A DNA stretch of 64,000 nucleotides from Eubacteriales bacterium (GTDB lineage Bacteria; Bacillota; Clostridia; Lachnospirales; Lachnospiraceae). Under the pieces are notes generated by a model. That model searched no databases. It worked only from the letters and a program-made list of their open reading frames with translations, and was not told the origin of the DNA. The first letter of the stretch is position 1, and the number at the start of each line of letters is the position of its first letter. Position numbers and translations under genes: made by a program. Shown here one piece after another: positions 1-64,000 of this stretch. The stretch spans positions 29,632-93,631 of the forward strand of contig JAUNGM010000008.1 in NCBI GenBank assembly GCA_030524545.1. Reading direction: 5' to 3'.

Positions 1-645
1 ACGCTTGTCCGCAGAGGAATCTTTCCGCTCACGCTGATACTTCTTCTGGGAAATACCGCCGTGGGAGAAGTGACACTGAGAAAAATGCATACTTTAGGTA
101 ACCGGCTTTCCGAGGCAGAAGATGAAGAAGGCGACTATCTGGAATTTGCCATGGAAAGGTTAAGTGCTGTGGCAACTGTCGGAAATACCGTTTTTACTGC
201 CCTGGCGACACTGGTACTTTCCACAGGATATTCTATGGAATATATTGCAGATACGGATGGGAATGAAGGCAGTTTTCTGCTGGCGGCAATGGTGCTTTAT
301 ATCATTCTCATGATTTATGGAGGCTACTGGTCTGTCCGTTATGTGAAATACCTGCAGAAAATTTGTCCGGAAAAATACGGAGACCCAACTTCCCTGAAAT
401 TCCAGGAGCAGTGGCTGCAAAGCTGTGATGAAGCAGAACGGGAGATTATTTATCAGGCTTCCTATAAGAGTTATCTCACAACTACGAAATTCACAGCGCT
501 TCTTCTGATCATTTCCATGCTGTGCCATTTAATCTGGGATACAGGAATCATGGCGGTACTGATGGTTTGCCTGATGCAGCTTGTGATGACAATATCCTAC
601 TGCCGGGCCTGTGTAAAAAAGAAAGGAACAAAACTAAACGTATGA
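1..645 (+). CDS. DUF3169-like membrane protein, 5' end cut by window
   Basis: The reading frame is open from base 1, so the true start lies outside the window; a GTG at 61 is only an internal codon or weak alternative. The visible 214 residues show about four hydrophobic segments, with a charged stretch between the middle pair that reads GDPTSLKFQEQWLQSCDEAE. That stretch and the membrane pattern resemble the DUF3169 family, which has no known biochemical role but often sits beside ABC exporters and small regulators in Firmicutes. The stop overlaps the next gene in an ATGA, so it is translationally coupled to the ABC ATPase and probably shares its operon. Family assignment is from memory of the motif and is moderate. 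Confidence 0.6.
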   Translation, partial: TLVRRGIFPLTLILLLGNTAVGEVTLRKMHTLGNRLSEAEDEEGDYLEFAMERLSAVATVGNTVFTALATLVLSTGYSMEYIADTDGNEGSFLLAAMVLYIILMIYGGYWSVRYVKYLQKICPEKYGDPTSLKFQEQWLQSCDEAEREIIYQASYKSYLTTTKFTALLLIISMLCHLIWDTGIMAVLMVCLMQLVMTISYCRACVKKKGTKLNV

Positions 646-1559
646 AGCTTGAAGTAAAGAATTTAAGAAAATCATTCGGGGAACAGGAAGTTCTCCATGG
701 TATTTCCTTTTCCGTAGAAAGCGGAAGCGCACTTGGCCTTCTGGGCCGCAATGGTGCAGGGAAGACTACGACCATCCGTATTCTGATGGATGTATTTAAA
801 AGCAGCGGCGGTACCGTCCTTATGGATGGGAAGCCTTTTGTTCCGGGAGAATATCAGATCGGGTACCTGCCGGAAGAAAGAGGTCTTTATCCTAAGAAGA
901 CGGTAGGGGAACAGCTTATCTATCTGGGAATGCTCAGGGGCTTAAATGCCAGAGAAGCTAAGACCAATATGAAAAAATGGCTGGAGCGCATGGAGGTCTC
1001 CGAGTACGAGAACCGTAAGCTGGAAACACTTTCTAAAGGGAACCAGCAGAAAGTACAGCTTGCGCAGACACTTCTCTGCAACCCGGATATTGTGATCCTG
1101 GATGAGCCGTTTTCCGGTCTGGATCCGGTAAATTCCCAGATATTGAAAGATGTGATCAAGGAGCAGATTGAGGAAGGCAGACTGGTGATCTTTTCCAGCC
1201 ATCAGATGAGCTATGTGGAGGAATTCTGCGAGGAGATTGTCATATTGAACCATGGAGAGGTAGTGCTTTCCGGTGATCTGAAAGAAATCAAGAGGGAATT
1301 CGGGCATGACCGGCTGGTATTGTCCGGTATGGAAGAAGAACCGGAGGAATTGGCCGGACGTCTTAAGGATACTTTTTCCGATTTACTGGAAGTGGAAAAG
1401 ATACAGAAGGAACGAGTCATTATCAGGAAGAAGCAGCCGGAAAATAAGCCGGCGATTCTTCAAAGGCTTCTGGAACAGGATGTGGATCTGGAATATTTCG
1501 GCATGTATGAGCCGTCACTGAACGATATCTTTGTGGAAAAGGCAGGTGATGAAGCATGA
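642..1559 (+). CDS. ABC transporter ATP-binding protein (NatA-like)
   Basis: A 305-residue nucleotide-binding subunit that would drive the ABC-2 permease encoded next. The Walker A motif GRNGAGKTT is at residues 35-43, the signature LSKGNQQK near 130, and Walker B with the catalytic glutamate, DIVILDEP, near 149-156, followed by a D-loop and a switch histidine in SSHQMS. The C-terminal 70 residues fit the DUF4162 tail common in exporters of this group. I start at the ATG at 642, which overlaps the previous stop (ATGA) and begins MKLEVKNLRKSFG, the usual family beginning; a longer in-frame extension to 522 reads through another gene and is rejected. Substrate unknown; NatA-type pumps move sodium, drugs or peptides. 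Confidence 0.9.
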   Translation: MKLEVKNLRKSFGEQEVLHGISFSVESGSALGLLGRNGAGKTTTIRILMDVFKSSGGTVLMDGKPFVPGEYQIGYLPEERGLYPKKTVGEQLIYLGMLRGLNAREAKTNMKKWLERMEVSEYENRKLETLSKGNQQKVQLAQTLLCNPDIVILDEPFSGLDPVNSQILKDVIKEQIEEGRLVIFSSHQMSYVEEFCEEIVILNHGEVVLSGDLKEIKREFGHDRLVLSGMEEEPEELAGRLKDTFSDLLEVEKIQKERVIIRKKQPENKPAILQRLLEQDVDLEYFGMYEPSLNDIFVEKAGDEA

Positions 1560-2791
1560 AACAGTTTATGACCGTACTGAAATTTGAACTGAACAGTTAT
1601 TTTAAAAATAAAAGCTTTGTGCTGACTACGCTTTTGCTGGCCGTGGTAATGGCAGGAGCTCTGATCATCCCTACCTTTATTCCGGGACTTCTGGGGAACG
1701 GCGGGAAATCTGCCAGGAGCGAGTCTTCCTCGGAGGAGGAGATGGAGACTCTTGGGATTTATGTACATACAGACACGGTGAAGGATGTGGATGCCCTGCT
1801 CTCCCTGATGCCTGTGGAGTGGGAAAACTTTAAGGAAGAAGACAGGCTGAAGAGCGCTGTGGAACGAAACGTCATAAAAGCCGGATTTATCATCGAGAGT
1901 GCGTCTGATGTGACCTATGTAGTAAATAACCTGGCCATCAGTGATGAATATTCTTATATGTTTGAAGAAGCCCTCAGACTGTATCAGAGACAGCAGTATC
2001 TTCTGGATAAGGGACTGTCTCCGGAAGAAGCTGCGGAGGCGGAGAATATGACTGTTTCCGTAACTCCTGAAATTTTGGGAAAGAACAGTGCAAGGAATTA
2101 CGGATACACTTATGCGCTGGTGTTCTTTGTCTATATTCTGATTATTTTCTACGGACAGATGATTGCCGTATCTGTCACTACGGAAAAGAGCAACCGCGCG
2201 ATCGAAATTCTGGTCACCAGCGTCAATCCCAACAGCCTGATCTTTGGCAAAGTGCTGGCAGGAGCGATCGCAGGTGTGGTGCAGGCAGTCCTGATCCTGG
2301 GAACCGGCTTTGTATCTTACAATGCGGTGAAGGATGCATGGGGAGGAAAACTGGATTTCCTGTTCCAGATACCGTCAAGAGTTCTTGCTGCATATGCTGT
2401 CTTTGCGCTGCTGAGCTATCTGCTGTATGCTTTTATTTTCGGAATGCTGGGCGCTATGGTTTCAAAGACAGAGGATATCAGCAAAAGTGCCACACCGGTT
2501 ACGATGATCTATGTGGTATCGTTCCTGATTTCCATGCTGGGAATGACAGACAGTGACAGCCTGCTTATGAAGGTTGCATCCTTTATTCCCTTTACCTCCG
2601 GAAATGCCATGTTTATCCGTGTATCCATGGGAAGCGTTGCTCTGTGGGAAACGATTATTTCGGGAGGACTGCTGATTCTGAGCTGTGCAGCAGCAGGAGT
2701 CCTTGCGGTGAAGATCTTCCGTTTCGGTACGCTGTATTATGGAAATCCGCTGAAATTTACCGCCGTTTTGCGGAGAATGCGTCAGCAGTAG
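1556..2791 (+). CDS. ABC-2 type transporter permease (NatB-like)
   Basis: A 411-residue membrane subunit that pairs with the ATPase just upstream, which it overlaps by 4 bases (ATGA). One hydrophobic segment near residues 20-42 is followed by an external loop of roughly 130 residues, then five or six membrane segments in the second half. This one-plus-loop-plus-five arrangement is typical of the ABC2_membrane_3/NatB group, and the conserved region with TTEKSNRAIEILVTSV sits just after the second segment. Likely exports a small cation, drug or peptide; nothing in the sequence fixes the substrate. A hairpin terminator follows within 60 bases, closing the operon. Confidence 0.85.
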   Translation: MKQFMTVLKFELNSYFKNKSFVLTTLLLAVVMAGALIIPTFIPGLLGNGGKSARSESSSEEEMETLGIYVHTDTVKDVDALLSLMPVEWENFKEEDRLKSAVERNVIKAGFIIESASDVTYVVNNLAISDEYSYMFEEALRLYQRQQYLLDKGLSPEEAAEAENMTVSVTPEILGKNSARNYGYTYALVFFVYILIIFYGQMIAVSVTTEKSNRAIEILVTSVNPNSLIFGKVLAGAIAGVVQAVLILGTGFVSYNAVKDAWGGKLDFLFQIPSRVLAAYAVFALLSYLLYAFIFGMLGAMVSKTEDISKSATPVTMIYVVSFLISMLGMTDSDSLLMKVASFIPFTSGNAMFIRVSMGSVALWETIISGGLLILSCAAAGVLAVKIFRFGTLYYGNPLKFTAVLRRMRQQ

Positions 2792-2845
2792 TCCGGAATC
2801 AATTATGCATAAATTTGGAGAATCCGTATATTCTAATAAAAACGG

Positions 2846-2881
2846 CGAAAAAGGTGGATGGTTTGTCATTCACCTTTTTTG
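2846..2881 (+). terminator. Rho-independent terminator after the ABC operon
   Basis: Arm gaaaaaggtg pairs with cacctttttt across a short loop, the 3' arm merging into a run of T. It lies 55 bases after the permease stop and ahead of the next gene's ribosome site. Confidence 0.7.
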
Positions 2882-2910
2882 ACGAAAGAGAATAGACGGA
2901 GGGATTTTAT

Positions 2911-3345
2911 ATGTGGGGTATTCTTGTTGCATTACTGTCAGGTGCATTGATGAGCGTACAGGGCGTGTTTAATACCGAGGTAACGAAGCAAAGCAGTTTG
3001 TGGGTATCTACGGGATGGGTACAGCTTTCTGCTTTCCTGGTGTGTGTGCTTGCATGGCTCTTTACGGGGAGGGACAGCATAGGCGCTTTATGGCAGGTGG
3101 AGAATAAGTATACGCTTCTCGGCGGCGTGATCGGTGCATTTATCACGATCACGGTAATTCAGAGTATAAGTGCCCTGGGCCCGGCGAAATCTGCCATGCT
3201 GATTGTGATCGCTCAGTTGATCGTGGCTTATGTGATTGAACTTTTTGGAATGTTCGGGGTGGATAAGGCGCCGTTTGAGTGGAGAAAAGTTCTGGGGATG
3301 CTGATTGCCATTGCGGGCATCGTAATTTTCAAATGGGAAAGATAA
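2911..3345 (+). CDS. DMT-family transporter, YdcZ/DUF606 type
   Basis: A 144-residue protein made almost wholly of four to five membrane helices, starting MWGILVALLSGALMSVQG. The glycine- and alanine-rich first helix, the later GGVIGAFITI segment and the closing IAGIVIFKWER match the small YdcZ (DUF606) branch of the drug/metabolite transporter superfamily; these half-size proteins work as dimers in the cell membrane. The gene has its own AGGAGG-like site (cggaggg) and lies alone between a terminator and a predicted promoter, so it may be monocistronic. Substrate unknown. Confidence 0.8.
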   Translation: MWGILVALLSGALMSVQGVFNTEVTKQSSLWVSTGWVQLSAFLVCVLAWLFTGRDSIGALWQVENKYTLLGGVIGAFITITVIQSISALGPAKSAMLIVIAQLIVAYVIELFGMFGVDKAPFEWRKVLGMLIAIAGIVIFKWER

Positions 3346-3410
3346 GAAGCTGCAGAACAGGCTGAGGATAAACTGCTATCATAAGAATCCTATAAAAATA
3401 AGAATTGCTA

Positions 3411-3439
3411 TTGTAAAATTTGTAATAATTCGTTAAAAT
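3411..3439 (+). promoter_or_regulatory. Candidate sigma-A promoter for the comEA-like operon
   Basis: TTGTAA (3411-3416), 17-base spacer, TAAAAT (3434-3439), in an AT-rich stretch about 70 bases before the gene at 3511. Plausible by consensus and position only. Confidence 0.4.
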
Positions 3440-3510
3440 AAAACAAGGTTCTGTATGAGAAACGGGGAGCTTACCGCCGGAAAAAAGGCAAAGGAGCAAA
3501 CCGAAGAACT

Positions 3511-4329
3511 ATGAAAAATGTAACAGGAAATTTTTGGCGGGCATGTATGCTGGTACTGGCCGGAAGTATTTTAGCTCTGATACTTTTGACGGAATCAGGA
3601 TGCGGGAGCCGGGAGGCGGAATTCCTGAAGAAGGATATGCAGAGTGAGACGGCAGCTTCGGAGGATGACGCAGAAAGTGAGGAGAAATCTTCGGAGCATG
3701 GGAAACAGACTGAGAAGGAACTGACCGGAGACAGTCCGCAGACCGATGTGGAACCAGCGGGAGGGAGCCGGCAGAATGAACCGGAACCGTCCGGAAGCGG
3801 CATGCAGAATGAACCGGAATTTTCAGGAGACGGCGTACAGCCGAAGGCTTCGATTTATGTTGATGTGTGCGGAGCCGTAGCCAGTCCGGGGGTTTATGAA
3901 CTGGAAGCAGAAAGCCGTGTATTTCAGGCAATTGATGCTGCAGGGGGCCTGTTGGCTGATGCTGCGGGGGAATATGTGAACCGTGCCGGATACCTTGAAG
4001 ACGGTCAGCAGATTTATATTCCGACCAGAGAGGAAGCGGAGAACCATCCTTCACTGCTGAGCCCTTTGGAACAGAACCTGTCTGCCGGAAATACAGGCAG
4101 CAGCAGTTCAGACACCGGATCGTCAGAAGCATCGGGCAAGATCAATCTGAATACCGCAGATGAAGCAGCTCTGACCACTCTTACGGGAATCGGAGCATCC
4201 AAAGCACAGGCAATCCTGGCGTACAGGGAAGAACACGGCGGATTTTCCGCAATCGAGGAAATTTTGAATGTACCCGGAATTAAGGAGGGGACATTCGTGA
4301 AGATAAAAGACAACATAGCAGTAGAATAA
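3511..4329 (+). CDS. ComEA-like protein with SLBB and helix-hairpin-helix domains
   Basis: A 272-residue exported protein. A hydrophobic N-terminus ends in ESGCG, which could be a lipobox although glutamate at -3 is unusual, so it may instead be a plain membrane anchor. A 70-residue acidic, low-complexity spacer (residues about 35-110) with repeats of the type EPxGxGxQNEPE follows. Then comes an SLBB domain (from IYVDVCGAVASPGVYEL) and a C-terminal ComEA double helix-hairpin-helix (KINLNTADEAALTTLTGIG to about 270). In naturally competent bacteria ComEA binds incoming DNA outside the membrane and hands it to ComEC, encoded 3 kb downstream. The start is the ATG at 3511; the closest strong AAGGAG is 14 bases away, a long spacing. 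Confidence 0.85.
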   Translation: MKNVTGNFWRACMLVLAGSILALILLTESGCGSREAEFLKKDMQSETAASEDDAESEEKSSEHGKQTEKELTGDSPQTDVEPAGGSRQNEPEPSGSGMQNEPEFSGDGVQPKASIYVDVCGAVASPGVYELEAESRVFQAIDAAGGLLADAAGEYVNRAGYLEDGQQIYIPTREEAENHPSLLSPLEQNLSAGNTGSSSSDTGSSEASGKINLNTADEAALTTLTGIGASKAQAILAYREEHGGFSAIEEILNVPGIKEGTFVKIKDNIAVE

Positions 4330-4340
4330 GGAGAACATGA

Positions 4341-5030
4341 ATGAGCAGGAGAGTATTGGTAGTAGATGACGAGAAGCTGATTGTAAAAGGAATCCGTTTC
4401 AGCCTGGAACAGGACGGAATGGAGGTAGACTGCGCATATGATGGTGAGGAAGCGGTTGAGAAAGCCAGGGAGAATAAATATGACATTATCCTCCTGGATC
4501 TGATGCTGCCTAAGATGGACGGACTTGAAGTATGCCAGCAGATCCGGGAGTTTTCCAATGTGCCGATCGTTATGCTGACTGCCAAAGGAGAAGACATGGA
4601 CAAGATTCTGGGTCTGGAATACGGCGCAGATGATTATATCACAAAGCCTTTTAATATTCTGGAGGTAAAGGCCCGCATTAAGGCGATCATCCGCCGCGCA
4701 GGCTCTGACCATGAGGAGAAAGAGAAGGCGAAGACGATTCAGGCAGGCGATCTGAAGCTGGATTGTGAGGGACGCCGTGTATTTATTTCAGGGAAGGAGA
4801 TCAACCTTACAGCGAAAGAATTTGACGTATTGGAACTGCTTGTTTTTAACCCCAATAAAGTATACAGCCGCGAGAATCTTCTGAATATTGTCTGGGGTTA
4901 TGAATACCCGGGAGATGTGCGTACTGTAGACGTACATATCCGAAGACTCCGCGAAAAGATTGAGGCAAATCCCAGTGAGCCGAAATACGTACACACCAAG
5001 TGGGGTGTGGGATATTATTTTCAGGCATAA
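4341..5030 (+). CDS. OmpR/PhoB-family response regulator
   Basis: A 229-residue DNA-binding regulator. The receiver domain (1-118) has the acidic pair at D9-D10, phosphoacceptor D53 in LLDLMLPKMDG, the switch threonine in MLTAKGED and a lysine in DDYITKPF. The C-terminal winged helix (about 135-229) carries the family features LTAKEFDVLELL, RTVDVHIRRLREKI and VGYYF. It begins 12 bases after the ComEA-like gene and ends 3 bases before the histidine kinase, which is its obvious partner. Overall it resembles WalR/PhoP/MtrA regulators that control cell-wall metabolism, but the target genes cannot be read from the sequence. Confidence 0.93.
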   Translation: MSRRVLVVDDEKLIVKGIRFSLEQDGMEVDCAYDGEEAVEKARENKYDIILLDLMLPKMDGLEVCQQIREFSNVPIVMLTAKGEDMDKILGLEYGADDYITKPFNILEVKARIKAIIRRAGSDHEEKEKAKTIQAGDLKLDCEGRRVFISGKEINLTAKEFDVLELLVFNPNKVYSRENLLNIVWGYEYPGDVRTVDVHIRRLREKIEANPSEPKYVHTKWGVGYYFQA

Positions 5031-5033
5031 TCC

Positions 5034-6455
5034 ATGAAAAAACGAGGAAACTATTTTAAAAGTCTGCGTTTCCGTATCCTGATTATCCTGATCATTCTGG
5101 GAATTGTGCCTAGTGTCATTGCTGCAGGGATGGTCATTTCGAACTATGAAGACAAGGCCATTGATATCCGGGTCAGCGGCATCCGTAAGGAATGCGACAT
5201 TTTGTGCAGCCTGTTAATTAAAGAAAATTATCTCAATGACTCCAGCTCGCAGGCTGTCAACAGCAAGCTGGAGTTATTGTCTAATATTTACGGCGGAAGG
5301 ATTCTGCTGGTGGACAGGGATTTTAAGGTAGTCAAGGATACTTATCACGTAGATGAGGGGAAAATTATGCTTTCCCCGGAGATTGTCCGGTGCTTTAAGG
5401 GGGAAGACAGCAGCGGTTATACCAGAAAGAAACAGACACTGGAGATAGCCGTTCCGATAAAGAGCCCGGATGTTCAGCAGCTTCAGGGCGCCATGCTGGT
5501 TACTTTTTCCTGCAGCGAAATTGCAGCCACTGTTTTTGAACTGGAGCAGAAGGGGATTCTGATCATCGGAATTATCGTGGCACTTGCAATTCTCCTGGGA
5601 TATGTGCTTTCGACAGTGCTTGTGAAGCCATTTGCCAGAGTGACCAGGGCTATTGAGGATCTGACAGACGGTTATCAGAATGAAGAGATTTCCGTTCCGG
5701 ATTATACGGAAACGGTGCTCATCACAGATGCGTTTAATAAGATGGTGGCACGTATGAAAGTTCTGGATGAATCCCGGCAGGAATTTGTATCCAATGTGTC
5801 CCATGAACTGAAGACTCCTTTGACCTCCATGAAGGTACTGGCGGATTCTCTTGTGGGCCAGAGCGGTGTTCCCGAGGAACTTTATCAGGAGTTCATGCAG
5901 GACATTACTGCGGAAATCGACAGGGAGAACAAGATCATCACAGACCTGCTTGCCCTTGTGAAAATGGACAAAAGGGCTGCGGAGCTGAATATCACACATG
6001 TGGATATCAATCAGCTGCTGGAGGATATTCTGAAACGGCTGCGTCCCATTGCGGACAAGCGGAATATTGATCTGATCCTGGACAGTTTCCGAACCGTGGA
6101 AGCAGATGTGGATGAGCTTAAATTTACGTCAGCCATCAGCAATCTGGTGGAGAATGGTATCAAATACAATGTAGATGACGGATGGGTGAGAGTCTCCCTG
6201 GATGCGGATCATAAATATTTTTACGTGACTGTGGCAGATTCGGGGCTCGGAATTCCGGAGGATTCTATTGACCGCATTTTTGAGCGTTTTTACCGCGTTG
6301 ACAAATCCCATTCCAAAGAGATCGGCGGAACCGGGCTGGGCCTTGCGATTACCAGAAGCAGCATTGCCATGCATCATGGTGTGATCAAGGTATTCAGCCG
6401 TGAAGGCGAAGGAACCACGTTCTCCGTGAGAATTCCGTTGTCGTATATTCCGTAG
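5034..6455 (+). CDS. Sensor histidine kinase, partner of the OmpR-type regulator
   Basis: A 473-residue membrane kinase. Helix 1 (about 15-35) and helix 2 (about 180-200) frame an external sensor region of some 145 residues with a Cache/PAS-like pattern; a HAMP linker follows, then the dimerization/phosphoacceptor domain with His257 in VSNVSHELKTPL, and a HATPase_c domain with N-box (NLVENGIKYN), G1 (DSGLGIP), F-box (FERFYRVD) and G2 (GGTGLGLAI). All catalytic motifs are intact. It would phosphorylate the regulator encoded 3 bases upstream. The next gene, 10 bases downstream, is a GerMN lipoprotein, an order resembling mtrA-mtrB-lpqB of Actinobacteria. Confidence 0.93.
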   Translation: MKKRGNYFKSLRFRILIILIILGIVPSVIAAGMVISNYEDKAIDIRVSGIRKECDILCSLLIKENYLNDSSSQAVNSKLELLSNIYGGRILLVDRDFKVVKDTYHVDEGKIMLSPEIVRCFKGEDSSGYTRKKQTLEIAVPIKSPDVQQLQGAMLVTFSCSEIAATVFELEQKGILIIGIIVALAILLGYVLSTVLVKPFARVTRAIEDLTDGYQNEEISVPDYTETVLITDAFNKMVARMKVLDESRQEFVSNVSHELKTPLTSMKVLADSLVGQSGVPEELYQEFMQDITAEIDRENKIITDLLALVKMDKRAAELNITHVDINQLLEDILKRLRPIADKRNIDLILDSFRTVEADVDELKFTSAISNLVENGIKYNVDDGWVRVSLDADHKYFYVTVADSGLGIPEDSIDRIFERFYRVDKSHSKEIGGTGLGLAITRSSIAMHHGVIKVFSREGEGTTFSVRIPLSYIP

Positions 6456-6465
6456 GAGGTGCCGG

Positions 6466-7419
6466 GTGAAGAAAGGTTTATGTATATTTCTGGCTGTTCT
6501 TTTTGCCTGTATTTCCCTGACGGGCTGTACCATTGAAGTGGTGGAAGAAAACCAGCAGGAGGAAGAGACCAGCAGCTACAGGATTTATTGTCTCAATGGA
6601 GATGAGACGGGGCTGGTGGAAGAAGACTATACGCCAAAGGAAGAAGAGGCGGAGTTTATGATCAAGGATCTGATGCAGCGCCTTGGAAAAAAGGCGTCGG
6701 AGGGGGAGGAAATCAATCTTCTTCCCAAAGAGGTTACGATCAATTCCTATACCTCCAAGGAAAAAGTGCTGATCATTGATTTTAACGGACAGTACAGTAA
6801 AATGAGCAGGGCAAGGGAAATCCTGGTTCGTGCAGGAATCGTAAAGATGTTTGTACAGATTCCCGGAATCCAGTCCGTGCGTTTTACTGTAAATGGCCAG
6901 GATCTGACAGATTCCAAAAATGAAAAAATCGGAGAAATGAATGCGGACACATTTGTGGAATATTCCGGTAAGGATATGGACAGCTATCGTTATGATACGT
7001 TCACCCTTTACTTTACGGATAAAACCGGAACGAAGCTTGTAGCGGAGAAGAGGAACGTCTACTATAAGAGAAATCTCCCCAAAGAACGTGTCGTGCTGGA
7101 ACAGCTTGCAAAGGGGCCGATGGTAAAGGGACATTATCCTACCATACCGGGAACTGCGGTGGCATTGGATGTAGTGATTTCAGACCGTATCTGCTATGTG
7201 GATATGGATCAGAGCTTTCTGGACTATGCGCTGGATGTTTCTGAGGAGATTCCTGTTTATTCGGTTGTCAATTCCATACTTGCTGCCTGTGAGGCAGACA
7301 AGGTGCAGATTACCGTGGAGGGCAGTTCATCCGGGACATTCGGCAAAGAAATGAATCTGTATAATTTTTATGAAAAGAATGAACAATTGATTGAAACAGA
7401 ACAGGACCAGGAAGAATAA
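6466..7419 (+). CDS. GerMN-domain lipoprotein
   Basis: A 317-residue exported lipoprotein with a signal peptide ending at the lipobox SLTGC (Cys about 21). Two GerMN-type repeats follow, roughly 60-160 and 190-300; both contain the family pattern of a basic stretch, a conserved VLIIDFNGQY / CYVDMDQSFLDY strand and a VNSIL/VKMF helix. GerMN domains occur in the spore germination protein GerM and in LpqB, where they act outside the membrane. The GTG start at 6466 is set by TAGGAGG ten bases upstream. Directly following the kinase, it may modulate its sensor domain; that is inference from gene order, not shown by the sequence. Confidence 0.85.
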   Translation: MKKGLCIFLAVLFACISLTGCTIEVVEENQQEEETSSYRIYCLNGDETGLVEEDYTPKEEEAEFMIKDLMQRLGKKASEGEEINLLPKEVTINSYTSKEKVLIIDFNGQYSKMSRAREILVRAGIVKMFVQIPGIQSVRFTVNGQDLTDSKNEKIGEMNADTFVEYSGKDMDSYRYDTFTLYFTDKTGTKLVAEKRNVYYKRNLPKERVVLEQLAKGPMVKGHYPTIPGTAVALDVVISDRICYVDMDQSFLDYALDVSEEIPVYSVVNSILAACEADKVQITVEGSSSGTFGKEMNLYNFYEKNEQLIETEQDQEE

Positions 7420-7436
7420 GGTCGGAAAGGAGCGTT

Positions 7437-9749
7437 TTGGGAAGACGCCCGATGTGTTTGGTCTGCCTGCTCCTGATGCTGGCAATGTGTCTTGCGGACG
7501 GGCTGGGGATTCCCCTGATTCGGGGAAACCCACTGCCCGAATCCCTGCAGGCATGGATCAGCCGGCATCCGGAGGCTGTCATCTGCGGGGAGGTACAGCA
7601 ATGTGCAGAATCAGAATTTTCCCAATCTGTCTATCTCAAACGGGTTTGGCTGCTATATCAGCCGGAACAGAAAAAGATTTCTGAAGAAAACAATTCTACA
7701 AAAGATTTATCTGCAAAAGAATCTGATAAAACAGAGTCGAATGTAAGAGATTCTTATGAAAAAGTTTCCATTGAAAATGTAAGAGTTTTTTTGAAAAAAG
7801 AAAAAGGAAAAGCAAATGAGAAAATTCCGGCAGGAACACTTCTGAAGGTGTCCGGCAGGCTGGTTCGTGTACCCGAAACCAGAAATCCGGGAGAGTTTGA
7901 CAGCCGGCAGTATTATGGATGCAGACACATCTACTACTTTATGAAGGACGGGGTGATTCAGGACAGATCTGATTCTTATTCCGCATATCTTCAGGGTCTT
8001 GTGGAGGTGCGGGAACATTTTGCCAGGATTTTTGAGGGGGCTGCAGGCGGGGATGCCCCTGTATTTGAGGCAATGGTGCTTGGAGTAAAGGGAGAGCTGG
8101 AGGAAGAGGTAAAAATGCGTTACCAGATGGCCGGAATCATCCATATTCTGGCGATTTCGGGGATGCATATCAGCCTTTTGGGTGCTGGGCTGAACCGATT
8201 GTTAAAAAGGGCCGGACTGGGGATTTTTCTGTCAGGGATGATTTCCCTGGTTTTCATGATACAGTATGGGATGATGACGGGCGGAAGCGTGTCGGCCATG
8301 CGCGCGGTGTGTATGTTCCTGATGGCAACGGGCGCAGAGCTTTTGGGAAGGTGCTACGACGGGATGACGGCACTGGCCGTATCGGCGCTGATCCTGCTTC
8401 TGAATTCACCTGCAAATCTTTACAGCAGCGGTTTTCTGCTGTCTTTCGGCGCTGTGTGCGGGCTGGGGGCTGCACCGGTTCTTTGCAGGCTGGTCGGAAG
8501 CAAAAATAGGATAATAAATGCATTGTTGTCGTCTGCAGCGGTGCAGCTTATGACTTTGCCGGTGATGCTTTATTTTTATGGAGAAGTATCTTTGGCGGGT
8601 ATCCTTTTAAATCTTGCTGTCCTTCCAACGGTTGGAGCGGTTCTAGCAAGCGGTGTCGCAGGCGGCCTGGCAGGACTTGCCAGCCTGAAAGCTGCCGGCG
8701 TCGTTATAATACCCGGAAGGGCGATGCTGTTTCTGTATGATAAATTGTGTATACTGGCAGGAAAGCTTCCCTGGTGTACCTGGATCGGGGGAAGACCGGA
8801 ACTGTGGCAGATCGGCTTATATTACGGATTGCTGTTTCTGGCATTCCTCTTTGGGAAAAAAGCGGGAGAACTGCAGGCGTTATACCGAAGAAAAGCGGCG
8901 ATGTTTGCTGCAGTGCTGATTTTTGCCGGGATTTTTTGTTTGGGATGGCATCACCGGGAGGGTCTGACGATTACCTGTCTGGATGTGGGGCAGGGAGACG
9001 GGATTGTTCTGGAGACTTCAGACGGGCATCAGTTCCTCATTGACGGAGGCAGCAGCAGTAAATCCGGTGTCGGACAATATCAGATTCTTCCATATTTAAA
9101 AAGCAGGGGGATTCACTGTCTGGATGCGATTCTGGTATCGCATACGGATGAAGATCACATCAGCGGAATCCGGGAACTGCTGACTTTTATGGGAAGGGGG
9201 CTGACCGGTGTGCGGGCTGAGCGGCTGATCTTGCCTGAGTGGGAAGAAAAAAGCGAGGCATACCGGGAACTTGAGAAGCTCGCACGGGAAGCGGGCATAG
9301 CCGTGCTGCAGGGAAAACGCGGGGATGTGCTCCTGGCGGGGAAGCTGGAAGTGAAGCTCCTGGCACCGGAGAAGGACAGTCCGGGCATTGATGTGAATGA
9401 AGAGGGGATGGTACTGGAAGTGCGGTATGGAGGATTTACAGGGCTTTTTACAGGAGATATCGGTATGGAGACGGAGAAAGAGCTGCTGCCGCTTCTTTCG
9501 GATGTAGATTTTCTGAAGGTCGCCCATCATGGTTCGAGATATTCTTCAGGCAAGGAATTTTTAGAAAAGGTAAAGGCGGAAGTGGGAGTGATTTCCTGTT
9601 CTGCTGCAAATACTTACGGACATCCTGCGGCAGAGACGGTGGAGCGTCTGGAGAAATCGGGGTGCCGGCCGGAGTATACGATGGAAAGCGGAGCTGTGAT
9701 TTATTGGACAGACGGTGAGAACTGGACAGTGGAGGGGTGGCTTGAATGA
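7437..9749 (+). CDS. comEC: ComEC/Rec2 DNA-uptake channel protein
   Basis: A 770-residue competence protein that forms the membrane channel for single-stranded DNA. An N-terminal helix and DUF4131-like soluble region come first, then the multi-helix Competence domain (about 200-480; conserved GIIHILAISGMHISLLG), then a C-terminal metallo-beta-lactamase-fold domain with LDVGQGDG, HTDEDH at 569-574 and a later HHGS. These metal-ligand motifs look intact, so the nuclease-like domain may be active. The TTG start at 7437 is chosen because GGAAAGGA lies 4-12 bases upstream and no better start exists. Residues about 79-130 are an A-rich, lysine/glutamate/serine-rich insertion unlike the rest. It follows the GerMN gene by 17 bases and precedes holA. 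Confidence 0.92.
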   Translation: MGRRPMCLVCLLLMLAMCLADGLGIPLIRGNPLPESLQAWISRHPEAVICGEVQQCAESEFSQSVYLKRVWLLYQPEQKKISEENNSTKDLSAKESDKTESNVRDSYEKVSIENVRVFLKKEKGKANEKIPAGTLLKVSGRLVRVPETRNPGEFDSRQYYGCRHIYYFMKDGVIQDRSDSYSAYLQGLVEVREHFARIFEGAAGGDAPVFEAMVLGVKGELEEEVKMRYQMAGIIHILAISGMHISLLGAGLNRLLKRAGLGIFLSGMISLVFMIQYGMMTGGSVSAMRAVCMFLMATGAELLGRCYDGMTALAVSALILLLNSPANLYSSGFLLSFGAVCGLGAAPVLCRLVGSKNRIINALLSSAAVQLMTLPVMLYFYGEVSLAGILLNLAVLPTVGAVLASGVAGGLAGLASLKAAGVVIIPGRAMLFLYDKLCILAGKLPWCTWIGGRPELWQIGLYYGLLFLAFLFGKKAGELQALYRRKAAMFAAVLIFAGIFCLGWHHREGLTITCLDVGQGDGIVLETSDGHQFLIDGGSSSKSGVGQYQILPYLKSRGIHCLDAILVSHTDEDHISGIRELLTFMGRGLTGVRAERLILPEWEEKSEAYRELEKLAREAGIAVLQGKRGDVLLAGKLEVKLLAPEKDSPGIDVNEEGMVLEVRYGGFTGLFTGDIGMETEKELLPLLSDVDFLKVAHHGSRYSSGKEFLEKVKAEVGVISCSAANTYGHPAAETVERLEKSGCRPEYTMESGAVIYWTDGENWTVEGWLE

Positions 9750-9814
9750 AATGGGGGGATGTGTTAAAATGGCAAAAGATAAATGAAGATTAAGCAGGGA
9801 CAGGAGTCTGAAAA

Positions 9815-10801
9815 GTGAAATCAATACAGGAAGATATAAAAACGGGTAATTTTAAGCAGATGTATCTTCTCTTTGGAGAAGAGGCTTATTTGAAACAGCA
9901 GTATAAACAGAAGCTTGTGAATGCCCTGAACCCGGACGGTGATACAATGAATTTCAGCCGCTATGAAGGGAAAGGGATTGAAGTGAAGGGAATCATTGAC
10001 CTTTGCGAAACGATGCCTTTTTTTGCGGAGCGGAGAGTGATTCTGGTAGAAGATTCCGGGTTTTTTAAGAATAAATGTGAGGAACTGGCAGAATATATCA
10101 AAGAACTGCCGGATTATTTAGTTTTGATTTTTGCCGAAACGGAAGTGGATAAGCGCAGCAGGATGTACAAGGCTGTGAAGAGCAGCGGACGTGCGGTGGA
10201 ATTTGGCAGGCAGGATGAGAAGACGCTTATGCGCTGGGCTGCCGGAGTCCTGTCCAGGGAAGGAAGAAAGATTACCCAGCGGGATATGGAACTGCTGCTG
10301 ACGAAAACGGGCACGGATATGGGAAATCTGCGTATGGAGCTGGAAAAGCTGATCACGTATACGACCGGGAGGGATGTGGTGACAGGAACAGATATTGAAG
10401 AAATCTGTACCACACAGACGACCAATAAGATTTTTGATATGGTGCGCGCTGTCACGGAAAAGAATCAGAAAAGGGCGCTGGATCTTTACTATGATCTTTT
10501 GACACTGAAGGAGCCTCCCATGAGGATTTTGTTTCTTTTGGCAAAACAATTCCGACAGCTCCTGCTGACAAAACAGCTTTCAGGAGAAGGGGCTTCCCAG
10601 GCTGAAATTGCTTCAAGGCTTGGAGTACCTTCCTTTGTAGTGAGGAACATTGCTTCCTGCGCACGGTCATATACTGTGGAAGAACTGGAAGAGGCAGTGA
10701 AAGACTTTGTGGATGCAGAGGAAGCGGTAAAAACCGGCCGCCTGGGAGATGTGCTGAGCGTGGAGCTGCTCATTATCAAATACAGCTCTGCCAGCAGATA
10801 A
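9815..10801 (+). CDS. holA: DNA polymerase III subunit delta
   Basis: A 328-residue clamp-loader subunit that opens the beta sliding clamp during replication. Typical delta features are the beginning LLFGEEAYLKQQYKQKL, the MPFFAERRVILVEDSG segment, an AAA-like fold without a functional Walker A, and a C-terminal helical collar domain ending in LSVELLIIKY. The GTG at 9815 is the best start. Coming directly after comEC is a common order in Firmicutes (comEC-holA-rpsT). The gene converges on rpsT, and a shared hairpin lies between their ends. Confidence 0.93.
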   Translation: MKSIQEDIKTGNFKQMYLLFGEEAYLKQQYKQKLVNALNPDGDTMNFSRYEGKGIEVKGIIDLCETMPFFAERRVILVEDSGFFKNKCEELAEYIKELPDYLVLIFAETEVDKRSRMYKAVKSSGRAVEFGRQDEKTLMRWAAGVLSREGRKITQRDMELLLTKTGTDMGNLRMELEKLITYTTGRDVVTGTDIEEICTTQTTNKIFDMVRAVTEKNQKRALDLYYDLLTLKEPPMRILFLLAKQFRQLLLTKQLSGEGASQAEIASRLGVPSFVVRNIASCARSYTVEELEEAVKDFVDAEEAVKTGRLGDVLSVELLIIKYSSASR

Positions 10802-10863
10802 AGGCAGGGTGTCTTTGGCGTCTGCGTGCAGAGACTGAGTATGAAATAATAAAAATAATAAAA

Positions 10864-10895
10864 AGACAGTCACTGACGGTTGTGACTGTCCTTTT
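10864..10895. terminator. Bidirectional terminator between holA and rpsT
   Basis: Nine-to-ten base-pair stem (agacagtcac / gtgactgtc) followed by ccttttaatt on plus and preceded by A-rich sequence that gives ctttttatt on minus, so it can stop transcription from both converging genes. A small AT palindrome (ttaattataagcttataatt) follows directly. Confidence 0.8.
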
Positions 10896-10936
10896 AATTA
10901 TAAGCTTATAATTAAAATAATGTAAATCGTTCTCTA

Positions 10937-11200
10937 TTAGCCGATGCTGTTAACGGCTTTGGTTAAACGGGAAACTTTTCTAGCGCAGTTGTTTTTGTGA
11001 TAAACACCTTTGGAAGTTGCTTTGCTGATAGTGGAGATTGCATTTGTTAATGCAGCCTGTGCAGCTTCCTTATCCTTATTCTGTACTGCAACCTCAACCT
11101 TCTTGATAGAAGTCTTAACAGCAGAACGGATCGCTTTGTTTCTCGCAGCTTTTGTTCTGTTCACTAAAATTCTTTTTTTAGCAGATTTAATGTTAGCCAA
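10937..11200 (-). CDS. rpsT: 30S ribosomal protein S20
   Basis: An 87-residue basic protein of the small ribosomal subunit that binds 16S rRNA during assembly. After the start it reads ANIKSAKKRILVNRTKAARN, with the family's helical bundle and KGVYHKNNCARKVSRL near the end. I choose a TTG start at 11200 because GGAGGTG lies seven bases before it and the product then has the normal S20 length and N-terminus; the ATG at 11215 overlaps that ribosome site and would add five non-conserved residues. A TTG start also occurs in E. coli rpsT, where it is linked to autogenous control. It has its own strong promoter and converges on holA. Confidence 0.95.
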   Translation of the reverse strand: MANIKSAKKRILVNRTKAARNKAIRSAVKTSIKKVEVAVQNKDKEAAQAALTNAISTISKATSKGVYHKNNCARKVSRLTKAVNSIG

Positions 11201-11282
11201 TTTGTACACCTCCAATTCAGGGTAATAGTGAAAATGTTTGCCGCAGAAACAGACACGGGCGCTCCTGCGAACATGCTAATAT

Positions 11283-11311
11283 ATCTTATTATAAAACCCT
11301 TTGAATGTCAA
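11283..11311 (-). promoter_or_regulatory. Sigma-A promoter of rpsT
   Basis: On the minus strand TTGACA (11311-11306), an exact 17-base spacer, and TAAGAT (11288-11283). The predicted RNA has a leader of about 75 bases before the TTG start. Confidence 0.75.
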
Positions 11312-11393
11312 TACATATTTCCGTAAAAATCGTAAAAAATATCAAAGAAGTAAGCGGTGTATCAAACGGAAAATCAATCTGGAGGGTAAAATC

Positions 11394-12302
11394 ATGATGG
11401 AAAATTACAGAGTCAGAACGGATCTTGCCTTGGAGACGACAGAACGTTTTACCGAGGAAAACGTGGAAATCCGGGGTGTAGAGATTAAAGAGGACTACAA
11501 TGAAGAAAAGGATATCCGTACTACGGTTGTGCGGATCCGTACGGAAAACGGCGCTAAAGCTATGGGAAGGCCGCAGGGACATTATATCACCATTGAGGCG
11601 CCAAATTTGTCCATCCCTGATGAAGACTATCACAGAGAGGTTTCGGAGGAGGTTGCGCATCATTTGCGTCAGCTGATCGATCTCAGCAGTGAAAAATCAA
11701 TCCTTGTGGTCGGACTGGGGAATCAGGCAATCACTGCAGATTCCCTTGGACCTCATGTAGTGCAGAATATGAGGATGACCAGGCATATTATTCGGGAATA
11801 TGGACTGAAGGGACTGGGAGAGGAAAAAATGCACCGCACCAGCGGGATCGTTCCGGGGGTAATGGCGCAGACGGGGATGGAAACCTCGGAGATTGTAGAG
11901 GGTGTGGTGAGCGAAACAAAGCCGGATGTGGTGATTGCTATTGATGCTTTGGCAGCGCGCAGCGTAAAAAGGCTGAACAGGACGATTCAGATTACGGATA
12001 CGGGAATCCATCCCGGATCCGGTGTGGGGAATCACAGAATCGGGCTGACAGAGGAAAATCTTCAGGTGAAAGTCATTGGGATCGGAGTACCGACAGTTGT
12101 AGATGCGGCAACGATCGTACACGATTCTATGGCACATCTTCTGGATGCTCTGGATGAGGCTGAACAGAAGGAATTTCTGGAAGAAATGATTTCTCCTCAT
12201 CTTCACAGTATGTTTGTGACCCCAAAGGATGTGGATGAGACTGTAAAATACCTGAGTTTTACGATTTCCGAAGGGTTAAATCTGGCATTTTCGCGGATGT
12301 AA
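11394..12302 (+). CDS. gpr: GPR spore germination endopeptidase
   Basis: A 302-residue protease that degrades small acid-soluble spore proteins when spores germinate. The sequence YRVRTDLALE near the N-terminus matches the conserved zymogen region where GPR removes its propeptide, and the segments ILVVGLGNQAITADSLGP, RTSGIVPGVMAQTGMET and DALAARSVKRLNRTIQITDTGI are characteristic of peptidase family A25. The start is the ATG at 11394, seven bases after GGAGGG; the in-frame extension to 11301 has no ribosome site. It is followed by spoIIP, the same order as in Bacillus. Shows the organism is, or recently was, a spore former. Expected to be under forespore sigma-G, though I find only a weak candidate promoter. 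Confidence 0.95.
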   Translation: MMENYRVRTDLALETTERFTEENVEIRGVEIKEDYNEEKDIRTTVVRIRTENGAKAMGRPQGHYITIEAPNLSIPDEDYHREVSEEVAHHLRQLIDLSSEKSILVVGLGNQAITADSLGPHVVQNMRMTRHIIREYGLKGLGEEKMHRTSGIVPGVMAQTGMETSEIVEGVVSETKPDVVIAIDALAARSVKRLNRTIQITDTGIHPGSGVGNHRIGLTEENLQVKVIGIGVPTVVDAATIVHDSMAHLLDALDEAEQKEFLEEMISPHLHSMFVTPKDVDETVKYLSFTISEGLNLAFSRM

Positions 12303-12388
12303 AAGCGATAGAGTGCGGCGGCTCAGATGTTTCCGCATGGTATAATCCGGAAGCTTCTGTCATAGGATACCTTTAAAGAGGTGATTAT

Positions 12389-13750
12389 GTGACGAATTTC
12401 CAGAAGGCATTCTGCGTTTTGATGAGCCTGTGTTTTTTTGCTGTGCTGGCATTGGTGCCGGACCCTTTTTTTCTGCAGGAGAATGTATACAGGCAGCTCC
12501 CGCTGTATTGCTTCCTGGAAAAAAAGGCGGGAAGCGTACCCTGGAGGGAAGATCCCGAGACCTATGAAAAGATTATTGCGGATAATACGGCATATTTGGG
12601 ACTGCAGGTTCAAAAGGAGAACGGGCTGTTAGCACCGGAAGAAGAGAAGGACGATCAAAAAGCGGACAACCAGTCTGAACCTTCCGGTTTCGGAGCAGAA
12701 CAATTGTCCGGAGAAACCGGGGAAGCGCAGAAGGAGCAGACTGCGGAGAAAGTAGATGAGCATCAGACAGCAGAGGAAAGAAATAACCAGGCACAAGCTT
12801 CGGAAAAGGAAGTGAATGATGCCCGGATGGAAGCGGAGGAATCCGGTCAGCCCGAGACTGCTGAAAAGAGCAACGAAAATGGAACGGAAACAGAACATTC
12901 CGGGGAGGCAGACGTGACCGGGGAGGAAGAGATTACCACGGCGGCCAGACCGGAAGGGATGCTGGAACCTCATCCGGTACTGGATCTTTCACCGGAATCT
13001 TTGGCAGATTATGACTATCTTCTGGGACAGTTTTTTATCCTGGATTCCAATACGGCCACCAACGAGGAGCAGTTGAATGCAGCCCAATTCCTTGCAGAAG
13101 ACCTGACAATACAGCAGGATGCGGAGAAACCGCAGATCCTGATTTATCACAGCCACAGCCAGGAAGCTTTTGAGGATTCCAGGGAAGGTGAAGTGGAGGA
13201 TACCATTGTAGGTGTAGGAAATTATCTGACGCAGCTTCTCTCGGAAAATTATGGGTATCATGTTATACATGTCACCGAAACCTTCGATATCATTGACGGT
13301 GAAATTGACCGCAGCCGTGCATATGATTATGCGCGGGAATATGTGGAGCAGGTTCTTGAGGAGAACCCCTCCATTGAGGTCATTATTGACCTGCACAGAG
13401 ACGGCGTCCCGGAGGACCGCCGTCTGGTTACAGAGATAAATGGAAAAGATACGGCCCAGATTATGTTTTATAACGGATTGAGCTATACGGTGAATAACGG
13501 CCCGGTGGATTATCTGCCCAATCCTTATATTCAGGATAATCTGGCCTTTTCTTTTCAGCTGGAATACCAGGCTGCCCTGTATTATCCGGAACTTTACAGG
13601 GGGATCTATCTTGCCGGCCTTCGTTATAATCTTCATTTACGCCCGAAAGCCCTCCTTCTTGAAGCCGGTGCCCAGACGAATACCGTGCAGGAGGTAAAGA
13701 ACGCCATGGAGCCATTTGCGGATATCCTTGACAGAGTGCTTCGGGGATAA
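12389..13750 (+). CDS. spoIIP: Stage II sporulation protein P
   Basis: A 453-residue peptidoglycan amidase/endopeptidase that works with SpoIID and SpoIIM to thin the septal wall during engulfment. A membrane anchor near residues 8-28 is followed by an acidic, low-complexity linker (about 85-190, rich in E, A, Q and N) and then the SpoIIP domain from about 245, with ILIYHSHSQEAF, VIIDLHRDGV, MFYNGLSY and LLLEAGAQTNTVQE carrying the expected His and Glu metal/catalytic residues. The GTG at 12389 follows an AAAGAGG site. The linker is longer than in many homologues. Lies 86 bases after gpr; a CATGGTATAAT stretch in that gap could hold a promoter. Confidence 0.94.
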   Translation: MTNFQKAFCVLMSLCFFAVLALVPDPFFLQENVYRQLPLYCFLEKKAGSVPWREDPETYEKIIADNTAYLGLQVQKENGLLAPEEEKDDQKADNQSEPSGFGAEQLSGETGEAQKEQTAEKVDEHQTAEERNNQAQASEKEVNDARMEAEESGQPETAEKSNENGTETEHSGEADVTGEEEITTAARPEGMLEPHPVLDLSPESLADYDYLLGQFFILDSNTATNEEQLNAAQFLAEDLTIQQDAEKPQILIYHSHSQEAFEDSREGEVEDTIVGVGNYLTQLLSENYGYHVIHVTETFDIIDGEIDRSRAYDYAREYVEQVLEENPSIEVIIDLHRDGVPEDRRLVTEINGKDTAQIMFYNGLSYTVNNGPVDYLPNPYIQDNLAFSFQLEYQAALYYPELYRGIYLAGLRYNLHLRPKALLLEAGAQTNTVQEVKNAMEPFADILDRVLRG

Positions 13751-13811
13751 ATGTTTTGCTATGTAAAAACACCTGAAAACGAACAAATTTTTGGTAAAAT
13801 GTCACAAACAT

Positions 13812-13965
13812 GCGTTCGCCCTAACAAAACCCGGTGACAAACAGAAAGGGGGTGTGTTATAATGTCCACGAAAGCAATGAGCAGTGCGAAAATATGTAGA
13901 TAAGAAGCAGCGTTGTGCTTGCACATAAGCAGCTTCTTATCTGCATATTTTCATAGGGCGAACGC
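13812..13965. repeat. Structured element bounded by a 12-base inverted repeat
   Basis: The spacer 13751-14170 has no credible gene. Within it gcgttcgcccta (13812-13823) is exactly complementary to tagggcgaacgc (13954-13965). Inside lie a candidate promoter and a very long hairpin: 13888-13918 pairs with 13921-13952 over about 28 of 31 positions with only two bases between the arms. Directly after come GGGCG-aa-CGCCC (13956-13967) and a second hairpin (13971-13998). It could be a small non-coding mobile element or an RNA leader of lepA. Confidence 0.6.
13834..13863 (+). promoter_or_regulatory. Candidate sigma-A promoter upstream of lepA
   Basis: GTGACA (13834-13839), 18-base spacer, TATAAT (13858-13863). 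RNA from here would carry a leader of about 300 bases containing all the hairpins before lepA. Confidence 0.5.
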
Positions 13966-14104
13966 CCGTGAGCCCGGGAAGCCGTGGCTTCGCGGGCTTG
14001 CACTGCGGGGTAGAGAGGAACGGGCACATAAGCAGCTTCTTATCTGCATATTTTCATAGGGCGAATGCCCGTGAGCCCGGGAAGCCGTGGGCTTTACGGG
14101 CTTG
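13921..14104 (+). repeat. Imperfect direct repeat, two copies of about 80 bases with conserved hairpins
   Basis: Copy 1 (13921-14000) and copy 2 (14024-14104) are identical over about 66 bases except C/T in gggcgaaYgccc, then differ slightly in the last hairpin. The change keeps pairing: gaagcc/ggcttc in copy 1 becomes gaagcc/ggcttt (G-U) in copy 2. The first 32 bases of both copies can pair with the same upstream arm 13888-13918, so two structures would exclude each other. Confidence 0.75.
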
Positions 14105-14170
14105 CTTAAGCAGCCTTTGCCCGCACTGCGAATGATATAAAGGACATAGAGGACAGGAGGAACGTCTGCA

Positions 14171-15979
14171 ATGACAGACCAGAGCAAAATTCGTAATTTT
14201 TGTATTATCGCACATATTGACCATGGGAAATCCACCCTGGCGGACCGGATCATTGAGATGACAGGACTGTTGACAGAGCGTGAAATGCAGGCACAGGTTC
14301 TGGATAACATGGAACTGGAGCGCGAGCGCGGGATCACCATCAAATCCCAGGCTGTGCGTATTGTCTATAAAGCCAAAGACGGCGAAGAGTATATCTTTAA
14401 CCTGATTGATACCCCGGGGCACGTTGACTTTAACTATGAGGTATCCAGAAGCCTTGCGGCATGTGACGGTGCCATTCTTGTGGTGGATGCTGCACAGGGG
14501 ATTGAGGCACAGACGCTTGCCAATGTATACATGGCATTGGACCACGATCTGGATGTGATTCCGGTGATCAATAAGATCGATCTGCCAAGTGCGGATCCGG
14601 AACGAGTTATCAATGAGATTGAGGATGTGATCGGTCTGGAAGCCCAGGAAGCCCCGCAGATATCCGCCAAGACAGGGGTAAATATAGAGGCGGTTCTGGA
14701 ACAGATCGTAGAGAAGATACCGGCACCGCAGGGGGATCCGGAGAAACCCCTGAAGGCGTTGATTTTTGACTCTATTTATGATTCTTATAAGGGCGTTATT
14801 GTATTTTGCCGTATGATGGACGGCCGTGTAAAAAAAGGCACGACAATCCGTATGATGGCTACCGGTTTTAAGGCAGAAGTTGTGGAAGTGGGTTATTTTG
14901 GCGCAGGCCAGTTTATTCCCTGTGATGAGCTGACGGCCGGTATGGTCGGATACATTACCGCGAGCATTAAAAATGTAAGAGATACCCGGGTGGGTGATAC
15001 TGTGACAGATGATTCATCCCCATGTGCAGAGGCACTGCCGGGGTATAAAAAAGTGAACCCGATGGTTTACTGCGGACTGTATCCGGCAGATGGCGCCAAG
15101 TACGGAGATTTACGCGATGCCCTGGAGAAGCTCCAGCTCAATGACGCTTCCCTGTTCTATGAACCGGAGACCTCCGTTGCCCTGGGCTTTGGTTTCCGAT
15201 GCGGTTTCCTCGGGCTGCTCCACCTGGAAATCATCCAGGAACGTCTGGAGCGTGAGTATAACCTGGATCTGGTTACGACAGCTCCCAGTGTTATTTATAA
15301 AGTCCATAAGACCAACGGCGAAGTGATCGACCTGACCAATCCGACCAATCTTCCGGATCCCTCGGAGATTGAATATATGGAAGAACCAATGGTGAATGCG
15401 GAGATTATGGTCACGACCGAATTCATCGGGGCCATTATGGATCTTTGTCAGGAGCGGAGGGGCCAGTACGGAGGCATGGATTATATGGAAGAGACAAGAG
15501 CGCTTTTGAAATATAAGCTGCCTTTGAATGAGATTATTTATGATTTTTTTGATGCACTGAAATCACGTTCCAGAGGATATGCTTCTCTGGATTATGAGCT
15601 GTGCGGATATGAACGCAGTGAACTGGTGAAGCTGGACATTCTGGTAAACAGAGAAGAAGTGGATGCCCTTTCCTTTATTGTACACGGACAGACTGCCTAT
15701 GAACGGGGAAGAAGGATGTGTGAAAAGCTGAAAGAGGAGATTCCGCGCCAGTTGTTTGAAATCCCTATCCAGGCAGCAATCGGCAGCAAGATCATTGCCA
15801 GAGAGACGGTCAAAGCAATGCGTAAGGACGTTCTGGCCAAATGCTACGGCGGAGATATTACCCGTAAGAAGAAACTTCTGGAAAAACAGAAGGAAGGTAA
15901 GAAACGTATGCGCCAGGTAGGTAATGTGGAAATTCCGCAGAAAGCCTTCATGAGCGTTTTGAAGCTGGATGACAAATAA
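14171..15979 (+). CDS. lepA: Elongation factor 4 (LepA) GTPase
   Basis: A 602-residue translational GTPase that acts on the ribosome and can back-translocate tRNAs or assist initiation and assembly. GTPase motifs are [10 protein letters not shown] (G1), DTPGH (G3) and [10 protein letters not shown] (G4). Elongation-factor domains II, III and V follow, and the C-terminal domain unique to LepA contains the basic [25 protein letters not shown] loop region, here described by its ends (about 560-590). The length is normal. The ATG at 14171 follows ACAGGAGG. The gene is preceded by an unusually long structured spacer and leads into a small lipoprotein gene and hemW, the latter a common partner in Firmicutes. 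Confidence 0.96.
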
Positions 15980-15990
15980 GGAGCCCGGTT

Positions 15991-16230
15991 ATGAAGAGAG
16001 GTTACAGAAAAGCGGCTTTCCTGTTGATTCTGGTGTTATCCGCATGCCATTTTTCCGGCTGCGGATGCGGAAAGAAAAAGGAGCCGGATCCGGAAAGCCA
16101 GCAGGTACTGAAACTCACCATTGCACCGGAAGCCACGCCCACGCCGGATCCTGTGGAACTTAATCCCGATGCAGTGGTTACAAACGGAAATGTGACGATG
16201 GTGAATGAATATCTGGCAGGAGGGCAGTGA
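15991..16230 (+). CDS. Small hypothetical lipoprotein
   Basis: A 79-residue protein that I do not recognise. It starts with three basic residues and a hydrophobic stretch ending at FSGC (lipobox, Cys about 24), followed by CGKKKEPDPESQ and a proline/threonine-rich tail (APEATPTPDPVELNPD) ending in MVNEYLAGGQ. A clean signal peptide and ribosome site (aaggagccc, 15979-15987) and tight fit between lepA (11 bases) and hemW (overlap or 2 bases) argue that it is a real gene and not a chance frame. Probably exported and tethered to the outer face of the membrane; no catalytic domain is possible at this size. Confidence 0.65.
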   Translation: MKRGYRKAAFLLILVLSACHFSGCGCGKKKEPDPESQQVLKLTIAPEATPTPDPVELNPDAVVTNGNVTMVNEYLAGGQ

Positions 16231-16232
16231 CA

Positions 16233-17369
16233 TTGAAGCATGAGGTATCTGCCCCGTTGGAAATCTATATTCACATCCCTTTTTGTGTGAAAAAATGCGA
16301 TTATTGTGACTTTCTGTCAGGCCCGGCAGACCGGAGCCGGCAACATGCATATGGAAAGGCCCTTCTTCTGGAAATTGGCGGCCTTGAGTATGAAATCGGC
16401 CGACAGGCTGTCTCCGTTTTTTTTGGCGGAGGCACGCCGTCTCTGATAGATGCTGTCCTGATAGAAGAAATTCTTTCTAACTTAAAAGAGAAATTTTCAG
16501 TTTCCCCGGGGGCCGAGATTACCATAGAGGCCAATCCGGGGACTTTGACGAAAGAGAAGCTTGAAATATACCGCCGTGCAGGTGTGAACAGGCTGAGTCT
16601 GGGGCTGCAGTCAGCAAACAACAGGGAGCTTCGGATGCTTGGAAGAATTCACACATATGAAGAATTCCTGGAAAGCTTTGCCCTTGCGCGGAAATCAGGA
16701 TTTTCGAATATTAATGTAGATCTGATGTCTGCAATCCCGGGACAGACCCGGGAAGGGTGGAACGGGAATCTGCGTACCGTGGCAGAGCTCGGGCCGGAGC
16801 ATATTTCCGCATACAGCCTGATTGTGGAGGATGGTACTCCTTTTGCGGAACGGGAACTGGATCTGCCGGATGAAGAGACGGAATACGGAATGTATGAGGA
16901 CACGGCTAAGATACTGTCTGAGTATGGATATCACCAGTATGAAATTTCTAATTACGCAAAAGAAGGCCTGGAATGCCGTCATAATATCGGTTATTGGAGA
17001 CGAACGGAATATTTGGGTCTGGGTCTGGGAGCCGCTTCTTTTTATGATGGAGTGCGCTTTTCCAATACCCGGAATATGGAGGAATATCTTGCGCACAGTG
17101 CAGATCCGCAGAAGATCCGCAGGGAGATTCAGCGTCTCTCGCAGCAGGAAGCGATGGAGGAATTCATGTTTCTTGGACTTCGGATGACAGAAGGCGTGCG
17201 GGAAAAGGATTTTGCAGACTGTTTCGGATTGTCTTTACAGCAGAAATACGGTAGGATTCTTGAGAAATATGAACGGACAGGTTTTCTGGAAAAGGTTGAC
17301 GGAAGCTGGCGTTTTACGCGCAGAGGGATTCATGTAAGCAATACGATCCTGGCGGAATTTCTGGAGTAG
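16233..17369 (+). CDS. hemW: Radical SAM heme chaperone HemW
   Basis: A protein of about 378 residues that binds S-adenosylmethionine and a 4Fe-4S cluster; the family was long annotated as coproporphyrinogen oxidase HemN but HemW members act in heme delivery. The CVKKCDYCDF cluster motif (CxxxCxxC) is near residue 17, followed by FFGGGTPSL and the HemW-type C-terminal domain ending with HVSNTILAEFL. I start at the TTG at 16233, eight bases after AGGAGGG; the GTG at 16227, which overlaps the previous stop, is only three bases from that site. The shorter N-terminus and single CxxxCxxC followed by DF fit HemW better than HemN. Confidence 0.9.
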   Translation: MKHEVSAPLEIYIHIPFCVKKCDYCDFLSGPADRSRQHAYGKALLLEIGGLEYEIGRQAVSVFFGGGTPSLIDAVLIEEILSNLKEKFSVSPGAEITIEANPGTLTKEKLEIYRRAGVNRLSLGLQSANNRELRMLGRIHTYEEFLESFALARKSGFSNINVDLMSAIPGQTREGWNGNLRTVAELGPEHISAYSLIVEDGTPFAERELDLPDEETEYGMYEDTAKILSEYGYHQYEISNYAKEGLECRHNIGYWRRTEYLGLGLGAASFYDGVRFSNTRNMEEYLAHSADPQKIRREIQRLSQQEAMEEFMFLGLRMTEGVREKDFADCFGLSLQQKYGRILEKYERTGFLEKVDGSWRFTRRGIHVSNTILAEFLE

Positions 17370-17463
17370 CAGAACTCAAACCGGCCATTTATCATGAAGA
17401 GTCAGTGAATAGCAACCAATAAAATGAAAGACAATAGCCAGTAGATATCAGAGAAGAAGACAG

Positions 17464-17508
17464 CAATGAAACAAACAGAAATGAAACAAACAGCAATGAA
17501 AGAAGCAG
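17464..17508 (+). repeat. Three tandem 15-base repeats before uvrA
   Basis: Units 17464-17478, 17479-17493 and 17494-17508 follow the pattern (c/a)aatgaaacaaacag, the last diverged to caatgaaagaagcag. They end directly before the uvrA start region and in one frame give a short ATG-rich reading frame (17466-17555) that overlaps the uvrA start out of frame. Confidence 0.7.
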
Positions 17509-17520
17509 ATGGAGGAGCAA

Positions 17521-20364
17521 ATGGCTGCAGATACAACAGGAAAAAAATTTATTAGAATACGCGGTGCCAATGTGAACAATCTGAAGAATTTAAGTGTGGA
17601 TATTCCCAGAGATCAGTTTGTGGTTCTTACGGGAGTGAGCGGTTCAGGGAAGTCATCGCTTGCGTTTGATACGATTTATGCGGAAGGCCAGAGACGCTAC
17701 ATGGAATCTCTTTCCTCCTACGCCCGGCAGTTCCTGGGCCAGATGGAAAAACCGGAAGTAGAATTGATCGAGGGACTGCCGCCGGCTATTTCTATTGACC
17801 AGAAATCTACAAACAGAAATCCCCGTTCTACAGTGGGAACTGTGACAGAAATTTACGATTATTTCCGATTGCTCTACGCCAGAATCGGGATTCCCCACTG
17901 CCCCAAATGCGGAAGAGAAATCAAAAAGCAGACTGTGGATCAGATGGTGGATACGATCATGTCATTTCCGGAACGAACCAGGATCCAGCTTCTGGCACCG
18001 GTAGTGCGCGGCCGTAAGGGTACGCATGCCAAGCTGTTGGATCATGCCAGAAAAAGCGGGTATGTGCGTGTGCAGATTGACGGAAATCTGTACGAGCTTT
18101 CCGAGGACATTGCTCTTGATAAAAATCTGAAACATAATATTGAGATTATCGTAGACCGACTGGTAGTAAAACCGGGAATCGAGAAGCGTCTGGCAGATTC
18201 CATTGAGACAGTGCTGAATCTTGCGGATGGCCTTCTGATGGTGGATACCATGGACGGGAACATCCACAACTTCAGCCAGAGCTTTGCCTGCCCGGACTGT
18301 GAGATCAGCATCGCAGAAATCGAACCGCGGAGCTTTTCCTTTAATAATCCATTTGGAGCCTGCCCGTCCTGTCTTGGCCTTGGATATAAAATGGAATTTG
18401 ACCCGGAACTGATGATTCCTGATCGTTCATTGAGCATCGACGAGGGAGCAATCGTGGTGACAGGGTGGCAGTCCTGCACGGATAAGGGAAGCTTTACAAG
18501 AGCGATCCTGAATGCTCTTGCAAAAGAGTACCGTTTCAGTCTGGATACTCCGTTTCAGGATTACCCGAAGGATATTCAGGACATGCTCCTTTACGGTACC
18601 AACGGCCGCTCTGTGAAAGTGCACTATAAGGGACAGCGCGGTGAGGGAATTTATGATGTTGCCTTTCCGGGCCTGATCAGAAATGTGGAGCAGAGATATC
18701 GTGAAACCGGCTCTGACACCATGAAGCAGGAATATGAAAGCTTTATGCGCATCACACCCTGTAAAGAATGTAAGGGACAACGCCTGAAAAAAGAAGCCCT
18801 GGCAGTTACGGTAAGCGGCAAGAATATTTATGAGATCACATCCCTTCCTATTGACAAGCTGAAGAGTTTTATGGAAACTCCGGAGCTGACCCCGCAGCAG
18901 GAATTGATCGGTAAGCAGATCCTGAAGGAAATCCGGGCAAGAGTGGGCTTTCTGTCAGAAGTAGGCCTGGATTATCTTTCCCTTGGGCGTGCAACGGGAA
19001 CGCTTTCCGGCGGAGAGGCCCAGCGCATCCGGCTTGCTACCCAGATTGGTTCCGGGCTTGTAGGCGTGGCTTATATTCTGGATGAGCCAAGCATCGGATT
19101 GCATCAGAGGGATAATGACAAGCTTCTCGGAGCGCTGATGCGTCTGCGTGATCTGGGCAACAGCCTGATCGTTGTAGAACATGATGAAGATACTATGCGT
19201 GCGGCAGACTGTGTTGTGGATATCGGGCCGGGAGCCGGTGAGCATGGGGGAGAACTGGTGGAAATCGGTACGGCAGAAGACCTGATGAAGAACCCCAATT
19301 CTCTTACGGGTGCGTACTTAAGCGGAAAGATCAGGATTCCCGTACCTGCAGAGCGTAAGAAACCGACAGGTTTTCTGACTATCAAAGGCGCTGCGGAAAA
19401 TAACCTGAAAAATGTGAATGTGCAGATTCCGCTGGGAGTGATGACCTGTGTCACTGGCGTTTCCGGTTCCGGCAAAAGTTCTCTGATCAACGAGGTTCTG
19501 TATAAGCGCCTTGCCAGAGACCTGAACCGAGCCAGAACAATTCCGGGAAAGCATAAGGACATTTTGGGCCTTGACCAGCTTGATAAGGTTATTAATATTG
19601 ACCAGTCGCCTATCGGACGTACCCCGAGATCCAATCCTGCCACTTATACAGGGGTATTTGACCAGATTCGCGACCTGTTTGCAGCCACGGCGGACGCCAA
19701 AGCAAGAGGCTATAAAAAGGGCAGATTCAGCTTTAACGTGAAGGGAGGCCGTTGTGAAGCCTGCAGCGGTGACGGTATTATTAAGATTGAAATGCATTTC
19801 CTTTCGGATGTATATGTACCCTGTGAGGTCTGCAAAGGAAAACGATATAACCGGGAGACTCTGGAAGTCAAATATAAAGACAAGAGCATTTATGATGTGC
19901 TGAACATGACAGTGGAAGAGGCGCTGACGTTCTTTGAAAATGTGCCGTCCATTCGAAGAAAGATTGAGACCCTGTATGATGTGGGACTCTCCTATATTCG
20001 GCTCGGACAGCCGTCTACGGAACTTTCCGGCGGAGAAGCCCAGCGTATCAAGCTGGCGACGGAGCTGAGCAAAAGGAGCACGGGACGTACCATTTATATT
20101 CTGGATGAGCCGACCACAGGCCTGCATTTTGCAGATGTGCATAAGCTGATTGATATTCTCCGCCGTCTGACGGAAGGCGGAAACACGGTAGTCGTGATCG
20201 AACATAATCTGGATGTGATCAAGACGGCGGATTACATCATTGATATCGGACCTGAGGGCGGTGATAAAGGCGGTACCGTGATTGCGAAAGGTACGCCGGA
20301 GGAAGTGGCTGCCAACCCCGTATCTTATACGGGCAAATATGTAGCCAAATATCTGAAGCAGTAA
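17521..20364 (+). CDS. uvrA: Excinuclease ABC subunit UvrA
   Basis: A 947-residue DNA damage sensor of nucleotide excision repair; dimeric UvrA loads UvrB at lesions. It has two ABC-type ATPase modules, with Walker [13 protein letters not shown] near residue 40 and a second [11 protein letters not shown] near 645, each with its signature (LSGGEAQRI twice) and Walker B (ILDEPS, ILDEPT). The zinc modules are visible as CPKCG near 125, CPDCE/CPSC near 260-285 and CEAC-CEVC near 745-770. The ATG at 17521 is preferred to 17509 because GGAGGA lies at the right distance and the earlier ATG overlaps it. No uvrB or uvrC is next to it. Confidence 0.97.
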
Positions 20365-20371
20365 AAAAACT

Positions 20372-20399
20372 TTGCTTTTTTTCCGGAGTTGTATATAAT
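20372..20399 (+). promoter_or_regulatory. Candidate sigma-A promoter of the mreB-family gene
   Basis: TTGCTT (20372-20377), 16-base spacer, TATAAT (20394-20399), about 75 bases before the next start. Confidence 0.55.
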
Positions 20400-20473
20400 G
20401 ATGTTGGGGTCAAAAGGTATTTTGTCCCCTATGATACGAGGAAGTATTTATAGAAAAAGAAAGGGGGATTCCC

Positions 20474-21463
20474 ATGCCGGCCAGTGATATCGGAATTGAC
20501 CTGGGAACCAGGAACAGCCTGGTTTATTCTACGGGGAAGGGACTTGTACTGAAAGAACCCTCCGTAGTGGTTTATGACAAAGATACGGAAAAAATCCGGG
20601 CGATTGGTGAGGAAGCACGCCAGATGGCAGGGCATCTTACCTCAAATATGGAACTGATCCGCCCTATCCGTCAGGGTGTGATCGCAGATTATATTGTTTT
20701 AGAAAAAATGCTGAAGTATTTTGTTTCCAAGGCTATGGGACGTCGGGCCTTCCGCAAGCCTCGCATCAGTATTTGTGTGCCCAGCGGCATCACGGAGATT
20801 GAGCGTAAGGCTGTGGAGGAAGCTACCTACCAGTCCGGTGCAAGAGAAGTTTTTCTTGTGGAAGAACCCATCGCGGCGGCCATAGGTGCCGGCGTGGATG
20901 TAACGAAGCCTTTTGGGAACCTGATCGTGGATATCGGTGCGGGAACGACGGATGTGGCAGTCATTTCGATTGCAGGAGTTGTGGTGTCCGGGACGATTAA
21001 GGTGGCGGGTGATGTCTTTGACCAGGCGATCATGAGCTATGTGAGAAAGAACCACAGTTTATTTATCGGAGAAGAAACGGCAGAAAAGATCAAGATTGAA
21101 ATCGGGACAGCCAGTGAAGAAGCGGATCCCAGAACCATGGAGGTGAAAGGCCGCAATATCATGACCGGCCTTCCAAAGGTAGCAACCCTTACATCGGAAG
21201 AAGTACGGATCGCGCTGAAGGATGCGACCAATCAGATCGTGGAGCTGGTTCACAGCATTTTGGAAAAAACCCCGCCGGAGCTGGCTGCCGATATTGTAGA
21301 CCGCGGAATTGTTCTGACGGGAGGGGGCGCCCTGCTTCATGGAATGGATACGCTTATTGAACAGCGGACAGGTGTAACGACCCTGACAGTTCAGGACGCC
21401 ATGAATGTTGTGGCTGTCGGAACCGGCAAATATGCGGAAGTAATGGCAAAAATGGAAGGCTGA
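20474..21463 (+). CDS. Rod shape-determining protein, MreB/Mbl family
   Basis: A 329-residue actin-like ATPase that polymerises under the membrane and guides lateral wall synthesis. Nucleotide motifs are clear: phosphate-1 GIDLGTRNS near residue 7, phosphate-2 DIGAGTTDVA near 155, and adenosine GGGALLHGMD near 277. The segment CVPSGITEIERKAVEEA is strongly conserved in the family. It stands alone between uvrA and recD2 without mreC or mreD, so it may be the Mbl/MreBH-like paralogue rather than the main mreB; sequence alone does not decide. It has its own promoter and terminator, so is probably monocistronic. The start ATG at 20474 follows AAAGGGGGA. Confidence 0.93.
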   Translation: MPASDIGIDLGTRNSLVYSTGKGLVLKEPSVVVYDKDTEKIRAIGEEARQMAGHLTSNMELIRPIRQGVIADYIVLEKMLKYFVSKAMGRRAFRKPRISICVPSGITEIERKAVEEATYQSGAREVFLVEEPIAAAIGAGVDVTKPFGNLIVDIGAGTTDVAVISIAGVVVSGTIKVAGDVFDQAIMSYVRKNHSLFIGEETAEKIKIEIGTASEEADPRTMEVKGRNIMTGLPKVATLTSEEVRIALKDATNQIVELVHSILEKTPPELAADIVDRGIVLTGGGALLHGMDTLIEQRTGVTTLTVQDAMNVVAVGTGKYAEVMAKMEG

Positions 21464-21466
21464 GGA

Positions 21467-21494
21467 GGGTGCTGCGTATGTGCAGCGCCCTTTT
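21467..21494 (+). terminator. Terminator after the mreB-family gene
   Basis: gggtgctgc pairs with gcagcgccc around gtatgt-type loop sequence and is followed by tttta; begins four bases after the stop. Confidence 0.7.
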
Positions 21495-21597
21495 ATTCGC
21501 CATAGCGTACAGAAAAGCTGCCGGCGGCAGGTTTTCTCGTTGGATATATTGTGTGAGACATTTCAGAGGGATTTGCTTCACAGTACAGGAGGAGATC

Positions 21598-23835
21598 ATG
21601 AGCGAGACAGTAACCGGATATATTGATCATATTATTTTCCGGAATGAAGAGAATGGATATACGGTGCTTGTGCTGAAAGACAGCCAGGACGAGGAATTAA
21701 CCTGCGTGGGTTCATTTCCCTCGGTATCTCAGGGGGTGACGATTGAGGCAGCAGGTACATATACCCGCCATCCTGTTTACGGGAAACAATTTCAAATAGA
21801 AGCTTTTACAGAGAAGATGCCGGAGGATTCCCTGGCGATGGAGCGATATCTTGGCTCCGGTGCTATTAAGGGGGTTGGTGCGGCACTGGCGGGAAGAATC
21901 GTACGCCATTTCGGGGAGGATACGCTTCGGATCGTAGAGGAAGAGCCGGAGCGCCTTTCGGAAGTGAAGGGAATCAGCGAGAAAAAGGCCAGGGAGATCG
22001 CTGCTCAGATCACAGAGAAGGCGGATATGCGCAAAGCCATGATGTTCCTGCAGAAATACGGCATTTCCCTGAATCTGGGTGCAAAGATTTATCAGAAATA
22101 CAAAGAGTCTGTCTACAGCGTGCTGCAGGAGAATCCATACCGCCTGGCAGATGATATCAGCGGTGTGGGGTTTAAGATTGCAGATGAGATTGCTTCCCGC
22201 ATCGGCATACATACAGATTCAGATTACAGAATCCGAAGCGGAATGATGTATACTCTCCTTCAAGCCTCCGGGGAAGGGCATACCTATCTGCCGAAGGGAC
22301 AGCTTTTTGGAAGGGCATCGGAACTTTTGGATGTGGACATTTCCTATATGGAAAAGCATCTCATGGATCTTTCCCTGGACAGAAAAGTCATTTTAAAGGA
22401 ACAGGAGGACGATGTCGTTGTCTATCCGAGCCAGTATTACTATCTGGAACTGAATACGGCGAGAATGCTCCGGGAATTGAACATTCTCTGTCCGGAGGAT
22501 GAAAGGCTGGTAGACCGAAGAATTTCCCAGATTGAGAAGGATACGGAAACAATTCTGGATGAAATGCAGAGACGGGCAGTGAAAGAGGCTGCCAGTCACG
22601 GCCTGTTCATTCTTACCGGAGGCCCGGGCACTGGAAAAACAACGACCATCAATGCGATCATCCGTTTCTTCGAGGGAGAGGGGGCAGAGCTTCGTCTTGC
22701 GGCTCCCACGGGACGTGCAGCCAAACGCATGACAGAGGCTACCGGTTATGAGGCGCAGACGATTCACCGTCTTCTGGAGCTCACCGGGCTGCCGGATGAG
22801 GAGCGGGAAGGCCAGGCGGTACATTTTGACAGAAACTCCGAAAATCCGCTGGATGCGGATGTGATCATTATTGATGAAATGTCCATGGTGGACATTCATC
22901 TGATGCATTCCCTTCTGCTGGCAGTAACGGCAGGCACCAGGCTGATCCTGGTAGGGGATGAGAACCAGCTTCCGAGCGTTGGCCCCGGAAATGTACTTCG
23001 GGATATTATCCGCTCCGGACAGTTCCCTGTGGTGGAACTGAAGAAAATCTTTCGTCAGGCGTCCGAGAGCGATATTGTAGTGAATGCCCATAAGATCAAC
23101 CGCGGGGAACCTGTTATGCTGGATAATAAAAGCAGGGATTTCTTTTTTCTGAAGAGGTATGACGCGGACATGATTATCCGTGTACTCATTGCCCTGATCC
23201 AGGAAAAGCTGCCGAGGTATGTGGAGGCAAAGCCTTTTGATATCCAGGTGCTGACGCCTATGAGAAAGGGGCTTCTGGGGGTGGAGCGTCTGAACCAGAT
23301 TCTGCAGAGATACCTGAATCCTCCGGATGAAAAAAAGAAAGAGAAGGAATTTGGCCAGCATCTCTTCCGTGAGGGTGATAAGATCATGCAGATTCGGAAT
23401 AACTACCAGCTCGAGTGGGAAGTCCGGGGGAAATACGGGATCCCTGTGGAAAAGGGAGTCGGTGTCTTTAATGGTGACACAGGTATCCTCAAATCGATCA
23501 ATGATTTTGCCGAGACTGCGGAGGTGGAATTTGAGGATGGGCGTTATGCGGAATATTCCTTTAAACAACTGGAAGAACTGGAACTGGCTTATGCGATCAC
23601 CATTCATAAATCGCAGGGGTCAGAATATCCGGCTGTAGTAATGCCGCTTTTATCAGGTCCGAAGATGCTTCTGAACAGGAATCTTCTTTATACTGCTGTG
23701 ACAAGGGCCAGGAAATGCGTGACAATCGTCGGCAGCGAAGAAACTTTTGGAGAAATGATCCGTAATGAAAAGCAGCAGAAACGCTTCAGCTCTCTGGATG
23801 TGAGAATCCGGGAACTGGAAGAGAGCGGCCTGTAG
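21598..23835 (+). CDS. recD2: RecD2-type ATP-dependent DNA helicase
   Basis: A 745-residue superfamily 1B 5'-3' helicase of the RecD2/TraA group, found in bacteria where it works without RecBC. The N-terminal OB-like region starts SETVTGYIDHIIF, helix-hairpin-helix segments follow (VKGISEKKAREIA), then helicase motifs: Walker A GGPGTGKTTT near 341, motif Ia APTGRAAKRM, DExx box IIDEMSMVD, GDENQLPSVGPG, and motif VI LLYTAVTRAR. I choose the ATG at 21598, which has AGGAGG five bases upstream; the longer frame from 21469 reads over the terminator of the previous gene and is not conserved-looking. Roles in repair or replication stress are likely. Confidence 0.94.
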   Translation: MSETVTGYIDHIIFRNEENGYTVLVLKDSQDEELTCVGSFPSVSQGVTIEAAGTYTRHPVYGKQFQIEAFTEKMPEDSLAMERYLGSGAIKGVGAALAGRIVRHFGEDTLRIVEEEPERLSEVKGISEKKAREIAAQITEKADMRKAMMFLQKYGISLNLGAKIYQKYKESVYSVLQENPYRLADDISGVGFKIADEIASRIGIHTDSDYRIRSGMMYTLLQASGEGHTYLPKGQLFGRASELLDVDISYMEKHLMDLSLDRKVILKEQEDDVVVYPSQYYYLELNTARMLRELNILCPEDERLVDRRISQIEKDTETILDEMQRRAVKEAASHGLFILTGGPGTGKTTTINAIIRFFEGEGAELRLAAPTGRAAKRMTEATGYEAQTIHRLLELTGLPDEEREGQAVHFDRNSENPLDADVIIIDEMSMVDIHLMHSLLLAVTAGTRLILVGDENQLPSVGPGNVLRDIIRSGQFPVVELKKIFRQASESDIVVNAHKINRGEPVMLDNKSRDFFFLKRYDADMIIRVLIALIQEKLPRYVEAKPFDIQVLTPMRKGLLGVERLNQILQRYLNPPDEKKKEKEFGQHLFREGDKIMQIRNNYQLEWEVRGKYGIPVEKGVGVFNGDTGILKSINDFAETAEVEFEDGRYAEYSFKQLEELELAYAITIHKSQGSEYPAVVMPLLSGPKMLLNRNLLYTAVTRARKCVTIVGSEETFGEMIRNEKQQKRFSSLDVRIRELEESGL

Positions 23836-23886
23836 AATTACAATAGAAAGTGAAAAGAGAGCGTTATCGGGGAGAAAGGACATCTC

Positions 23887-24594
23887 TTGCATAGCCTGAT
23901 CAAAAAATTTTTAAATATAATATATCCCAGATGCTGCCCGGTCTGTCATCAGATACTGAGAAATCAGAAGCATCTGATTTGTCCGGAATGTGCAGGGAAC
24001 CTGAAGCCCTACAGCGGACCGCGATGTATGAAATGCGGCAAGCCCGTTGAGGAGGAAAGAGAATACTGCAGTGAATGTACCGGGCGGGAGCGGGCATTTA
24101 CAAAAGGACGTGGAATTTATCTCTATGATGACAGGATGAGGGCCTCCCTTGTAAAATATAAATATTACGGGCGCCGGGAATACGGGGATTTTTATGCAGC
24201 GGCCATATGTACTTATGCCCGTACGGAAATAGAACGCTGGAAACCGGATCTGCTCATTCCGGTTCCGCTCCACCCTTCCAAGAAACGGGTGCGGGGCTTC
24301 AACCAGGCGGAATATCTGGCAGAAAGGATCGGGGAGTATTACGGGATTCCCGTATCATCCCGGATTCTTGTAAAAACCAGAAAAACAAAATCGCAGAAAA
24401 AACTGGATGCCCGTGAAAGACGCAGAAATCTGCAGGGTGCATTTACGGTAAAAGAGCGTGTGGACGGATTGCATATTCTGATAATAGATGACGTATATAC
24501 TACGGGAAGCACGATGGATGCGGCAGCCTTTTGTCTTAGAATGGCAGGAGCGGCGAGTGTCTGCTTTCTGACTGTCTGTACAGGACAAAACTGA
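23887..24594 (+). CDS. comF: ComF-family phosphoribosyltransferase-like protein
   Basis: A 235-residue protein with an N-terminal zinc-ribbon (CCPVCHQIL, CPEC, CMKCGK, CSEC; eight cysteines in about 65 residues) and a C-terminal phosphoribosyltransferase-like domain with PVPLHPSKKRVRGFNQAEYLA and the PRPP loop ILIIDDVYTTGSTM. ComF acts in the cytoplasm during DNA uptake and transformation, so it complements the ComEA-like and ComEC proteins found earlier in the window. It uses a TTG start at 23887 with GGAGAAAGGA just upstream. It follows recD2 by 51 bases without a visible terminator, so the two may be cotranscribed. Confidence 0.9.
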   Translation: MHSLIKKFLNIIYPRCCPVCHQILRNQKHLICPECAGNLKPYSGPRCMKCGKPVEEEREYCSECTGRERAFTKGRGIYLYDDRMRASLVKYKYYGRREYGDFYAAAICTYARTEIERWKPDLLIPVPLHPSKKRVRGFNQAEYLAERIGEYYGIPVSSRILVKTRKTKSQKKLDARERRRNLQGAFTVKERVDGLHILIIDDVYTTGSTMDAAAFCLRMAGAASVCFLTVCTGQN

Positions 24595-24695
24595 AAAAAT
24601 ACTTTTCATAGGTAGTGATCTATGTTACAATTAATCTATATGACTATATGAGCTTTTTCAACTGGCGTAAACAGAATGAATACAAGGAGTATGCT

Positions 24696-25130
24696 ATGAT
24701 AAACGAAGAAAAGGTAAAGGTTATGAATAAACTTGCCATGTACGAGCAGGGTGAGGGCAGGAAATACCTCCCGGTCAGCAAATATTACAGAAGTGATTAC
24801 ATTGGACTGGCGCTGATTAAGAACTTTTTTCTGGTTACGATCGGATATGCGTTGATCCTGGCAGGAATTGCGGCGTATTTTGGGGAATATCTGCTGGAGA
24901 ATATCCATAAGATGGATCTGATTTCCATAGGTATCGGGATTATATCCGGATACGTGGCGGTTCTCGCAGCATATTCTGTGCTGACATACATCCAATATTC
25001 CGTCAAGTATTACTGTGCCAAGAAGAGTGTAAAGAAATATTATGGAGAGCTTACCAAGCTTGATAAAATATACAGCCGCGAAGAGAAGAAGTCCGCAGGC
25101 CGCAGAACGTCAGGAGGAAATAAGAGATGA
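24696..25130 (+). CDS. Hypothetical two-helix membrane protein
   Basis: A 144-residue protein I do not recognise. It has a charged, soluble N-terminus (about 50 residues with MINEEKVKVMNKLAMYE), two hydrophobic helices (about 52-75 and 83-107), and a basic C-terminal tail rich in K and R. The start at 24696 has AGGAG seven bases upstream; upstream in-frame ATGs lack one. Its end overlaps the next gene in ATGA, so both are translationally coupled and lie ahead of cdaA. This suggests a role connected to the membrane c-di-AMP system, but nothing in the protein shows a function. Confidence 0.7.
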   Translation: MINEEKVKVMNKLAMYEQGEGRKYLPVSKYYRSDYIGLALIKNFFLVTIGYALILAGIAAYFGEYLLENIHKMDLISIGIGIISGYVAVLAAYSVLTYIQYSVKYYCAKKSVKKYYGELTKLDKIYSREEKKSAGRRTSGGNKR

Positions 25131-26236
25131 CAGCTTTACTGGAATTAAAACAGAGAATCAAAAATTTTTATGGGCAATATGAAATGTACTTCCAGCCGCT
25201 TCTGAAATTTATATTGGGGCTTGTATACTTTTTGTGGATTAATCAGAGTATGGGATATATGGCAGAGCTTGACAATATTTTCATTGTTCTGATACTCGCG
25301 CTGATCTGTTCCATTCTTCCGTCAGCGGTAATGGTGTTTGCAGGCTGTGTATTGATGGTTGGCCACTGCTATGCACTTGGAATTGATGTTGCAGCATTTA
25401 TGCTTGTTCTGATTTTGTTCATGATGATCCTGTTCCTCAGATTCAGCTCAGGAAAAAATATTGTAATGGTTTTAACACCGCTTTCTTTTGCAGCAAATCT
25501 TCCTGTACTGCTTCCTATCGGCAGCGGGCTGTTAAGCAGTGCTATTTCTGCCTTTCCGGCAGGATGCGGTGTGATCATCTACTATTTTATCAGCTTTCTG
25601 AGGGCCAATGCACAGACCTTTCAGGGCTCCGATATGGAAGTGATGGAACGGCTGACTATGATGGCGGACGGTATGGTAGCAAACCGGGAAATGTGGATTA
25701 CGGTGATTGCTTTTATCGGTGTGATCCTGCTTGTAAATCTGATCCGTACCAGATCTTTTGATTATGCATGGCGGATCGCAATTGTCGTGGGCGGTGTAAC
25801 ATATGTCCTGATCATGCTGGGCGGCGGTTTCTATTTTGGAGTACAGATTGAAGTGGTACCGTTGATCATTTATACAGTAGTTACCGTACTTATTGGAATC
25901 GTTTTGGAATTCTTCGTGTTTGGCGGGGATTATACAAGAACAGAGCGGCTGGAATACGAAGATGATGAGTATTACTATTACGTGAAGGCCGTTCCCAAGG
26001 CTGCTGTGACTACCTCTGAGAGAAATATCAAGAAAATTAACGGTTCGTCTTCCAGAGAAGAACGGAGGGCTGAAGAAAGCGTAGTATCTTTTTCCGAACC
26101 GATCTTCCAGGGAGAGGAAAGACCGCGCAAAGCAAAAAAGAGAAAGGCAGAGGATGAAATGCCTGTCATGCGGAACAACGACATAGATGATATAGATTTT
26201 GAAAAAAAACTGGAAGAATCGTTGAGGGATTTATGA
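25127..26236 (+). CDS. Hypothetical multi-helix membrane protein upstream of cdaA
   Basis: A 369-residue protein with seven or eight hydrophobic helices in residues 20-270 and a cytoplasmic tail of about 100 residues. The tail begins with an acidic, tyrosine-rich patch (YEDDEYYYY), continues with basic blocks (RPRKAKKRK) and ends in an acidic DDIDFEKKLEESLRDL. No family is recognised. It overlaps the preceding small membrane gene by four bases and lies 102 bases before cdaA with the same orientation. The tail could be a protein-interaction or phosphorylation region; this is a guess from composition. Confidence 0.75.
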   Translation: MTALLELKQRIKNFYGQYEMYFQPLLKFILGLVYFLWINQSMGYMAELDNIFIVLILALICSILPSAVMVFAGCVLMVGHCYALGIDVAAFMLVLILFMMILFLRFSSGKNIVMVLTPLSFAANLPVLLPIGSGLLSSAISAFPAGCGVIIYYFISFLRANAQTFQGSDMEVMERLTMMADGMVANREMWITVIAFIGVILLVNLIRTRSFDYAWRIAIVVGGVTYVLIMLGGGFYFGVQIEVVPLIIYTVVTVLIGIVLEFFVFGGDYTRTERLEYEDDEYYYYVKAVPKAAVTTSERNIKKINGSSSREERRAEESVVSFSEPIFQGEERPRKAKKRKAEDEMPVMRNNDIDDIDFEKKLEESLRDL

Positions 26237-26338
26237 TTTCTGTCTGAAGACACATAGCTGGCTGAGGGGATAACTGATTCAGGTTAGTGGTCATGGCGTG
26301 AGCAGAAACAGAAAAAGAATGGATGAGGGGAGGATTTT

Positions 26339-27223
26339 ATGCTGGGCTTGGACGAATTGCTGGTGAGATATTTGTCAAAGATTTCTCTTCCGAGCATTGG
26401 TATTATTGATGTTATTGAAATTGCTTTAATTGCATTTTTTATATACCAGTGCATGGTCTGGATTAAATACACAAGGGCATATACCCTGCTGAAGGGAATC
26501 GTTGTGGTTTTGATATTCCTCCTGGTCGCTTATATTTTCAAGATGAGTACGATTCTGTGGATCGTGGGCAATATGGCGAGTGTCATGGTGATAGCAGTAG
26601 TGATCATTTTCCAGCCGGAGCTGAGAAAGGCACTGGAGCAGCTGGGGCAGAAGAACATTATGGCAGCCATTATTCCTTTTGATTCCGGTAAGGAGGTAGA
26701 GGAGCGTTTCACGGACAAAACCGTGAATGAACTGATCAAAGCCTGTTTTGACATGGGAGAAGTGAAGACAGGTGCGCTGATCGTTATCGAACAGAACATT
26801 CTTCTGACTGAATACGAACGGACAGGAATTACCCTGGATGCTGTTCTCACCAGTCAGCTCCTGATTAATATTTTTGAACATAATACCCCGCTTCACGATG
26901 GTGCTGTGATCGTGAGGGGGAATCGGATCGTGTCCGCAACCTGTTATCTGCCGCTGTCTGATAATATGGAATTAAGCAAGCAGCTTGGAACCAGACACAG
27001 AGCAGGCGTCGGGATCAGTGAAGTAAGCGATTCCGTTACGATTATCGTATCCGAAGAGACAGGACAGGTTTCCGTAGCCAAGGGCGGGCGCTTAATGAGT
27101 AATGTGAACAGTACACGTCTCAGGGAAATCCTCGTTGAGACACAAAATAAGAAAATTGTTGATAACAGCAAGCTGCGGCAATTGTTGAAAGGGAGAGTGA
27201 AGCATGAAGAAGAAACTGACTGA
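26339..27223 (+). CDS. cdaA: Membrane diadenylate cyclase CdaA
   Basis: A 294-residue enzyme that condenses two ATP to cyclic di-AMP, an essential second messenger for potassium, osmolyte and wall balance in Firmicutes. Three membrane helices in residues 20-90 lead to a DisA_N cyclase domain with the DGA motif (LHDGAVIVRG, Asp187) and the RHR motif (GTRHRAGVG, near 220); both are intact. The ATG at 26339 follows GGGGAGG. The C-terminus overlaps cdaR by 20 bases, the usual tight linkage. In most Firmicutes glmM comes next; here cdaR is followed by an HPr gene instead. Confidence 0.95.
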   Translation: MLGLDELLVRYLSKISLPSIGIIDVIEIALIAFFIYQCMVWIKYTRAYTLLKGIVVVLIFLLVAYIFKMSTILWIVGNMASVMVIAVVIIFQPELRKALEQLGQKNIMAAIIPFDSGKEVEERFTDKTVNELIKACFDMGEVKTGALIVIEQNILLTEYERTGITLDAVLTSQLLINIFEHNTPLHDGAVIVRGNRIVSATCYLPLSDNMELSKQLGTRHRAGVGISEVSDSVTIIVSEETGQVSVAKGGRLMSNVNSTRLREILVETQNKKIVDNSKLRQLLKGRVKHEEETD

Positions 27224-28496
27224 AAACATCTCTCTGAAGATTATGTCTGTGGTGTCTGCAGTGCTGGTATGGCTGATCGTGGTTAATGTGGATAATCCCA
27301 TCAGGACCGATTCTTATACAATTACCAATGTAGAGCTGACGAATCAGGCTTATGTGACGAATCAGGTATGTCTGCCGGATAACAGCCAGGAAGCCATACG
27401 TGTCTATATCACCGGAACACGGAAGATTTTGAATAAGATTACGGCATCCGATATCAGAGCCTATGCTGACATGCAGCAGGCTGTAGATCTGGATAAAAGT
27501 CCGGTCATGGTACCGATCACCGTTATCTGCGACGGGATTTCTCCAAGCAACATTGAGGTGGTGCCGCGGAACTATGCCGTGAATCTGGAAGATAAGAAGA
27601 CACAGGAATTTGTGATCAGTGTATCCAGCGGAGATGCAAAGCCGGGGACGGGGTATGAGATCGGGTCTCTGACCTGCAATCCGGAAAAAATCAAGATTAC
27701 AGGACCGGAGACACTGATTAATAAAATAGATAATGTAACAGCCACTATCAGCAATGTGGAAGGAAAGACGGAAAACGTAACCCAGGAAACATCCCTTGTT
27801 ATTTATGATAAGAATGGGGAGCAGCTTACAGATGCGGAGATGACTTATCTGAACCTGCCGAAAGTTACGGTTACCGCAAGGCTCTGGAGAGTAAGATCCA
27901 ATATCGGAATTAATGCGCAGGAATACACAGGAGAACCTGCAGAAGGATATCAGGTGGAGAATGTTGTTACAGTACCGGATGTGATCAGTGTTGCAGGCAG
28001 TGAGGAAGCCCTGGCTAATCTGGATGAGACGCAGAATAATACAATCTCCATACCGGCAGAATATATTGATATCAGCGGTGCTGATTCAGATTATGAAACA
28101 AAGGTAAATATTACGGAGCTTCTTCCGGAAGGTATCAAACTTACCAGCGGTTCCAGTGAAGATGTGTGGATCAGAGCAAATATTCTTCCCGTGGGAAGCC
28201 ATACCTATGATTTCCTGACTCAGAATATTGAAGTAAAAAATCTGGCGGATGATCTGCAGGTGACTTTCGGAACAGAAAGGATTGAACTCCGCATTAAGGA
28301 GACTGAGGACGCGGAGGAAATCCTCGATGAGTCCTGGATCAGGGTTTTGGTTGACCTTAAAGGGAAAGAGGAGGGCAGCTATGAGCTGCCGGTGGACGTA
28401 GAACTCCCGGAGGGCTATGAACTGGTGGAACCGGTCACGGCAGAGGTACAGATTTCCGTACTTTCTAATGTGGCAGAGAGCAGTGAAGAAGAATAA
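27204..28496 (+). CDS. cdaR: CdaA regulatory protein CdaR (YbbR domains)
   Basis: A 430-residue single-pass membrane protein. One N-terminal helix (about 12-30, KIMSVVSAVLVWLIVVNVDNP) anchors the protein, and the rest is outside the cell, made of four successive YbbR-type beta domains of roughly 80-90 residues each. CdaR binds CdaA in the membrane and modulates its activity. The tail is acidic (ESSEEE). The start overlaps cdaA by 20 bases, with its ribosome site (GGGAGAG) inside cdaA. It is followed by the HPr gene after only 11 bases. Confidence 0.92.
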   Translation: MKKKLTENISLKIMSVVSAVLVWLIVVNVDNPIRTDSYTITNVELTNQAYVTNQVCLPDNSQEAIRVYITGTRKILNKITASDIRAYADMQQAVDLDKSPVMVPITVICDGISPSNIEVVPRNYAVNLEDKKTQEFVISVSSGDAKPGTGYEIGSLTCNPEKIKITGPETLINKIDNVTATISNVEGKTENVTQETSLVIYDKNGEQLTDAEMTYLNLPKVTVTARLWRVRSNIGINAQEYTGEPAEGYQVENVVTVPDVISVAGSEEALANLDETQNNTISIPAEYIDISGADSDYETKVNITELLPEGIKLTSGSSEDVWIRANILPVGSHTYDFLTQNIEVKNLADDLQVTFGTERIELRIKETEDAEEILDESWIRVLVDLKGKEEGSYELPVDVELPEGYELVEPVTAEVQISVLSNVAESSEEE

Positions 28497-28507
28497 GGAG
28501 ATGTATT

Positions 28508-28771
28508 ATGATCAGTCAAAAAGTAACAGTAAAAAATCCAACAGGTCTTCATTTACGGCCGGCAGGTGTTCTTTGTAAGGAAGCGATGAAATATAAATCC
28601 CTGGTCACATTTTCCTTTGACGGATGTACTGCCAATGCCAAAAGTGTTTTAAGCGTTCTTGGGGCATGTGTAAAGTGCGGGGATGAAATTGAACTGACCT
28701 GCGAAGGTACAGATGAAAAAGAAGCCCTGGAAGCCCTGGTAACAGCTATTGAAAGTGGTTTGGGTGAGTAA
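28508..28771 (+). CDS. ptsH: HPr-family phosphocarrier protein
   Basis: An 87-residue protein of the phosphotransferase system. It has the active-site histidine in GLHLRPAG (His15) and the regulatory serine region NAKSVLSVLG (Ser46), so both PEP-dependent phosphotransfer and HPr-kinase control are possible; this argues for HPr rather than Crh, which lacks the histidine. It would carry phosphate from Enzyme I to sugar permeases and act in carbon catabolite control. No ptsI is nearby. Its position directly after cdaR is unusual and could link c-di-AMP genes with sugar signalling. The gene symbol assumes this is the main HPr; a specialised paralogue is possible. Confidence 0.88.
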   Translation: MISQKVTVKNPTGLHLRPAGVLCKEAMKYKSLVTFSFDGCTANAKSVLSVLGACVKCGDEIELTCEGTDEKEALEALVTAIESGLGE

Positions 28772-28802
28772 CTTATAGTGATATGTTTAAGGAGGGATTA
28801 TT

Positions 28803-31556
28803 GTGAAGAAGAGAATAGTAGCAGTCGTGCTGAGTTTGACTCTCTGTATGGCAACCGTGCTTCAGGCAAGTGCGGCAGAGTTTGTTGACCAGCCGGAAGC
28901 AGTTTCGGCTGCCGTGTTTGAAGATTCTTTTGATGATCTGGCAGCAGGCGGAGATAATGAAGCGATTCCGGCAGAGCCGGTGGATATCCAGGGTAATGAA
29001 CAGGAAGTGTCTCCTGTTCCGGTAACTCCGGAGGAAGTGACACCAACACCGGAAGTACCGGAGGAGATTACACCGATACCGGAAGACCCGGAGGAGATTA
29101 CACCGACACCGGAAGTGCCTGCAGAAACGTTTATATCCCCGGAGACACCTGAAGAAGAGACACCGGACGTGGATATTTTTAACGCAGGAGAGAATGTTGA
29201 AGTGCCGGAGGAAGTTGGCCCTGCGGATACGGAAGTGGAGCTTATGGCAGACACATCCGGAAAGATTTATGCTTCTAACTGGAAGTATGTCAATGGTAAA
29301 TGGAAGCTTTTGAAACCAGTCAGCACTACGTTGAAAGCATCTGCCGGTGATGCTGCGGAAGCAGTCGGCGGGAACCTGGCTGCATCTGCCGGGGGAGATG
29401 TTTTTGGAGATGAAACAGTTTCGGAAGAGGAAGGAAACGACGCTGGAGAGGTCTTTGATGCCGAAGAAGCGGATGCTGGGAATACTGCTCCCGCCGAAGA
29501 AGCGATTTCAACAGAAGAGACTCCGGTAGAAGAGAATGGCCTGACAGCAGATGAGACTTTCACTGCGGCCGCCGGGAACTATTATACGGCAGCAGACGGA
29601 ATTGTACATATTAAAACGTACAGAAGTGTGACATCTCCGACTCTTATGACGGAAGGAGATTATTACTTTGACGAAGCCGGTTACATGGTGACCGGCAGGA
29701 AAGAAATAAAACCCGGAACACCCGGGTTCAGTTATAAAGTAACCAAAGAATTTTATTTTATGTCTGCGGATAAGATTCAGGAAGGGAATGCGAATGCTGT
29801 CTGCAAACCTACCACCTCAGATCTTGGAAAAATGCAGAAAAGATATTGGCTTTGGGATGGAAAGACATTCCGATTCTATTCAAAGACCGGAATCTATCAA
29901 TCTGAGACAGAACTGAAAAAGATCAGTACTGCGAATAAAACCTATACAGGATATCATGTGATCAATGGTGAGAAATATTTCCTGACAGATAAAGGTGTTC
30001 CGCGTGTAGGACATATTACGATAACGGAAGGAAAGAAACCGGGCAAATATTACGGACAGCCGGCAAAGACAGCCGGAGATATTCCCGGTAAGGCTTTCAA
30101 GTCAGGCTGGCTTCGCATTAAAGACAGCAAGGGTGTGATCCAGTGGAGAAAGTATCAGTCAGACGGCCGCTATCTGGAGCGGGGGATCGTTGCAACAAAA
30201 CTTGACAAAACGATTGATCCCAGTGTGAAAGATGATGTATATCTGCTTTCTGCAACCGGATACATTATTAAAAGCAAAATGGTAAAAGCTGCCAACGGCT
30301 ATTATTACTGTACAGACAAATATGGCCGTGTCTATAAAAGCAAAGTGGTGAAATATAAGAATGTAAGATACTATTTTTCATCTACAGGACGCCGTGTAAC
30401 ATGGACGAATAGCTGGCATCGTATTCCTGCAAATGGAAACCGATACTATTATTTTGGAAAGACACCCGGAAGGATCGTAGAGAAAAAGGGATGGCAGAGG
30501 ATTATCAAAACGGATGGAAAGAGTGCCGGATGGTTCTATTTCCCGAGCAGCGGCAACCATTATGTCAACAGGCTTACTGCTTCGGGTCGTTATTTCCGGC
30601 CGGACGGCAGACTTGCCAGCGGAATAACAACCGTGAACGGAAAAACTTACTTCTTCCGGGGCTCTACGACTACCAAGGCGAAAGGCACTATGTATAAAAA
30701 TACCTGGATTCGCTATAACAATAATTGGTATTATGCAGGAAGCAACGGAACTCTTTATAAAAACGGCTGGAAATACATCAAAGGCGGATACTACTATTTC
30801 AATACAGATTACACCGTAAAAACGAATGCCTCTGTTACGAGAAACGGTGTCAGCGGTTATGTGGACGCAAGAGGTAAGTTTGTTGCTGCCAATGCCGGAT
30901 GGGTAATCGTTAATGATGCCAAGAATCAGGTGAAATACATGGATTCATCCGGTATTTTTGCGGTGAACTGTTCAAAAGTGATCGATGGATTGAGATATTA
31001 TTTTGATAAGAATGGTTACCGTATCAATGATCTGACAGGATTGTACAGCGGTCCTTATTATCTGGTGGTAGATCGGGTCAACGGAGTTATGACGGTATAT
31101 GATTCTTCCAGAACAGTTCCTCTAAAAACAATTCGTGTCTCCGTAGGACTTCCGGGAACTCCGACATGGCCAACCAACAAAGACATGAAACTTACCAGCT
31201 ACAACAGATGGCAGGAGTTGATGGGACCCTCCTGGGGACAGTATGGAACACATGTGGACGAAGCAGGCAACGGAGGTATCTTTATTCATTCCGTAGCCGG
31301 TGGAACCAGAAGCTACTATAATGTATCCCCGTCAGCATACAACCTGCTTGGACAGCCGGCATCCCATGGATGTATCCGCTGTTGTGTTGCAGATGCGAGA
31401 TGGGTATTCTATAACTGCAATGGCTCTACGATCCGTATCATTGACGGCACATATAATGCAAATGAATCAATGAAAGGTCCTCTGGGACGAAAAGCTCTTG
31501 TACCAATGTATGGAAGCTGTAACTTTGACCCGACGGATAATCTGGCATGGCATTAA
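28803..31556 (+). CDS. Secreted L,D-transpeptidase with wall-binding repeats
   Basis: A 917-residue exported protein. A signal peptide ends near residue 24 (QASA-AE). An acidic Pro/Glu/Thr region (about 30-145) contains near-identical ten-residue units (TPxPExPEEI) and a second Glu/Ala-rich segment lies near 180-260. Residues about 265-760 hold many aromatic, Gly/Lys-rich units of the type KYYYFN/GWxxI, like choline- or glucan-binding repeats. The C-terminal YkuD domain (about 770-890) has FIHSV and PASHGCIRCC with catalytic Cys857, so it should cross-link or edit peptidoglycan, or anchor proteins to it. GTG start with AGGAGGG nine bases upstream. It follows the HPr gene by 31 bases and ends at a terminator. 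Confidence 0.9.
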   Translation: MKKRIVAVVLSLTLCMATVLQASAAEFVDQPEAVSAAVFEDSFDDLAAGGDNEAIPAEPVDIQGNEQEVSPVPVTPEEVTPTPEVPEEITPIPEDPEEITPTPEVPAETFISPETPEEETPDVDIFNAGENVEVPEEVGPADTEVELMADTSGKIYASNWKYVNGKWKLLKPVSTTLKASAGDAAEAVGGNLAASAGGDVFGDETVSEEEGNDAGEVFDAEEADAGNTAPAEEAISTEETPVEENGLTADETFTAAAGNYYTAADGIVHIKTYRSVTSPTLMTEGDYYFDEAGYMVTGRKEIKPGTPGFSYKVTKEFYFMSADKIQEGNANAVCKPTTSDLGKMQKRYWLWDGKTFRFYSKTGIYQSETELKKISTANKTYTGYHVINGEKYFLTDKGVPRVGHITITEGKKPGKYYGQPAKTAGDIPGKAFKSGWLRIKDSKGVIQWRKYQSDGRYLERGIVATKLDKTIDPSVKDDVYLLSATGYIIKSKMVKAANGYYYCTDKYGRVYKSKVVKYKNVRYYFSSTGRRVTWTNSWHRIPANGNRYYYFGKTPGRIVEKKGWQRIIKTDGKSAGWFYFPSSGNHYVNRLTASGRYFRPDGRLASGITTVNGKTYFFRGSTTTKAKGTMYKNTWIRYNNNWYYAGSNGTLYKNGWKYIKGGYYYFNTDYTVKTNASVTRNGVSGYVDARGKFVAANAGWVIVNDAKNQVKYMDSSGIFAVNCSKVIDGLRYYFDKNGYRINDLTGLYSGPYYLVVDRVNGVMTVYDSSRTVPLKTIRVSVGLPGTPTWPTNKDMKLTSYNRWQELMGPSWGQYGTHVDEAGNGGIFIHSVAGGTRSYYNVSPSAYNLLGQPASHGCIRCCVADARWVFYNCNGSTIRIIDGTYNANESMKGPLGRKALVPMYGSCNFDPTDNLAWH
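29041..29130 (+). repeat. Three 30-base tandem units coding a Pro/Glu/Thr linker
   Basis: Units 29041-29070, 29071-29100 and 29101-29130 are near-identical at the DNA level (second half of the third unit diverged), encoding the repeated TPxPExPEEI linker of the L,D-transpeptidase. Such DNA repeats can change copy number between strains. Confidence 0.75.
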
Positions 31557-31567
31557 TCTGCGTATTC

Positions 31568-31602
31568 GACGCTCTCCGAAGTTTTCGGAGGGCGTCTTGC
31601 TA
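31568..31602 (+). terminator. Terminator after the L,D-transpeptidase gene
   Basis: Thirteen-position stem gacgctctccgaa / ttcggagggcgtc (one T-G pair) with loop gtt, followed by ttgctat; strong stem but poor T run. Confidence 0.65.
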
Positions 31603-31619
31603 TATACTGGGAAATTTCC

Positions 31620-31648
31620 TTGCAATTCCTTAGACATGTATGTATAAT
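31620..31648 (+). promoter_or_regulatory. Sigma-A promoter of the GH25 muramidase gene
   Basis: TTGCAA (31620-31625), 17-base spacer, TATAAT (31643-31648), 65 bases before the start at 31713. Confidence 0.65.
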
Positions 31649-31712
31649 GAAAATCGTAACAAAACTTTAATATTTAATAAATAATGGCAGGGGAATATCA
31701 CTGGGGGAGAAG

Positions 31713-33314
31713 ATGAAGGGAAAAGAACAGATACTGAGAAGAGTAAAAGTGTTTTTGCTGTGTGCTGTGATGTCTGTCGGAATCGCTGTGTCTGTCAGCG
31801 CAGACTCATATGAGCGGTGGGATACGGTGGACGAGACAGAACGCGAAGAATATGCCGGAGCACAGGATTTGCTGCGCGCTGCAGTAAGCACCAAGGCCTG
31901 GAAAAAAATAAACGGTGTCTGCTATAATGGAAGCGGTCAGAAAATTACAGGTGCGATTACAAGGGGAATTGATGTATCTGAATGGCAGGGAACGATTGAC
32001 TGGAAAAAAGTAAAGAAGTCAGGTATTGATTTTGCATTTGTCCGGGTAGCCTATGGGACTGGATATATTGATAAACAGTATGCCGCTAATATGAAAAATG
32101 CAGCGGCGGCCGGAGTGCCTGTGGGAACCTATATCTACAGCACAGCGACAACTACTGCAGGGGCCCTGAAGGAAGCCCAGCTGGTGATCAGCAAGATGAA
32201 AGGCTACAAGGTTTCCTATCCTGTTGTATATGACCTGGAATATTCCCGTATGGGGGAGCTGTCCAAGAAGCAGGTGGCAAAACTCGCCCTGACATTTTGC
32301 AATGAGGTGAAAAAAGCGGGATATTATCCTATGGTATACTGCAACACCAACTGGTATGATACAAAGGTGGACTGGTCTTTGCTTCCGGGAATTGATGTCT
32401 GGATTGCAAGATATGGTGACAAAATTCTGGCACCTCCCAAATCATCTTATAAATATACGGTATGGCAGTCAACAGATGGGGATGGAGGCGGCGTTCTGAA
32501 CTCTACCAAAGGACTGATAGACGGAATTCCGGTATGGAACAATGTAGATATCAATTTTGGATATGTGGATTATACGAAAATTATTACACCCAGGACAAAA
32601 CCTCTTGCTTCCTATACGAATTCCACGAAGCCAAATACAACCGTGCCGAAACCAACAGCCACACCGAAACCAACGGCAACCCCAAAACCAACAGTAAAAA
32701 ACGGATGGAAAACCGAGGGCGGAAAGACATACTACTATAAAAATGGTGTAAAGCTTACCGGCTGGCATAAGATTGGAAGTAAGTATTATTATTTTAACAG
32801 TAAGAAAGGATATATTTACAAAAATACACTTTTGACATCCTCAAAGAAAAATATCTGTTATGTAGACTCCAAGGGAGCCAGAGTTACCAACAAATGGGTG
32901 ACGTGGAAGGGAAAACGTTATTATATGGCTTCTAATGGTTATGCAGTGAAGGGTTTCTATAAAATCAGCAGTAAGATTTATTACTTTAATAAAGTGGACG
33001 CGTATATGTCCAAAAACAGTAAAGTAATTGACAGCTCAGGAAACATTTATTATCTTGGAAGCAATGGAGTGGCTTATACGAATGGATTCAAGACAGTCAA
33101 GGAAAATGGAGTAAATAATACCTATTATTTTGATAAATACGGACGTGCCTATAAAGGCTGGCATACGATCAAAGGGAAAAAATATTACTTCTATAAGGGA
33201 ACTTCCCGGAAGTCCGGTGTCATGGCTAAGAGCATCACTTTGACAAGTGCCAAGGGTGTTGTTTCTGTTTTTAACAAAAACGGAGTCTGCACAAAGCAAT
33301 ACAAGAAAAAATAG
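31713..33314 (+). CDS. Secreted GH25 muramidase with wall-binding repeats
   Basis: A 533-residue exported lysozyme-like enzyme that would cut the MurNAc-GlcNAc bond of peptidoglycan. The signal peptide ends near residue 32 (SVSA-DS). The GH25 domain spans about 82-285, with Asp87 in GIDVSEWQG and the DLE pair Asp174/Glu176 in VVYDLEYS, matching the family's acidic active site. A threonine/proline linker with three PKPTAT units (about 308-328) leads to some eight aromatic repeats (GWHKIGSKYYYF type) that fill the C-terminus. The same repeats occur in the genes on both sides, suggesting all three bind one wall polymer. Only six bases separate its stop from the region of the amidase ribosome site. 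Confidence 0.92.
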   Translation: MKGKEQILRRVKVFLLCAVMSVGIAVSVSADSYERWDTVDETEREEYAGAQDLLRAAVSTKAWKKINGVCYNGSGQKITGAITRGIDVSEWQGTIDWKKVKKSGIDFAFVRVAYGTGYIDKQYAANMKNAAAAGVPVGTYIYSTATTTAGALKEAQLVISKMKGYKVSYPVVYDLEYSRMGELSKKQVAKLALTFCNEVKKAGYYPMVYCNTNWYDTKVDWSLLPGIDVWIARYGDKILAPPKSSYKYTVWQSTDGDGGGVLNSTKGLIDGIPVWNNVDINFGYVDYTKIITPRTKPLASYTNSTKPNTTVPKPTATPKPTATPKPTVKNGWKTEGGKTYYYKNGVKLTGWHKIGSKYYYFNSKKGYIYKNTLLTSSKKNICYVDSKGARVTNKWVTWKGKRYYMASNGYAVKGFYKISSKIYYFNKVDAYMSKNSKVIDSSGNIYYLGSNGVAYTNGFKTVKENGVNNTYYFDKYGRAYKGWHTIKGKKYYFYKGTSRKSGVMAKSITLTSAKGVVSVFNKNGVCTKQYKKK

Positions 33315-33332
33315 AAGCAGGTGGGGAGAAAA

Positions 33333-34811
33333 ATGAGAAAGAAAGAATTAGGAAGTTTATTACTTGCAGCAGTAATTGGATTTACCGGTATGTTTGGTTT
33401 TGCTCCGGCAAAGGCGGAGGCTGCGACTGTTAATACAGGACAGTTTGTGGTGGTTTTGGATCCGGGGCATGGAGGATATGACTCCGGTGCTGTTGAAGTA
33501 CACAACGGAAAGCAATATGTGGAGTCTGAAATCAACTGGAAAATCTCTAATTATACGAAACAGGAGCTTTCAAAATACAGCAATATAAAAGTAGTTCTTA
33601 CCAGGACAAAGACAGAGTGTCCGAGCCTGGCGGCAAGAGTAATGACTGCAAAGAAGGCCAAAGCCGATCTGTTGGTAAGCCAGCACATAAACAGTGAAGA
33701 CAGCGGCCTGGCCAGGGGTGCATCTGTTTTGATCTCCCAGGGAACTTACCGGGCGTCTTTGGCAGCCAAGGAAAAACTATTCGGCAGTTATGTTATGTCG
33801 GAACTTGGGAAGCTGGGAATTGCGATGCGTTATCAAGAGAGCGGCGGCATGGAATACCGCCTGAGTGAGAACGGAAGCAGATATCCCAATGGGGGTGTAA
33901 GAGATTACTATGCAATCGTTGCCGGCAGTATTGAAAGCAACTTGCCCGGAGTGATCATTGAACACGCTTTTATCAGTAATTATTCAGACGCTGTAAATTA
34001 TTTAAGCACAGATGCAAAACTGAAAAAGCTCGGACAGGCAGATGCCAGAGCTATTGTGAAATATATCAAACAGCTTCCGGCCAGAGAGGAGCCGTTGGAT
34101 CCATCTAAAAAGAACGGATGGAAGAAAGAAAACGGAGCTTACTACTATTATAAAAATGACGTAAAAGCTGTCAATAAGATTCTGACTATAAATGGAGAAG
34201 TCTATTATGTAGACAAAAAGGGAAAGAGACAGTATGGCTGGAAGACCTTCCAGGGAAAGACCTATTATTTTCAGGAAGACGGTACGGCATGGCTTGGCTG
34301 GATGCGCATGGATGGAAACTGGTATTACTTTAACAGTAAGAAGGGGTATCTGTACAAAAATACCAAGCTTGAATCAGGTACCGGTAAAATGTACATTTTT
34401 GACAAAGATGGCAAGCGGCAGGAAGGCTGGACAACGTTTGAGAAAAAGCGTTATTATATCGGAGCCGGCGGTTATGCAGTGACCGGTTTTGAAAAAATCG
34501 GAAGAAATTATTATTATTTTGACCCAAAAGAGGCATATTTAGTAAAGCATAAGAAGATTACTACATCAGACGGAGCGCTTTATTATATTGATCCGAACGG
34601 GATTCGTTTTAATAAAGGACTCAAGGAACTAAAAGCCGGCACATATTATTTCACCGCCAGCGGCAAGGCACACACAGGCTGGCTGAAATACAAAGGAAAA
34701 TACTATTACTTTAATAAAAAAACAAGGGTCATGCTGAAAAATACAACCCTGAAATCCGGCGGCAAGGTATATAAATTTAATGCCAAAGGTGTTTGTACCA
34801 ACCGGAAGTAA
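33333..34811 (+). CDS. Secreted N-acetylmuramoyl-L-alanine amidase with wall-binding repeats
   Basis: A 492-residue exported enzyme that would cleave the bond between MurNAc and the stem peptide. A signal peptide ends near residue 30 (AEA-AT). The Amidase_3 domain (about 36-245) has zinc ligands in LDPGHGGYDSGA, VESEIN and SQHINSE, and the catalytic glutamate in IIEHAFISN. Residues about 260-492 are aromatic wall-binding repeats like those of the two preceding proteins. I start at the ATG at 33333, five bases after GGGGAG; the GTG at 33321 precedes that site. Likely cotranscribed with the GH25 gene and possibly with rfbB 38 bases downstream. Confidence 0.92.
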   Translation: MRKKELGSLLLAAVIGFTGMFGFAPAKAEAATVNTGQFVVVLDPGHGGYDSGAVEVHNGKQYVESEINWKISNYTKQELSKYSNIKVVLTRTKTECPSLAARVMTAKKAKADLLVSQHINSEDSGLARGASVLISQGTYRASLAAKEKLFGSYVMSELGKLGIAMRYQESGGMEYRLSENGSRYPNGGVRDYYAIVAGSIESNLPGVIIEHAFISNYSDAVNYLSTDAKLKKLGQADARAIVKYIKQLPAREEPLDPSKKNGWKKENGAYYYYKNDVKAVNKILTINGEVYYVDKKGKRQYGWKTFQGKTYYFQEDGTAWLGWMRMDGNWYYFNSKKGYLYKNTKLESGTGKMYIFDKDGKRQEGWTTFEKKRYYIGAGGYAVTGFEKIGRNYYYFDPKEAYLVKHKKITTSDGALYYIDPNGIRFNKGLKELKAGTYYFTASGKAHTGWLKYKGKYYYFNKKTRVMLKNTTLKSGGKVYKFNAKGVCTNRK

Positions 34812-34849
34812 TCAAAAAAAGAATTTGAAATAAAGGAGAACAAGAAATT

Positions 34850-35932
34850 ATGAGAACTTATTTAGTAACAGGCGGCGCCGGATTTATCGGTTCTAACTAT
34901 ATTCACTACATGTTTGAAAAATATGGAGATACCATCCGTATCATCAACGTAGATAAGCTGACTTATGCAGGAAATCTGGAAAACCTCAAAGACATTGAGA
35001 ACAAAGAAAACTATACTTTTGTTAGAGCAGATATCTGTGACAGCGATGCGATCATGAAGATCTTCGAGGAAAATGACATTGACCGTGTCGTACATTTTGC
35101 TGCTGAGAGCCATGTAGACCGCAGTATCAAAAATCCGGATGTATTTGTAAAGACAAATGTACTGGGAACGCTTGTGATGCTGAATGCAGCAAAAGCCGCA
35201 TGGGAACTGCCGGACGGAAGCTTTAAAGCTGATAAGAAATTCCTGCATGTATCCACAGATGAGGTATATGGTTCTCTGGAAGAGGACGGCGGGTATTTTT
35301 ATGAGACTACTCCGTATGCACCGCACAGCCCGTATTCTGCCAGCAAGGCATCTTCCGATATGCTGGTAAAAGCGTATATGGATACTTATAAATTCCCTGC
35401 AAATATTACCAACTGCAGCAACAATTACGGACCGTACCAGTTCCCGGAGAAGCTGATTCCGCTGATTATCAACAATGCTCTTCAGGGTAAGAAGCTTCCG
35501 GTATACGGGGACGGAAAAAATGTCCGCGACTGGCTGTATGTCATGGATCATGCAAAAGGAATCGATATGGTACAGGAACAGGGCAGACTGTTTGAAACCT
35601 ATAATATCGGCGGACATAATGAAAAACAGAATATTCAAATTATTCATATCATTCTGGATACGCTGCAGGAAATGCTGCCGGACGATGACCCTCGTAAGAA
35701 ACTGGTAAGTGAGGAACTGATCACTTATGTAGAGGATCGTAAGGGACATGACCGCCGTTATGCCATTGCTCCGGATAAGATTAAGGCAGAAGTGGGCTGG
35801 TATCCGGAGACCTGCTTTGAGGATGGAATCCGTCTGACGATCCAGTGGTTCTTTGAACATGAAGACTGGATGAAAAATGTGACAAGCGGAGATTATCAGA
35901 AATATTACGAGGAAATGTATCAGACCAAATAA
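34850..35932 (+). CDS. rfbB: dTDP-glucose 4,6-dehydratase
   Basis: A 360-residue short-chain dehydrogenase-type enzyme that converts dTDP-glucose to dTDP-4-keto-6-deoxyglucose, the second step toward dTDP-rhamnose and the branch point to aminosugars. NAD-binding GGAGFIGSNYI is at residues 8-18, the catalytic region has HVSTDEVYGSL and the YSASK pair (Y-x3-K), and NNYGPYQFPEKLIP is typical of RmlB. Both users of its product occur in this window: rfbC/rfbD for rhamnose, and the WecE-type aminotransferase. It stands apart from rfbA and rfbC, next to the aminosugar genes. Ribosome site AAAGGAG. Confidence 0.96.
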   Translation: MRTYLVTGGAGFIGSNYIHYMFEKYGDTIRIINVDKLTYAGNLENLKDIENKENYTFVRADICDSDAIMKIFEENDIDRVVHFAAESHVDRSIKNPDVFVKTNVLGTLVMLNAAKAAWELPDGSFKADKKFLHVSTDEVYGSLEEDGGYFYETTPYAPHSPYSASKASSDMLVKAYMDTYKFPANITNCSNNYGPYQFPEKLIPLIINNALQGKKLPVYGDGKNVRDWLYVMDHAKGIDMVQEQGRLFETYNIGGHNEKQNIQIIHIILDTLQEMLPDDDPRKKLVSEELITYVEDRKGHDRRYAIAPDKIKAEVGWYPETCFEDGIRLTIQWFFEHEDWMKNVTSGDYQKYYEEMYQTK

Positions 35933-35943
35933 GAAAAATGGCG

Positions 35944-35988
35944 GCTGTCTGCCGGATCCTGCAGGAAATGGCAGGGCCGGCAGGCTGC
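35944..35988 (+). other. GC-rich intergenic hairpin without T run
   Basis: About 17 pairs form between 35944-35962 and 35971-35988 (core tctgccgg / ccggcag and cctgc / gcagg) around an eight-base loop. No T run follows, so it is not a standard terminator; it may adjust mRNA stability or partial readthrough after rfbB. Confidence 0.5.
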
Positions 35989-36013
35989 TGCATCTTAGGC
36001 AGAAAGAGGAAAT

Positions 36014-36976
36014 ATGAATACAGTAATTCATCGGCTGCATTGGGAAGAAAAGGATGGCAATTCTCTTTATATAAAAAGGGAGGATCTGCTTCCTTTTTCC
36101 ATGGGCGGAAATAAAGTCAGGATTGCAGAGGCGCTTTTGGCGGATATGGAGGGAAAAGGCTGTGACAGCATGATCATTTATGGAAGTGTTCACTCCAATC
36201 TTTGCCGTGTTCTGTCCAATTTTTGTTATCACCGGAAGATAGAATGTACCATGATCTGTTCCCATGAGGAGGACGAGGGGCAGATCGCAACGAATAATGA
36301 GTCTCTGATCAGGTGGACAGGAACGGAAATCGTACATTGCGCGAAAGCAGAGATTGCGCAGACTGTGGATGCTGTTATGGAGAAAATCTGCCGAAAGGGA
36401 AAAAAGCCCTATTATATTTATGGAAGCAGACTTGGAACAGGAAATGAGGGAACGCTTGCATCTGCCTATGCAGACGCTTATAAAGAGATTACGGCGTATG
36501 AGAAAAAGATGGGGTGGGAGTTTGACTATCTTTTTTGTCCATCCGGTACTGGTGCGACTCAATCCGGGCTGATATGCGGACATTTGCTGGCAGGTGACCA
36601 CAAAAAAATCATGGGTGTTATGATATCCTCCCGGGAAACAGAGCGAGCATACAGGGTTGTAGCAGACAGCGTTCAGGCTTATTTCGAAAAGTGCGGGCGG
36701 TCTCTGCCTGAGGAATTTGAGCAGGAAATTCATTTGCTGGATCAGTACCGTCAGGAAGGCTACGGCAAATATGATGAACGCATCATTTCCTGTCTGGAAC
36801 AGGCATATCTGCAGGATGGGATCCCTCTCGACCCTGTTTATACAGCAAAAGCCTTCTGGGGAATGAAAGAATATCTCAGGGAAAAGCCGATCAAAAACAG
36901 CAGGATTCTGTTCCTCCATACAGGCGGAACGCCGTTGTTCTATGATTTCCTGGCTGACCGGGAAGGGCAGAGATGA
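36014..36976 (+). CDS. PLP-dependent enzyme, ACC deaminase/D-cysteine desulfhydrase family
   Basis: A 320-residue fold-type II PLP enzyme. Lys34 in SMGGNKVR is the expected Schiff-base lysine, the asparagine-serine region GSVHSNLCR would hold the substrate carboxylate, GTGATQSGL is the phosphate-binding loop, and LDPVYTAKAF and LHTGGTP are typical later motifs of the D-cysteine desulfhydrase/ACC deaminase group. The true substrate cannot be told from the sequence; family members act on small D- or cyclic amino acids, or diaminopropionate-like compounds. Its place between rfbB and a GT2/ATP-grasp pair suggests it makes or consumes an amino acid used to decorate a sugar. Ribosome site AGAGGAA. 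Confidence 0.82.
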   Translation: MNTVIHRLHWEEKDGNSLYIKREDLLPFSMGGNKVRIAEALLADMEGKGCDSMIIYGSVHSNLCRVLSNFCYHRKIECTMICSHEEDEGQIATNNESLIRWTGTEIVHCAKAEIAQTVDAVMEKICRKGKKPYYIYGSRLGTGNEGTLASAYADAYKEITAYEKKMGWEFDYLFCPSGTGATQSGLICGHLLAGDHKKIMGVMISSRETERAYRVVADSVQAYFEKCGRSLPEEFEQEIHLLDQYRQEGYGKYDERIISCLEQAYLQDGIPLDPVYTAKAFWGMKEYLREKPIKNSRILFLHTGGTPLFYDFLADREGQR

Positions 36977-37004
36977 TCGGCAATGATAAAAACCGGAGGA
37001 GAGA

Positions 37005-38000
37005 ATGTTAGTTTCAGTTGTAATTCCATGCTATTATTCGCAGCCCACCATAGAGAAAGTGGTGGAAATGGTAATGGCAGAGTTTGAAAAAAATGATGGA
37101 TATGAATGTGATTTTGTGCTGGTGAATGACGGTTCCAAGGATGGAACCTATCAGGAAATACGGAAGCTTGCATCCCGCTATCCCAATGTACGGGGTGTGG
37201 ATCTCATGCGGAATTTCGGACAGCATAATGCGCTTATGGCTGCGTTATCCTATGCAGACGGAGAGTATATTCTCGGGATGGATGACGATATGCAGACGCA
37301 TCCCTCCCAGATTTTTAAATTGATTCATAAAATGGAAGAGGGCTATGATCTGGTGTATGGCATCTATCCCTCCAGAAAAAATTCCCGGCTCAAAAATTTT
37401 TCCAGTAAATTGAATGAAGTAACCTCCAGAATCATGCTGAACAGACCAAAAGAAATATCATCCAGTAATTTCTGGATCATTACGAACGCTGTAAAAGAGG
37501 AAGTGGTGAAGTATAAGAGCTACAATCCCTATATCGACGGCGTTTTTTATCGTGTTACTCACAATATCGGAAATGTGGAAGTGGAACATTTTAAAAGGGA
37601 GCAGGGAAGCTCCAATTATACGTTCCGGAAGCTGTTGAATTTGTGGCTGGCGTATTGGAATTTTTCAGTGATTCCATTAAGAGTTTCTTTTTTTCTTGGA
37701 GTTTTTGCAGGAATCGCAGGGGTGCTGATCGCTGTTCTTGTGGTGATCAATAAACTGCTACACCCGGATGTTCCGGTAGGATGGTCTTCGTCTCTCTGTG
37801 TGACGGTACTGTTCTTTGCGCTGGTATTGATGGTGCTGGGCATTATAGGGGAGTATCTGGGCAAAATCATCCTGATCCTGAACGATACGCCGCAGTATAT
37901 TGTCCGGAATACGGTGAATACAGAACAGCGGACAGAGAATGATAGAAAAATAAAGGAAGAGCCGGATGATAAAAAAGTCAGAATTCAGCAAAATGAGTGA
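37005..38000 (+). CDS. GT2 polyprenyl-phosphate glycosyltransferase (ArnC/GtrB/DPM1-like)
   Basis: A 331-residue membrane-bound glycosyltransferase. The GT-A domain (1-220) begins VSVVIPCYYSQPTIEK and has the nucleotide/metal motifs FVLVNDGSKDGT and MDDDMQTHPSQI; two C-terminal membrane helices (about 232-258 and 266-292) and the closing GEYLGKIILILNDTPQYIV are hallmarks of enzymes that move a sugar from a nucleotide to undecaprenyl phosphate on the inner face. Given the WecE-type gene nearby, the sugar may be Fuc4N. Two SMR/EamA half-size proteins downstream could flip the product, as ArnE/ArnF do. It overlaps the ATP-grasp gene by 35 bases. Confidence 0.88.
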   Translation: MLVSVVIPCYYSQPTIEKVVEMVMAEFEKNDGYECDFVLVNDGSKDGTYQEIRKLASRYPNVRGVDLMRNFGQHNALMAALSYADGEYILGMDDDMQTHPSQIFKLIHKMEEGYDLVYGIYPSRKNSRLKNFSSKLNEVTSRIMLNRPKEISSSNFWIITNAVKEEVVKYKSYNPYIDGVFYRVTHNIGNVEVEHFKREQGSSNYTFRKLLNLWLAYWNFSVIPLRVSFFLGVFAGIAGVLIAVLVVINKLLHPDVPVGWSSSLCVTVLFFALVLMVLGIIGEYLGKIILILNDTPQYIVRNTVNTEQRTENDRKIKEEPDDKKVRIQQNE

Positions 38001-39213
38001 TCGTAAGAAAATCATGATTCTGGGAGCCGGTATTTACCAGGTCCCGTTGATCAAAACAGCCGGAAAAATGGGACTTTTTACGGTTGTTGTAAGCATTCCG
38101 GGAGAGTATCCCGGTTTTCGGTGGGCAGATAAAATCTACCATATAGATACAAGAGATAAAAGGGCAATCCTGGAAATTGCGAAACAGGAGAAAATCAGCG
38201 GAATCTGTACTGCAGGAACAGACGTGGCAGTTGCATCTATTGGATACGTATGTGAAAAGATGGGGCTTGCCGGGCTTTCTGAAATGGCAGCGTCCTGCGT
38301 GACAGATAAGGCCAGGATGAAGGAGGCCTTTGTCAGGGGCCAGGTATCCACGGCAAAATACAGAAAAGCTTTTACAGCTATAGAAGCAGAGGAAGCAGCC
38401 CAAGAGATTGGGTTTCCTGTTGTGGTAAAGCGTGTGGACAGCTCAGGCAGCAGAGGGATTACGATTGTGGAAAAGGCAGCGGGAATACGGGAAGCCTTTG
38501 CCAGAGCAATGGAGTGTTCCTGCAGGGATTACGTGCTTGTAGAGGAACTGCTGACCGGAAAAGAAATCGGTGTGGACGGGATGATTCAGGACGGCAGAGT
38601 CGTTTTTGCCGCTCCTCATGAGAAACTTCTGTTCCGCGGAGAACGGATCACCGTTCCGGCAGGCCATGGATTTCCGCTGAATGCTTCCAAAGCGCAGATA
38701 GAAGAAATCACCCGCCAGATGCAGCTTGCGGCTAAGGCTGCAGGAATGGATCAATGCCCGTTTAATGCGGATGTTATGGTAAATGGAAATCGGGTTTCCG
38801 TGATTGAAATGGGAGGAAGAACAGGGGCCACCTGCATTCCGGAGTTGATCTCCATGTATTATGGATTTGATTTTTATGAGATGATACTTCGCAATGCCAT
38901 GGGACTTTCCGTAGACTTTACGGAAAGCGAAGAGAAGATCCCATGCATGGCAAGGCTTTTGATGAGTCCTGTGGATGGAACGATCACACGGATTGATGAA
39001 GCAGGGCTTCAGGAGATAAGAGACAAGGGAACGGAAGTGGTTCTGGACTTTCCTACAGGGCACCCGGTGGAAAAAATGGAGAATGGAACTACCAGGATCG
39101 GGCATGTCATTGCCCGGGCGGAATCAGAGCAGGAGCTTGAAGAAGTCGTGAACCGGGTAAACCGATGTATCAGCATCAATGATCGATCATTAGAGGAGTT
39201 ATGGAGAAAATAA
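37966..39213 (+). CDS. ATP-grasp ligase of unknown substrate
   Basis: A 415-residue enzyme with a pre-ATP-grasp nucleotide-like domain (KIMILGAGIYQVPLI, residues 15-100), a central ATP-grasp region (VVVKRVDSSGSRGI, VLVEELLTGKEIGVDG) and metal ligands in NADVMVNG and VIEMGGRTG. Such enzymes join a carboxylate to an amine or thiol through an acyl phosphate. Overlapping the GT2 gene by 35 bases and followed by SMR genes, it probably acts on the same sugar or its substituent, for instance coupling an amino acid to the 4-amino group made by the WecE-type protein; this is inference. Start at 37966 has AAGGAAG seven bases upstream; the ATG at 37993 has none. Confidence 0.85.
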   Translation: MIKKSEFSKMSDRKKIMILGAGIYQVPLIKTAGKMGLFTVVVSIPGEYPGFRWADKIYHIDTRDKRAILEIAKQEKISGICTAGTDVAVASIGYVCEKMGLAGLSEMAASCVTDKARMKEAFVRGQVSTAKYRKAFTAIEAEEAAQEIGFPVVVKRVDSSGSRGITIVEKAAGIREAFARAMECSCRDYVLVEELLTGKEIGVDGMIQDGRVVFAAPHEKLLFRGERITVPAGHGFPLNASKAQIEEITRQMQLAAKAAGMDQCPFNADVMVNGNRVSVIEMGGRTGATCIPELISMYYGFDFYEMILRNAMGLSVDFTESEEKIPCMARLLMSPVDGTITRIDEAGLQEIRDKGTEVVLDFPTGHPVEKMENGTTRIGHVIARAESEQELEEVVNRVNRCISINDRSLEELWRK

Positions 39214-39566
39214 AGAATTATATATTCCTTCATTTATGTGTGCTGCTGTTTTCGTTTACAAGCGTATTTTCAAAGATGGCGTCCGCACAGCTTACGGATG
39301 GGGGATTCCGGAATCCGAAATTATATGTATTTGCTTTTCTTATGCTGGCAGACTGCTTTTTCTATGCAATCTGCTGGCAGAAAATTATAAAAAAGTTTGA
39401 CCTGAACATTGGATATGCCAACCGGAGTGTCTATTTGTTCTGGAGCCAGATATGGGCAGTGGTTATCTTTGGAGAAAGCCTGACCATGAAAAATATCATC
39501 GGCCTGCTGATTGTTTTTGCCGGTGTTGTCGTTGTGTCGGTCAGTGCGCAGGAGAGAAAGGATTAG
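39201..39566 (+). CDS. Small multidrug resistance/EamA-like half transporter (first of pair)
   Basis: A 121-residue protein with four membrane helices (about 8-24, 43-62, 73-92, 98-115), ending in a charged SAQERKD. The pattern, with a conserved glutamate in FGESLTMKNIIGLLIVFAGV, is that of the SMR/EamA group, including ArnE/ArnF flippase subunits and drug exporters. It overlaps the ATP-grasp gene by 13 bases and is followed at once by a second, different protein of the same type, so a heterodimer is likely. By context it would flip a lipid-linked sugar across the membrane. Ribosome site AGAGGAG. Confidence 0.82.
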   Translation: MEKIKNYIFLHLCVLLFSFTSVFSKMASAQLTDGGFRNPKLYVFAFLMLADCFFYAICWQKIIKKFDLNIGYANRSVYLFWSQIWAVVIFGESLTMKNIIGLLIVFAGVVVVSVSAQERKD

Positions 39567-39570
39567 AATC

Positions 39571-39906
39571 ATGGTTCCTTATATATTACTGATGTTCGGC
39601 GCCACCTTTTTTTCAGCAGTTTCCCAGGTTCTGCTGAAGCAGAGTGCCAATAAAGAGCATAATCATCCGATTTTTGAATATTTAAACTGGAGAGTTCTTA
39701 CTGCATACGGCATATCTTTTTCCGTATTGTTTTTAAATATGTATGCCTATACTAAGGTAGACATGAAGTACGGGGCCGTCATTGACACGTTCAGCTATGT
39801 GTTTGTCATGCTCCTTTCCTGGCTGATTCTCCGGGAAAAATTTACAAAGGGGCAGATGATCGGGAATCTTCTTATCATTACAGGAGTATTTGTCTATATG
39901 GTATAA
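39571..39906 (+). CDS. Small multidrug resistance/EamA-like half transporter (second of pair)
   Basis: A 111-residue protein with four predicted helices starting MVPYILLMFGATFFSAVSQV. An SQVLLKQSA segment in helix 1 and the closing LREKFTKGQMIGNLLIITGVFV match SMR/EamA proteins. It begins four bases after the first half transporter; GGAGAGAAAGG is the ribosome site, so I use the ATG at 39571 rather than the longer frame from 39511, which lies inside the previous gene. With its neighbour it resembles the ArnE-ArnF pair that flips undecaprenyl-phosphate aminoarabinose in Gram-negatives. The end of the gene lies inside the first copy of a 60-base repeat. Confidence 0.82.
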   Translation: MVPYILLMFGATFFSAVSQVLLKQSANKEHNHPIFEYLNWRVLTAYGISFSVLFLNMYAYTKVDMKYGAVIDTFSYVFVMLLSWLILREKFTKGQMIGNLLIITGVFVYMV

Positions 39907-40020
39907 TGTGAACACTTAATGAGCGCAAGCCGAAGGCGCGGCATGAATTTAGTGACCATGGTATAATGTGAACACTTAATGTATACAAGCCAAAGACTCA
40001 GCGCGAATTTAGTGAGAACA
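39898..40020 (+). repeat. Two tandem 60-base repeats with outward promoter-like sequence
   Basis: Copies 39901-39960 and 39961-40020 share an exact 23-base start (atggtataatgtgaacactt plus aat) and similar ends (gaatttagtga), with different middles. Each copy has cactt...agtg arms that can fold on themselves, and TGGTATAAT, an extended -10 promoter motif. The first copy includes the last six bases of the upstream gene. Spacer 39907-40106 shows no other gene. Confidence 0.75.
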
Positions 40021-40106
40021 CATGCCTGAAAAAATAAGCGTTGAATTTGTCAGGTGATTATGCGAAAATAACAGAAGAATATGTTTCTTAAAAAGAGGGT
40101 TTGATG

Positions 40107-41237
40107 ATGATAGATTTTAACAGACCGGCTTTTGTTGGAAAGGAACTGGAATACATGAAAGATGCCATAGATATGGGAAGGCTGTGCGGTGACGGACTGT
40201 ACACACGCAGGTGTTCTTTATGGATGCAGGAGCGATTTCATGTGAACCATGTCCTTCTGACAACCTCCTGTACCCATGCGTTGGAGATGGCTGCCTATCT
40301 TTCGGATATTCAGCCGGGGGAAGAGGTCATTATGCCATCCTATACGTTTGTGTCTACGGCAGATGCATTTGTGCTGCGCGGGGCAAGAATCGTTTTTGTG
40401 GATATCAGGCCGGATACGATGAACATAGATGAAAAGCTGATCGAAGCTGCCATTACCCCCAAAACGCGGGTAATCGTACCGGTACATTACGCAGGAGTAG
40501 CCTGTGAGATGGATACGATCATGGGGCTTGCAGATCAATATGGATTGAAGGTTATCGAGGATGCAGCTCAGGGAGTCGATGCTTCCTATAAGGGAAAGGC
40601 TTTGGGAACGATTGGGGACTTTGGCTGCTACAGTTTTCATGAAACGAAGAATTATACTATGGGAGAAGGCGGTGCGCTGGTCTTCCGGAACGAGGAATAT
40701 CTGGAAAGGGCGGAAATCCTCAGAGAAAAGGGAACAGACAGAAGTAAGTTCTTTCGGGGACAGGTGGATAAATACCGCTGGATGAATTATGGTTCCTCCT
40801 ACCTTCCAAGTGAGCTGAATGCCGCATATCTGTACGGGCAGTTGGAGTCCAGTGAGCAGATTCAGAAAAAACGTATGGCAATATACAATTATTACCACGA
40901 GAATCTGCACCATCTTGCACAGGAGGGAAAAATTGAACAGCCGTTTGTTCCCCGTGAATGCAGCCACAATGCACATATGTATTATTTCAAAGTGCGTGAT
41001 ATACAGACGAGAGACCGTTTGATCGGCTGGCTTAGAGAGCACGGCATTCAGAGTGTATTTCATTATGTTCCGCTTCACAGTTCTCCTGCAGGAATGAAAT
41101 TCGGGAGATTTTTCGGAGAGGATGTATATACAACGAAAGAAAGCGAACGGCTTTTGCGCCTGCCAATGTATTACAATTTGGATATGGAAGACGTGAAGCG
41201 GATCGTAGACACGATTGATTCTTTTTCCGGATTTTGA
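40107..41237 (+). CDS. wecE: dTDP-4-amino-4,6-dideoxygalactose transaminase
   Basis: A 376-residue PLP aminotransferase of the DegT/DnrJ/EryC1/StrS family. It closely follows my memory of E. coli WecE (RffA) all along its length: LCGDGLYTRRC, EVIMPSYTFVSTADAFVLRG, VIVPVHYAGVACEMDTI, REKGTDRSKFFRGQVDKY and TTKESERLLRLP are almost identical. Lys181 in FHETKNYT is the PLP lysine, at the same number. It would turn the RfbB product into dTDP-Fuc4N. The third ATG (40107) is chosen: seven bases after AGAGGG and giving the same length and MIxFN start as WecE; ATGs at 40104 and a TTG at 40101 are alternatives. Confidence 0.93.
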   Translation: MIDFNRPAFVGKELEYMKDAIDMGRLCGDGLYTRRCSLWMQERFHVNHVLLTTSCTHALEMAAYLSDIQPGEEVIMPSYTFVSTADAFVLRGARIVFVDIRPDTMNIDEKLIEAAITPKTRVIVPVHYAGVACEMDTIMGLADQYGLKVIEDAAQGVDASYKGKALGTIGDFGCYSFHETKNYTMGEGGALVFRNEEYLERAEILREKGTDRSKFFRGQVDKYRWMNYGSSYLPSELNAAYLYGQLESSEQIQKKRMAIYNYYHENLHHLAQEGKIEQPFVPRECSHNAHMYYFKVRDIQTRDRLIGWLREHGIQSVFHYVPLHSSPAGMKFGRFFGEDVYTTKESERLLRLPMYYNLDMEDVKRIVDTIDSFSGF

Positions 41238-41261
41238 TACGGATGGAAGTGAGGGAAAAAA

Positions 41262-42596
41262 GTGAAAAACAAACACTCCATTTACAAAATAGTTGCAGCA
41301 GGGCTGCTGTCCGTCGTTCTGGCTGCTGTTCCCGTCTGTGCAGCTTCGCAGGTGAATCTTCAGGAGACCTATGAGATTTCGACGAACAGCATTTCGGGCT
41401 GGCCCCAGGGACCGGAGATCGTTTCGGACACGGGAATTGTGATGGATGCGGATACAGGCGTGGTCTTATATGAAAAAGGTGCGGATGCTCTGCGTTACCC
41501 TGCCAGCATCGTGAAGCTTATGACTCTGCTGGTGGCTGTAGAGAACAGCAGCCTGGATGCTCAGGTGACATTTACGGAGACCTGTCTTCGGGATGTCACA
41601 CCGGATTCTGCCAACATTGGCATGGTGGCAGGAGAGATTGTGAGCATGGAAGAATGCCTTTATGCAATGATGCTTGCCTCTGCAAATGAGGTTTCTACCC
41701 AGATCGCAGAGTTTGTAGGCGGGACAGAAGAGAATTTCATCAATATGATGAATGAAAGGGCACAGCAGCTTGGCTGTGTCAATACCAGATTTATCAATGC
41801 CAACGGGCTTCCGGGAGAGGGACAGTACACGACTGCCCGCGATATGGCGGTGATCTCTCAGGCCTGCTTTGAGAATGAGACAGCGCGTAAGATTATTGAA
41901 ACACAGAGCCATACGATGCCGGCTACTAATATGAATGCTTCCGAACGGCCCTTCAGTTCCCATCATCCTATGATATATGAAGGCCTGCCGGAGTATTATT
42001 ATGAGGGATGTCTGGGAGGTAAGACGGGAAACACCAATGATGCAGGCTCCACGCTGGTTTCCTTTGCAAAGCGCGGTGATATTACGTATATTGTGGTTGT
42101 TTTGAGGGCTGTCGGACTTCCGGAGTCGTGTTTTGATACGGCTGCACTGTTTGATTATGCGTATGACAATTTTGAAAAAAAAGAGATAGAGGGCCGGGGA
42201 GCAGTCACGGTTCCCACAGGAACTGCCATAGAGAATCTGGAGACGAAGGATATAGAGCAGGATGGAAAGACTGTCCGGGAGTATTCCTTCCAGGGACGCT
42301 ATGTGGGAAATGCTCCGGTGCCTGAGCCTTCCGGAATGCCGGTGGAAGAGGTGGGAGATGCGGACGAGGAGCCGCTTTACCGGGCACAGGAAAAGGAAGA
42401 GACCGGTCTGGCACAAACCGGAGAGGCTGCAGGAGTTAAGACGGAAAAGACACAGGAACCTGCACAGGAAAAAGAGGGGATTTCTGACCTGGCCAAGTTC
42501 CTGTTTATAATTATGGGAATGATGTTGGCAGTGCTGGTGATTCTTTTGGCAGCACTGACTGTGAAAAAGAAAAAAAGAATACGAAGAACCAGATGA
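41262..42596 (+). CDS. D-alanyl-D-alanine carboxypeptidase (peptidase S11), membrane-anchored
   Basis: A 444-residue low-molecular-weight penicillin-binding protein that removes the terminal D-Ala from stem peptides. A signal peptide ends near residue 28. Active-site motifs are intact: SIVK (Ser82, Lys85), SAN (140-142) and KTG (254-256). A C-terminal Peptidase_S11 beta domain is followed by an acidic linker and a membrane helix (about 415-438) with a basic end, so the protein is anchored at its C-terminus. GTG start with GAGGG upstream. It sits between wecE and rfbA, and a paralogue on the minus strand (56842-58110) shares the NSIxGWPQG segment. Confidence 0.94.
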   Translation: MKNKHSIYKIVAAGLLSVVLAAVPVCAASQVNLQETYEISTNSISGWPQGPEIVSDTGIVMDADTGVVLYEKGADALRYPASIVKLMTLLVAVENSSLDAQVTFTETCLRDVTPDSANIGMVAGEIVSMEECLYAMMLASANEVSTQIAEFVGGTEENFINMMNERAQQLGCVNTRFINANGLPGEGQYTTARDMAVISQACFENETARKIIETQSHTMPATNMNASERPFSSHHPMIYEGLPEYYYEGCLGGKTGNTNDAGSTLVSFAKRGDITYIVVVLRAVGLPESCFDTAALFDYAYDNFEKKEIEGRGAVTVPTGTAIENLETKDIEQDGKTVREYSFQGRYVGNAPVPEPSGMPVEEVGDADEEPLYRAQEKEETGLAQTGEAAGVKTEKTQEPAQEKEGISDLAKFLFIIMGMMLAVLVILLAALTVKKKKRIRRTR

Positions 42597-42608
42597 GGAG
42601 GTTGTTTT

Positions 42609-43487
42609 ATGAAAGGAATTATTCTTGCCGGAGGCTCTGGAACCAGGCTGTACCCGCTTACCAAAGCGATTTCCAAGCAGATCATGCCGGTTTATGACAA
42701 ACCAATGATTTATTATCCCCTGTCCACACTGATGCTTGCAGGAATCAGGGAAATTCTGATCATTTCCACACCGAGGGATCTGCCGGTATTTCAGGAACTG
42801 CTGGGTGACGGCGGCCAGCTTGGCATGAGATTTGCTTATGCAGTTCAGGAAGAGCCAAGGGGGCTGGCAGATGCGTTTATCATCGGCGCTGATTTTATCG
42901 GGAGTGATGCGGTTGCTCTGGTATTGGGAGACAACATTTTTTATGGACAGAGCTTTTCCAGAGTGCTGCAGAATGCATACCGCCGTACAAAGGAGCAGAA
43001 AGGCGCGACGATTTTCGGTTATTATGTAAGAGATCCGAGAGAGTACGGCGTAGTGGAATTTGATGAGGAAGGCAATGCTCTTTCCATTGAAGAAAAACCG
43101 GAAAAGCCGAAATCAAATTACGCAGTGCCGGGCCTGTATTTCTACGACAATGATGTTGTGGAAATTGCAAAGAATGTAAAGCCGTCTGCAAGGGGTGAGA
43201 TTGAGATTACCAGTGTCAATAATGAGTATCTGAAGAGAGGAACATTGAAGGTGGAGACTCTTGGCCGCGGATTTGCATGGCTGGATACGGGAAATCATGA
43301 TTCCCTGCTGGATGCGGCTGATTTTGTAGCAGCTTTCCAGAAACGCCAGGGCCTTTATATTTCCTGTATTGAGGAGATTGCATATAAACGGGGATTTATT
43401 ACAAAGGAGCAGCTTGTGGCGCTGGCCCAGCCTCTTTTAAAAACAGCATATGGAAAATACATGATCGAAGTAGCGGAGGGATTATAA
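42609..43487 (+). CDS. rfbA: Glucose-1-phosphate thymidylyltransferase
   Basis: A 292-residue enzyme that joins dTTP and glucose-1-phosphate to dTDP-glucose, the first step for dTDP-rhamnose and dTDP-aminosugars. The nucleotide-binding start [17 protein letters not shown], the catalytic lysine in [28 protein letters not shown] and the [20 protein letters not shown] region are those of RmlA. The ATG at 42609 follows GAGGAGG. It lies 12 bases after the carboxypeptidase and one base before rfbC. Confidence 0.97.
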
Positions 43488-43488
43488 A

Positions 43489-44040
43489 ATGGGAAAAATT
43501 AAAGTTGAAACATGCCATATAGAAGGTTTGAAGGTGATTACGCCTACGGTTTTCGGGGATAGCAGAGGATATTTCATGGAAACCTATAATTATCAGGATT
43601 TCAAAGAAGCAGGGATTGATGTGGAGTTTGTACAGGATAATCAGTCCGGTTCCCGGCGCGGTGTACTCCGCGGTCTTCATTTCCAGATCAATTATCCGCA
43701 GGATAAGCTGGTACGTGTGGTAAATGGAGAGGTTTTTGACGTAGCGGTTGATTTAAGAGAAGGCTCAGAGACGTATGGAAAATGGTTTGGTGTTATTCTC
43801 TCTGCAGAAAATAAAAAGCAGTTTTTCATTCCGAAGGGCTTTGCCCATGGCTTTTTGGTATTGTCCGACAATGCGGAGTTCACTTACAAATGTTCTGATT
43901 TCTATCATCCGAATGATGAAGGCGGACTGATCTGGAACGACCCGGATATTGCCGTTGAATGGCCGGTTCCGGAAGGCATGGAGCTGATCTTGTCTGATAA
44001 GGATCAGAAATGGGGAAGCTTTAAAGACTTCAGAAGATAG
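43489..44040 (+). CDS. rfbC: dTDP-4-dehydrorhamnose 3,5-epimerase
   Basis: A 183-residue cupin-fold epimerase that inverts C3 and C5 of dTDP-4-keto-6-deoxyglucose. RmlC motifs are clear: TPTVFGDSRGYFMETYN, FVQDNQSGSRRGVLRGLHFQ with the catalytic histidine, DVAVDLREGSETYGKW, and FIPKGFAHGFLVLSD. It begins one base after the rfbA stop, its AGCGGAGGG ribosome site lying in rfbA, and ends nine bases before the ABC exporter permease. Normal length. Confidence 0.97.
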   Translation: MGKIKVETCHIEGLKVITPTVFGDSRGYFMETYNYQDFKEAGIDVEFVQDNQSGSRRGVLRGLHFQINYPQDKLVRVVNGEVFDVAVDLREGSETYGKWFGVILSAENKKQFFIPKGFAHGFLVLSDNAEFTYKCSDFYHPNDEGGLIWNDPDIAVEWPVPEGMELILSDKDQKWGSFKDFRR

Positions 44041-44049
44041 GAGATTTAT

Positions 44050-44865
44050 ATGATAAAGACAATGTTTTCCCTGCCGGTGGATGTGTACAGAAACCGGCAG
44101 TTGATCATGAAGCTGGCAAAAAATGATTTTAAGACCAGATATGCCGGTTCTTATCTTGGAACGATATGGGCTTTTATCCAGCCTATTGTAACGATATTGG
44201 TGTATTGGTTCGTGTTTTCCGTTGGTTTCCGTTCAGATACGGGAGAACTGGGAATTCCCTTTGTCCTTTATCTGGTAGCCGGGATCGTACCCTGGTTCTT
44301 CTTTCAGGATGCTCTGGTGGGAGGAACCAATTCGCTTCTGGAATATAATTATCTTGTAAAAAAAGTCGTTTTTAATATCAGCGTTCTTCCTGTGGTAAAG
44401 ATTATTTCCGCACTGTTTGTACACTGCTTTTTCGTTATGTTTACCATTATTCTGTATATGGCTTATGGGAAACTTCCGGACTGGTATTATCTGCAGATCA
44501 TTTATTACAGCTTCTGTACATTTGCGCTGGTTCTTGGAATGTGCTATGTCACCTGCTCTGTGGTGGTATTTTTCCGTGATCTGACACAGATCATTAATAT
44601 CGGACTGCAGGTGGGGGTCTGGCTGACACCTATTATGTGGATCGCAGAAACCTCCCTGAAGGAACATGCAACCATCCAGAAGATTCTTCAATTAAATCCG
44701 GTATATTATATTGTATCAGGGTACAGGGATTCTTTTATCATGAAACACTGGTTTTTTGAGCGGCCTATGTGGACTGTGTATTTCTGGGCAGTTACCATTC
44801 TCTGTTTTGTATTTGGCAACTGGGTGTTTAAGCGGCTGCGTATTCATTTTGCAGATGTATTATAA
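44050..44865 (+). CDS. Polysaccharide ABC exporter permease (Wzm/TagG/RgpC-like)
   Basis: A 271-residue ABC-2 permease with six membrane helices. The beginning LIMKLAKNDFKTRYAGSYLG, the GTIWAFIQPI segment and the later LNPVYYIVSGYRDSF are the conserved marks of the family exporting O-antigen, teichoic acid and rhamnan chains on a lipid carrier. With the ATPase encoded 17 bases downstream it forms a full exporter. The gene order rfbA-rfbC-permease-ATPase is like that of streptococcal rhamnose polysaccharide loci. No Wzy-type polymerase or Wzx flippase is visible, so export of a completed chain by this route is the most likely model. Confidence 0.93.
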   Translation: MIKTMFSLPVDVYRNRQLIMKLAKNDFKTRYAGSYLGTIWAFIQPIVTILVYWFVFSVGFRSDTGELGIPFVLYLVAGIVPWFFFQDALVGGTNSLLEYNYLVKKVVFNISVLPVVKIISALFVHCFFVMFTIILYMAYGKLPDWYYLQIIYYSFCTFALVLGMCYVTCSVVVFFRDLTQIINIGLQVGVWLTPIMWIAETSLKEHATIQKILQLNPVYYIVSGYRDSFIMKHWFFERPMWTVYFWAVTILCFVFGNWVFKRLRIHFADVL

Positions 44866-44882
44866 AGAGAGGAAGTAACAAC

Positions 44883-46145
44883 GTGGAAAGCAAAAAAGTT
44901 ATTCAAATCAAGCATCTGGAGAAGATGTACAAGCTTTATGACAAGCCGTCAGACCGTCTGAGGGAGTCTCTTGGGTTCAGCAGGAAGAAGCTTTACCGTG
45001 AGCATTATGCCCTGCGGGATATCAATTTTGACGTACATGAAGGGGAATGTGTGGGAATCATCGGAACCAACGGCTCCGGGAAATCAACCATTCTGAAAAT
45101 CATTACAGGTGTTCTTGCTCCTACGGCCGGAAGCGTTGAGGTGGATGGACGGATCTCCGCACTTTTGGAGCTGGGAGCCGGATTTAACGGCGAATACTCC
45201 GGTCTGGAAAATGTATATCTGAACGGAACTATGCTGGGATTTTCCAAAGAAGAGATTGACAGGCGTTTAGACAGTATCCTGGAATTTGCGGATATTGGTG
45301 ATTTTATCAATCAGCCGGTAAAAACCTATTCCAGCGGTATGTTTGTACGCCTCGCTTTTGCTGTTGCGATCAATATTGATCCGGAGATTTTGATTGTTGA
45401 TGAGGCTTTGTCCGTGGGGGATGTTTTTTTCCAGGCAAAGTGCTACCATAAATTTGAAGAGTTTAAGAAACAGGGAAAGACGATTCTTTTTGTCAGTCAC
45501 GACCTGGGAAGTATTGTAAAATACTGCGACAGGGTCATTCTTTTAAATCAGGGTGTCATGCTTGATCAGGGTTCTGCCAAGGAAATGGTAGATATGTATA
45601 AGCAGCTTCTGGTGCATCAGAATCCGGTGAAGCAGGGGAGCTCTGACGGGGAAGAGACAGCAGGAGAGAATTGGCGGGAAGGCTTTGCTGTGAACCCGGA
45701 TACTCTGGAGTATGGGGAAAAACAGGCGGAAATCGTTGATTTTGTCGTTCTGGACTGCAAAGGACGCCAAAGCAATGCCATTGACAAAGGAACCAGATTT
45801 CAGATAAAGATGCGGGTGCATTTCAACGAAGATATTCAGCAGCCGATCATGGCATATACATTTAAAAATATTCAGGGAACCGAGATCACGGGTACCAATA
45901 CCATGTATGAGAAAGTATACGTCAGGCATCCGGAGGCAGGGAAAACCTGCGAGGTTACATTCGAGCAGGAGATGAACCTTCAGGGAGGAGAATACCTTCT
46001 GTCTTTCGGGTGTACAGGCTACAGAAACGGGGAATTTACCGTGTTCCACCGTCTTTATGATGCATGCAACATTACGGTTGTTTCATCTAAGGATACGGTA
46101 GGCTTTTATGATATGAATTCCCGGATATCAGTAAAAGAAGATTAA
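44883..46145 (+). CDS. Polysaccharide ABC exporter ATPase with extra C-terminal domain (Wzt-like)
   Basis: A 420-residue ATPase. The N-terminal half is a TagH/Wzt-type nucleotide-binding domain with Walker A GTNGSGKST (61-69), signature YSSGMFVRLAFA and Walker B EILIVDEAL. Residues about 255-420 form a beta-rich domain (IVDFVVLDCKG, AYTFKNIQGTEITG, FEQEMNLQGGEYLLSFG), the type that in Wzt of E. coli O8/O9a recognises the chemically capped chain end before export. A GTG start at 44883 follows AGAGAGGAAG. The two genes after it encode a methyltransferase and a kinase-like protein, just what such a recognition domain would need. Confidence 0.93.
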   Translation: MESKKVIQIKHLEKMYKLYDKPSDRLRESLGFSRKKLYREHYALRDINFDVHEGECVGIIGTNGSGKSTILKIITGVLAPTAGSVEVDGRISALLELGAGFNGEYSGLENVYLNGTMLGFSKEEIDRRLDSILEFADIGDFINQPVKTYSSGMFVRLAFAVAINIDPEILIVDEALSVGDVFFQAKCYHKFEEFKKQGKTILFVSHDLGSIVKYCDRVILLNQGVMLDQGSAKEMVDMYKQLLVHQNPVKQGSSDGEETAGENWREGFAVNPDTLEYGEKQAEIVDFVVLDCKGRQSNAIDKGTRFQIKMRVHFNEDIQQPIMAYTFKNIQGTEITGTNTMYEKVYVRHPEAGKTCEVTFEQEMNLQGGEYLLSFGCTGYRNGEFTVFHRLYDACNITVVSSKDTVGFYDMNSRISVKED

Positions 46146-46157
46146 GCGGGGGATACC

Positions 46158-47081
46158 ATGGAAAAAATCGGAAATGTGACATTGGACTATGAATATTATC
46201 CGGGGGAAGATTTATACAGCGACGGCCCGGTGGAAGAGCAGCTTTTGGAAATTGCCAAAAGCTACCGGGAAGAGGAACTGAACCAGGTGATCGCAGATAA
46301 AAAAAGCTGGCCGGTATTGTATCATTTTTCCCATATCCGCCAGAATATCCTGGATTGGATTCCTATGAAGAAAACAGATAAGGTTCTGGAGATCGGTTCC
46401 GGCTGCGGAGCTATTACAGGAGCGCTTGCAAGAAAAGCCGGAAATGTAACATGTATCGAATTATCCAAAATGCGAAGCACCATCAATGCCTACCGGAATC
46501 AGGACTATGACAACGTAAAAATTCTGGTGGGAAACTTTCAGGATATCGAAAAAAATCTGAAGGAAACATTTGATTATATCACTTTGATCGGCGTATTTGA
46601 ATATTCTGAGGGTTATATCGGAACCAGGGAGCCATATGTAGAAATGCTCCGCCGCATTGCAGCGCATCTGGCACCGGGGGGAAAGCTGGTCATTGCTATT
46701 GAGAACCGTCTGGGACTGAAATACTGGGCAGGATGTACGGAAGATCATGTGCCGAAATATTTTGAGGGCCTGGAGGGCTATCCGGACACGACCGGCGTAA
46801 AGACCTTTTCCCGCAGGGAACTGGAAAATGTAATCTCTAAGGCGGGGAATTTCCAGACGACATTTTATTATCCTTATCCGGATTATAAGTTTCCTCTTAC
46901 CATTTATTCTGATAAATATCTTCCCAAAAAGGGAGAACTGAAAGATAATTACTGCAATTTTGACCGTACAAGGATGCAGCTCTTTGATGAGCCGAAGGTG
47001 TATGATACGCTCATAGACAGCGGGCTGTTTCCCGAGTTTTCCAACTCTTTTCTTGTATTGGCAGAAAGGAAGGGTGAGTGA
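46158..47081 (+). CDS. SAM-dependent methyltransferase in the glycan export locus
   Basis: A 307-residue class I methyltransferase. An N-terminal extension of about 70 residues precedes the SAM-binding motif I VLEIGSGCGAITGALA (near 79-94), with motif II acidic residue in NVTCIELS and later ITLIGVFEYSEG and LAPGGKLVIAIENRLGLKYWAG. The gene lies 12 bases after the Wzt-like ATPase and its stop overlaps the kinase-like gene by one base (TGATG). By position and by similarity of layout it could methylate the non-reducing end, or a phosphate, of the exported chain, as the WbdD methyltransferase domain does; the actual acceptor is unknown. Confidence 0.85.
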   Translation: MEKIGNVTLDYEYYPGEDLYSDGPVEEQLLEIAKSYREEELNQVIADKKSWPVLYHFSHIRQNILDWIPMKKTDKVLEIGSGCGAITGALARKAGNVTCIELSKMRSTINAYRNQDYDNVKILVGNFQDIEKNLKETFDYITLIGVFEYSEGYIGTREPYVEMLRRIAAHLAPGGKLVIAIENRLGLKYWAGCTEDHVPKYFEGLEGYPDTTGVKTFSRRELENVISKAGNFQTTFYYPYPDYKFPLTIYSDKYLPKKGELKDNYCNFDRTRMQLFDEPKVYDTLIDSGLFPEFSNSFLVLAERKGE

Positions 47082-48337
47082 TGGCAGAGATTATTTTCAG
47101 CAAATATTCCAATGAACGGTGCCGCAGATTTGCCATCCGTACGGATATCCTGGAGAAAAACGGTGTTCGATATGTGGAGAAGCATGCCATGTATCCGGAA
47201 GGGAAGGCGCATGTGGAAGGTCTGGCAGACTGGTACCGGAAGCTTTCTGTTCTTTACAGGGAGATTTCCCTTGCGGCCGGGTACTGTGAAAAAACGGAGG
47301 ATGGCGTACGCCTGGATTATATTCCGGGAGAGACGCTGGAAGAGCAGTTGGACTCCCTGCTTCATGAAGAAAAACAGCAGGAAGCCGGCGAAAGGCTGAA
47401 GGCGTATCTTTCTCAGGTGGAATCCCTGTATCAGAAAGCCGATTTTGTACAGACAGAGCAATTTCAACAGGTATTTGGAAGGGTAAGTCTTCCGGAAGGA
47501 CTGAAATGCGGCGGGACGGTAACAAATATTGATATGGTATGTGCCAATGTGATTTTGGGGGAGATCCCCACGATTTTAGACTATGAGTGGACCTTTGATT
47601 TTCCGATTCCCTGTAAGTTTGTGCTTTACAGAATCATCCATTACTATACGGCGACCAATGGGATACGGATGGTATTACATCCGGAGCAGCTTTATCATGA
47701 TTTTGGTATTACCGGGGATTTACTTGGCTGTTTTGCCGAGATGGAACAGAATTTCCAGAATTATATCACCGGAAGCCATACACCGATTCGGGAAATGTTT
47801 GCAGATATTACTCCGGGCATCGTGCGTGAGAAAGCCGTTTATGACAGCCGCCTTCAGGTGTTCTTATCAATGGATGGCATGTACAGAGAAGAAGACTCCC
47901 GTTTTTATCCCATGAATGAAGGAAGAGCCATGGTACAGATTCCTTTGCCTGAAGGATGCAGATGGATCCGTCTGGATCCCGGCGACCAGGCATGTGTAGT
48001 CCATATAGAACGCATGACCTTTGACGGCCGGGAGGTTTCACTGAAGGGAGAACAGATACCGGGAGGTACCCTGCGCGGACAATGGGCTTTTATTCCCCAT
48101 TTAGATCCGGCTATTAAGGGAATTCCTGTGCCGGAGGGGGCGAAAGTGATGGAGGTCTGCCTTACCACAGCAGTCGTCGGAGAAGATCTTATAGGGATTG
48201 TATGCAAGGCAAATGAAGAAAATGAGTATCTCCATAACAAAGTACACAGAATGAATCAGATCATCGATGAAATGAAGAACACAAAGATTTGGAAGCTGTA
48301 TGGGAAATACAGGAATGCGGTAGAGAGGAAAAGATAG
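47081..48337 (+). CDS. Kinase-like protein with C-terminal helix, possible chain-terminator partner
   Basis: A 418-residue protein. Residues 1-200 resemble a small-molecule kinase (APH/choline-kinase fold): a lysine/glutamate-rich start, then TNIDMVCANVIL and TILDYEW, in which Asp151, Asn156 and Asp167 could be the catalytic base and metal ligands, although the usual His before the Asp is Asn here. Residues 250-370 look like a beta domain (RWIRLDPGDQACVVHIE), and the end is a predicted coiled helix (EENEYLHNKVHRMNQIID then KIWKLYGKYRNAV), a tail type seen in chain-length or glycan-assembly proteins. The ATG at 47081 is six bases after GGAAGGG. Function is inferred; a pseudo-kinase is possible. 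Confidence 0.65.
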   Translation: MAEIIFSKYSNERCRRFAIRTDILEKNGVRYVEKHAMYPEGKAHVEGLADWYRKLSVLYREISLAAGYCEKTEDGVRLDYIPGETLEEQLDSLLHEEKQQEAGERLKAYLSQVESLYQKADFVQTEQFQQVFGRVSLPEGLKCGGTVTNIDMVCANVILGEIPTILDYEWTFDFPIPCKFVLYRIIHYYTATNGIRMVLHPEQLYHDFGITGDLLGCFAEMEQNFQNYITGSHTPIREMFADITPGIVREKAVYDSRLQVFLSMDGMYREEDSRFYPMNEGRAMVQIPLPEGCRWIRLDPGDQACVVHIERMTFDGREVSLKGEQIPGGTLRGQWAFIPHLDPAIKGIPVPEGAKVMEVCLTTAVVGEDLIGIVCKANEENEYLHNKVHRMNQIIDEMKNTKIWKLYGKYRNAVERKR

Positions 48338-48338
48338 G

Positions 48339-50849
48339 ATGAATGAAAGTATTGTGATCATGGATACCTGCGGATATTTCCGGAAGGATAATGGAACCTG
48401 TGTGATAACAGGATGGCTGTACTTTGCGGATGAGGAGGAAGAGCCTTATGTGCAGGTTCGTGCCGATCATCTGCCTATGGAATGCACGATGATTCGGGTG
48501 AGAAGACCGGATGTACTGGAGGCCAGGACAGACCTTGACTTTAAGACAGAAAAAGTGGGATATGAAATTCATATTCCCAATATGGAAACGATATTTCAGA
48601 TATCGGAGTGTCTGAGAGTGCGTATCTGCTGCGGTGATGAGAGCTATCCGATCCTGCAGAAGTCTCTGAAGGAAGTTCAGAAAGAATACTATAAGGATAC
48701 CATAAAATATTTTATAGAAAGACTGGAGAGCCGGATCGACAAGGTTCATATCGAAGGATGGTGTATCAACACCTTTGGAGAACTGAAAATGGAAATCGTG
48801 GATGAAAAAGGAAACGCCCAGAGCAGTGTCCATTGGATCAGTATCCGCCGTACGGATCTGCGTGAGCAGTTTGGTGTGAGCCTGGATCAGTGCCATGGCT
48901 TCCTGATCGATATTCCCAGAGACAAGATTGCGGCAAAGGAACTTCATCTGAGGTTTTCCAATCCAGCAACCGAAAAAGACGAAGTGGTCAATATGGCAAA
49001 ATTTGACCGGGAAAATACCCGCCTTGGCCGGGTGCTCCGCGTAATGGGAAAGGAAAATCTGCAGACTAATAAAGAAATCATCAAAAAGCAGGGGATACGG
49101 GCCTTTGTGAACTATGTAAAAGAGAACTCCCTGCCCTTTACAGACTACTACGGATATTATGAGAAAAAACATGCATCCACTCCAAAAGAGCTGAAAGCAC
49201 AGGCAGCGGAGATTTTTTCACCGTCTCCGAAATTCAGCATTGTGGTTCCATTATATAATACACCCCTTGGTTTTTTAAAGGATCTGATTGATTCTGTGAT
49301 GGCACAAAGCTATGGAAACTGGCAGCTCTGCCTGGCAGACGGAAGTGACAATACCCTGGTTCAGGAGTTCATCCTTTCAAATTATGGCAGGGAGGAACGG
49401 ATCTGCTATAAGCTTCTGGAGGAAAACAAGGGGATATCAGCGAATACCAACGGAGCCATTGAGATGGCGGACGGTGATTACATTGTCTTTGCGGATCATG
49501 ATGACGTACTCTCCCCGGATGCTCTTTACTATATGGCCTGCACTTTCCGGGATCATCCGGACGGGGATCTGGCGTATTCGGATGAAGACCTGATTGATGT
49601 TGACGGGAATTATATTTATCCTCATTTTAAACCGGATTTCAATGTGGATTATTTGCGCTGCATCAATTACATCTGCCATCTGGTAGCGGTAAAGAGAAGT
49701 CTGGTCGAAATGATCGGAGGGTTGAATCCGGCGTACGACGGGGCACAGGATTATGATTTCCTTCTTCGTGTAAGTGAAAAAACATCCCATATTTACCATA
49801 TTCCAAGAGTGCTGTACCATTGGCGCAGTCACGATGGCTCCACCGCAGGAAATCAGGAAAGCAAACAATATGCGATCGATGCGGGAGAACGGGCATTAGA
49901 GGAGCATTTTAAGAGGATGGGCATTGAAGCAGAGGTGAAATTTTCCGGCACCTTTATTTTATACACCACGAAGTATCTGATCCAGGGGAATCCAAAGGTT
50001 TCCATTCTTATTCCGAATAAGGATCATGTGGAGGATCTGGAGAAATGTGTTGCCTCTATTGAGGAGAAGAGTACCTGGAAGAATTATGAGATCATTGTCA
50101 TAGAGAATAACAGTGAGGAAGAAGAGACTTTTGCATATTATGAAAAGCTGGAACAGCAATACTCCAATATCAGGGTAGTCCGGTATGAAGGAGGATTTAA
50201 TTATTCAGCCATCAACAATTTCGGCGCTGCCTTTGCAGAAGGAGAGTATCTGCTTTTGCTGAACAATGACACAGAGGTGATCACTCCGGACTGGCTGGAG
50301 CAGATGACCGGCTGCTGTCAGAGAGAAGACACGGCGATCGTAGGGGCTAAGCTGTACTATCCGGACATGACGATCCAGCACGCAGGCATCGTAATAGGTA
50401 TGGGCGGTTTTGCAGGCCATATCCTTACGGGATACGGACAGAACCATACCGGATATATGGGAAGGCTGAAGGCTGTTCAGGAGATCAGTGCTGTGACAGG
50501 CGCCTGCCTGATGGTGAAGAAGTCTGTGTTTGAAGAATTGCACGGACTGGATGAGGGATTTGCAGTGGCTCTGAATGATGTGGATTTCTGCCTCCGTGCC
50601 AGAGCACTGGACAAAAAAGTTGTTTTCCTGCCGGACGTAGAACTGTTCCATTATGAGTCAAAGTCCAGGGGATTTGAAACTACCCCGGAGAAAAAGGCCC
50701 GTTTCCAGAAGGAAATCGAGAGGTTTCAGGAGAGACACAGCCGGATTCTTGAGGACGGAGATCCCTATTATAATCCAAATCTCAGTTTGGTCAAAGGCGA
50801 CTGCTCCCTGAGAAAAGCCAATGAGACTGTGAAAGGAAGGAAAGTATGA
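48339..50849 (+). CDS. Large glycosyltransferase with two GT2 domains and N-terminal modules
   Basis: An 836-residue cytoplasmic glycan-building enzyme. An N-terminal region of about 290 residues contains two beta-type segments with a GW mark (CVITGWLYFAD; VHIEGWCINTF). GT2 domain 1 starts KFSIVVPLYNTPLGFL near 297 and has ADHDDVLSPDALY; GT2 domain 2 starts KVSILIPNKDHVEDL near 550 with LLLNNDTEVI and ALNDVDFCLRAR. Both keep the DxD-type metal motif, so it may add two different sugars or make two linkages, as in bifunctional rhamnan synthases. Its end overlaps the next, similar gene by four bases (ATGA). Sugar specificity is not readable; rhamnose is likely from the locus. Confidence 0.9.
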   Translation: MNESIVIMDTCGYFRKDNGTCVITGWLYFADEEEEPYVQVRADHLPMECTMIRVRRPDVLEARTDLDFKTEKVGYEIHIPNMETIFQISECLRVRICCGDESYPILQKSLKEVQKEYYKDTIKYFIERLESRIDKVHIEGWCINTFGELKMEIVDEKGNAQSSVHWISIRRTDLREQFGVSLDQCHGFLIDIPRDKIAAKELHLRFSNPATEKDEVVNMAKFDRENTRLGRVLRVMGKENLQTNKEIIKKQGIRAFVNYVKENSLPFTDYYGYYEKKHASTPKELKAQAAEIFSPSPKFSIVVPLYNTPLGFLKDLIDSVMAQSYGNWQLCLADGSDNTLVQEFILSNYGREERICYKLLEENKGISANTNGAIEMADGDYIVFADHDDVLSPDALYYMACTFRDHPDGDLAYSDEDLIDVDGNYIYPHFKPDFNVDYLRCINYICHLVAVKRSLVEMIGGLNPAYDGAQDYDFLLRVSEKTSHIYHIPRVLYHWRSHDGSTAGNQESKQYAIDAGERALEEHFKRMGIEAEVKFSGTFILYTTKYLIQGNPKVSILIPNKDHVEDLEKCVASIEEKSTWKNYEIIVIENNSEEEETFAYYEKLEQQYSNIRVVRYEGGFNYSAINNFGAAFAEGEYLLLLNNDTEVITPDWLEQMTGCCQREDTAIVGAKLYYPDMTIQHAGIVIGMGGFAGHILTGYGQNHTGYMGRLKAVQEISAVTGACLMVKKSVFEELHGLDEGFAVALNDVDFCLRARALDKKVVFLPDVELFHYESKSRGFETTPEKKARFQKEIERFQERHSRILEDGDPYYNPNLSLVKGDCSLRKANETVKGRKV

Positions 50850-53293
50850 ATCCTCATGTTCTGGAAGTAGAAAAGGAGAGATTTTTCTTAAACGATACTG
50901 CCCGGTATCTGATACGCGGTGTGATTCCCGAAAAATATACGGTGGAGGCATATCTGGACGGGACTCCTCTTATGGCAGATACCGTTCCTGTGGTTGCAAA
51001 AAGTGCGATGGAACGTTACAGGGATGGAGAACTCTCGGGCGGGAAACGTGTGGAGAGTATCATACATCTGCCGGAAAATCTGAACGAATACCGGAAACTG
51101 GACGTGTACGCAGTCTTTGAAGAGCAGAAGTATTCCTGGTTCCGTATCCGTGTCAGAGAACTTTTGAAACGCAGGGGAAAGCCCCAGTATTATATAGAAG
51201 AGGAGCGTGTGGACCGCAAAAACAATACACTGACCCTCTGCGGCTGGGCAGCCGCTAAAAATCCTGTTCAGATCAAGCTTTTTGACGAAAATAAAAAGCC
51301 GCTTCCTGTTACGGTTCAGAGAAATGCAAGAATGGATGTACAGGAAATGTTCCGGGAATGCCCGGTAGATAAAAACTGCGGATTTTATGCGGAAGTGCAG
51401 AACATTCAGGGCAGGTTCTGCTATCTGGTCATGCGGTCTTCGGACGGAAGCAAATCCATTTATAAGATCAGTCTGAGCACAGGCGGTATTATGATGGGCA
51501 AAGCAGGAAAATATGAAAAAAAAGCAGTAAATTACCTGCGTTCCTATGGAATCGCAGCTTTGGTCAAAAAAACCATTCACAAGCTTGCAACAGTGAAGGA
51601 ACGTCCGATGGAGTATTCCAAATGGCTACCCAAACATCTTCCCACGGAAGGAGAACTGGAAAAGCAGAAAAAAACCAGATTTGCCGTTATGCCTAAAATC
51701 TCCATTGTGGTTCCTCTTTATAAGACAAAAGAGGAGTATCTGCTGAAACTGGTGGATTCCGTCAAAGGGCAGTCTTACGAAAACTGGGAGCTTTGTCTTT
51801 CTGACGGAAGCGGGGAAAATTCTCCTCTGACCGGACTTCTGGAAAAGCTGGCAGAAGAGGATGACCGCATCAGGGTGGTTTCTCATGATACCTCTCTTCG
51901 TATTGCGGAGAATACCAATGAGGCGTGCCGTGCGGCAACAGGAGACTTTATTGCTTTCGCAGATCATGATGACGTTCTCACACGGGATGCCCTGTTTGAA
52001 TGTGTAAAAGCAATCAATGAACATCCGGATACGGAAGTGCTGTATTCGGATGAAGATAAGATGTCAATGGACGGAAGTAAATTCTTCCAGCCCCATTTCA
52101 AACCGGATTTTAATCTGGATTTGCTGTGTACGGTAAATTATATCTGCCATTTATTTGTGGTAAAAAAAGAACTCCTGGAGAAAGTGGGATTATTGCGGCC
52201 GGAATATGACGGGGCGCAGGACTACGATTTTATCTTCCGCTGTGTCGAGGCTACAAAGCATATCACGCATATTCCAAGGATTCTTTATCACTGGAGATGC
52301 CATGAAGACTCTACAGCAGAAAATCCGGAGAGTAAGATGTATGCTTTTGATGCCGGAGAGCGGGCAGTGCAGGCCCACTTTGACCGGATTGGAGTGAAGG
52401 CGGAGGTCTATAAAGGAGAATATCTGGGATTGTACCGTACCAGGTATATCCGGGACGAGGATCCGCTTATTTCCATCATCATACCCAATAAGGATCATAA
52501 GGACGATCTGGAACGCTGTATTTCTTCCGTGGAAAAGAAATCCTCTTACCGGAATTTTGAGTATATTATTGTGGAAAACAACAGTACGGAAGAAGAAACC
52601 TTTGCTTATTATGAAGAACTGGAAAAGAGGAATCCAAAGGTTCATGTTGTCCGCTGGGAGGGGCCCTTTAATTATTCAGCAATTAATAATTGCGGCGTTT
52701 CCCATGCAAAAGGCGAATACCTTCTGCTGCTGAATAATGATACGGAAGTAATCAATGAGGATTGGCTGGAAGAAATGCTGGGATACTGTATGCGGCCGGA
52801 TGTGGGAATCGTAGGTGCAAGACTGTACTATGAGGATGATACCATCCAGCATGCGGGAGTAGTTCTTGGCTTCGGCGGAATCGCAGGACACTGCTTTGTA
52901 CAGCAGCCAAGGGGCTTTACAGGGTATTGCCACCGGATTATCTGCGCTCAGGACTACAGTGCGGTAACGGCAGCGTGTATGATGGTGAAGCGTGCTGCCT
53001 TTGAGCAGGCAGGCGGTTTGAGCACGGATCTGGCAGTGGCCTTTAATGATATTGATTTCTGTCTGAAGATCCGACAGGCAGGCTATCTGGTGGTTTATAA
53101 TCCCTATGCGGAGCTGTACCATTATGAGTCCAAATCCAGGGGACTGGAGGACACACCGGAGAAAAAAGAACGGTTTCATAAGGAGATTACAACGCTGGAG
53201 TCCCATTGGCCGGAAATTTTCAGCAGACCGGATCCCTATTATAATCCGAATCTGACATTAAAGAGTCAGGATTTTTCTCTGAAACGGATTTAA
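50846..53293 (+). CDS. Large glycosyltransferase with two GT2 domains (paralogue of the previous gene)
   Basis: An 815-residue protein built like its upstream neighbour: an N-terminal region (1-275) with a CGWAAAKNPVQIKLFDE segment, GT2 domain 1 from KISIVVPLYKTKEEYL near 282 with FADHDDVLTRDAL, and GT2 domain 2 from LISIIIPNKDHKDDLERC near 539 with LLLNNDTEVINEDWLEEM and AFNDIDFCLKIR. The two are clearly an old tandem duplication, alike in the GT domains and much less so in the N-terminal region. It is translationally coupled to the upstream gene by ATGA and probably alternates with it in chain synthesis. After it come 115 bases without a visible gene. Confidence 0.9.
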   Translation: MNPHVLEVEKERFFLNDTARYLIRGVIPEKYTVEAYLDGTPLMADTVPVVAKSAMERYRDGELSGGKRVESIIHLPENLNEYRKLDVYAVFEEQKYSWFRIRVRELLKRRGKPQYYIEEERVDRKNNTLTLCGWAAAKNPVQIKLFDENKKPLPVTVQRNARMDVQEMFRECPVDKNCGFYAEVQNIQGRFCYLVMRSSDGSKSIYKISLSTGGIMMGKAGKYEKKAVNYLRSYGIAALVKKTIHKLATVKERPMEYSKWLPKHLPTEGELEKQKKTRFAVMPKISIVVPLYKTKEEYLLKLVDSVKGQSYENWELCLSDGSGENSPLTGLLEKLAEEDDRIRVVSHDTSLRIAENTNEACRAATGDFIAFADHDDVLTRDALFECVKAINEHPDTEVLYSDEDKMSMDGSKFFQPHFKPDFNLDLLCTVNYICHLFVVKKELLEKVGLLRPEYDGAQDYDFIFRCVEATKHITHIPRILYHWRCHEDSTAENPESKMYAFDAGERAVQAHFDRIGVKAEVYKGEYLGLYRTRYIRDEDPLISIIIPNKDHKDDLERCISSVEKKSSYRNFEYIIVENNSTEEETFAYYEELEKRNPKVHVVRWEGPFNYSAINNCGVSHAKGEYLLLLNNDTEVINEDWLEEMLGYCMRPDVGIVGARLYYEDDTIQHAGVVLGFGGIAGHCFVQQPRGFTGYCHRIICAQDYSAVTAACMMVKRAAFEQAGGLSTDLAVAFNDIDFCLKIRQAGYLVVYNPYAELYHYESKSRGLEDTPEKKERFHKEITTLESHWPEIFSRPDPYYNPNLTLKSQDFSLKRI

Positions 53294-53408
53294 GAATAAG
53301 TCAAAGACAGAAACGGTTGATTCCCGGAAGGGATAGGAAGCCTTTGCGGGGATATAAGAACTTTTAAAGGATATAGGGATATTAAGAAAAGAAACGGAGG
53401 ATTTTCAG

Positions 53409-54269
53409 ATGCGGGTATTAGTAACAGGTGTAAAAGGCCAGCTTGGCCATGACGTTATGAATGAACTGGCAAAACGCGGATATGAGGGCGTAGGCGTGGA
53501 TGTGGAGGAAATGGATATCACGGACGCCGAAGCAGTAACGAGGGTAATGGAAAATGCCCATGTGGATAAGGTAGTTCACTGTGCAGCCTGGACAGCCGTG
53601 GATGCGGCAGAGGATCAGGCGGAGCTTTGCCGTAAGGTAAATGCGCTTGGCACGGAAAACATTGCCAGGATGTGCGGGAAACTGGATCTTCCCATGATCT
53701 ATCTCAGTACGGATTATGTATTTGACGGAGAGGGGACACGTCCGTGGGAGCCGGATGACCCGGTGGTAGAGCCGCTGAATGTTTACGGACAGACAAAATA
53801 TGAAGGCGAGCAGGCAGTGGAAAAGTACGCGCCGAAGCATTATATTGTCCGTATTGCCTGGGTATTCGGTGTAAACGGAAAGAATTTTATCAAGACTATG
53901 CTGAATCTGGGAAAGACCCACGACACGCTTACTGTGGTAAATGACCAGATCGGAACACCGACGTACACCTATGATCTTGCAAAGCTTCTGGTAGATATGC
54001 TGGAAAAAGAAGAATACGGCAAATACCATGTGACAAATGAGGGCGGTTTCATTTCCTGGTATGATTTTGCAAAGGAAATCTTCCTCCAGGCAGGCATGAA
54101 TGTTCAGGTGATTCCTGTAAGTTCTGAGGAATATAAGGCAAAAGCAAAACGTCCGTTTAACAGCCGGATGGAGAAGAAGAAGCTGGATGTGCATGGCTTT
54201 GACCGCCTGCCTGCCTGGCAGGATGCCCTTTCCAGATATCTGGAGGTTCTGGGGGAAAGAAAGGCTTAA
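53409..54269 (+). CDS. rfbD: dTDP-4-dehydrorhamnose reductase
   Basis: A 286-residue NADPH-dependent reductase that completes dTDP-L-rhamnose. RmlD motifs include VTGVKGQLGHDVMNEL at the start, the CAAWTAVDAAE region, LSTDYVFDGEGTRPW, the catalytic YGQTKYEGE (Tyr-x3-Lys) and RIAWVFGVNGKNFIKTML. With rfbA, rfbB and rfbC in this window the pathway is complete though spread over 19 kb. The ribosome site is CGGAGG. Three bases separate its stop from the YfhO-like gene. Confidence 0.96.
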   Translation: MRVLVTGVKGQLGHDVMNELAKRGYEGVGVDVEEMDITDAEAVTRVMENAHVDKVVHCAAWTAVDAAEDQAELCRKVNALGTENIARMCGKLDLPMIYLSTDYVFDGEGTRPWEPDDPVVEPLNVYGQTKYEGEQAVEKYAPKHYIVRIAWVFGVNGKNFIKTMLNLGKTHDTLTVVNDQIGTPTYTYDLAKLLVDMLEKEEYGKYHVTNEGGFISWYDFAKEIFLQAGMNVQVIPVSSEEYKAKAKRPFNSRMEKKKLDVHGFDRLPAWQDALSRYLEVLGERKA

Positions 54270-54272
54270 GGA

Positions 54273-56765
54273 ATGAAGGGAATAAAACGGAAGATACGGA
54301 CTTTGGCAAGAGACCCCGAAGTCATTTCCCAGATCCTGCTCGCAGCCGCATTGCTGGCCAGCTGCTTCATCCTGTTTTGGAATTATCTGTTTGGTGACGA
54401 ACTGATGGTATACTACGGCATCGGAAATGACACTCTGCAGCAGTACACCATGCACTATGCGGGAATCATTAATCATCTCCGCAATGGAAGCTTTTCCTTC
54501 TGGGATTTTACCAATGGATTCGGGATAAATCTTTATGGGCTGAATTTGTTTGATCCGACCCTGATCCTGCTGTATGCTGTCGGCGTAGTTCTGGGGCCTG
54601 CACATATGCTGATTTATTTAAGCTGGGTTCAGGTACTGCGGATTCTGGCTGCCGGCTGGATCTTTTACCGATATCTGATGAAGTTTCCGTTCGGCAGGCA
54701 GACCAGATTTGCTGCGGCGTATATTTACGGGCTGAACGGGTATCTTCTGGTATGGGGGCAGCATTACCAGTTTGGAATCGTGACCTTTTATTTCCCGCTG
54801 ATGCTGTTGTTTGCCGAGAAGTTCCTGCGCAGGGAAAAAGGCGGTGCCTTTTTTCCGGTGTCCGTATTTCTCTGTGCATCCGACAGTGTGTATTTCAGTT
54901 ATATGAGCCTGATCGGTGTGGGATTCTATCTTCTGTTCCGTGTCTGGATGATGGACGGATGGAAGATAAAGGAGAGAATCCTGCGTTTTGGTGCAGGCTG
55001 TGTACAGATCCTGCTGGGAATTGCCATGAGTGCAGGGACTTTTTTGCCGATGGCAAGTGTGCTGCTGAATGTTACTAACCGTATCAGCGAAGAGGGATCC
55101 GGAATTGCCGGATGGCTTAAAAATCTGTTTACCTTTTATGATAAAGAATATTACAACATGCTGCAGATGCGCCTGTTTTCTTCCCTTTTGGAGAATTCGG
55201 ATTATCTGATAGGCGGACCCGGAAGATGGAATTATTACGAAGCGCCTGTGCTTTTCTGCTGTACGCTGACGGTGTTCCTGGCAGTTCAGTTCCTGGCAGT
55301 CTATTGGAGAAGCGGGGCTTCCAGGCGCAGGAAAGCGGCCGTCTACACTGCAGCGGTACTTATGATTCTTTGTGTATTGATGCCCTGGGGCGGAACGATG
55401 TTCAATTCCTTTGTAGAACCGAGCCACCGTTATACGTTTGTGCTGATTCCGTTTTGGATATTAGCAGGTGTATGGATGTGGGATGAACTGAAATCAAAAG
55501 GAAGGATCTGCCGGATTGGTCTGATCCTGACAGAAGCCTTTTTGCTTTGGGTGATCTATGTGGGCTATACGCACAGCCAACTGAAGCTGTACAGGAGAAA
55601 TGCCGTTGTGCTTGGTCTGACAGGAACCGTGATGGCGCTGGGTATTGCCGTACTTGCTGCAGTGAAAGCGGGAAAGGCCCGCCGGGCAGCTATGATACTG
55701 ATGGCAGCTGCTTTAACAGTGAATGTACTTTCCGAAGGAGCGGCAGGATACAGGAACAGGCTTACTTTGCGCAAACAGGATACGGATCCGGAGGTGATGG
55801 AAGAGCTGAGAGAAGAATATACGGCTCTTGTGAATCAGTACGGAGAGATTAAGATCACTGAAATCATGGAAAGACCGCAGGATTATTTCCGTGTCATGTA
55901 TTTTCCGGAAATTCAGGAGATTGAAGAATATCTAAGAGAGATCGATCCGGAATTTTACCGTATGGAAAAGGATTACTGTACAGGTACGTGGGCAATGGAT
56001 TCCCTTGCACAGGAATATCGGGGAATCAGTACCTATAATTCTGTCATGAACGGAAATATCAGGGAGTTTGTGGATACCTGCTATCCGGAGCTGTATTATC
56101 TGGATAAAAACCATTATGTGTTCTGGCCGAATGCAGAGGATCATTGGTTTGCTGCTTTTACGGGTATCCGTTATCTTGTCTCCAGGGAACCGGATCTGGA
56201 TGCGTCCAAATACAGGCTTCTGAAGCAGTTTGATAATATCTATCTTTATGAAAATGTCTTGGAGGCGGATATTGCCAGGTTTTATGATACGGCGATTTCA
56301 GAGGAGAGCCTGAAAGAGCTTTGTTCCGGCGGGACAAGGCAGGAGCTGCTGGATCATGCCATAGCGATTGAGGATGGAACGGATGTTTCGGATATGCAGG
56401 AGTTTCGGAATCTGACGGGGGACACAGATGCAGCAGAAAAATCTTCAGTAACATTGAATAACCCGGAAAAGGATTCTTACATTACCGGAAGGGTTCAGGC
56501 ATCCTCTGACGGATACGTTCTGTTTATGATCCCTTATGAAAAGGGATGGAGCCTGTCCGTTGACGGTGAAGATACGGAGCTGATAAGGGGAGATTTAGGA
56601 TTTCTGGCATGCCGTGTGGAGGAAGGAGACCATGAACTGGAACTGACCTTCCAACCGCCGCTTCAGAGAGAGGGAATCGTGACAGCAGTCGTGTTTTGGG
56701 CAATTTACGGAATGTGGCTGGTTTGGGAACACAGAAGAAAGCGAACTGCAAATGTCCGCAGATAA
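54273..56765 (+). CDS. YfhO-family GT-C type membrane glycosyltransferase
   Basis: An 830-residue protein with about 12-13 membrane helices in residues 25-480 and a large outer domain after them, plus a last helix near 800. The first outer loop carries IGNDTLQQY, whose aspartate is placed like the catalytic residue of GT-C enzymes, and the GFGINLYGLNLFDP segment is typical of YfhO (PF09586). YfhO proteins take sugars from undecaprenyl phosphate and add them to wall or lipoteichoic acids outside the cell. This would be the last part of a three-component system with the GT2 at 37005 and the SMR pair at 39201-39906. It may also be used for GlcNAc or glucose; substrate is not proven. Confidence 0.85.
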   Translation: MKGIKRKIRTLARDPEVISQILLAAALLASCFILFWNYLFGDELMVYYGIGNDTLQQYTMHYAGIINHLRNGSFSFWDFTNGFGINLYGLNLFDPTLILLYAVGVVLGPAHMLIYLSWVQVLRILAAGWIFYRYLMKFPFGRQTRFAAAYIYGLNGYLLVWGQHYQFGIVTFYFPLMLLFAEKFLRREKGGAFFPVSVFLCASDSVYFSYMSLIGVGFYLLFRVWMMDGWKIKERILRFGAGCVQILLGIAMSAGTFLPMASVLLNVTNRISEEGSGIAGWLKNLFTFYDKEYYNMLQMRLFSSLLENSDYLIGGPGRWNYYEAPVLFCCTLTVFLAVQFLAVYWRSGASRRRKAAVYTAAVLMILCVLMPWGGTMFNSFVEPSHRYTFVLIPFWILAGVWMWDELKSKGRICRIGLILTEAFLLWVIYVGYTHSQLKLYRRNAVVLGLTGTVMALGIAVLAAVKAGKARRAAMILMAAALTVNVLSEGAAGYRNRLTLRKQDTDPEVMEELREEYTALVNQYGEIKITEIMERPQDYFRVMYFPEIQEIEEYLREIDPEFYRMEKDYCTGTWAMDSLAQEYRGISTYNSVMNGNIREFVDTCYPELYYLDKNHYVFWPNAEDHWFAAFTGIRYLVSREPDLDASKYRLLKQFDNIYLYENVLEADIARFYDTAISEESLKELCSGGTRQELLDHAIAIEDGTDVSDMQEFRNLTGDTDAAEKSSVTLNNPEKDSYITGRVQASSDGYVLFMIPYEKGWSLSVDGEDTELIRGDLGFLACRVEEGDHELELTFQPPLQREGIVTAVVFWAIYGMWLVWEHRRKRTANVRR

Positions 56766-56784
56766 CGAATATATCATACAAAAG

Positions 56785-56821
56785 AGGCAGGGAATGACCA
56801 GATGAAGGTATCCCTGCCTTT
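56785..56821. terminator. Bidirectional terminator between the YfhO-like gene and the carboxypeptidase
   Basis: aggcaggga (56785-56793) pairs exactly with tccctgcct (56811-56819) around a 17-base loop; flanked by aaaag on the left and tta/tttg on the right, so it can serve the two converging genes. Confidence 0.7.
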
Positions 56822-56841
56822 ATGTTTTGACGTTTGAATAA

Positions 56842-58110
56842 TCAGGATTTGACGATCCGGATGATCCATAAGATGAGGAGGATCAGAAGCACAAATCCGA
56901 CTCCTCCGATTACGTAATACGGAACGTATGTTTTGGAACTGGAAAGCTCCTCTGCAGCCTTCAGATTCTTTTCGCCCTGAACAGAAAGGCTGTCATCCTG
57001 TTCCTGTGCAGCCGCCACTGTGGCCGTTCCGATCGCAGTGCCGCCGAACAGATAAGTACGCCTGAGACTGCCGTCATCAGCCGGGGTGTCCTCGGATGTG
57101 ATATCGCTTTCGGAGATTCCTGAAGGAGCCACGACGGTGCCGCCGGAAGTGACGTTAAAGTCCGTTGCTCCTAAATTCAGCATCTGGAAATTATTGAACC
57201 CGTAGTCCAGTATGGCTCCGGCTTCTACTGCGGTCGTTCCCTGAGCACCCTGTAAAACTACTGCGATCAGCGTCATACCGTTGCGTTCTGCCGCACAGAC
57301 GAGAGTACTTCCGGAAGCTTCCGTATAGCCTTCCTTGCCGCCGAGACAGCCCTGATAGTAGGAGGCATTACCATTCGTGATCATGGAGAAATTACTGGTA
57401 AGTGCCCGGGTACCGCCGGAAACATTGGTGGCGGGAATGGTGTAGGAGGCTGTGGATGCAATGGTGCGGAAGGTTTCATTGCTGACGGCCGCCTTCATGA
57501 TCAGCGCCATGTCGTGTGCGGTGATATGCTGGTTTTCATCCGGAAGTCCGGTAGGGTTGGTAAAAACAGTATTGGTGCAGCCAAGCTCTGCGGCACGGGT
57601 ATTCATCTGTGCTACAAAAGCTTCTACAGAGCCGCTGATGTGCTCTGCTACCTGAAGAGCGATGTCATTGGCAGAGCCAACCATAATCGCATAAAGGCAC
57701 TGCTCCATGGTAAAGACTTCATCAAGCTGTGCGGAAATATTAACGCCGCCGTCGGTTACGCCGGAAACACCTGTTGCAGTCATGGTAACTTCATCGGTGA
57801 GCTGACTGTTCTCAAGTGCAAGCAGAGTGGTCATGATCTTTACGGCACTGCCGGGATATAAAATCTGATCCATATTTCTGGCATAGAGGATCGTATTGGT
57901 GGATTCCTCCATGACCACGGCGGCAGTGGAACTGATATCTTCTCCCTGAGGCCACCCGGGGATAGAATTGGTGGTGATGGCTGAAGCGGCGGATGTATCC
58001 TGCACTGCGTCTTCGGCAGCTTCCTCAGCGGCCATGACCGGCATCTGGAAAAACATAGAGGCGGAAATTCCCAGAGCCAGAAGGCCTGCAGTCAATTTTT
58101 TCAATTTCAT
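56842..58110 (-). CDS. D-alanyl-D-alanine carboxypeptidase-like protein with KEG in place of KTG
   Basis: A 422-residue peptidase S11 protein on the minus strand. A signal peptide ends near residue 28 (VMAA-EE). SAVK (Ser88, Lys91) and SAN (146-148) are intact, but the third motif reads GGKEGYTEASG (Lys259-Glu260-Gly261) where KTG is usual. A beta domain and a C-terminal membrane helix (about 398-418) with basic end follow. It is a paralogue of the protein at 41262-42596, with the same NSIxGWPQG segment after the signal peptide. The glutamate could alter or reduce carboxypeptidase activity or beta-lactam binding. It has its own promoter and faces the plus-strand glycan genes. Confidence 0.92.
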   Translation of the reverse strand: MKLKKLTAGLLALGISASMFFQMPVMAAEEAAEDAVQDTSAASAITTNSIPGWPQGEDISSTAAVVMEESTNTILYARNMDQILYPGSAVKIMTTLLALENSQLTDEVTMTATGVSGVTDGGVNISAQLDEVFTMEQCLYAIMVGSANDIALQVAEHISGSVEAFVAQMNTRAAELGCTNTVFTNPTGLPDENQHITAHDMALIMKAAVSNETFRTIASTASYTIPATNVSGGTRALTSNFSMITNGNASYYQGCLGGKEGYTEASGSTLVCAAERNGMTLIAVVLQGAQGTTAVEAGAILDYGFNNFQMLNLGATDFNVTSGGTVVAPSGISESDITSEDTPADDGSLRRTYLFGGTAIGTATVAAAQEQDDSLSVQGEKNLKAAEELSSSKTYVPYYVIGGVGFVLLILLILWIIRIVKS

Positions 58111-58192
58111 GGTAAATACAATCTCCTGTTTTTGTTAAAAATGAATAATATAATCTTCCTGATAAAGAGTTGTTATGACAGATAACAAGAAT

Positions 58193-58222
58193 AGTATAAC
58201 ACATTCATTCCCTTTCTTGCAA
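58193..58222 (-). promoter_or_regulatory. Sigma-A promoter of the minus-strand carboxypeptidase gene
   Basis: On minus, TTGCAA (58222-58217), 18-base spacer, TATACT (58198-58193), about 80 bases before the ATG at 58110. The rest of the divergent spacer up to 58374 is AT-rich with no gene seen. Confidence 0.65.
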
Positions 58223-58374
58223 AAAATATAGTAGAATGTTAAAATAATTTAATGATAGTGAAATAGAAGAAAGTTCGTTATCTGTATTAGAATTTACTAT
58301 GTTCTGAGTTATGATTCGTAATTTGGATTTGCCCTTCTGGGTTTTACAGGAAAAAAAGATTTGAGGTTGAAGAT

Positions 58375-60237
58375 ATGAGCAAAAATCGAAGCCTGATTGG
58401 AAAAATTGAATGGGGGCGTATGGTGAAGAAACTGTCTCCTTATACTATTAAGAAAGGAATTCTCTATCTGAAGCATTACGGGCCGAAAGAATTCTGGATC
58501 CGCCTCCATGAAAGGTTTGAACCGGAGGAGGTTCCCTACGGCCCGTGGTATGAAGCCTATGTTCCGGATGAAGAGACGCTTAAGAAGCAGCGAAGCCACA
58601 GATTTTCTTATGAACCGCTGATTAGTATTGCGGTACCTGCTTATAAGACACCGCCCGTATTTTTGAAGGAAATGATAGAATCCCTTCTGGCGCAAACCTA
58701 CGGGAACTGGGAACTCTGTATTGCAAACGGGAGTCCCGGGGAGCCGCAGATGCACAGCATTCTCCGGGAGTATGCCGCATGTGACAGCCGCATCCGTTTT
58801 CAGGATCTGGCAGAGAATCTGGGAATTGCCGGGAATACGAATGCCGCTCTGGGAATGGCGAAGGGAGAGTTTGTGGGACTTTTGGATCACGATGATCTTC
58901 TGGCACCGAATGCGTTGTATGAGGTTGTGCATGCTCTTGAAAAGGATAGAGAGATGGATGCGGTCTATACGGACGAGGATAAGGTGACGATGGAAGTAGA
59001 TGAACATTTTCAGCCTCATCTGAAGCCGGATTTTAACCTGGATCTGCTTCGGTCCAATAATTATATCTGCCATTTTTTTGTAGTGCGGCGTTCTGTGGCG
59101 GAGAAGACCGGCGGTTTCCGGAAGGAATTTGAGGGAGCACAGGATCACGATTTTATCTTCCGCTGTGTGGAGCATGCACGGAAGGTGGGGCATGTGCCGG
59201 AGATCCTGTATCACTGGAGAACTCATAAAGCCTCTACAGCGGACAACCCCGTGAGCAAAATGTATGCGTATGATGCAGGAAAACGTGCTGTTGAAGCTCA
59301 TCTGAAACGCATGGGCGTGGAGGGAACCGTAAGTCATACGCCGGATTTCGGTTTTTTCCGCGTACAGTATCCGGTTCAGGGAAAACCGATGGTTTCTGTC
59401 ATCATTCCAAACAAAGACGAGAAAGAGACGCTTGAGGCATGTCTGAAGTCTATACGTGAGAAGACGAAATATGAGAACTATGAAATTATCATTATAGAAA
59501 ATAACAGTACCACGGATGAAATTTTCCGCTATTACAGGGAACTGTCAAAGGAACCGGGAATCCGTCTGCTCCGCTGGAAAAAAGAATTTAATTATTCAGC
59601 GATCAATAACTATGGCGCGCGTATGGCGAAAGGAGAATATCTGCTGTTCCTGAACAATGATGTGACTGTGATCACGGAGGGATGGATGCAGGAAATGCTT
59701 GGGGTCTGCCAGAGACAGGAGGTAGGCGCTGTAGGTGTTAAGCTGCTTTACCCGGACAACACGATCCAGCATGCCGGATGTGTTGTGGGAATGGGAGGAA
59801 TTGCAGGACATATGTTTACGGACATGCCTGCGAATAGAACCGGCTACCTTCATAAGGCTTCGATTCTTCAGGATATGAGCGCAGTAACAGCAGCCTGTAT
59901 GATGATGAAGAAATCTGTTTTTGAGGAAGCCGGAGGTTTTACGGAGAAGCTTGCTGTGGCCTTTAATGATGTGGATCTTTGTCTGAAGGTAAATCAGGGG
60001 GGACATCTGGTGGTATATGATCCTTATGTGCAGCTTTATCATATGGAATCCAAAACAAGAGGAGCAGAAGACAGTAAAGAAAAGCTTGTACGCTTCCAGG
60101 ATGAAATCGAGTATATGCGAAGTCAGTGGATCACAATTCTGAAACACGGTGATCCCTATTATAATAAAAATCTCTCTCTGACCAAGTGGAATTATTCTCT
60201 GCGGCCTCTGCCGGGGATGGGAGAAAAGAAGAGATAA
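58375..60237 (+). CDS. Glycosyltransferase with two GT2 domains
   Basis: A 620-residue protein related to the two large transferases at 48339-53293 but with only a short N-terminal region (about 78 residues). GT2 domain 1 starts LISIAVPAYKTPPVFLK near 81 and has LLDHDDLLAPNAL and YTDEDKVT; GT2 domain 2 starts MVSVIIPNKDEKETLE near 338 with LLFLNNDVTVI and AFNDVDLCLKV. The ATG at 58375 follows TTGAGG. It heads a plus-strand run that continues into another GT2, ten bases away. Probably adds sugars to the same rhamnose-type chain. Confidence 0.88.
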   Translation: MSKNRSLIGKIEWGRMVKKLSPYTIKKGILYLKHYGPKEFWIRLHERFEPEEVPYGPWYEAYVPDEETLKKQRSHRFSYEPLISIAVPAYKTPPVFLKEMIESLLAQTYGNWELCIANGSPGEPQMHSILREYAACDSRIRFQDLAENLGIAGNTNAALGMAKGEFVGLLDHDDLLAPNALYEVVHALEKDREMDAVYTDEDKVTMEVDEHFQPHLKPDFNLDLLRSNNYICHFFVVRRSVAEKTGGFRKEFEGAQDHDFIFRCVEHARKVGHVPEILYHWRTHKASTADNPVSKMYAYDAGKRAVEAHLKRMGVEGTVSHTPDFGFFRVQYPVQGKPMVSVIIPNKDEKETLEACLKSIREKTKYENYEIIIIENNSTTDEIFRYYRELSKEPGIRLLRWKKEFNYSAINNYGARMAKGEYLLFLNNDVTVITEGWMQEMLGVCQRQEVGAVGVKLLYPDNTIQHAGCVVGMGGIAGHMFTDMPANRTGYLHKASILQDMSAVTAACMMMKKSVFEEAGGFTEKLAVAFNDVDLCLKVNQGGHLVVYDPYVQLYHMESKTRGAEDSKEKLVRFQDEIEYMRSQWITILKHGDPYYNKNLSLTKWNYSLRPLPGMGEKKR

Positions 60238-60246
60238 GGAGAAACA

Positions 60247-61203
60247 ATGGAGGAAGTATCTGTCATAATTCCGAATTATAATGGAATTGCCTATCTGGAT
60301 GGAGTTTTGAGTACTCTGGAGAGACAGACGATGAAAAATTACGAAGTGATCCTTGTGGATAATGGTTCCACAGATGGAAGCAGTGCTTTTGTCATGGCTA
60401 ATTATCCATGGGTACATCTCATTGAGCTGCCGGACAATTTTGGCTTCTGCGGAGCTGTGAATGTGGGCATTCGCGCGTCCAGGGCACCTTATGTACTGCT
60501 TCTGAATAATGATACGGAGGTGGAACCGGATTTTCTGGAGGAGATGGTTGCAGCAATCCGCAGACATAAGAAGGCTTTTTCCTGTGCAGCCAGAATGGTG
60601 CAGTTCCATGACAGAGACAAGCTGGATGATGCGGGAAATTATTACTGTGCCCTTGGCTGGTCTTATGCCAGGGGAAAGGGCAGGGACATCCATGCTTACG
60701 AAAAGGAAGAGCAGATCTTTGCCGCCTGCGGCGGAGCTGCCATATACAGGCGAAAAATTTTTGAAAAAATCGGTCTGTTTGATGAGGAGCATTTTGCCTA
60801 TCTGGAAGACACGGATGTGGGATATCGGGCCAGAATCCATGGCTTTGAAAACTGGTATGCGCCGGGAGCCATTGTCTACCATGTAGGCAGCGGAACCACA
60901 GGTTCCCGTTATAACCATTTTAAAACAAGGTATTCTTCCAGGAATAACATTTATCTGATCTATAAAAATATGCCGCTTTTTCAGATCCTGCTGAACCTGC
61001 CGTTTCTTGCAGCCGGATTTGGTGTGAAATTCCTGTTCTTTTTGACAAAAGGAATGGGGAAGGAGTATCTTGCGGGGATTAAAAATGGCTTCCAGATCAG
61101 CCGAAAAGGAAAAAAAGTGCCCTTTTCCACGGTGAATCTGCCTCATTACTGCAGGATTCAGTTAGAATTGTGGTTGAATATGATACGCCGTTTTTTTGTA
61201 TGA
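60247..61203 (+). CDS. GT2 glycosyltransferase, WbbL/rhamnosyltransferase-like
   Basis: A 318-residue single-domain transferase. It begins EEVSVIIPNYNGIAYLDGVL and carries ILVDNGSTDGS, LLLNNDTEVEPDFLEEMV and a late LEDTDVGYRARIHGFENWY, the order seen in WbbL-like rhamnosyltransferases that prime chain growth on a lipid-linked first sugar. A hydrophobic stretch near residues 245-268 may hold it to the membrane. It follows the two-domain GT by nine bases, with AAGGAG as its ribosome site. Next comes the gene for the transferase that would make the lipid-linked primer. Confidence 0.9.
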   Translation: MEEVSVIIPNYNGIAYLDGVLSTLERQTMKNYEVILVDNGSTDGSSAFVMANYPWVHLIELPDNFGFCGAVNVGIRASRAPYVLLLNNDTEVEPDFLEEMVAAIRRHKKAFSCAARMVQFHDRDKLDDAGNYYCALGWSYARGKGRDIHAYEKEEQIFAACGGAAIYRRKIFEKIGLFDEEHFAYLEDTDVGYRARIHGFENWYAPGAIVYHVGSGTTGSRYNHFKTRYSSRNNIYLIYKNMPLFQILLNLPFLAAGFGVKFLFFLTKGMGKEYLAGIKNGFQISRKGKKVPFSTVNLPHYCRIQLELWLNMIRRFFV

Positions 61204-61249
61204 ATCCGTCTTTTTCATAGAAATTTTATAAAAATAAGGAAAAGATATG

Positions 61250-61277
61250 GTTGCTTTTGAACCCCATCTATTATAAT
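61250..61277 (+). promoter_or_regulatory. Candidate promoter of the sugar-1-phosphate transferase gene
   Basis: GTTGCT/TTGCTT (61250-61256), 15-16 base spacer, TATAAT (61272-61277), about 35 bases before the TTG start. Confidence 0.5.
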
Positions 61278-61310
61278 ATAAAGGTTATGAAATAGTTGAG
61301 GTGGCAGAAA

Positions 61311-62714
61311 TTGATTAAAGACAATCAGAAAAATTTCAGTCGGCTTCATGTGCTGATTGATATCATTGTAATTGCTGTTTCGTATATTTTTGCCTGGACA
61401 CTTCGATTTATCGGCCCTTTTTCCGCAAACGCGGTAAGAGCGAGGAGTTTTGAGCAGTACATGCTTCTGCTGATCGTTATGATTCCGCTGTATCTGCTCC
61501 TCTATCAGGCATTTACGCTATACACCCCAATGCATATGCAGGGACGCAGGCTTGTGCTGTCTAATATTGTCAAGGCCAATACACTGGGACTTTTGATTAT
61601 CATTTCTGCGCTGTACATTGTGGGTGAAAGTAATCTGTCCCGTACGACCTTTTTTATTTTTTATATTGTCAATATCTGCCTTGAGTGGGGCGTGCGGATG
61701 CTGATCTTTATGGTTCTGCGGGATATGCGTAAGCGCGGCCTGAACCAGAAGCAGATGATTCTGGTGGGTTACAGCCGTGCGGCAGAAGAATACATTGACC
61801 GTATTCAGCAGAATCCTCAGTGGGGCTATGTCGTTCGGGGCATCCTGGATGATAATGTGCCCGCCGGGACATTATATAAAGGCGTGAAGGTTATAGGAAG
61901 AATTGCCAATCTTCTGGTGATCCTTCCGGCAAACAGACTGGATGAAATTGCAATTACACTGGGCCTTAGTGAATACTACCGCCTGGAGGAAATCGTGGCA
62001 CTATGTGAGAAGTCCGGAGTACACACAAAGTTTATTCCGGATTATAACAAAATTATTCCCACGAAGCCGTATACGGAAGATATTCTGGGTCTGCCGGTGA
62101 TCAATATCCGGTATGTTCCGCTAAGCAATACATTTAATGCGCTTGTGAAGCGGGTAATGGATATTATTGGTTCTATTCTGGCAATTATCGTGTCCTCACC
62201 TGTGATGCTGGCGGTATGTATTCTGATCAAGCTTACTTCGCCGGGACCTCTGATCTATAAGCAGGAGCGGGTAGGACTTCATAACAGAACTTTTTGGATG
62301 TATAAATTCCGTTCTATGGAAATCCAGCCGGAATCCCAGGAGAAGAAGGCGTGGACTGTAAAAAATGATCCGAGAGTGACACCGATCGGTAAATTTATGA
62401 GGCATACCAGTATTGATGAGTTGCCGCAGTTATTTAATATACTAAGGGGAGACATGAGCCTTGTGGGGCCAAGACCGGAGCGGCCCTTTTTTGTAGAAAA
62501 GTTCCGTGAAGAGATTCCAAGGTATATGGTAAAGCATCAGGTAAGGCCGGGACTGACCGGTTGGGCGCAGGTGAACGGTTATCGCGGAGATACCTCCATA
62601 CGTAAGAGGATTGAATGCGACCTGTATTATATTGAGAACTGGACCATCGGCTTCGATATTAAAATATTGTTCCTGACACTTTTTAAAGGTTTTATTAACA
62701 AGAATGCATATTAG
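61311..62714 (+). CDS. Undecaprenyl-phosphate sugar-1-phosphate transferase (WbaP/CpsE-like)
   Basis: A 467-residue initiating enzyme for surface glycan synthesis. Four N-terminal membrane helices (10-130) and a CoA-binding-like nucleotide domain (MILVGYSRAAEEYIDRI) come before a fifth helix and the PF02397 catalytic domain (about 275-467), starting KRVMDIIGSILAII and carrying the catalytic DELPQLFNILRGDMSLVGPRPE and RPGLTGWAQVNGYRG. It attaches the first sugar phosphate, often glucose or galactose, to undecaprenyl phosphate. The TTG at 61311 is chosen because GAGGTGG is six bases upstream; a TTG at 61296 lies before that site. Confidence 0.93.
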   Translation: MIKDNQKNFSRLHVLIDIIVIAVSYIFAWTLRFIGPFSANAVRARSFEQYMLLLIVMIPLYLLLYQAFTLYTPMHMQGRRLVLSNIVKANTLGLLIIISALYIVGESNLSRTTFFIFYIVNICLEWGVRMLIFMVLRDMRKRGLNQKQMILVGYSRAAEEYIDRIQQNPQWGYVVRGILDDNVPAGTLYKGVKVIGRIANLLVILPANRLDEIAITLGLSEYYRLEEIVALCEKSGVHTKFIPDYNKIIPTKPYTEDILGLPVINIRYVPLSNTFNALVKRVMDIIGSILAIIVSSPVMLAVCILIKLTSPGPLIYKQERVGLHNRTFWMYKFRSMEIQPESQEKKAWTVKNDPRVTPIGKFMRHTSIDELPQLFNILRGDMSLVGPRPERPFFVEKFREEIPRYMVKHQVRPGLTGWAQVNGYRGDTSIRKRIECDLYYIENWTIGFDIKILFLTLFKGFINKNAY

Positions 62715-62731
62715 AGATAAGGGGAAAGACC

Positions 62732-64000
62732 ATGTCAAGACGAGGAAAGAAAAGAGTTTTATTTATCCTTGAAATTATTGTTTTGATGCTTTTTATCGGC
62801 GGTCTGTTTGTTTACGGACAGATTACTTCAAGGCTGGACAAGATTGAACAGCCTGTGCTGGATGAACAGAAAATAGCTGTCAATCCGGCAGTAAAGGCAT
62901 CCGAATCCACGATGACCGGATATACGACCTATGCCCTGTTTGGAATTGACAGACGCACCAAGAACGAAAATTATGCAGGCGAAAACAGTGATACGATCAT
63001 CATTGCAAGTGTTAACAATGATACCAAGGATGTAAAACTGGTATCTGTATACAGGGATACTCTTCTGAACATCGGCAGTGATACTTATTCCAAAGCAAAT
63101 GCTGCTTATGCCTATGGCGGAGCGGAACAGGCGATTTCCATGCTGAATACGAACCTGGATCTGAATATTCAGGATTATGCAACGATTGACTTTAATGCGC
63201 TGACTGCGGCTGTGGATGCCCTTGGAGGACTGGATATTCCTCTTTCCTACGCGGAAATCGTGCATATGAATAATTATTGTGTGGAGACATCGAAGGAAAC
63301 TGGTAAGAGTTACACACCGGTGCCGACTCCGGATCCGAAACCGGAGGATGAAGAGGCAGATCTGGGTACGTATCATCTGAATGGCGTCCAGGCAACTTCC
63401 TATTGCCGAATCCGTTATACAGCAAGTCTGGATATGGGACGTACGGAGCGTCAGCGGGAGGTTCTGTCTATGCTTGTCGATAAGGCAAAGCAGGCTGGCC
63501 TGACTTCACTGTTTGATTTGATGGATGAGGTCTTCCCGATGGTTACGACCTCTTTAAACAAAAATGAAATTTTACAGATGATTCCGACTGTAATTGGATA
63601 TAGCCTGAATGAAACGACCGGCTTTCCGGTTTCCTATAAGTTTTCCAAGATTAACGGCGGTGATGTGATCTTACCGACAGATCTCATAACCAATGTGCAG
63701 GAACTGCATAAATTCCTGTACGGAGATGCTGTGGCTTATACACCTTCTGATGAGGTTGCTGCTTACAGTAATCGCATTAATGAAATTGACGCTCAGGGAG
63801 GCACAGGGGCATCTATTACAGAGATTCCTGAGGAGCCGTCTGATCAGAGTTGGTCAGATACTACTTCCGATGACAGCAATGACTATAGTAGTGAATATAA
63901 TAATGACTACAGCGGCGGCGGAGATTACAGCAACGGCGGCGACTACACCGGTGGCGGTGACTATACTGACGGCGATTACACCGGTGGTGGTGACTATACC
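62732..64000 (+). CDS. LytR-CpsA-Psr (LCP) family glycan ligase, 3' end cut by window
   Basis: The frame from the ATG at 62732 (after AAGGGGAAAG) is open to the window end, giving 423 residues and no stop. A basic start and one membrane helix (about 10-29) precede the LCP domain (about 65-300), with NSDTIIIASVN, VSVYRDTLL, AYAYGGAEQAISML, DYATIDFNAL and CRIRYTASLDMGRTERQREV; the arginines and aspartates that bind the polyprenyl pyrophosphate are kept. LCP proteins move finished chains from the lipid carrier to peptidoglycan. The visible C-terminus is a low-complexity Gly/Asp/Tyr region with repeated GGGDYT units. Closing a glycan locus, it is the likely attachment step. Confidence 0.93.
   Translation, partial: MSRRGKKRVLFILEIIVLMLFIGGLFVYGQITSRLDKIEQPVLDEQKIAVNPAVKASESTMTGYTTYALFGIDRRTKNENYAGENSDTIIIASVNNDTKDVKLVSVYRDTLLNIGSDTYSKANAAYAYGGAEQAISMLNTNLDLNIQDYATIDFNALTAAVDALGGLDIPLSYAEIVHMNNYCVETSKETGKSYTPVPTPDPKPEDEEADLGTYHLNGVQATSYCRIRYTASLDMGRTERQREVLSMLVDKAKQAGLTSLFDLMDEVFPMVTTSLNKNEILQMIPTVIGYSLNETTGFPVSYKFSKINGGDVILPTDLITNVQELHKFLYGDAVAYTPSDEVAAYSNRINEIDAQGGTGASITEIPEEPSDQSWSDTTSDDSNDYSSEYNNDYSGGGDYSNGGDYTGGGDYTDGDYTGGGDYT

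Follow-up and report, generated by a model that had tools for sequence, protein, structure and literature searches.

In the modification of lipid A in Gram-negative bacteria, ArnC, ArnE and ArnF handle a 4-amino sugar on undecaprenyl phosphate, with a two-subunit SMR flippase. The sugar, Ara4N, derives from UDP-glucuronate and temporarily carries an N-formyl group. The locus described here resembles the Arn system in its predicted 4-amino sugar on undecaprenyl phosphate and in its SMR pair, but differs from it in the acyl group that an ATP-grasp enzyme would add. A second related route, the Pat/Pyl pathway of UDP-yelosamine in Bacillus cereus, was reportedly described by Hwang in 2014. In this pathway an aminotransferase generates a nucleotide-linked 4-amino sugar to which an ATP-grasp enzyme ligates 2-oxoglutarate, giving a precedent for the acylation of a nucleotide aminosugar by this type of ligase (PMC8987622). 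While the Pyl route uses UDP-FucNAc-4N and an acid from central metabolism, dTDP-Fuc4N is predicted here, and neither a partner PLP lyase nor a lipid carrier or flippase is named where PMC8987622 mentions Pat/Pyl.

Multi-component transmembrane glycosylation systems, such as CsbB/GtcA/YfhO, GacI/K/L and CsdA/CflA/CsdB, combine a GT2 that forms an undecaprenyl-phosphate-linked sugar with a flippase and a GT-C; several of them use YfhO, their acceptors are rhamnan or teichoic acid, and the sugars given in Table 1 of the source are Gal, Glc, GlcNAc or unknown (PMC8035078). The present locus has candidates for each of these parts, with a GT2, a predicted flippase and a YfhO-type GT-C, but here an aminodideoxy sugar and a ligase are predicted and the flippase would be an SMR pair. 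Finally, in the synthesis of enterobacterial common antigen, enzymes of the RmlA/RmlB kind and WecE lead to dTDP-Fuc4N, as predicted here, WecD then produces dTDP-Fuc4NAc, and WecF transfers the sugar from the nucleotide (PMC12212991). Among the matches listed in the literature searched, in which subscription journals were thinly covered, no description of the present gene set was found; neither the pairing of Fuc4N with ATP-grasp nor the combination of ATP-grasp with ACC deaminase, polysaccharide and aminotransferase gave a match there. It appears that a recurrent gene set of gut Lachnospiraceae places on the cell wall a Fuc4N bearing an acid, which is probably an amino acid.

Gene content of the locus

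The window, that is, the whole stretch of 64,000 nucleotides analysed, carries all seven genes of the original prediction as open frames, with identities assigned by profile search (Table 1). The 35-base overlap between the GT2 and ATP-grasp genes stands if the ligase start at 37966 is correct; the motif AAGGAAG lies just upstream of it. The system is framed by wall-polysaccharide genes, RfbA/C/D and Wzm/Wzt, which had previously been missed. Searches of the window found no tRNA and no Rfam match, and all matches to PHROGs were weak and concerned families whose function is unknown.

Table 1. Features of the predicted Fuc4N decoration system and neighbouring genes
Feature	Position	Strand	Evidence
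RfbB, dTDP-glucose 4,6-dehydratase	34850..35932	+	TIGR01181 482.7 bits, cutoff 365
PLP fold-II enzyme, D-cysteine desulfhydrase/ACC deaminase group ('DCD clade')	36014..36976	+	PF00291
GT2 of GtrB/PgfS/ArnC type, predicted undecaprenyl-phosphate Fuc4N synthase	37005..38000	+	PF00535
ATP-grasp ligase with LAL_C2, predicted 4-amino acylation	37966..39213	+	PF13535, PF18603
SMR/EamA half 1, predicted ArnE/F-like flippase subunit	39201..39566	+	Weak EamA and SMR matches
SMR/EamA half 2, predicted flippase subunit	39571..39906	+	PF00892, PF00893
WecE, dTDP-4-keto-6-deoxyglucose aminotransferase, predicted to yield dTDP-Fuc4N	40101..41237	+	NF008687
RfbA-like glucose-1-phosphate thymidylyltransferase, dTDP-glucose source	42609..43487	+	Open frame, sequence reading
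Wzm/Wzt ABC exporter of wall polysaccharide (possible acceptor)	44050..46145	+	PF01061, PF14524 (Wzt_C)
YfhO-family GT-C, predicted lipid-to-acceptor sugar transfer outside the cell	54273..56765	+	PF09586 181 bits

The ATP-grasp ligase and its neighbourhood

The ligase joins an ATP-grasp domain (PF13535) to LAL_C2 (PF18603), the C-terminal domain of L-amino-acid ligases. In an alignment of the window ligase with 24 of the 27 same-family ones (L048 was omitted, as were L059 and L060, both incomplete), K115, K155, E281 and R285 are invariant in all 25 sequences, and we take them to be the conserved ligase residues of the ATP-grasp domain.

A GT2 lies within 1.5 kb of the ligase in 25 of 27 same-family loci and in 70 of 80 GTDB loci, the latter being kept from at least 119 confirmed ones and picked through the ligase, so that this sample favours ligase-adjacent genes. 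Removal of the 4 ligases shared by both sets reduces the 107 loci to 103 non-redundant ones, 91 of which have the GT2 at this distance and 12 do not, with score thresholds for all locus neighbour counts set by us. In contrast, only one of the 12 control loci (L061-L071 and L073, taken from 48 weaker ATP-grasp places) has a GT2 this close. Homologues of WecE, GT2 and SMR also occur in two of the control loci (L065, L069). Three weak ATP-grasp loci chosen because WecE adjoins them (L080-L082) have a GT2 or YfhO beside the ligase; the link is therefore wider than the close clade of ligases, and these controls are not cleanly negative. Failure of the genes to travel together in other genomes had been set beforehand as a refutation of the original prediction, and the neighbourhood comparison found that they do travel together; as the set recurs in many genomes, it is more than a chance assembly.

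These neighbourhoods bear on a rival proposal, in which the product of the ATP-grasp and PLP enzymes would be a small bacilysin-like metabolite, for instance a free dipeptide, and their place beside the glycan genes a coincidence. The LAL_C2 domain and BacD-like matches of the ligase would suit such a role, but the adjacency of the GT2, the presence of WecE in every genome with the ligase (see below), and the occurrence of the PLP clade, in other glycan loci, alongside a DegT sugar aminotransferase and an ATP-grasp of another kind make it very improbable.

WecE and the predicted Fuc4N sugar

The aminotransferase scores well above the cutoffs of two equivalog models of WecE, the dTDP-4-amino-4,6-dideoxygalactose transaminase, namely NF008687 (628.5 bits, cutoff 375) and TIGR02379 (618 bits, cutoff 435), and its closest PDB chains are 6blg and 4piw. 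The predicted product, dTDP-Fuc4N, would have the galacto rather than the gluco configuration. WecE is present in all 26 genomes with the ligase clade, defined by a ligase match of E up to 1e-50, versus 69 of 273 other genomes (Fisher, 7.9e-15, a p value that overstates independence, the genomes being related). At the locus level, 62/103 ligase loci have no local WecE, some of them stopping at contig ends, and an RfbA homologue accompanies the ligase in 10 of the 80 GTDB loci kept from at least 119. Acetylation of Fuc4N by WecD, its usual acetyltransferase, was considered and set aside: unlike the situation in enterobacterial common antigen, WecD is above cutoff in 0/26 ligase genomes (weak matches in 5/26), and it is above cutoff in 1/14 control genomes.

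The occurrence of WecE without a close ligase in 69 genomes implies further uses of Fuc4N or additional ligases for it. It also speaks for an arrangement of two overlapping systems, in which unacylated Fuc4N would enter the Wzm/Wzt backbone while the GT2, the SMR pair and YfhO add an ordinary sugar. In agreement with this, a WbaP homologue is found in 10 of 11 loci taken around WecE genes away from the ligase (L083-L093, the exception being L088). However, four of these same 11 loci (L083-L085, L090) have SMR1-SMR2 beside WecE, and WecE, GT2 and ATP-grasp are consecutive genes in many genomes; in L115, L122, L124, L133-L135, L139 and L150 this array is preceded by YfhO. In addition, no ligase is given among the three-component ordinary-sugar systems in the parts of PMC8035078 drawn on here. 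We regard a division into two systems as improbable.

Predicted lipid carrier, flippase and final transfer

The GT2 matches the PgfS model at 166 bits and the ArnC model at 130 bits, both below cutoff, and has two C-terminal hydrophobic segments. Both small EamA/SMR proteins score weakly. Matches of SMR half 1 to the QacH, ArnE and ArnF models (E values of 2e-4 to 4e-4) stay below cutoff, and its EamA score is under Pfam's own cutoff. Near the ligase, an SMR homologue is present in 42/103 loci and Wzx in 16/103, the two occurring together in 0/103; neither is near in 45/103, some of these loci stopping at contig ends. The YfhO-type GT-C of the window had been overlooked in the earlier reading of this DNA. 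YfhO is nearby in 25/103 ligase loci and its homologues in relatives adjoin the GT2, WecE or the ligase; it is predicted to supply the missing final step.

The PLP enzyme

The best NCBIfam matches of the PLP enzyme belong to the D-cysteate lyase/D-cysteine desulfhydrase/ACC deaminase group, the top two reaching 152-161 bits, below their cutoffs (for TIGR01275, D-cysteine desulfhydrase, 152 versus 289 bits). Alignment indicates that the catalytic residues are kept. Both Glu295 and Leu322 are required for ACC deaminase (PMC4048297), and alignment to 1rqx places Thr at both positions in the window enzyme, on which an ACC deaminase identity was rejected; the Thr residues agree with the Thr or Ser of D-cysteine desulfhydrase at these places.

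The PLP enzyme is fused to the ligase in 13 of the 128 rows of the ligase tree, for instance in the L053 and L055 types, and the fused forms fall into two parts of the tree that lie far from each other. The fusion was likely gained twice separately, gain and loss being also possible on this FastTree phylogeny, which has local support only and a long-branch warning. Moreover, all 21 members of the PLP clade in two genome samples, the window included, lie near an ATP-grasp: 17/17 in family genomes (the window, 15 others and G093, with contig-end fragment L038) and 4/4 from 3 genera outside the family. These counts come from unbiased samples, unlike the ligase-picked GTDB loci. L151 and L152 are truncated GTDB members of the clade. 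On the other hand, 0/14 distant homologues (L174-L187, four of these loci being short, 5.0 to 11.5 kb) lie near an ATP-grasp, in a search that covered ATP-grasps like the two modelled kinds. In L202 and L203 a 174-aa protein with an acetyltransferase-like sequence lies between the sugar transferase and the PLP enzyme.

No PLP enzyme is found near the ligase in 79/103 loci, and it is therefore not essential to the core. This absence, together with the residues shared with D-cysteine desulfhydrase (E295 to T, L322 to T; PMC4048297), would agree with an enzyme that recycles or detoxifies D-cysteine or D-serine, the ligase then drawing on alanine, glycine or another common amino acid. The fusions in distant parts of the ligase tree and the contrast between 21/21 clade members and 0/14 general homologues near an ATP-grasp argue against such independence, which we consider unlikely while granting it real weight.

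Proposed pathway and its meaning

The families, their co-inheritance and the fusions are seen directly in the sequences. From them we infer each reaction, whether acylation or lipid transfer comes first, and the identity of both acid and acceptor. RfbA/RfbB and WecE would produce dTDP-Fuc4N, and the ATP-grasp ligase would couple an acid to the 4-amino group through an amide bond. This acid, in all likelihood an amino acid but conceivably a 2-oxo acid, would be prepared by the PLP enzyme, which in some relatives may pass it on inside one fused protein. The GT2 would load the sugar onto undecaprenyl phosphate, the SMR pair would flip it, and the YfhO-type GT-C would act outside the cell, joining the sugar to a wall polymer that is probably the rhamnan exported by Wzm/Wzt. 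It is with some confidence that we favour, as the probable function of the locus, a wall decoration with acylated Fuc4N through lipid carrier, flippase and GT-C. Weighing against it are the below-cutoff scores of the GT2, SMR and PLP proteins for specific named enzymes, the ligase loci that have no GT2, WecE, flippase or PLP enzyme close by, the genomes with WecE but no close ligase, and the acetyltransferase-like protein of L202 and L203. The original prediction that Fuc4N is made, lipid-linked, flipped and acylated gains sequence-based support at each step: WecE co-occurs with the ligase, the GT2 adjoins it, the PLP enzyme is fused to it in some relatives, and one kind of flippase can stand in for the other.

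A more tentative proposal, possible rather than probable, is that the PLP enzyme and the ATP-grasp form a general two-enzyme acylation module for bacterial 4-amino sugars, of which the literature found gave no description, and in which the former would make a dedicated unusual acid (e.g., a D-amino acid) and the latter would couple it to the amine. The module would serve at least two pathways, dTDP-Fuc4N on lipid and pgl-like loci of the UDP-GlcNAc kind, and would give gut Lachnospiraceae a charged wall decoration that may replace D-alanylation. DltA is above cutoff in 1/26 ligase genomes, with another, G090, falling short at 535 versus 560 bits, and in 2/14 controls; its rarity fits, without proving, such a replacement as a source of positive charge. 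As for the pgl-like loci with the module, an N-acetyltransferase would be expected there.

Lachnospiraceae wall polysaccharides, such as the glucorhamnans of R. gnavus, are recognised by the immune system, and FucN4N is the only positively charged residue among the commensal and food-derived gut glycans that the review covers (PMC12413058). If the proposed pathway is correct, a broadly distributed Fuc4N with an aminoacyl or other acyl group would represent a new surface chemistry, with a genetic handle on it, and the PLP enzyme and ATP-grasp ligase would constitute a new pairing present in several sugar pathways.

The proposed aminosugar gene set and its surroundings

The original prediction placed RfbB, a PLP enzyme, a GT2 glycosyltransferase, an ATP-grasp protein, an SMR pair and WecE side by side, and all seven genes are indeed present, tightly packed on the forward strand. 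RfbB and WecE score well over the curated cutoffs of their family models; for the GT2, SMR pair and PLP enzyme the matches are to broad families, with scores under the cutoffs of specific named enzymes. The ATP-grasp protein contains LAL_C2, the C-terminal domain of L-amino-acid ligases, and the solved structure closest to it is 4dim (204 bits), entered as a phosphoribosylglycinamide synthetase, with carbamoyl-phosphate synthase and BacD structures far behind at 55 bits or less. In the proposed pathway, dTDP-Fuc4N would be acylated by this ligase, put on undecaprenyl phosphate, flipped and added to a wall polymer; we infer each of these reactions here, as well as the acid, the acceptor and whether acylation comes before or after lipid transfer.

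The gene set is surrounded by a Wzm/Wzt exporter, large polymer glycosyltransferases, a WbaP-type transferase and a YfhO-family GT-C, as well as by RfbA, RfbC and RfbD, named from sequence reading. Cell-wall proteins lie just upstream, and the polysaccharide genes have a D,D-carboxypeptidase-like gene on either side; a homologue of this kind directly follows WecE in five Blautia loci (L094, L148, L151, L153 and L154). The 58-base unit duplicated before WecE is a member of a dispersed repeat family, its core pattern occurring in 14 copies in the genome at up to two mismatches, several of them paired, against none for the reversed control.

Coordinates of the gene set, neighbouring features and comparison genes
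Feature	Location	Coordinates	Remarks
Gene set, RfbB to WecE	window	34850-41237
L,D-transpeptidase, GH25 lysozyme, amidase	window	28803-34811	three consecutive genes; lysozyme and amidase match choline-binding-type repeats
58-base unit, two copies	window	39898-40015	copies 83% alike; extends over the SMR2 stop and occupies much of the gap before WecE
D,D-carboxypeptidase-like gene	window	41262-42596	PF00768
D,D-carboxypeptidase-like gene	window	56842-58110	sequence reading
RfbA, DegT aminotransferase (31%), WbaP-like transferase, another ATP-grasp (29%)	L073, same genome (G000:C29)	106400-126300
PaaK/CapK-like representative	L119	10843-12177	about 434 aa
WbqC-family protein (PF08889)	L171	7280-7972	example

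Co-inheritance of the ligase, WecE and GT2

A ligase homologue was found in 59 of 299 genomes of the family, the window's own included, at E<=1e-30, and in 26 at E<=1e-50. WecE (E<=1e-110) accompanies the ligase in all 26 of the latter, versus 69 of the 273 others (Fisher 7.9e-15, a p-value that overstates independence, as the genomes are related). Of the 27 same-family loci, which come from 25 genomes besides the window's, 25 hold a GT2, 12 SMR proteins and 11 the PLP enzyme within 1.5 kb of the ligase, and the same distance separates GT2 from the ligase in 70 of 80 GTDB loci (80 of at least 119, picked via the ligase, four being common to the same-family set). In a control of 12 loci, drawn from 48 places with weaker ATP-grasp matches, GT2 lies this close in 1/12 and anywhere in the locus in 2/12. 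This control is not clean: its loci L065 and L069, and L080-L082, a further group chosen because WecE adjoins, show other ATP-grasp subclades together with WecE, GT2, SMR or YfhO. The expectation that the genes travel together in other genomes is thus borne out by WecE co-occurrence and GT2 adjacency.

In the simplest cassettes WecE, GT2 and the ATP-grasp gene are consecutive, and YfhO precedes WecE in L115, L122, L124, L133-L135, L139 and L150. Among 11 loci in which WecE lies away from the ligase, 10 contain a WbaP homologue and four have an SMR pair adjoining WecE (L083, L084, L085 and L090). Elsewhere in the same genome, L073 is possibly a second acylated aminosugar locus.

As regards taxonomic spread, a close ligase (E<=1e-55) was detected only in the window's own genome among 398 genomes of the phylum, so that the clade seems largely restricted to the family and its near kin. 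The GTDB matches listed also include Paenibacillus (L116, L137), Chloroflexi (L166) and Deferribacterales (L160); in both Paenibacillus loci the ligase stands beside a WecE-like aminotransferase (35-36% identity), without GT2.

Flippases and related architectures

The same-family and GTDB sets together amount to 103 distinct ligase loci. Within 4 kb of the ligase, SMR genes occur in 42 of them and Wzx-type flippase genes (representative assigned by PF01943) in 16, with no locus holding both and 45 holding neither. Such mutual exchange would be expected if the two did the same job, although the genomes are related and so not independent, and the 45/103 loci have neither nearby. A YfhO-type GT-C is present in 25 of the 103.

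The nearest lipid-linked aminosugar system with an SMR flippase is ArnC/ArnE/ArnF, and the nearest known architecture to the present set is the CsbB/GtcA/YfhO type. In the account of Gram-positive systems in PMC8035078, the defining set is GT2, flippase and GT-C, and the sugars listed there are Gal, Glc, GlcNAc or unknown. Among the papers listed in a literature search of incomplete coverage, none describes the gene set or combines these known features.

The PLP enzyme and possible sources of the acid

The PLP lysine K34, S61, N62, Y250, Y276 and the HTGG stretch are kept in all 27 aligned members of the PLP clade. ACC deaminase is described as requiring E295 and L322 (PMC4048297); the window enzyme has Thr at both positions, as D-cysteine desulfhydrase does. 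Thr occupies the L322-equivalent position in 27/27 aligned members, and the E295-equivalent position is Thr in 10 and Ser in one of 11 aligned rows.

In relatives, 13 of the 128 tree rows show the PLP enzyme fused to the C-terminus of an ATP-grasp protein, and these rows fall in two widely separated parts of the ligase tree. Fusion state requires three changes on this tree, and since well-supported branches force two of them, the fusions are likely of separate origin, gain and loss being also possible. Two different ATP-grasp ligases are adjacent in L049, L050, L052, L055 and L154, one being PLP-fused in four of the five; acylation there may be two-step or with a dipeptide.

Since 79 of the 103 ligase loci have no PLP enzyme, general metabolism or some other preparation step must provide the acid for some of the ligases. 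In 42/103 loci a PaaK/CapK-like protein is encoded no more than 4 kb from the ligase, only once together with the PLP enzyme; its representative gave weak NCBIfam matches and no match in a Pfam search. Two ATP-grasp proteins are adjacent (<=1.5 kb) in 5/27 same-family and 13/80 GTDB loci (80 of at least 119), for which two acyl groups or a dipeptide are possible readings. Five of 107 loci, repeats included, have a WbqC-family protein close by. In the 26 genomes with a close ligase, model searches placed WecD over cutoff in none and DltA in one.

Pairing of the PLP enzyme with ATP-grasps across sugar pathways

An unbiased search of the family for the PLP clade recovered 16 members and one contig-end fragment, and an ATP-grasp lies within 7.5 kb in all 17, the window included. 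In 12 the partner is of the same kind as the window's ligase, and in five it is a different, PRK12767/PylC-like ATP-grasp; among the 12, the ligase fused to the PLP enzyme in genomes G237 and G263 belongs to a distant kind, and one like the window's adjoins it. Near 14 more distant PLP homologues from the same search, no ATP-grasp was found in the DNA fetched, four of these loci being short. The phylum sample added four clade members from three genera besides the window's own, and in each a PylC-like ATP-grasp directly adjoins the PLP enzyme and a DegT aminotransferase is present in the locus; in L204, RfbA and RfbB follow.

In L074 and L078 the order is a PseB/PglF-kind dehydratase (followed by one small frame in L078), a LegC-kind aminotransferase, a sugar-phosphate transferase, the PLP enzyme and the ATP-grasp; the dehydratase and aminotransferase models are under cutoff, and the ATP-grasp model of L074 is over it. 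In the bacillosamine pathway, the acetyltransferase PglD would act on the amine. A 174-aa protein in L202 and L203, judged by reading its sequence, resembles an acetyltransferase. Families, linkage, fusion and retained catalytic residues are here read from the sequence itself, and it is the pairing of PLP enzyme and ATP-grasp in other sugar loci that argues most strongly that the pair may acylate the 4-amino group.
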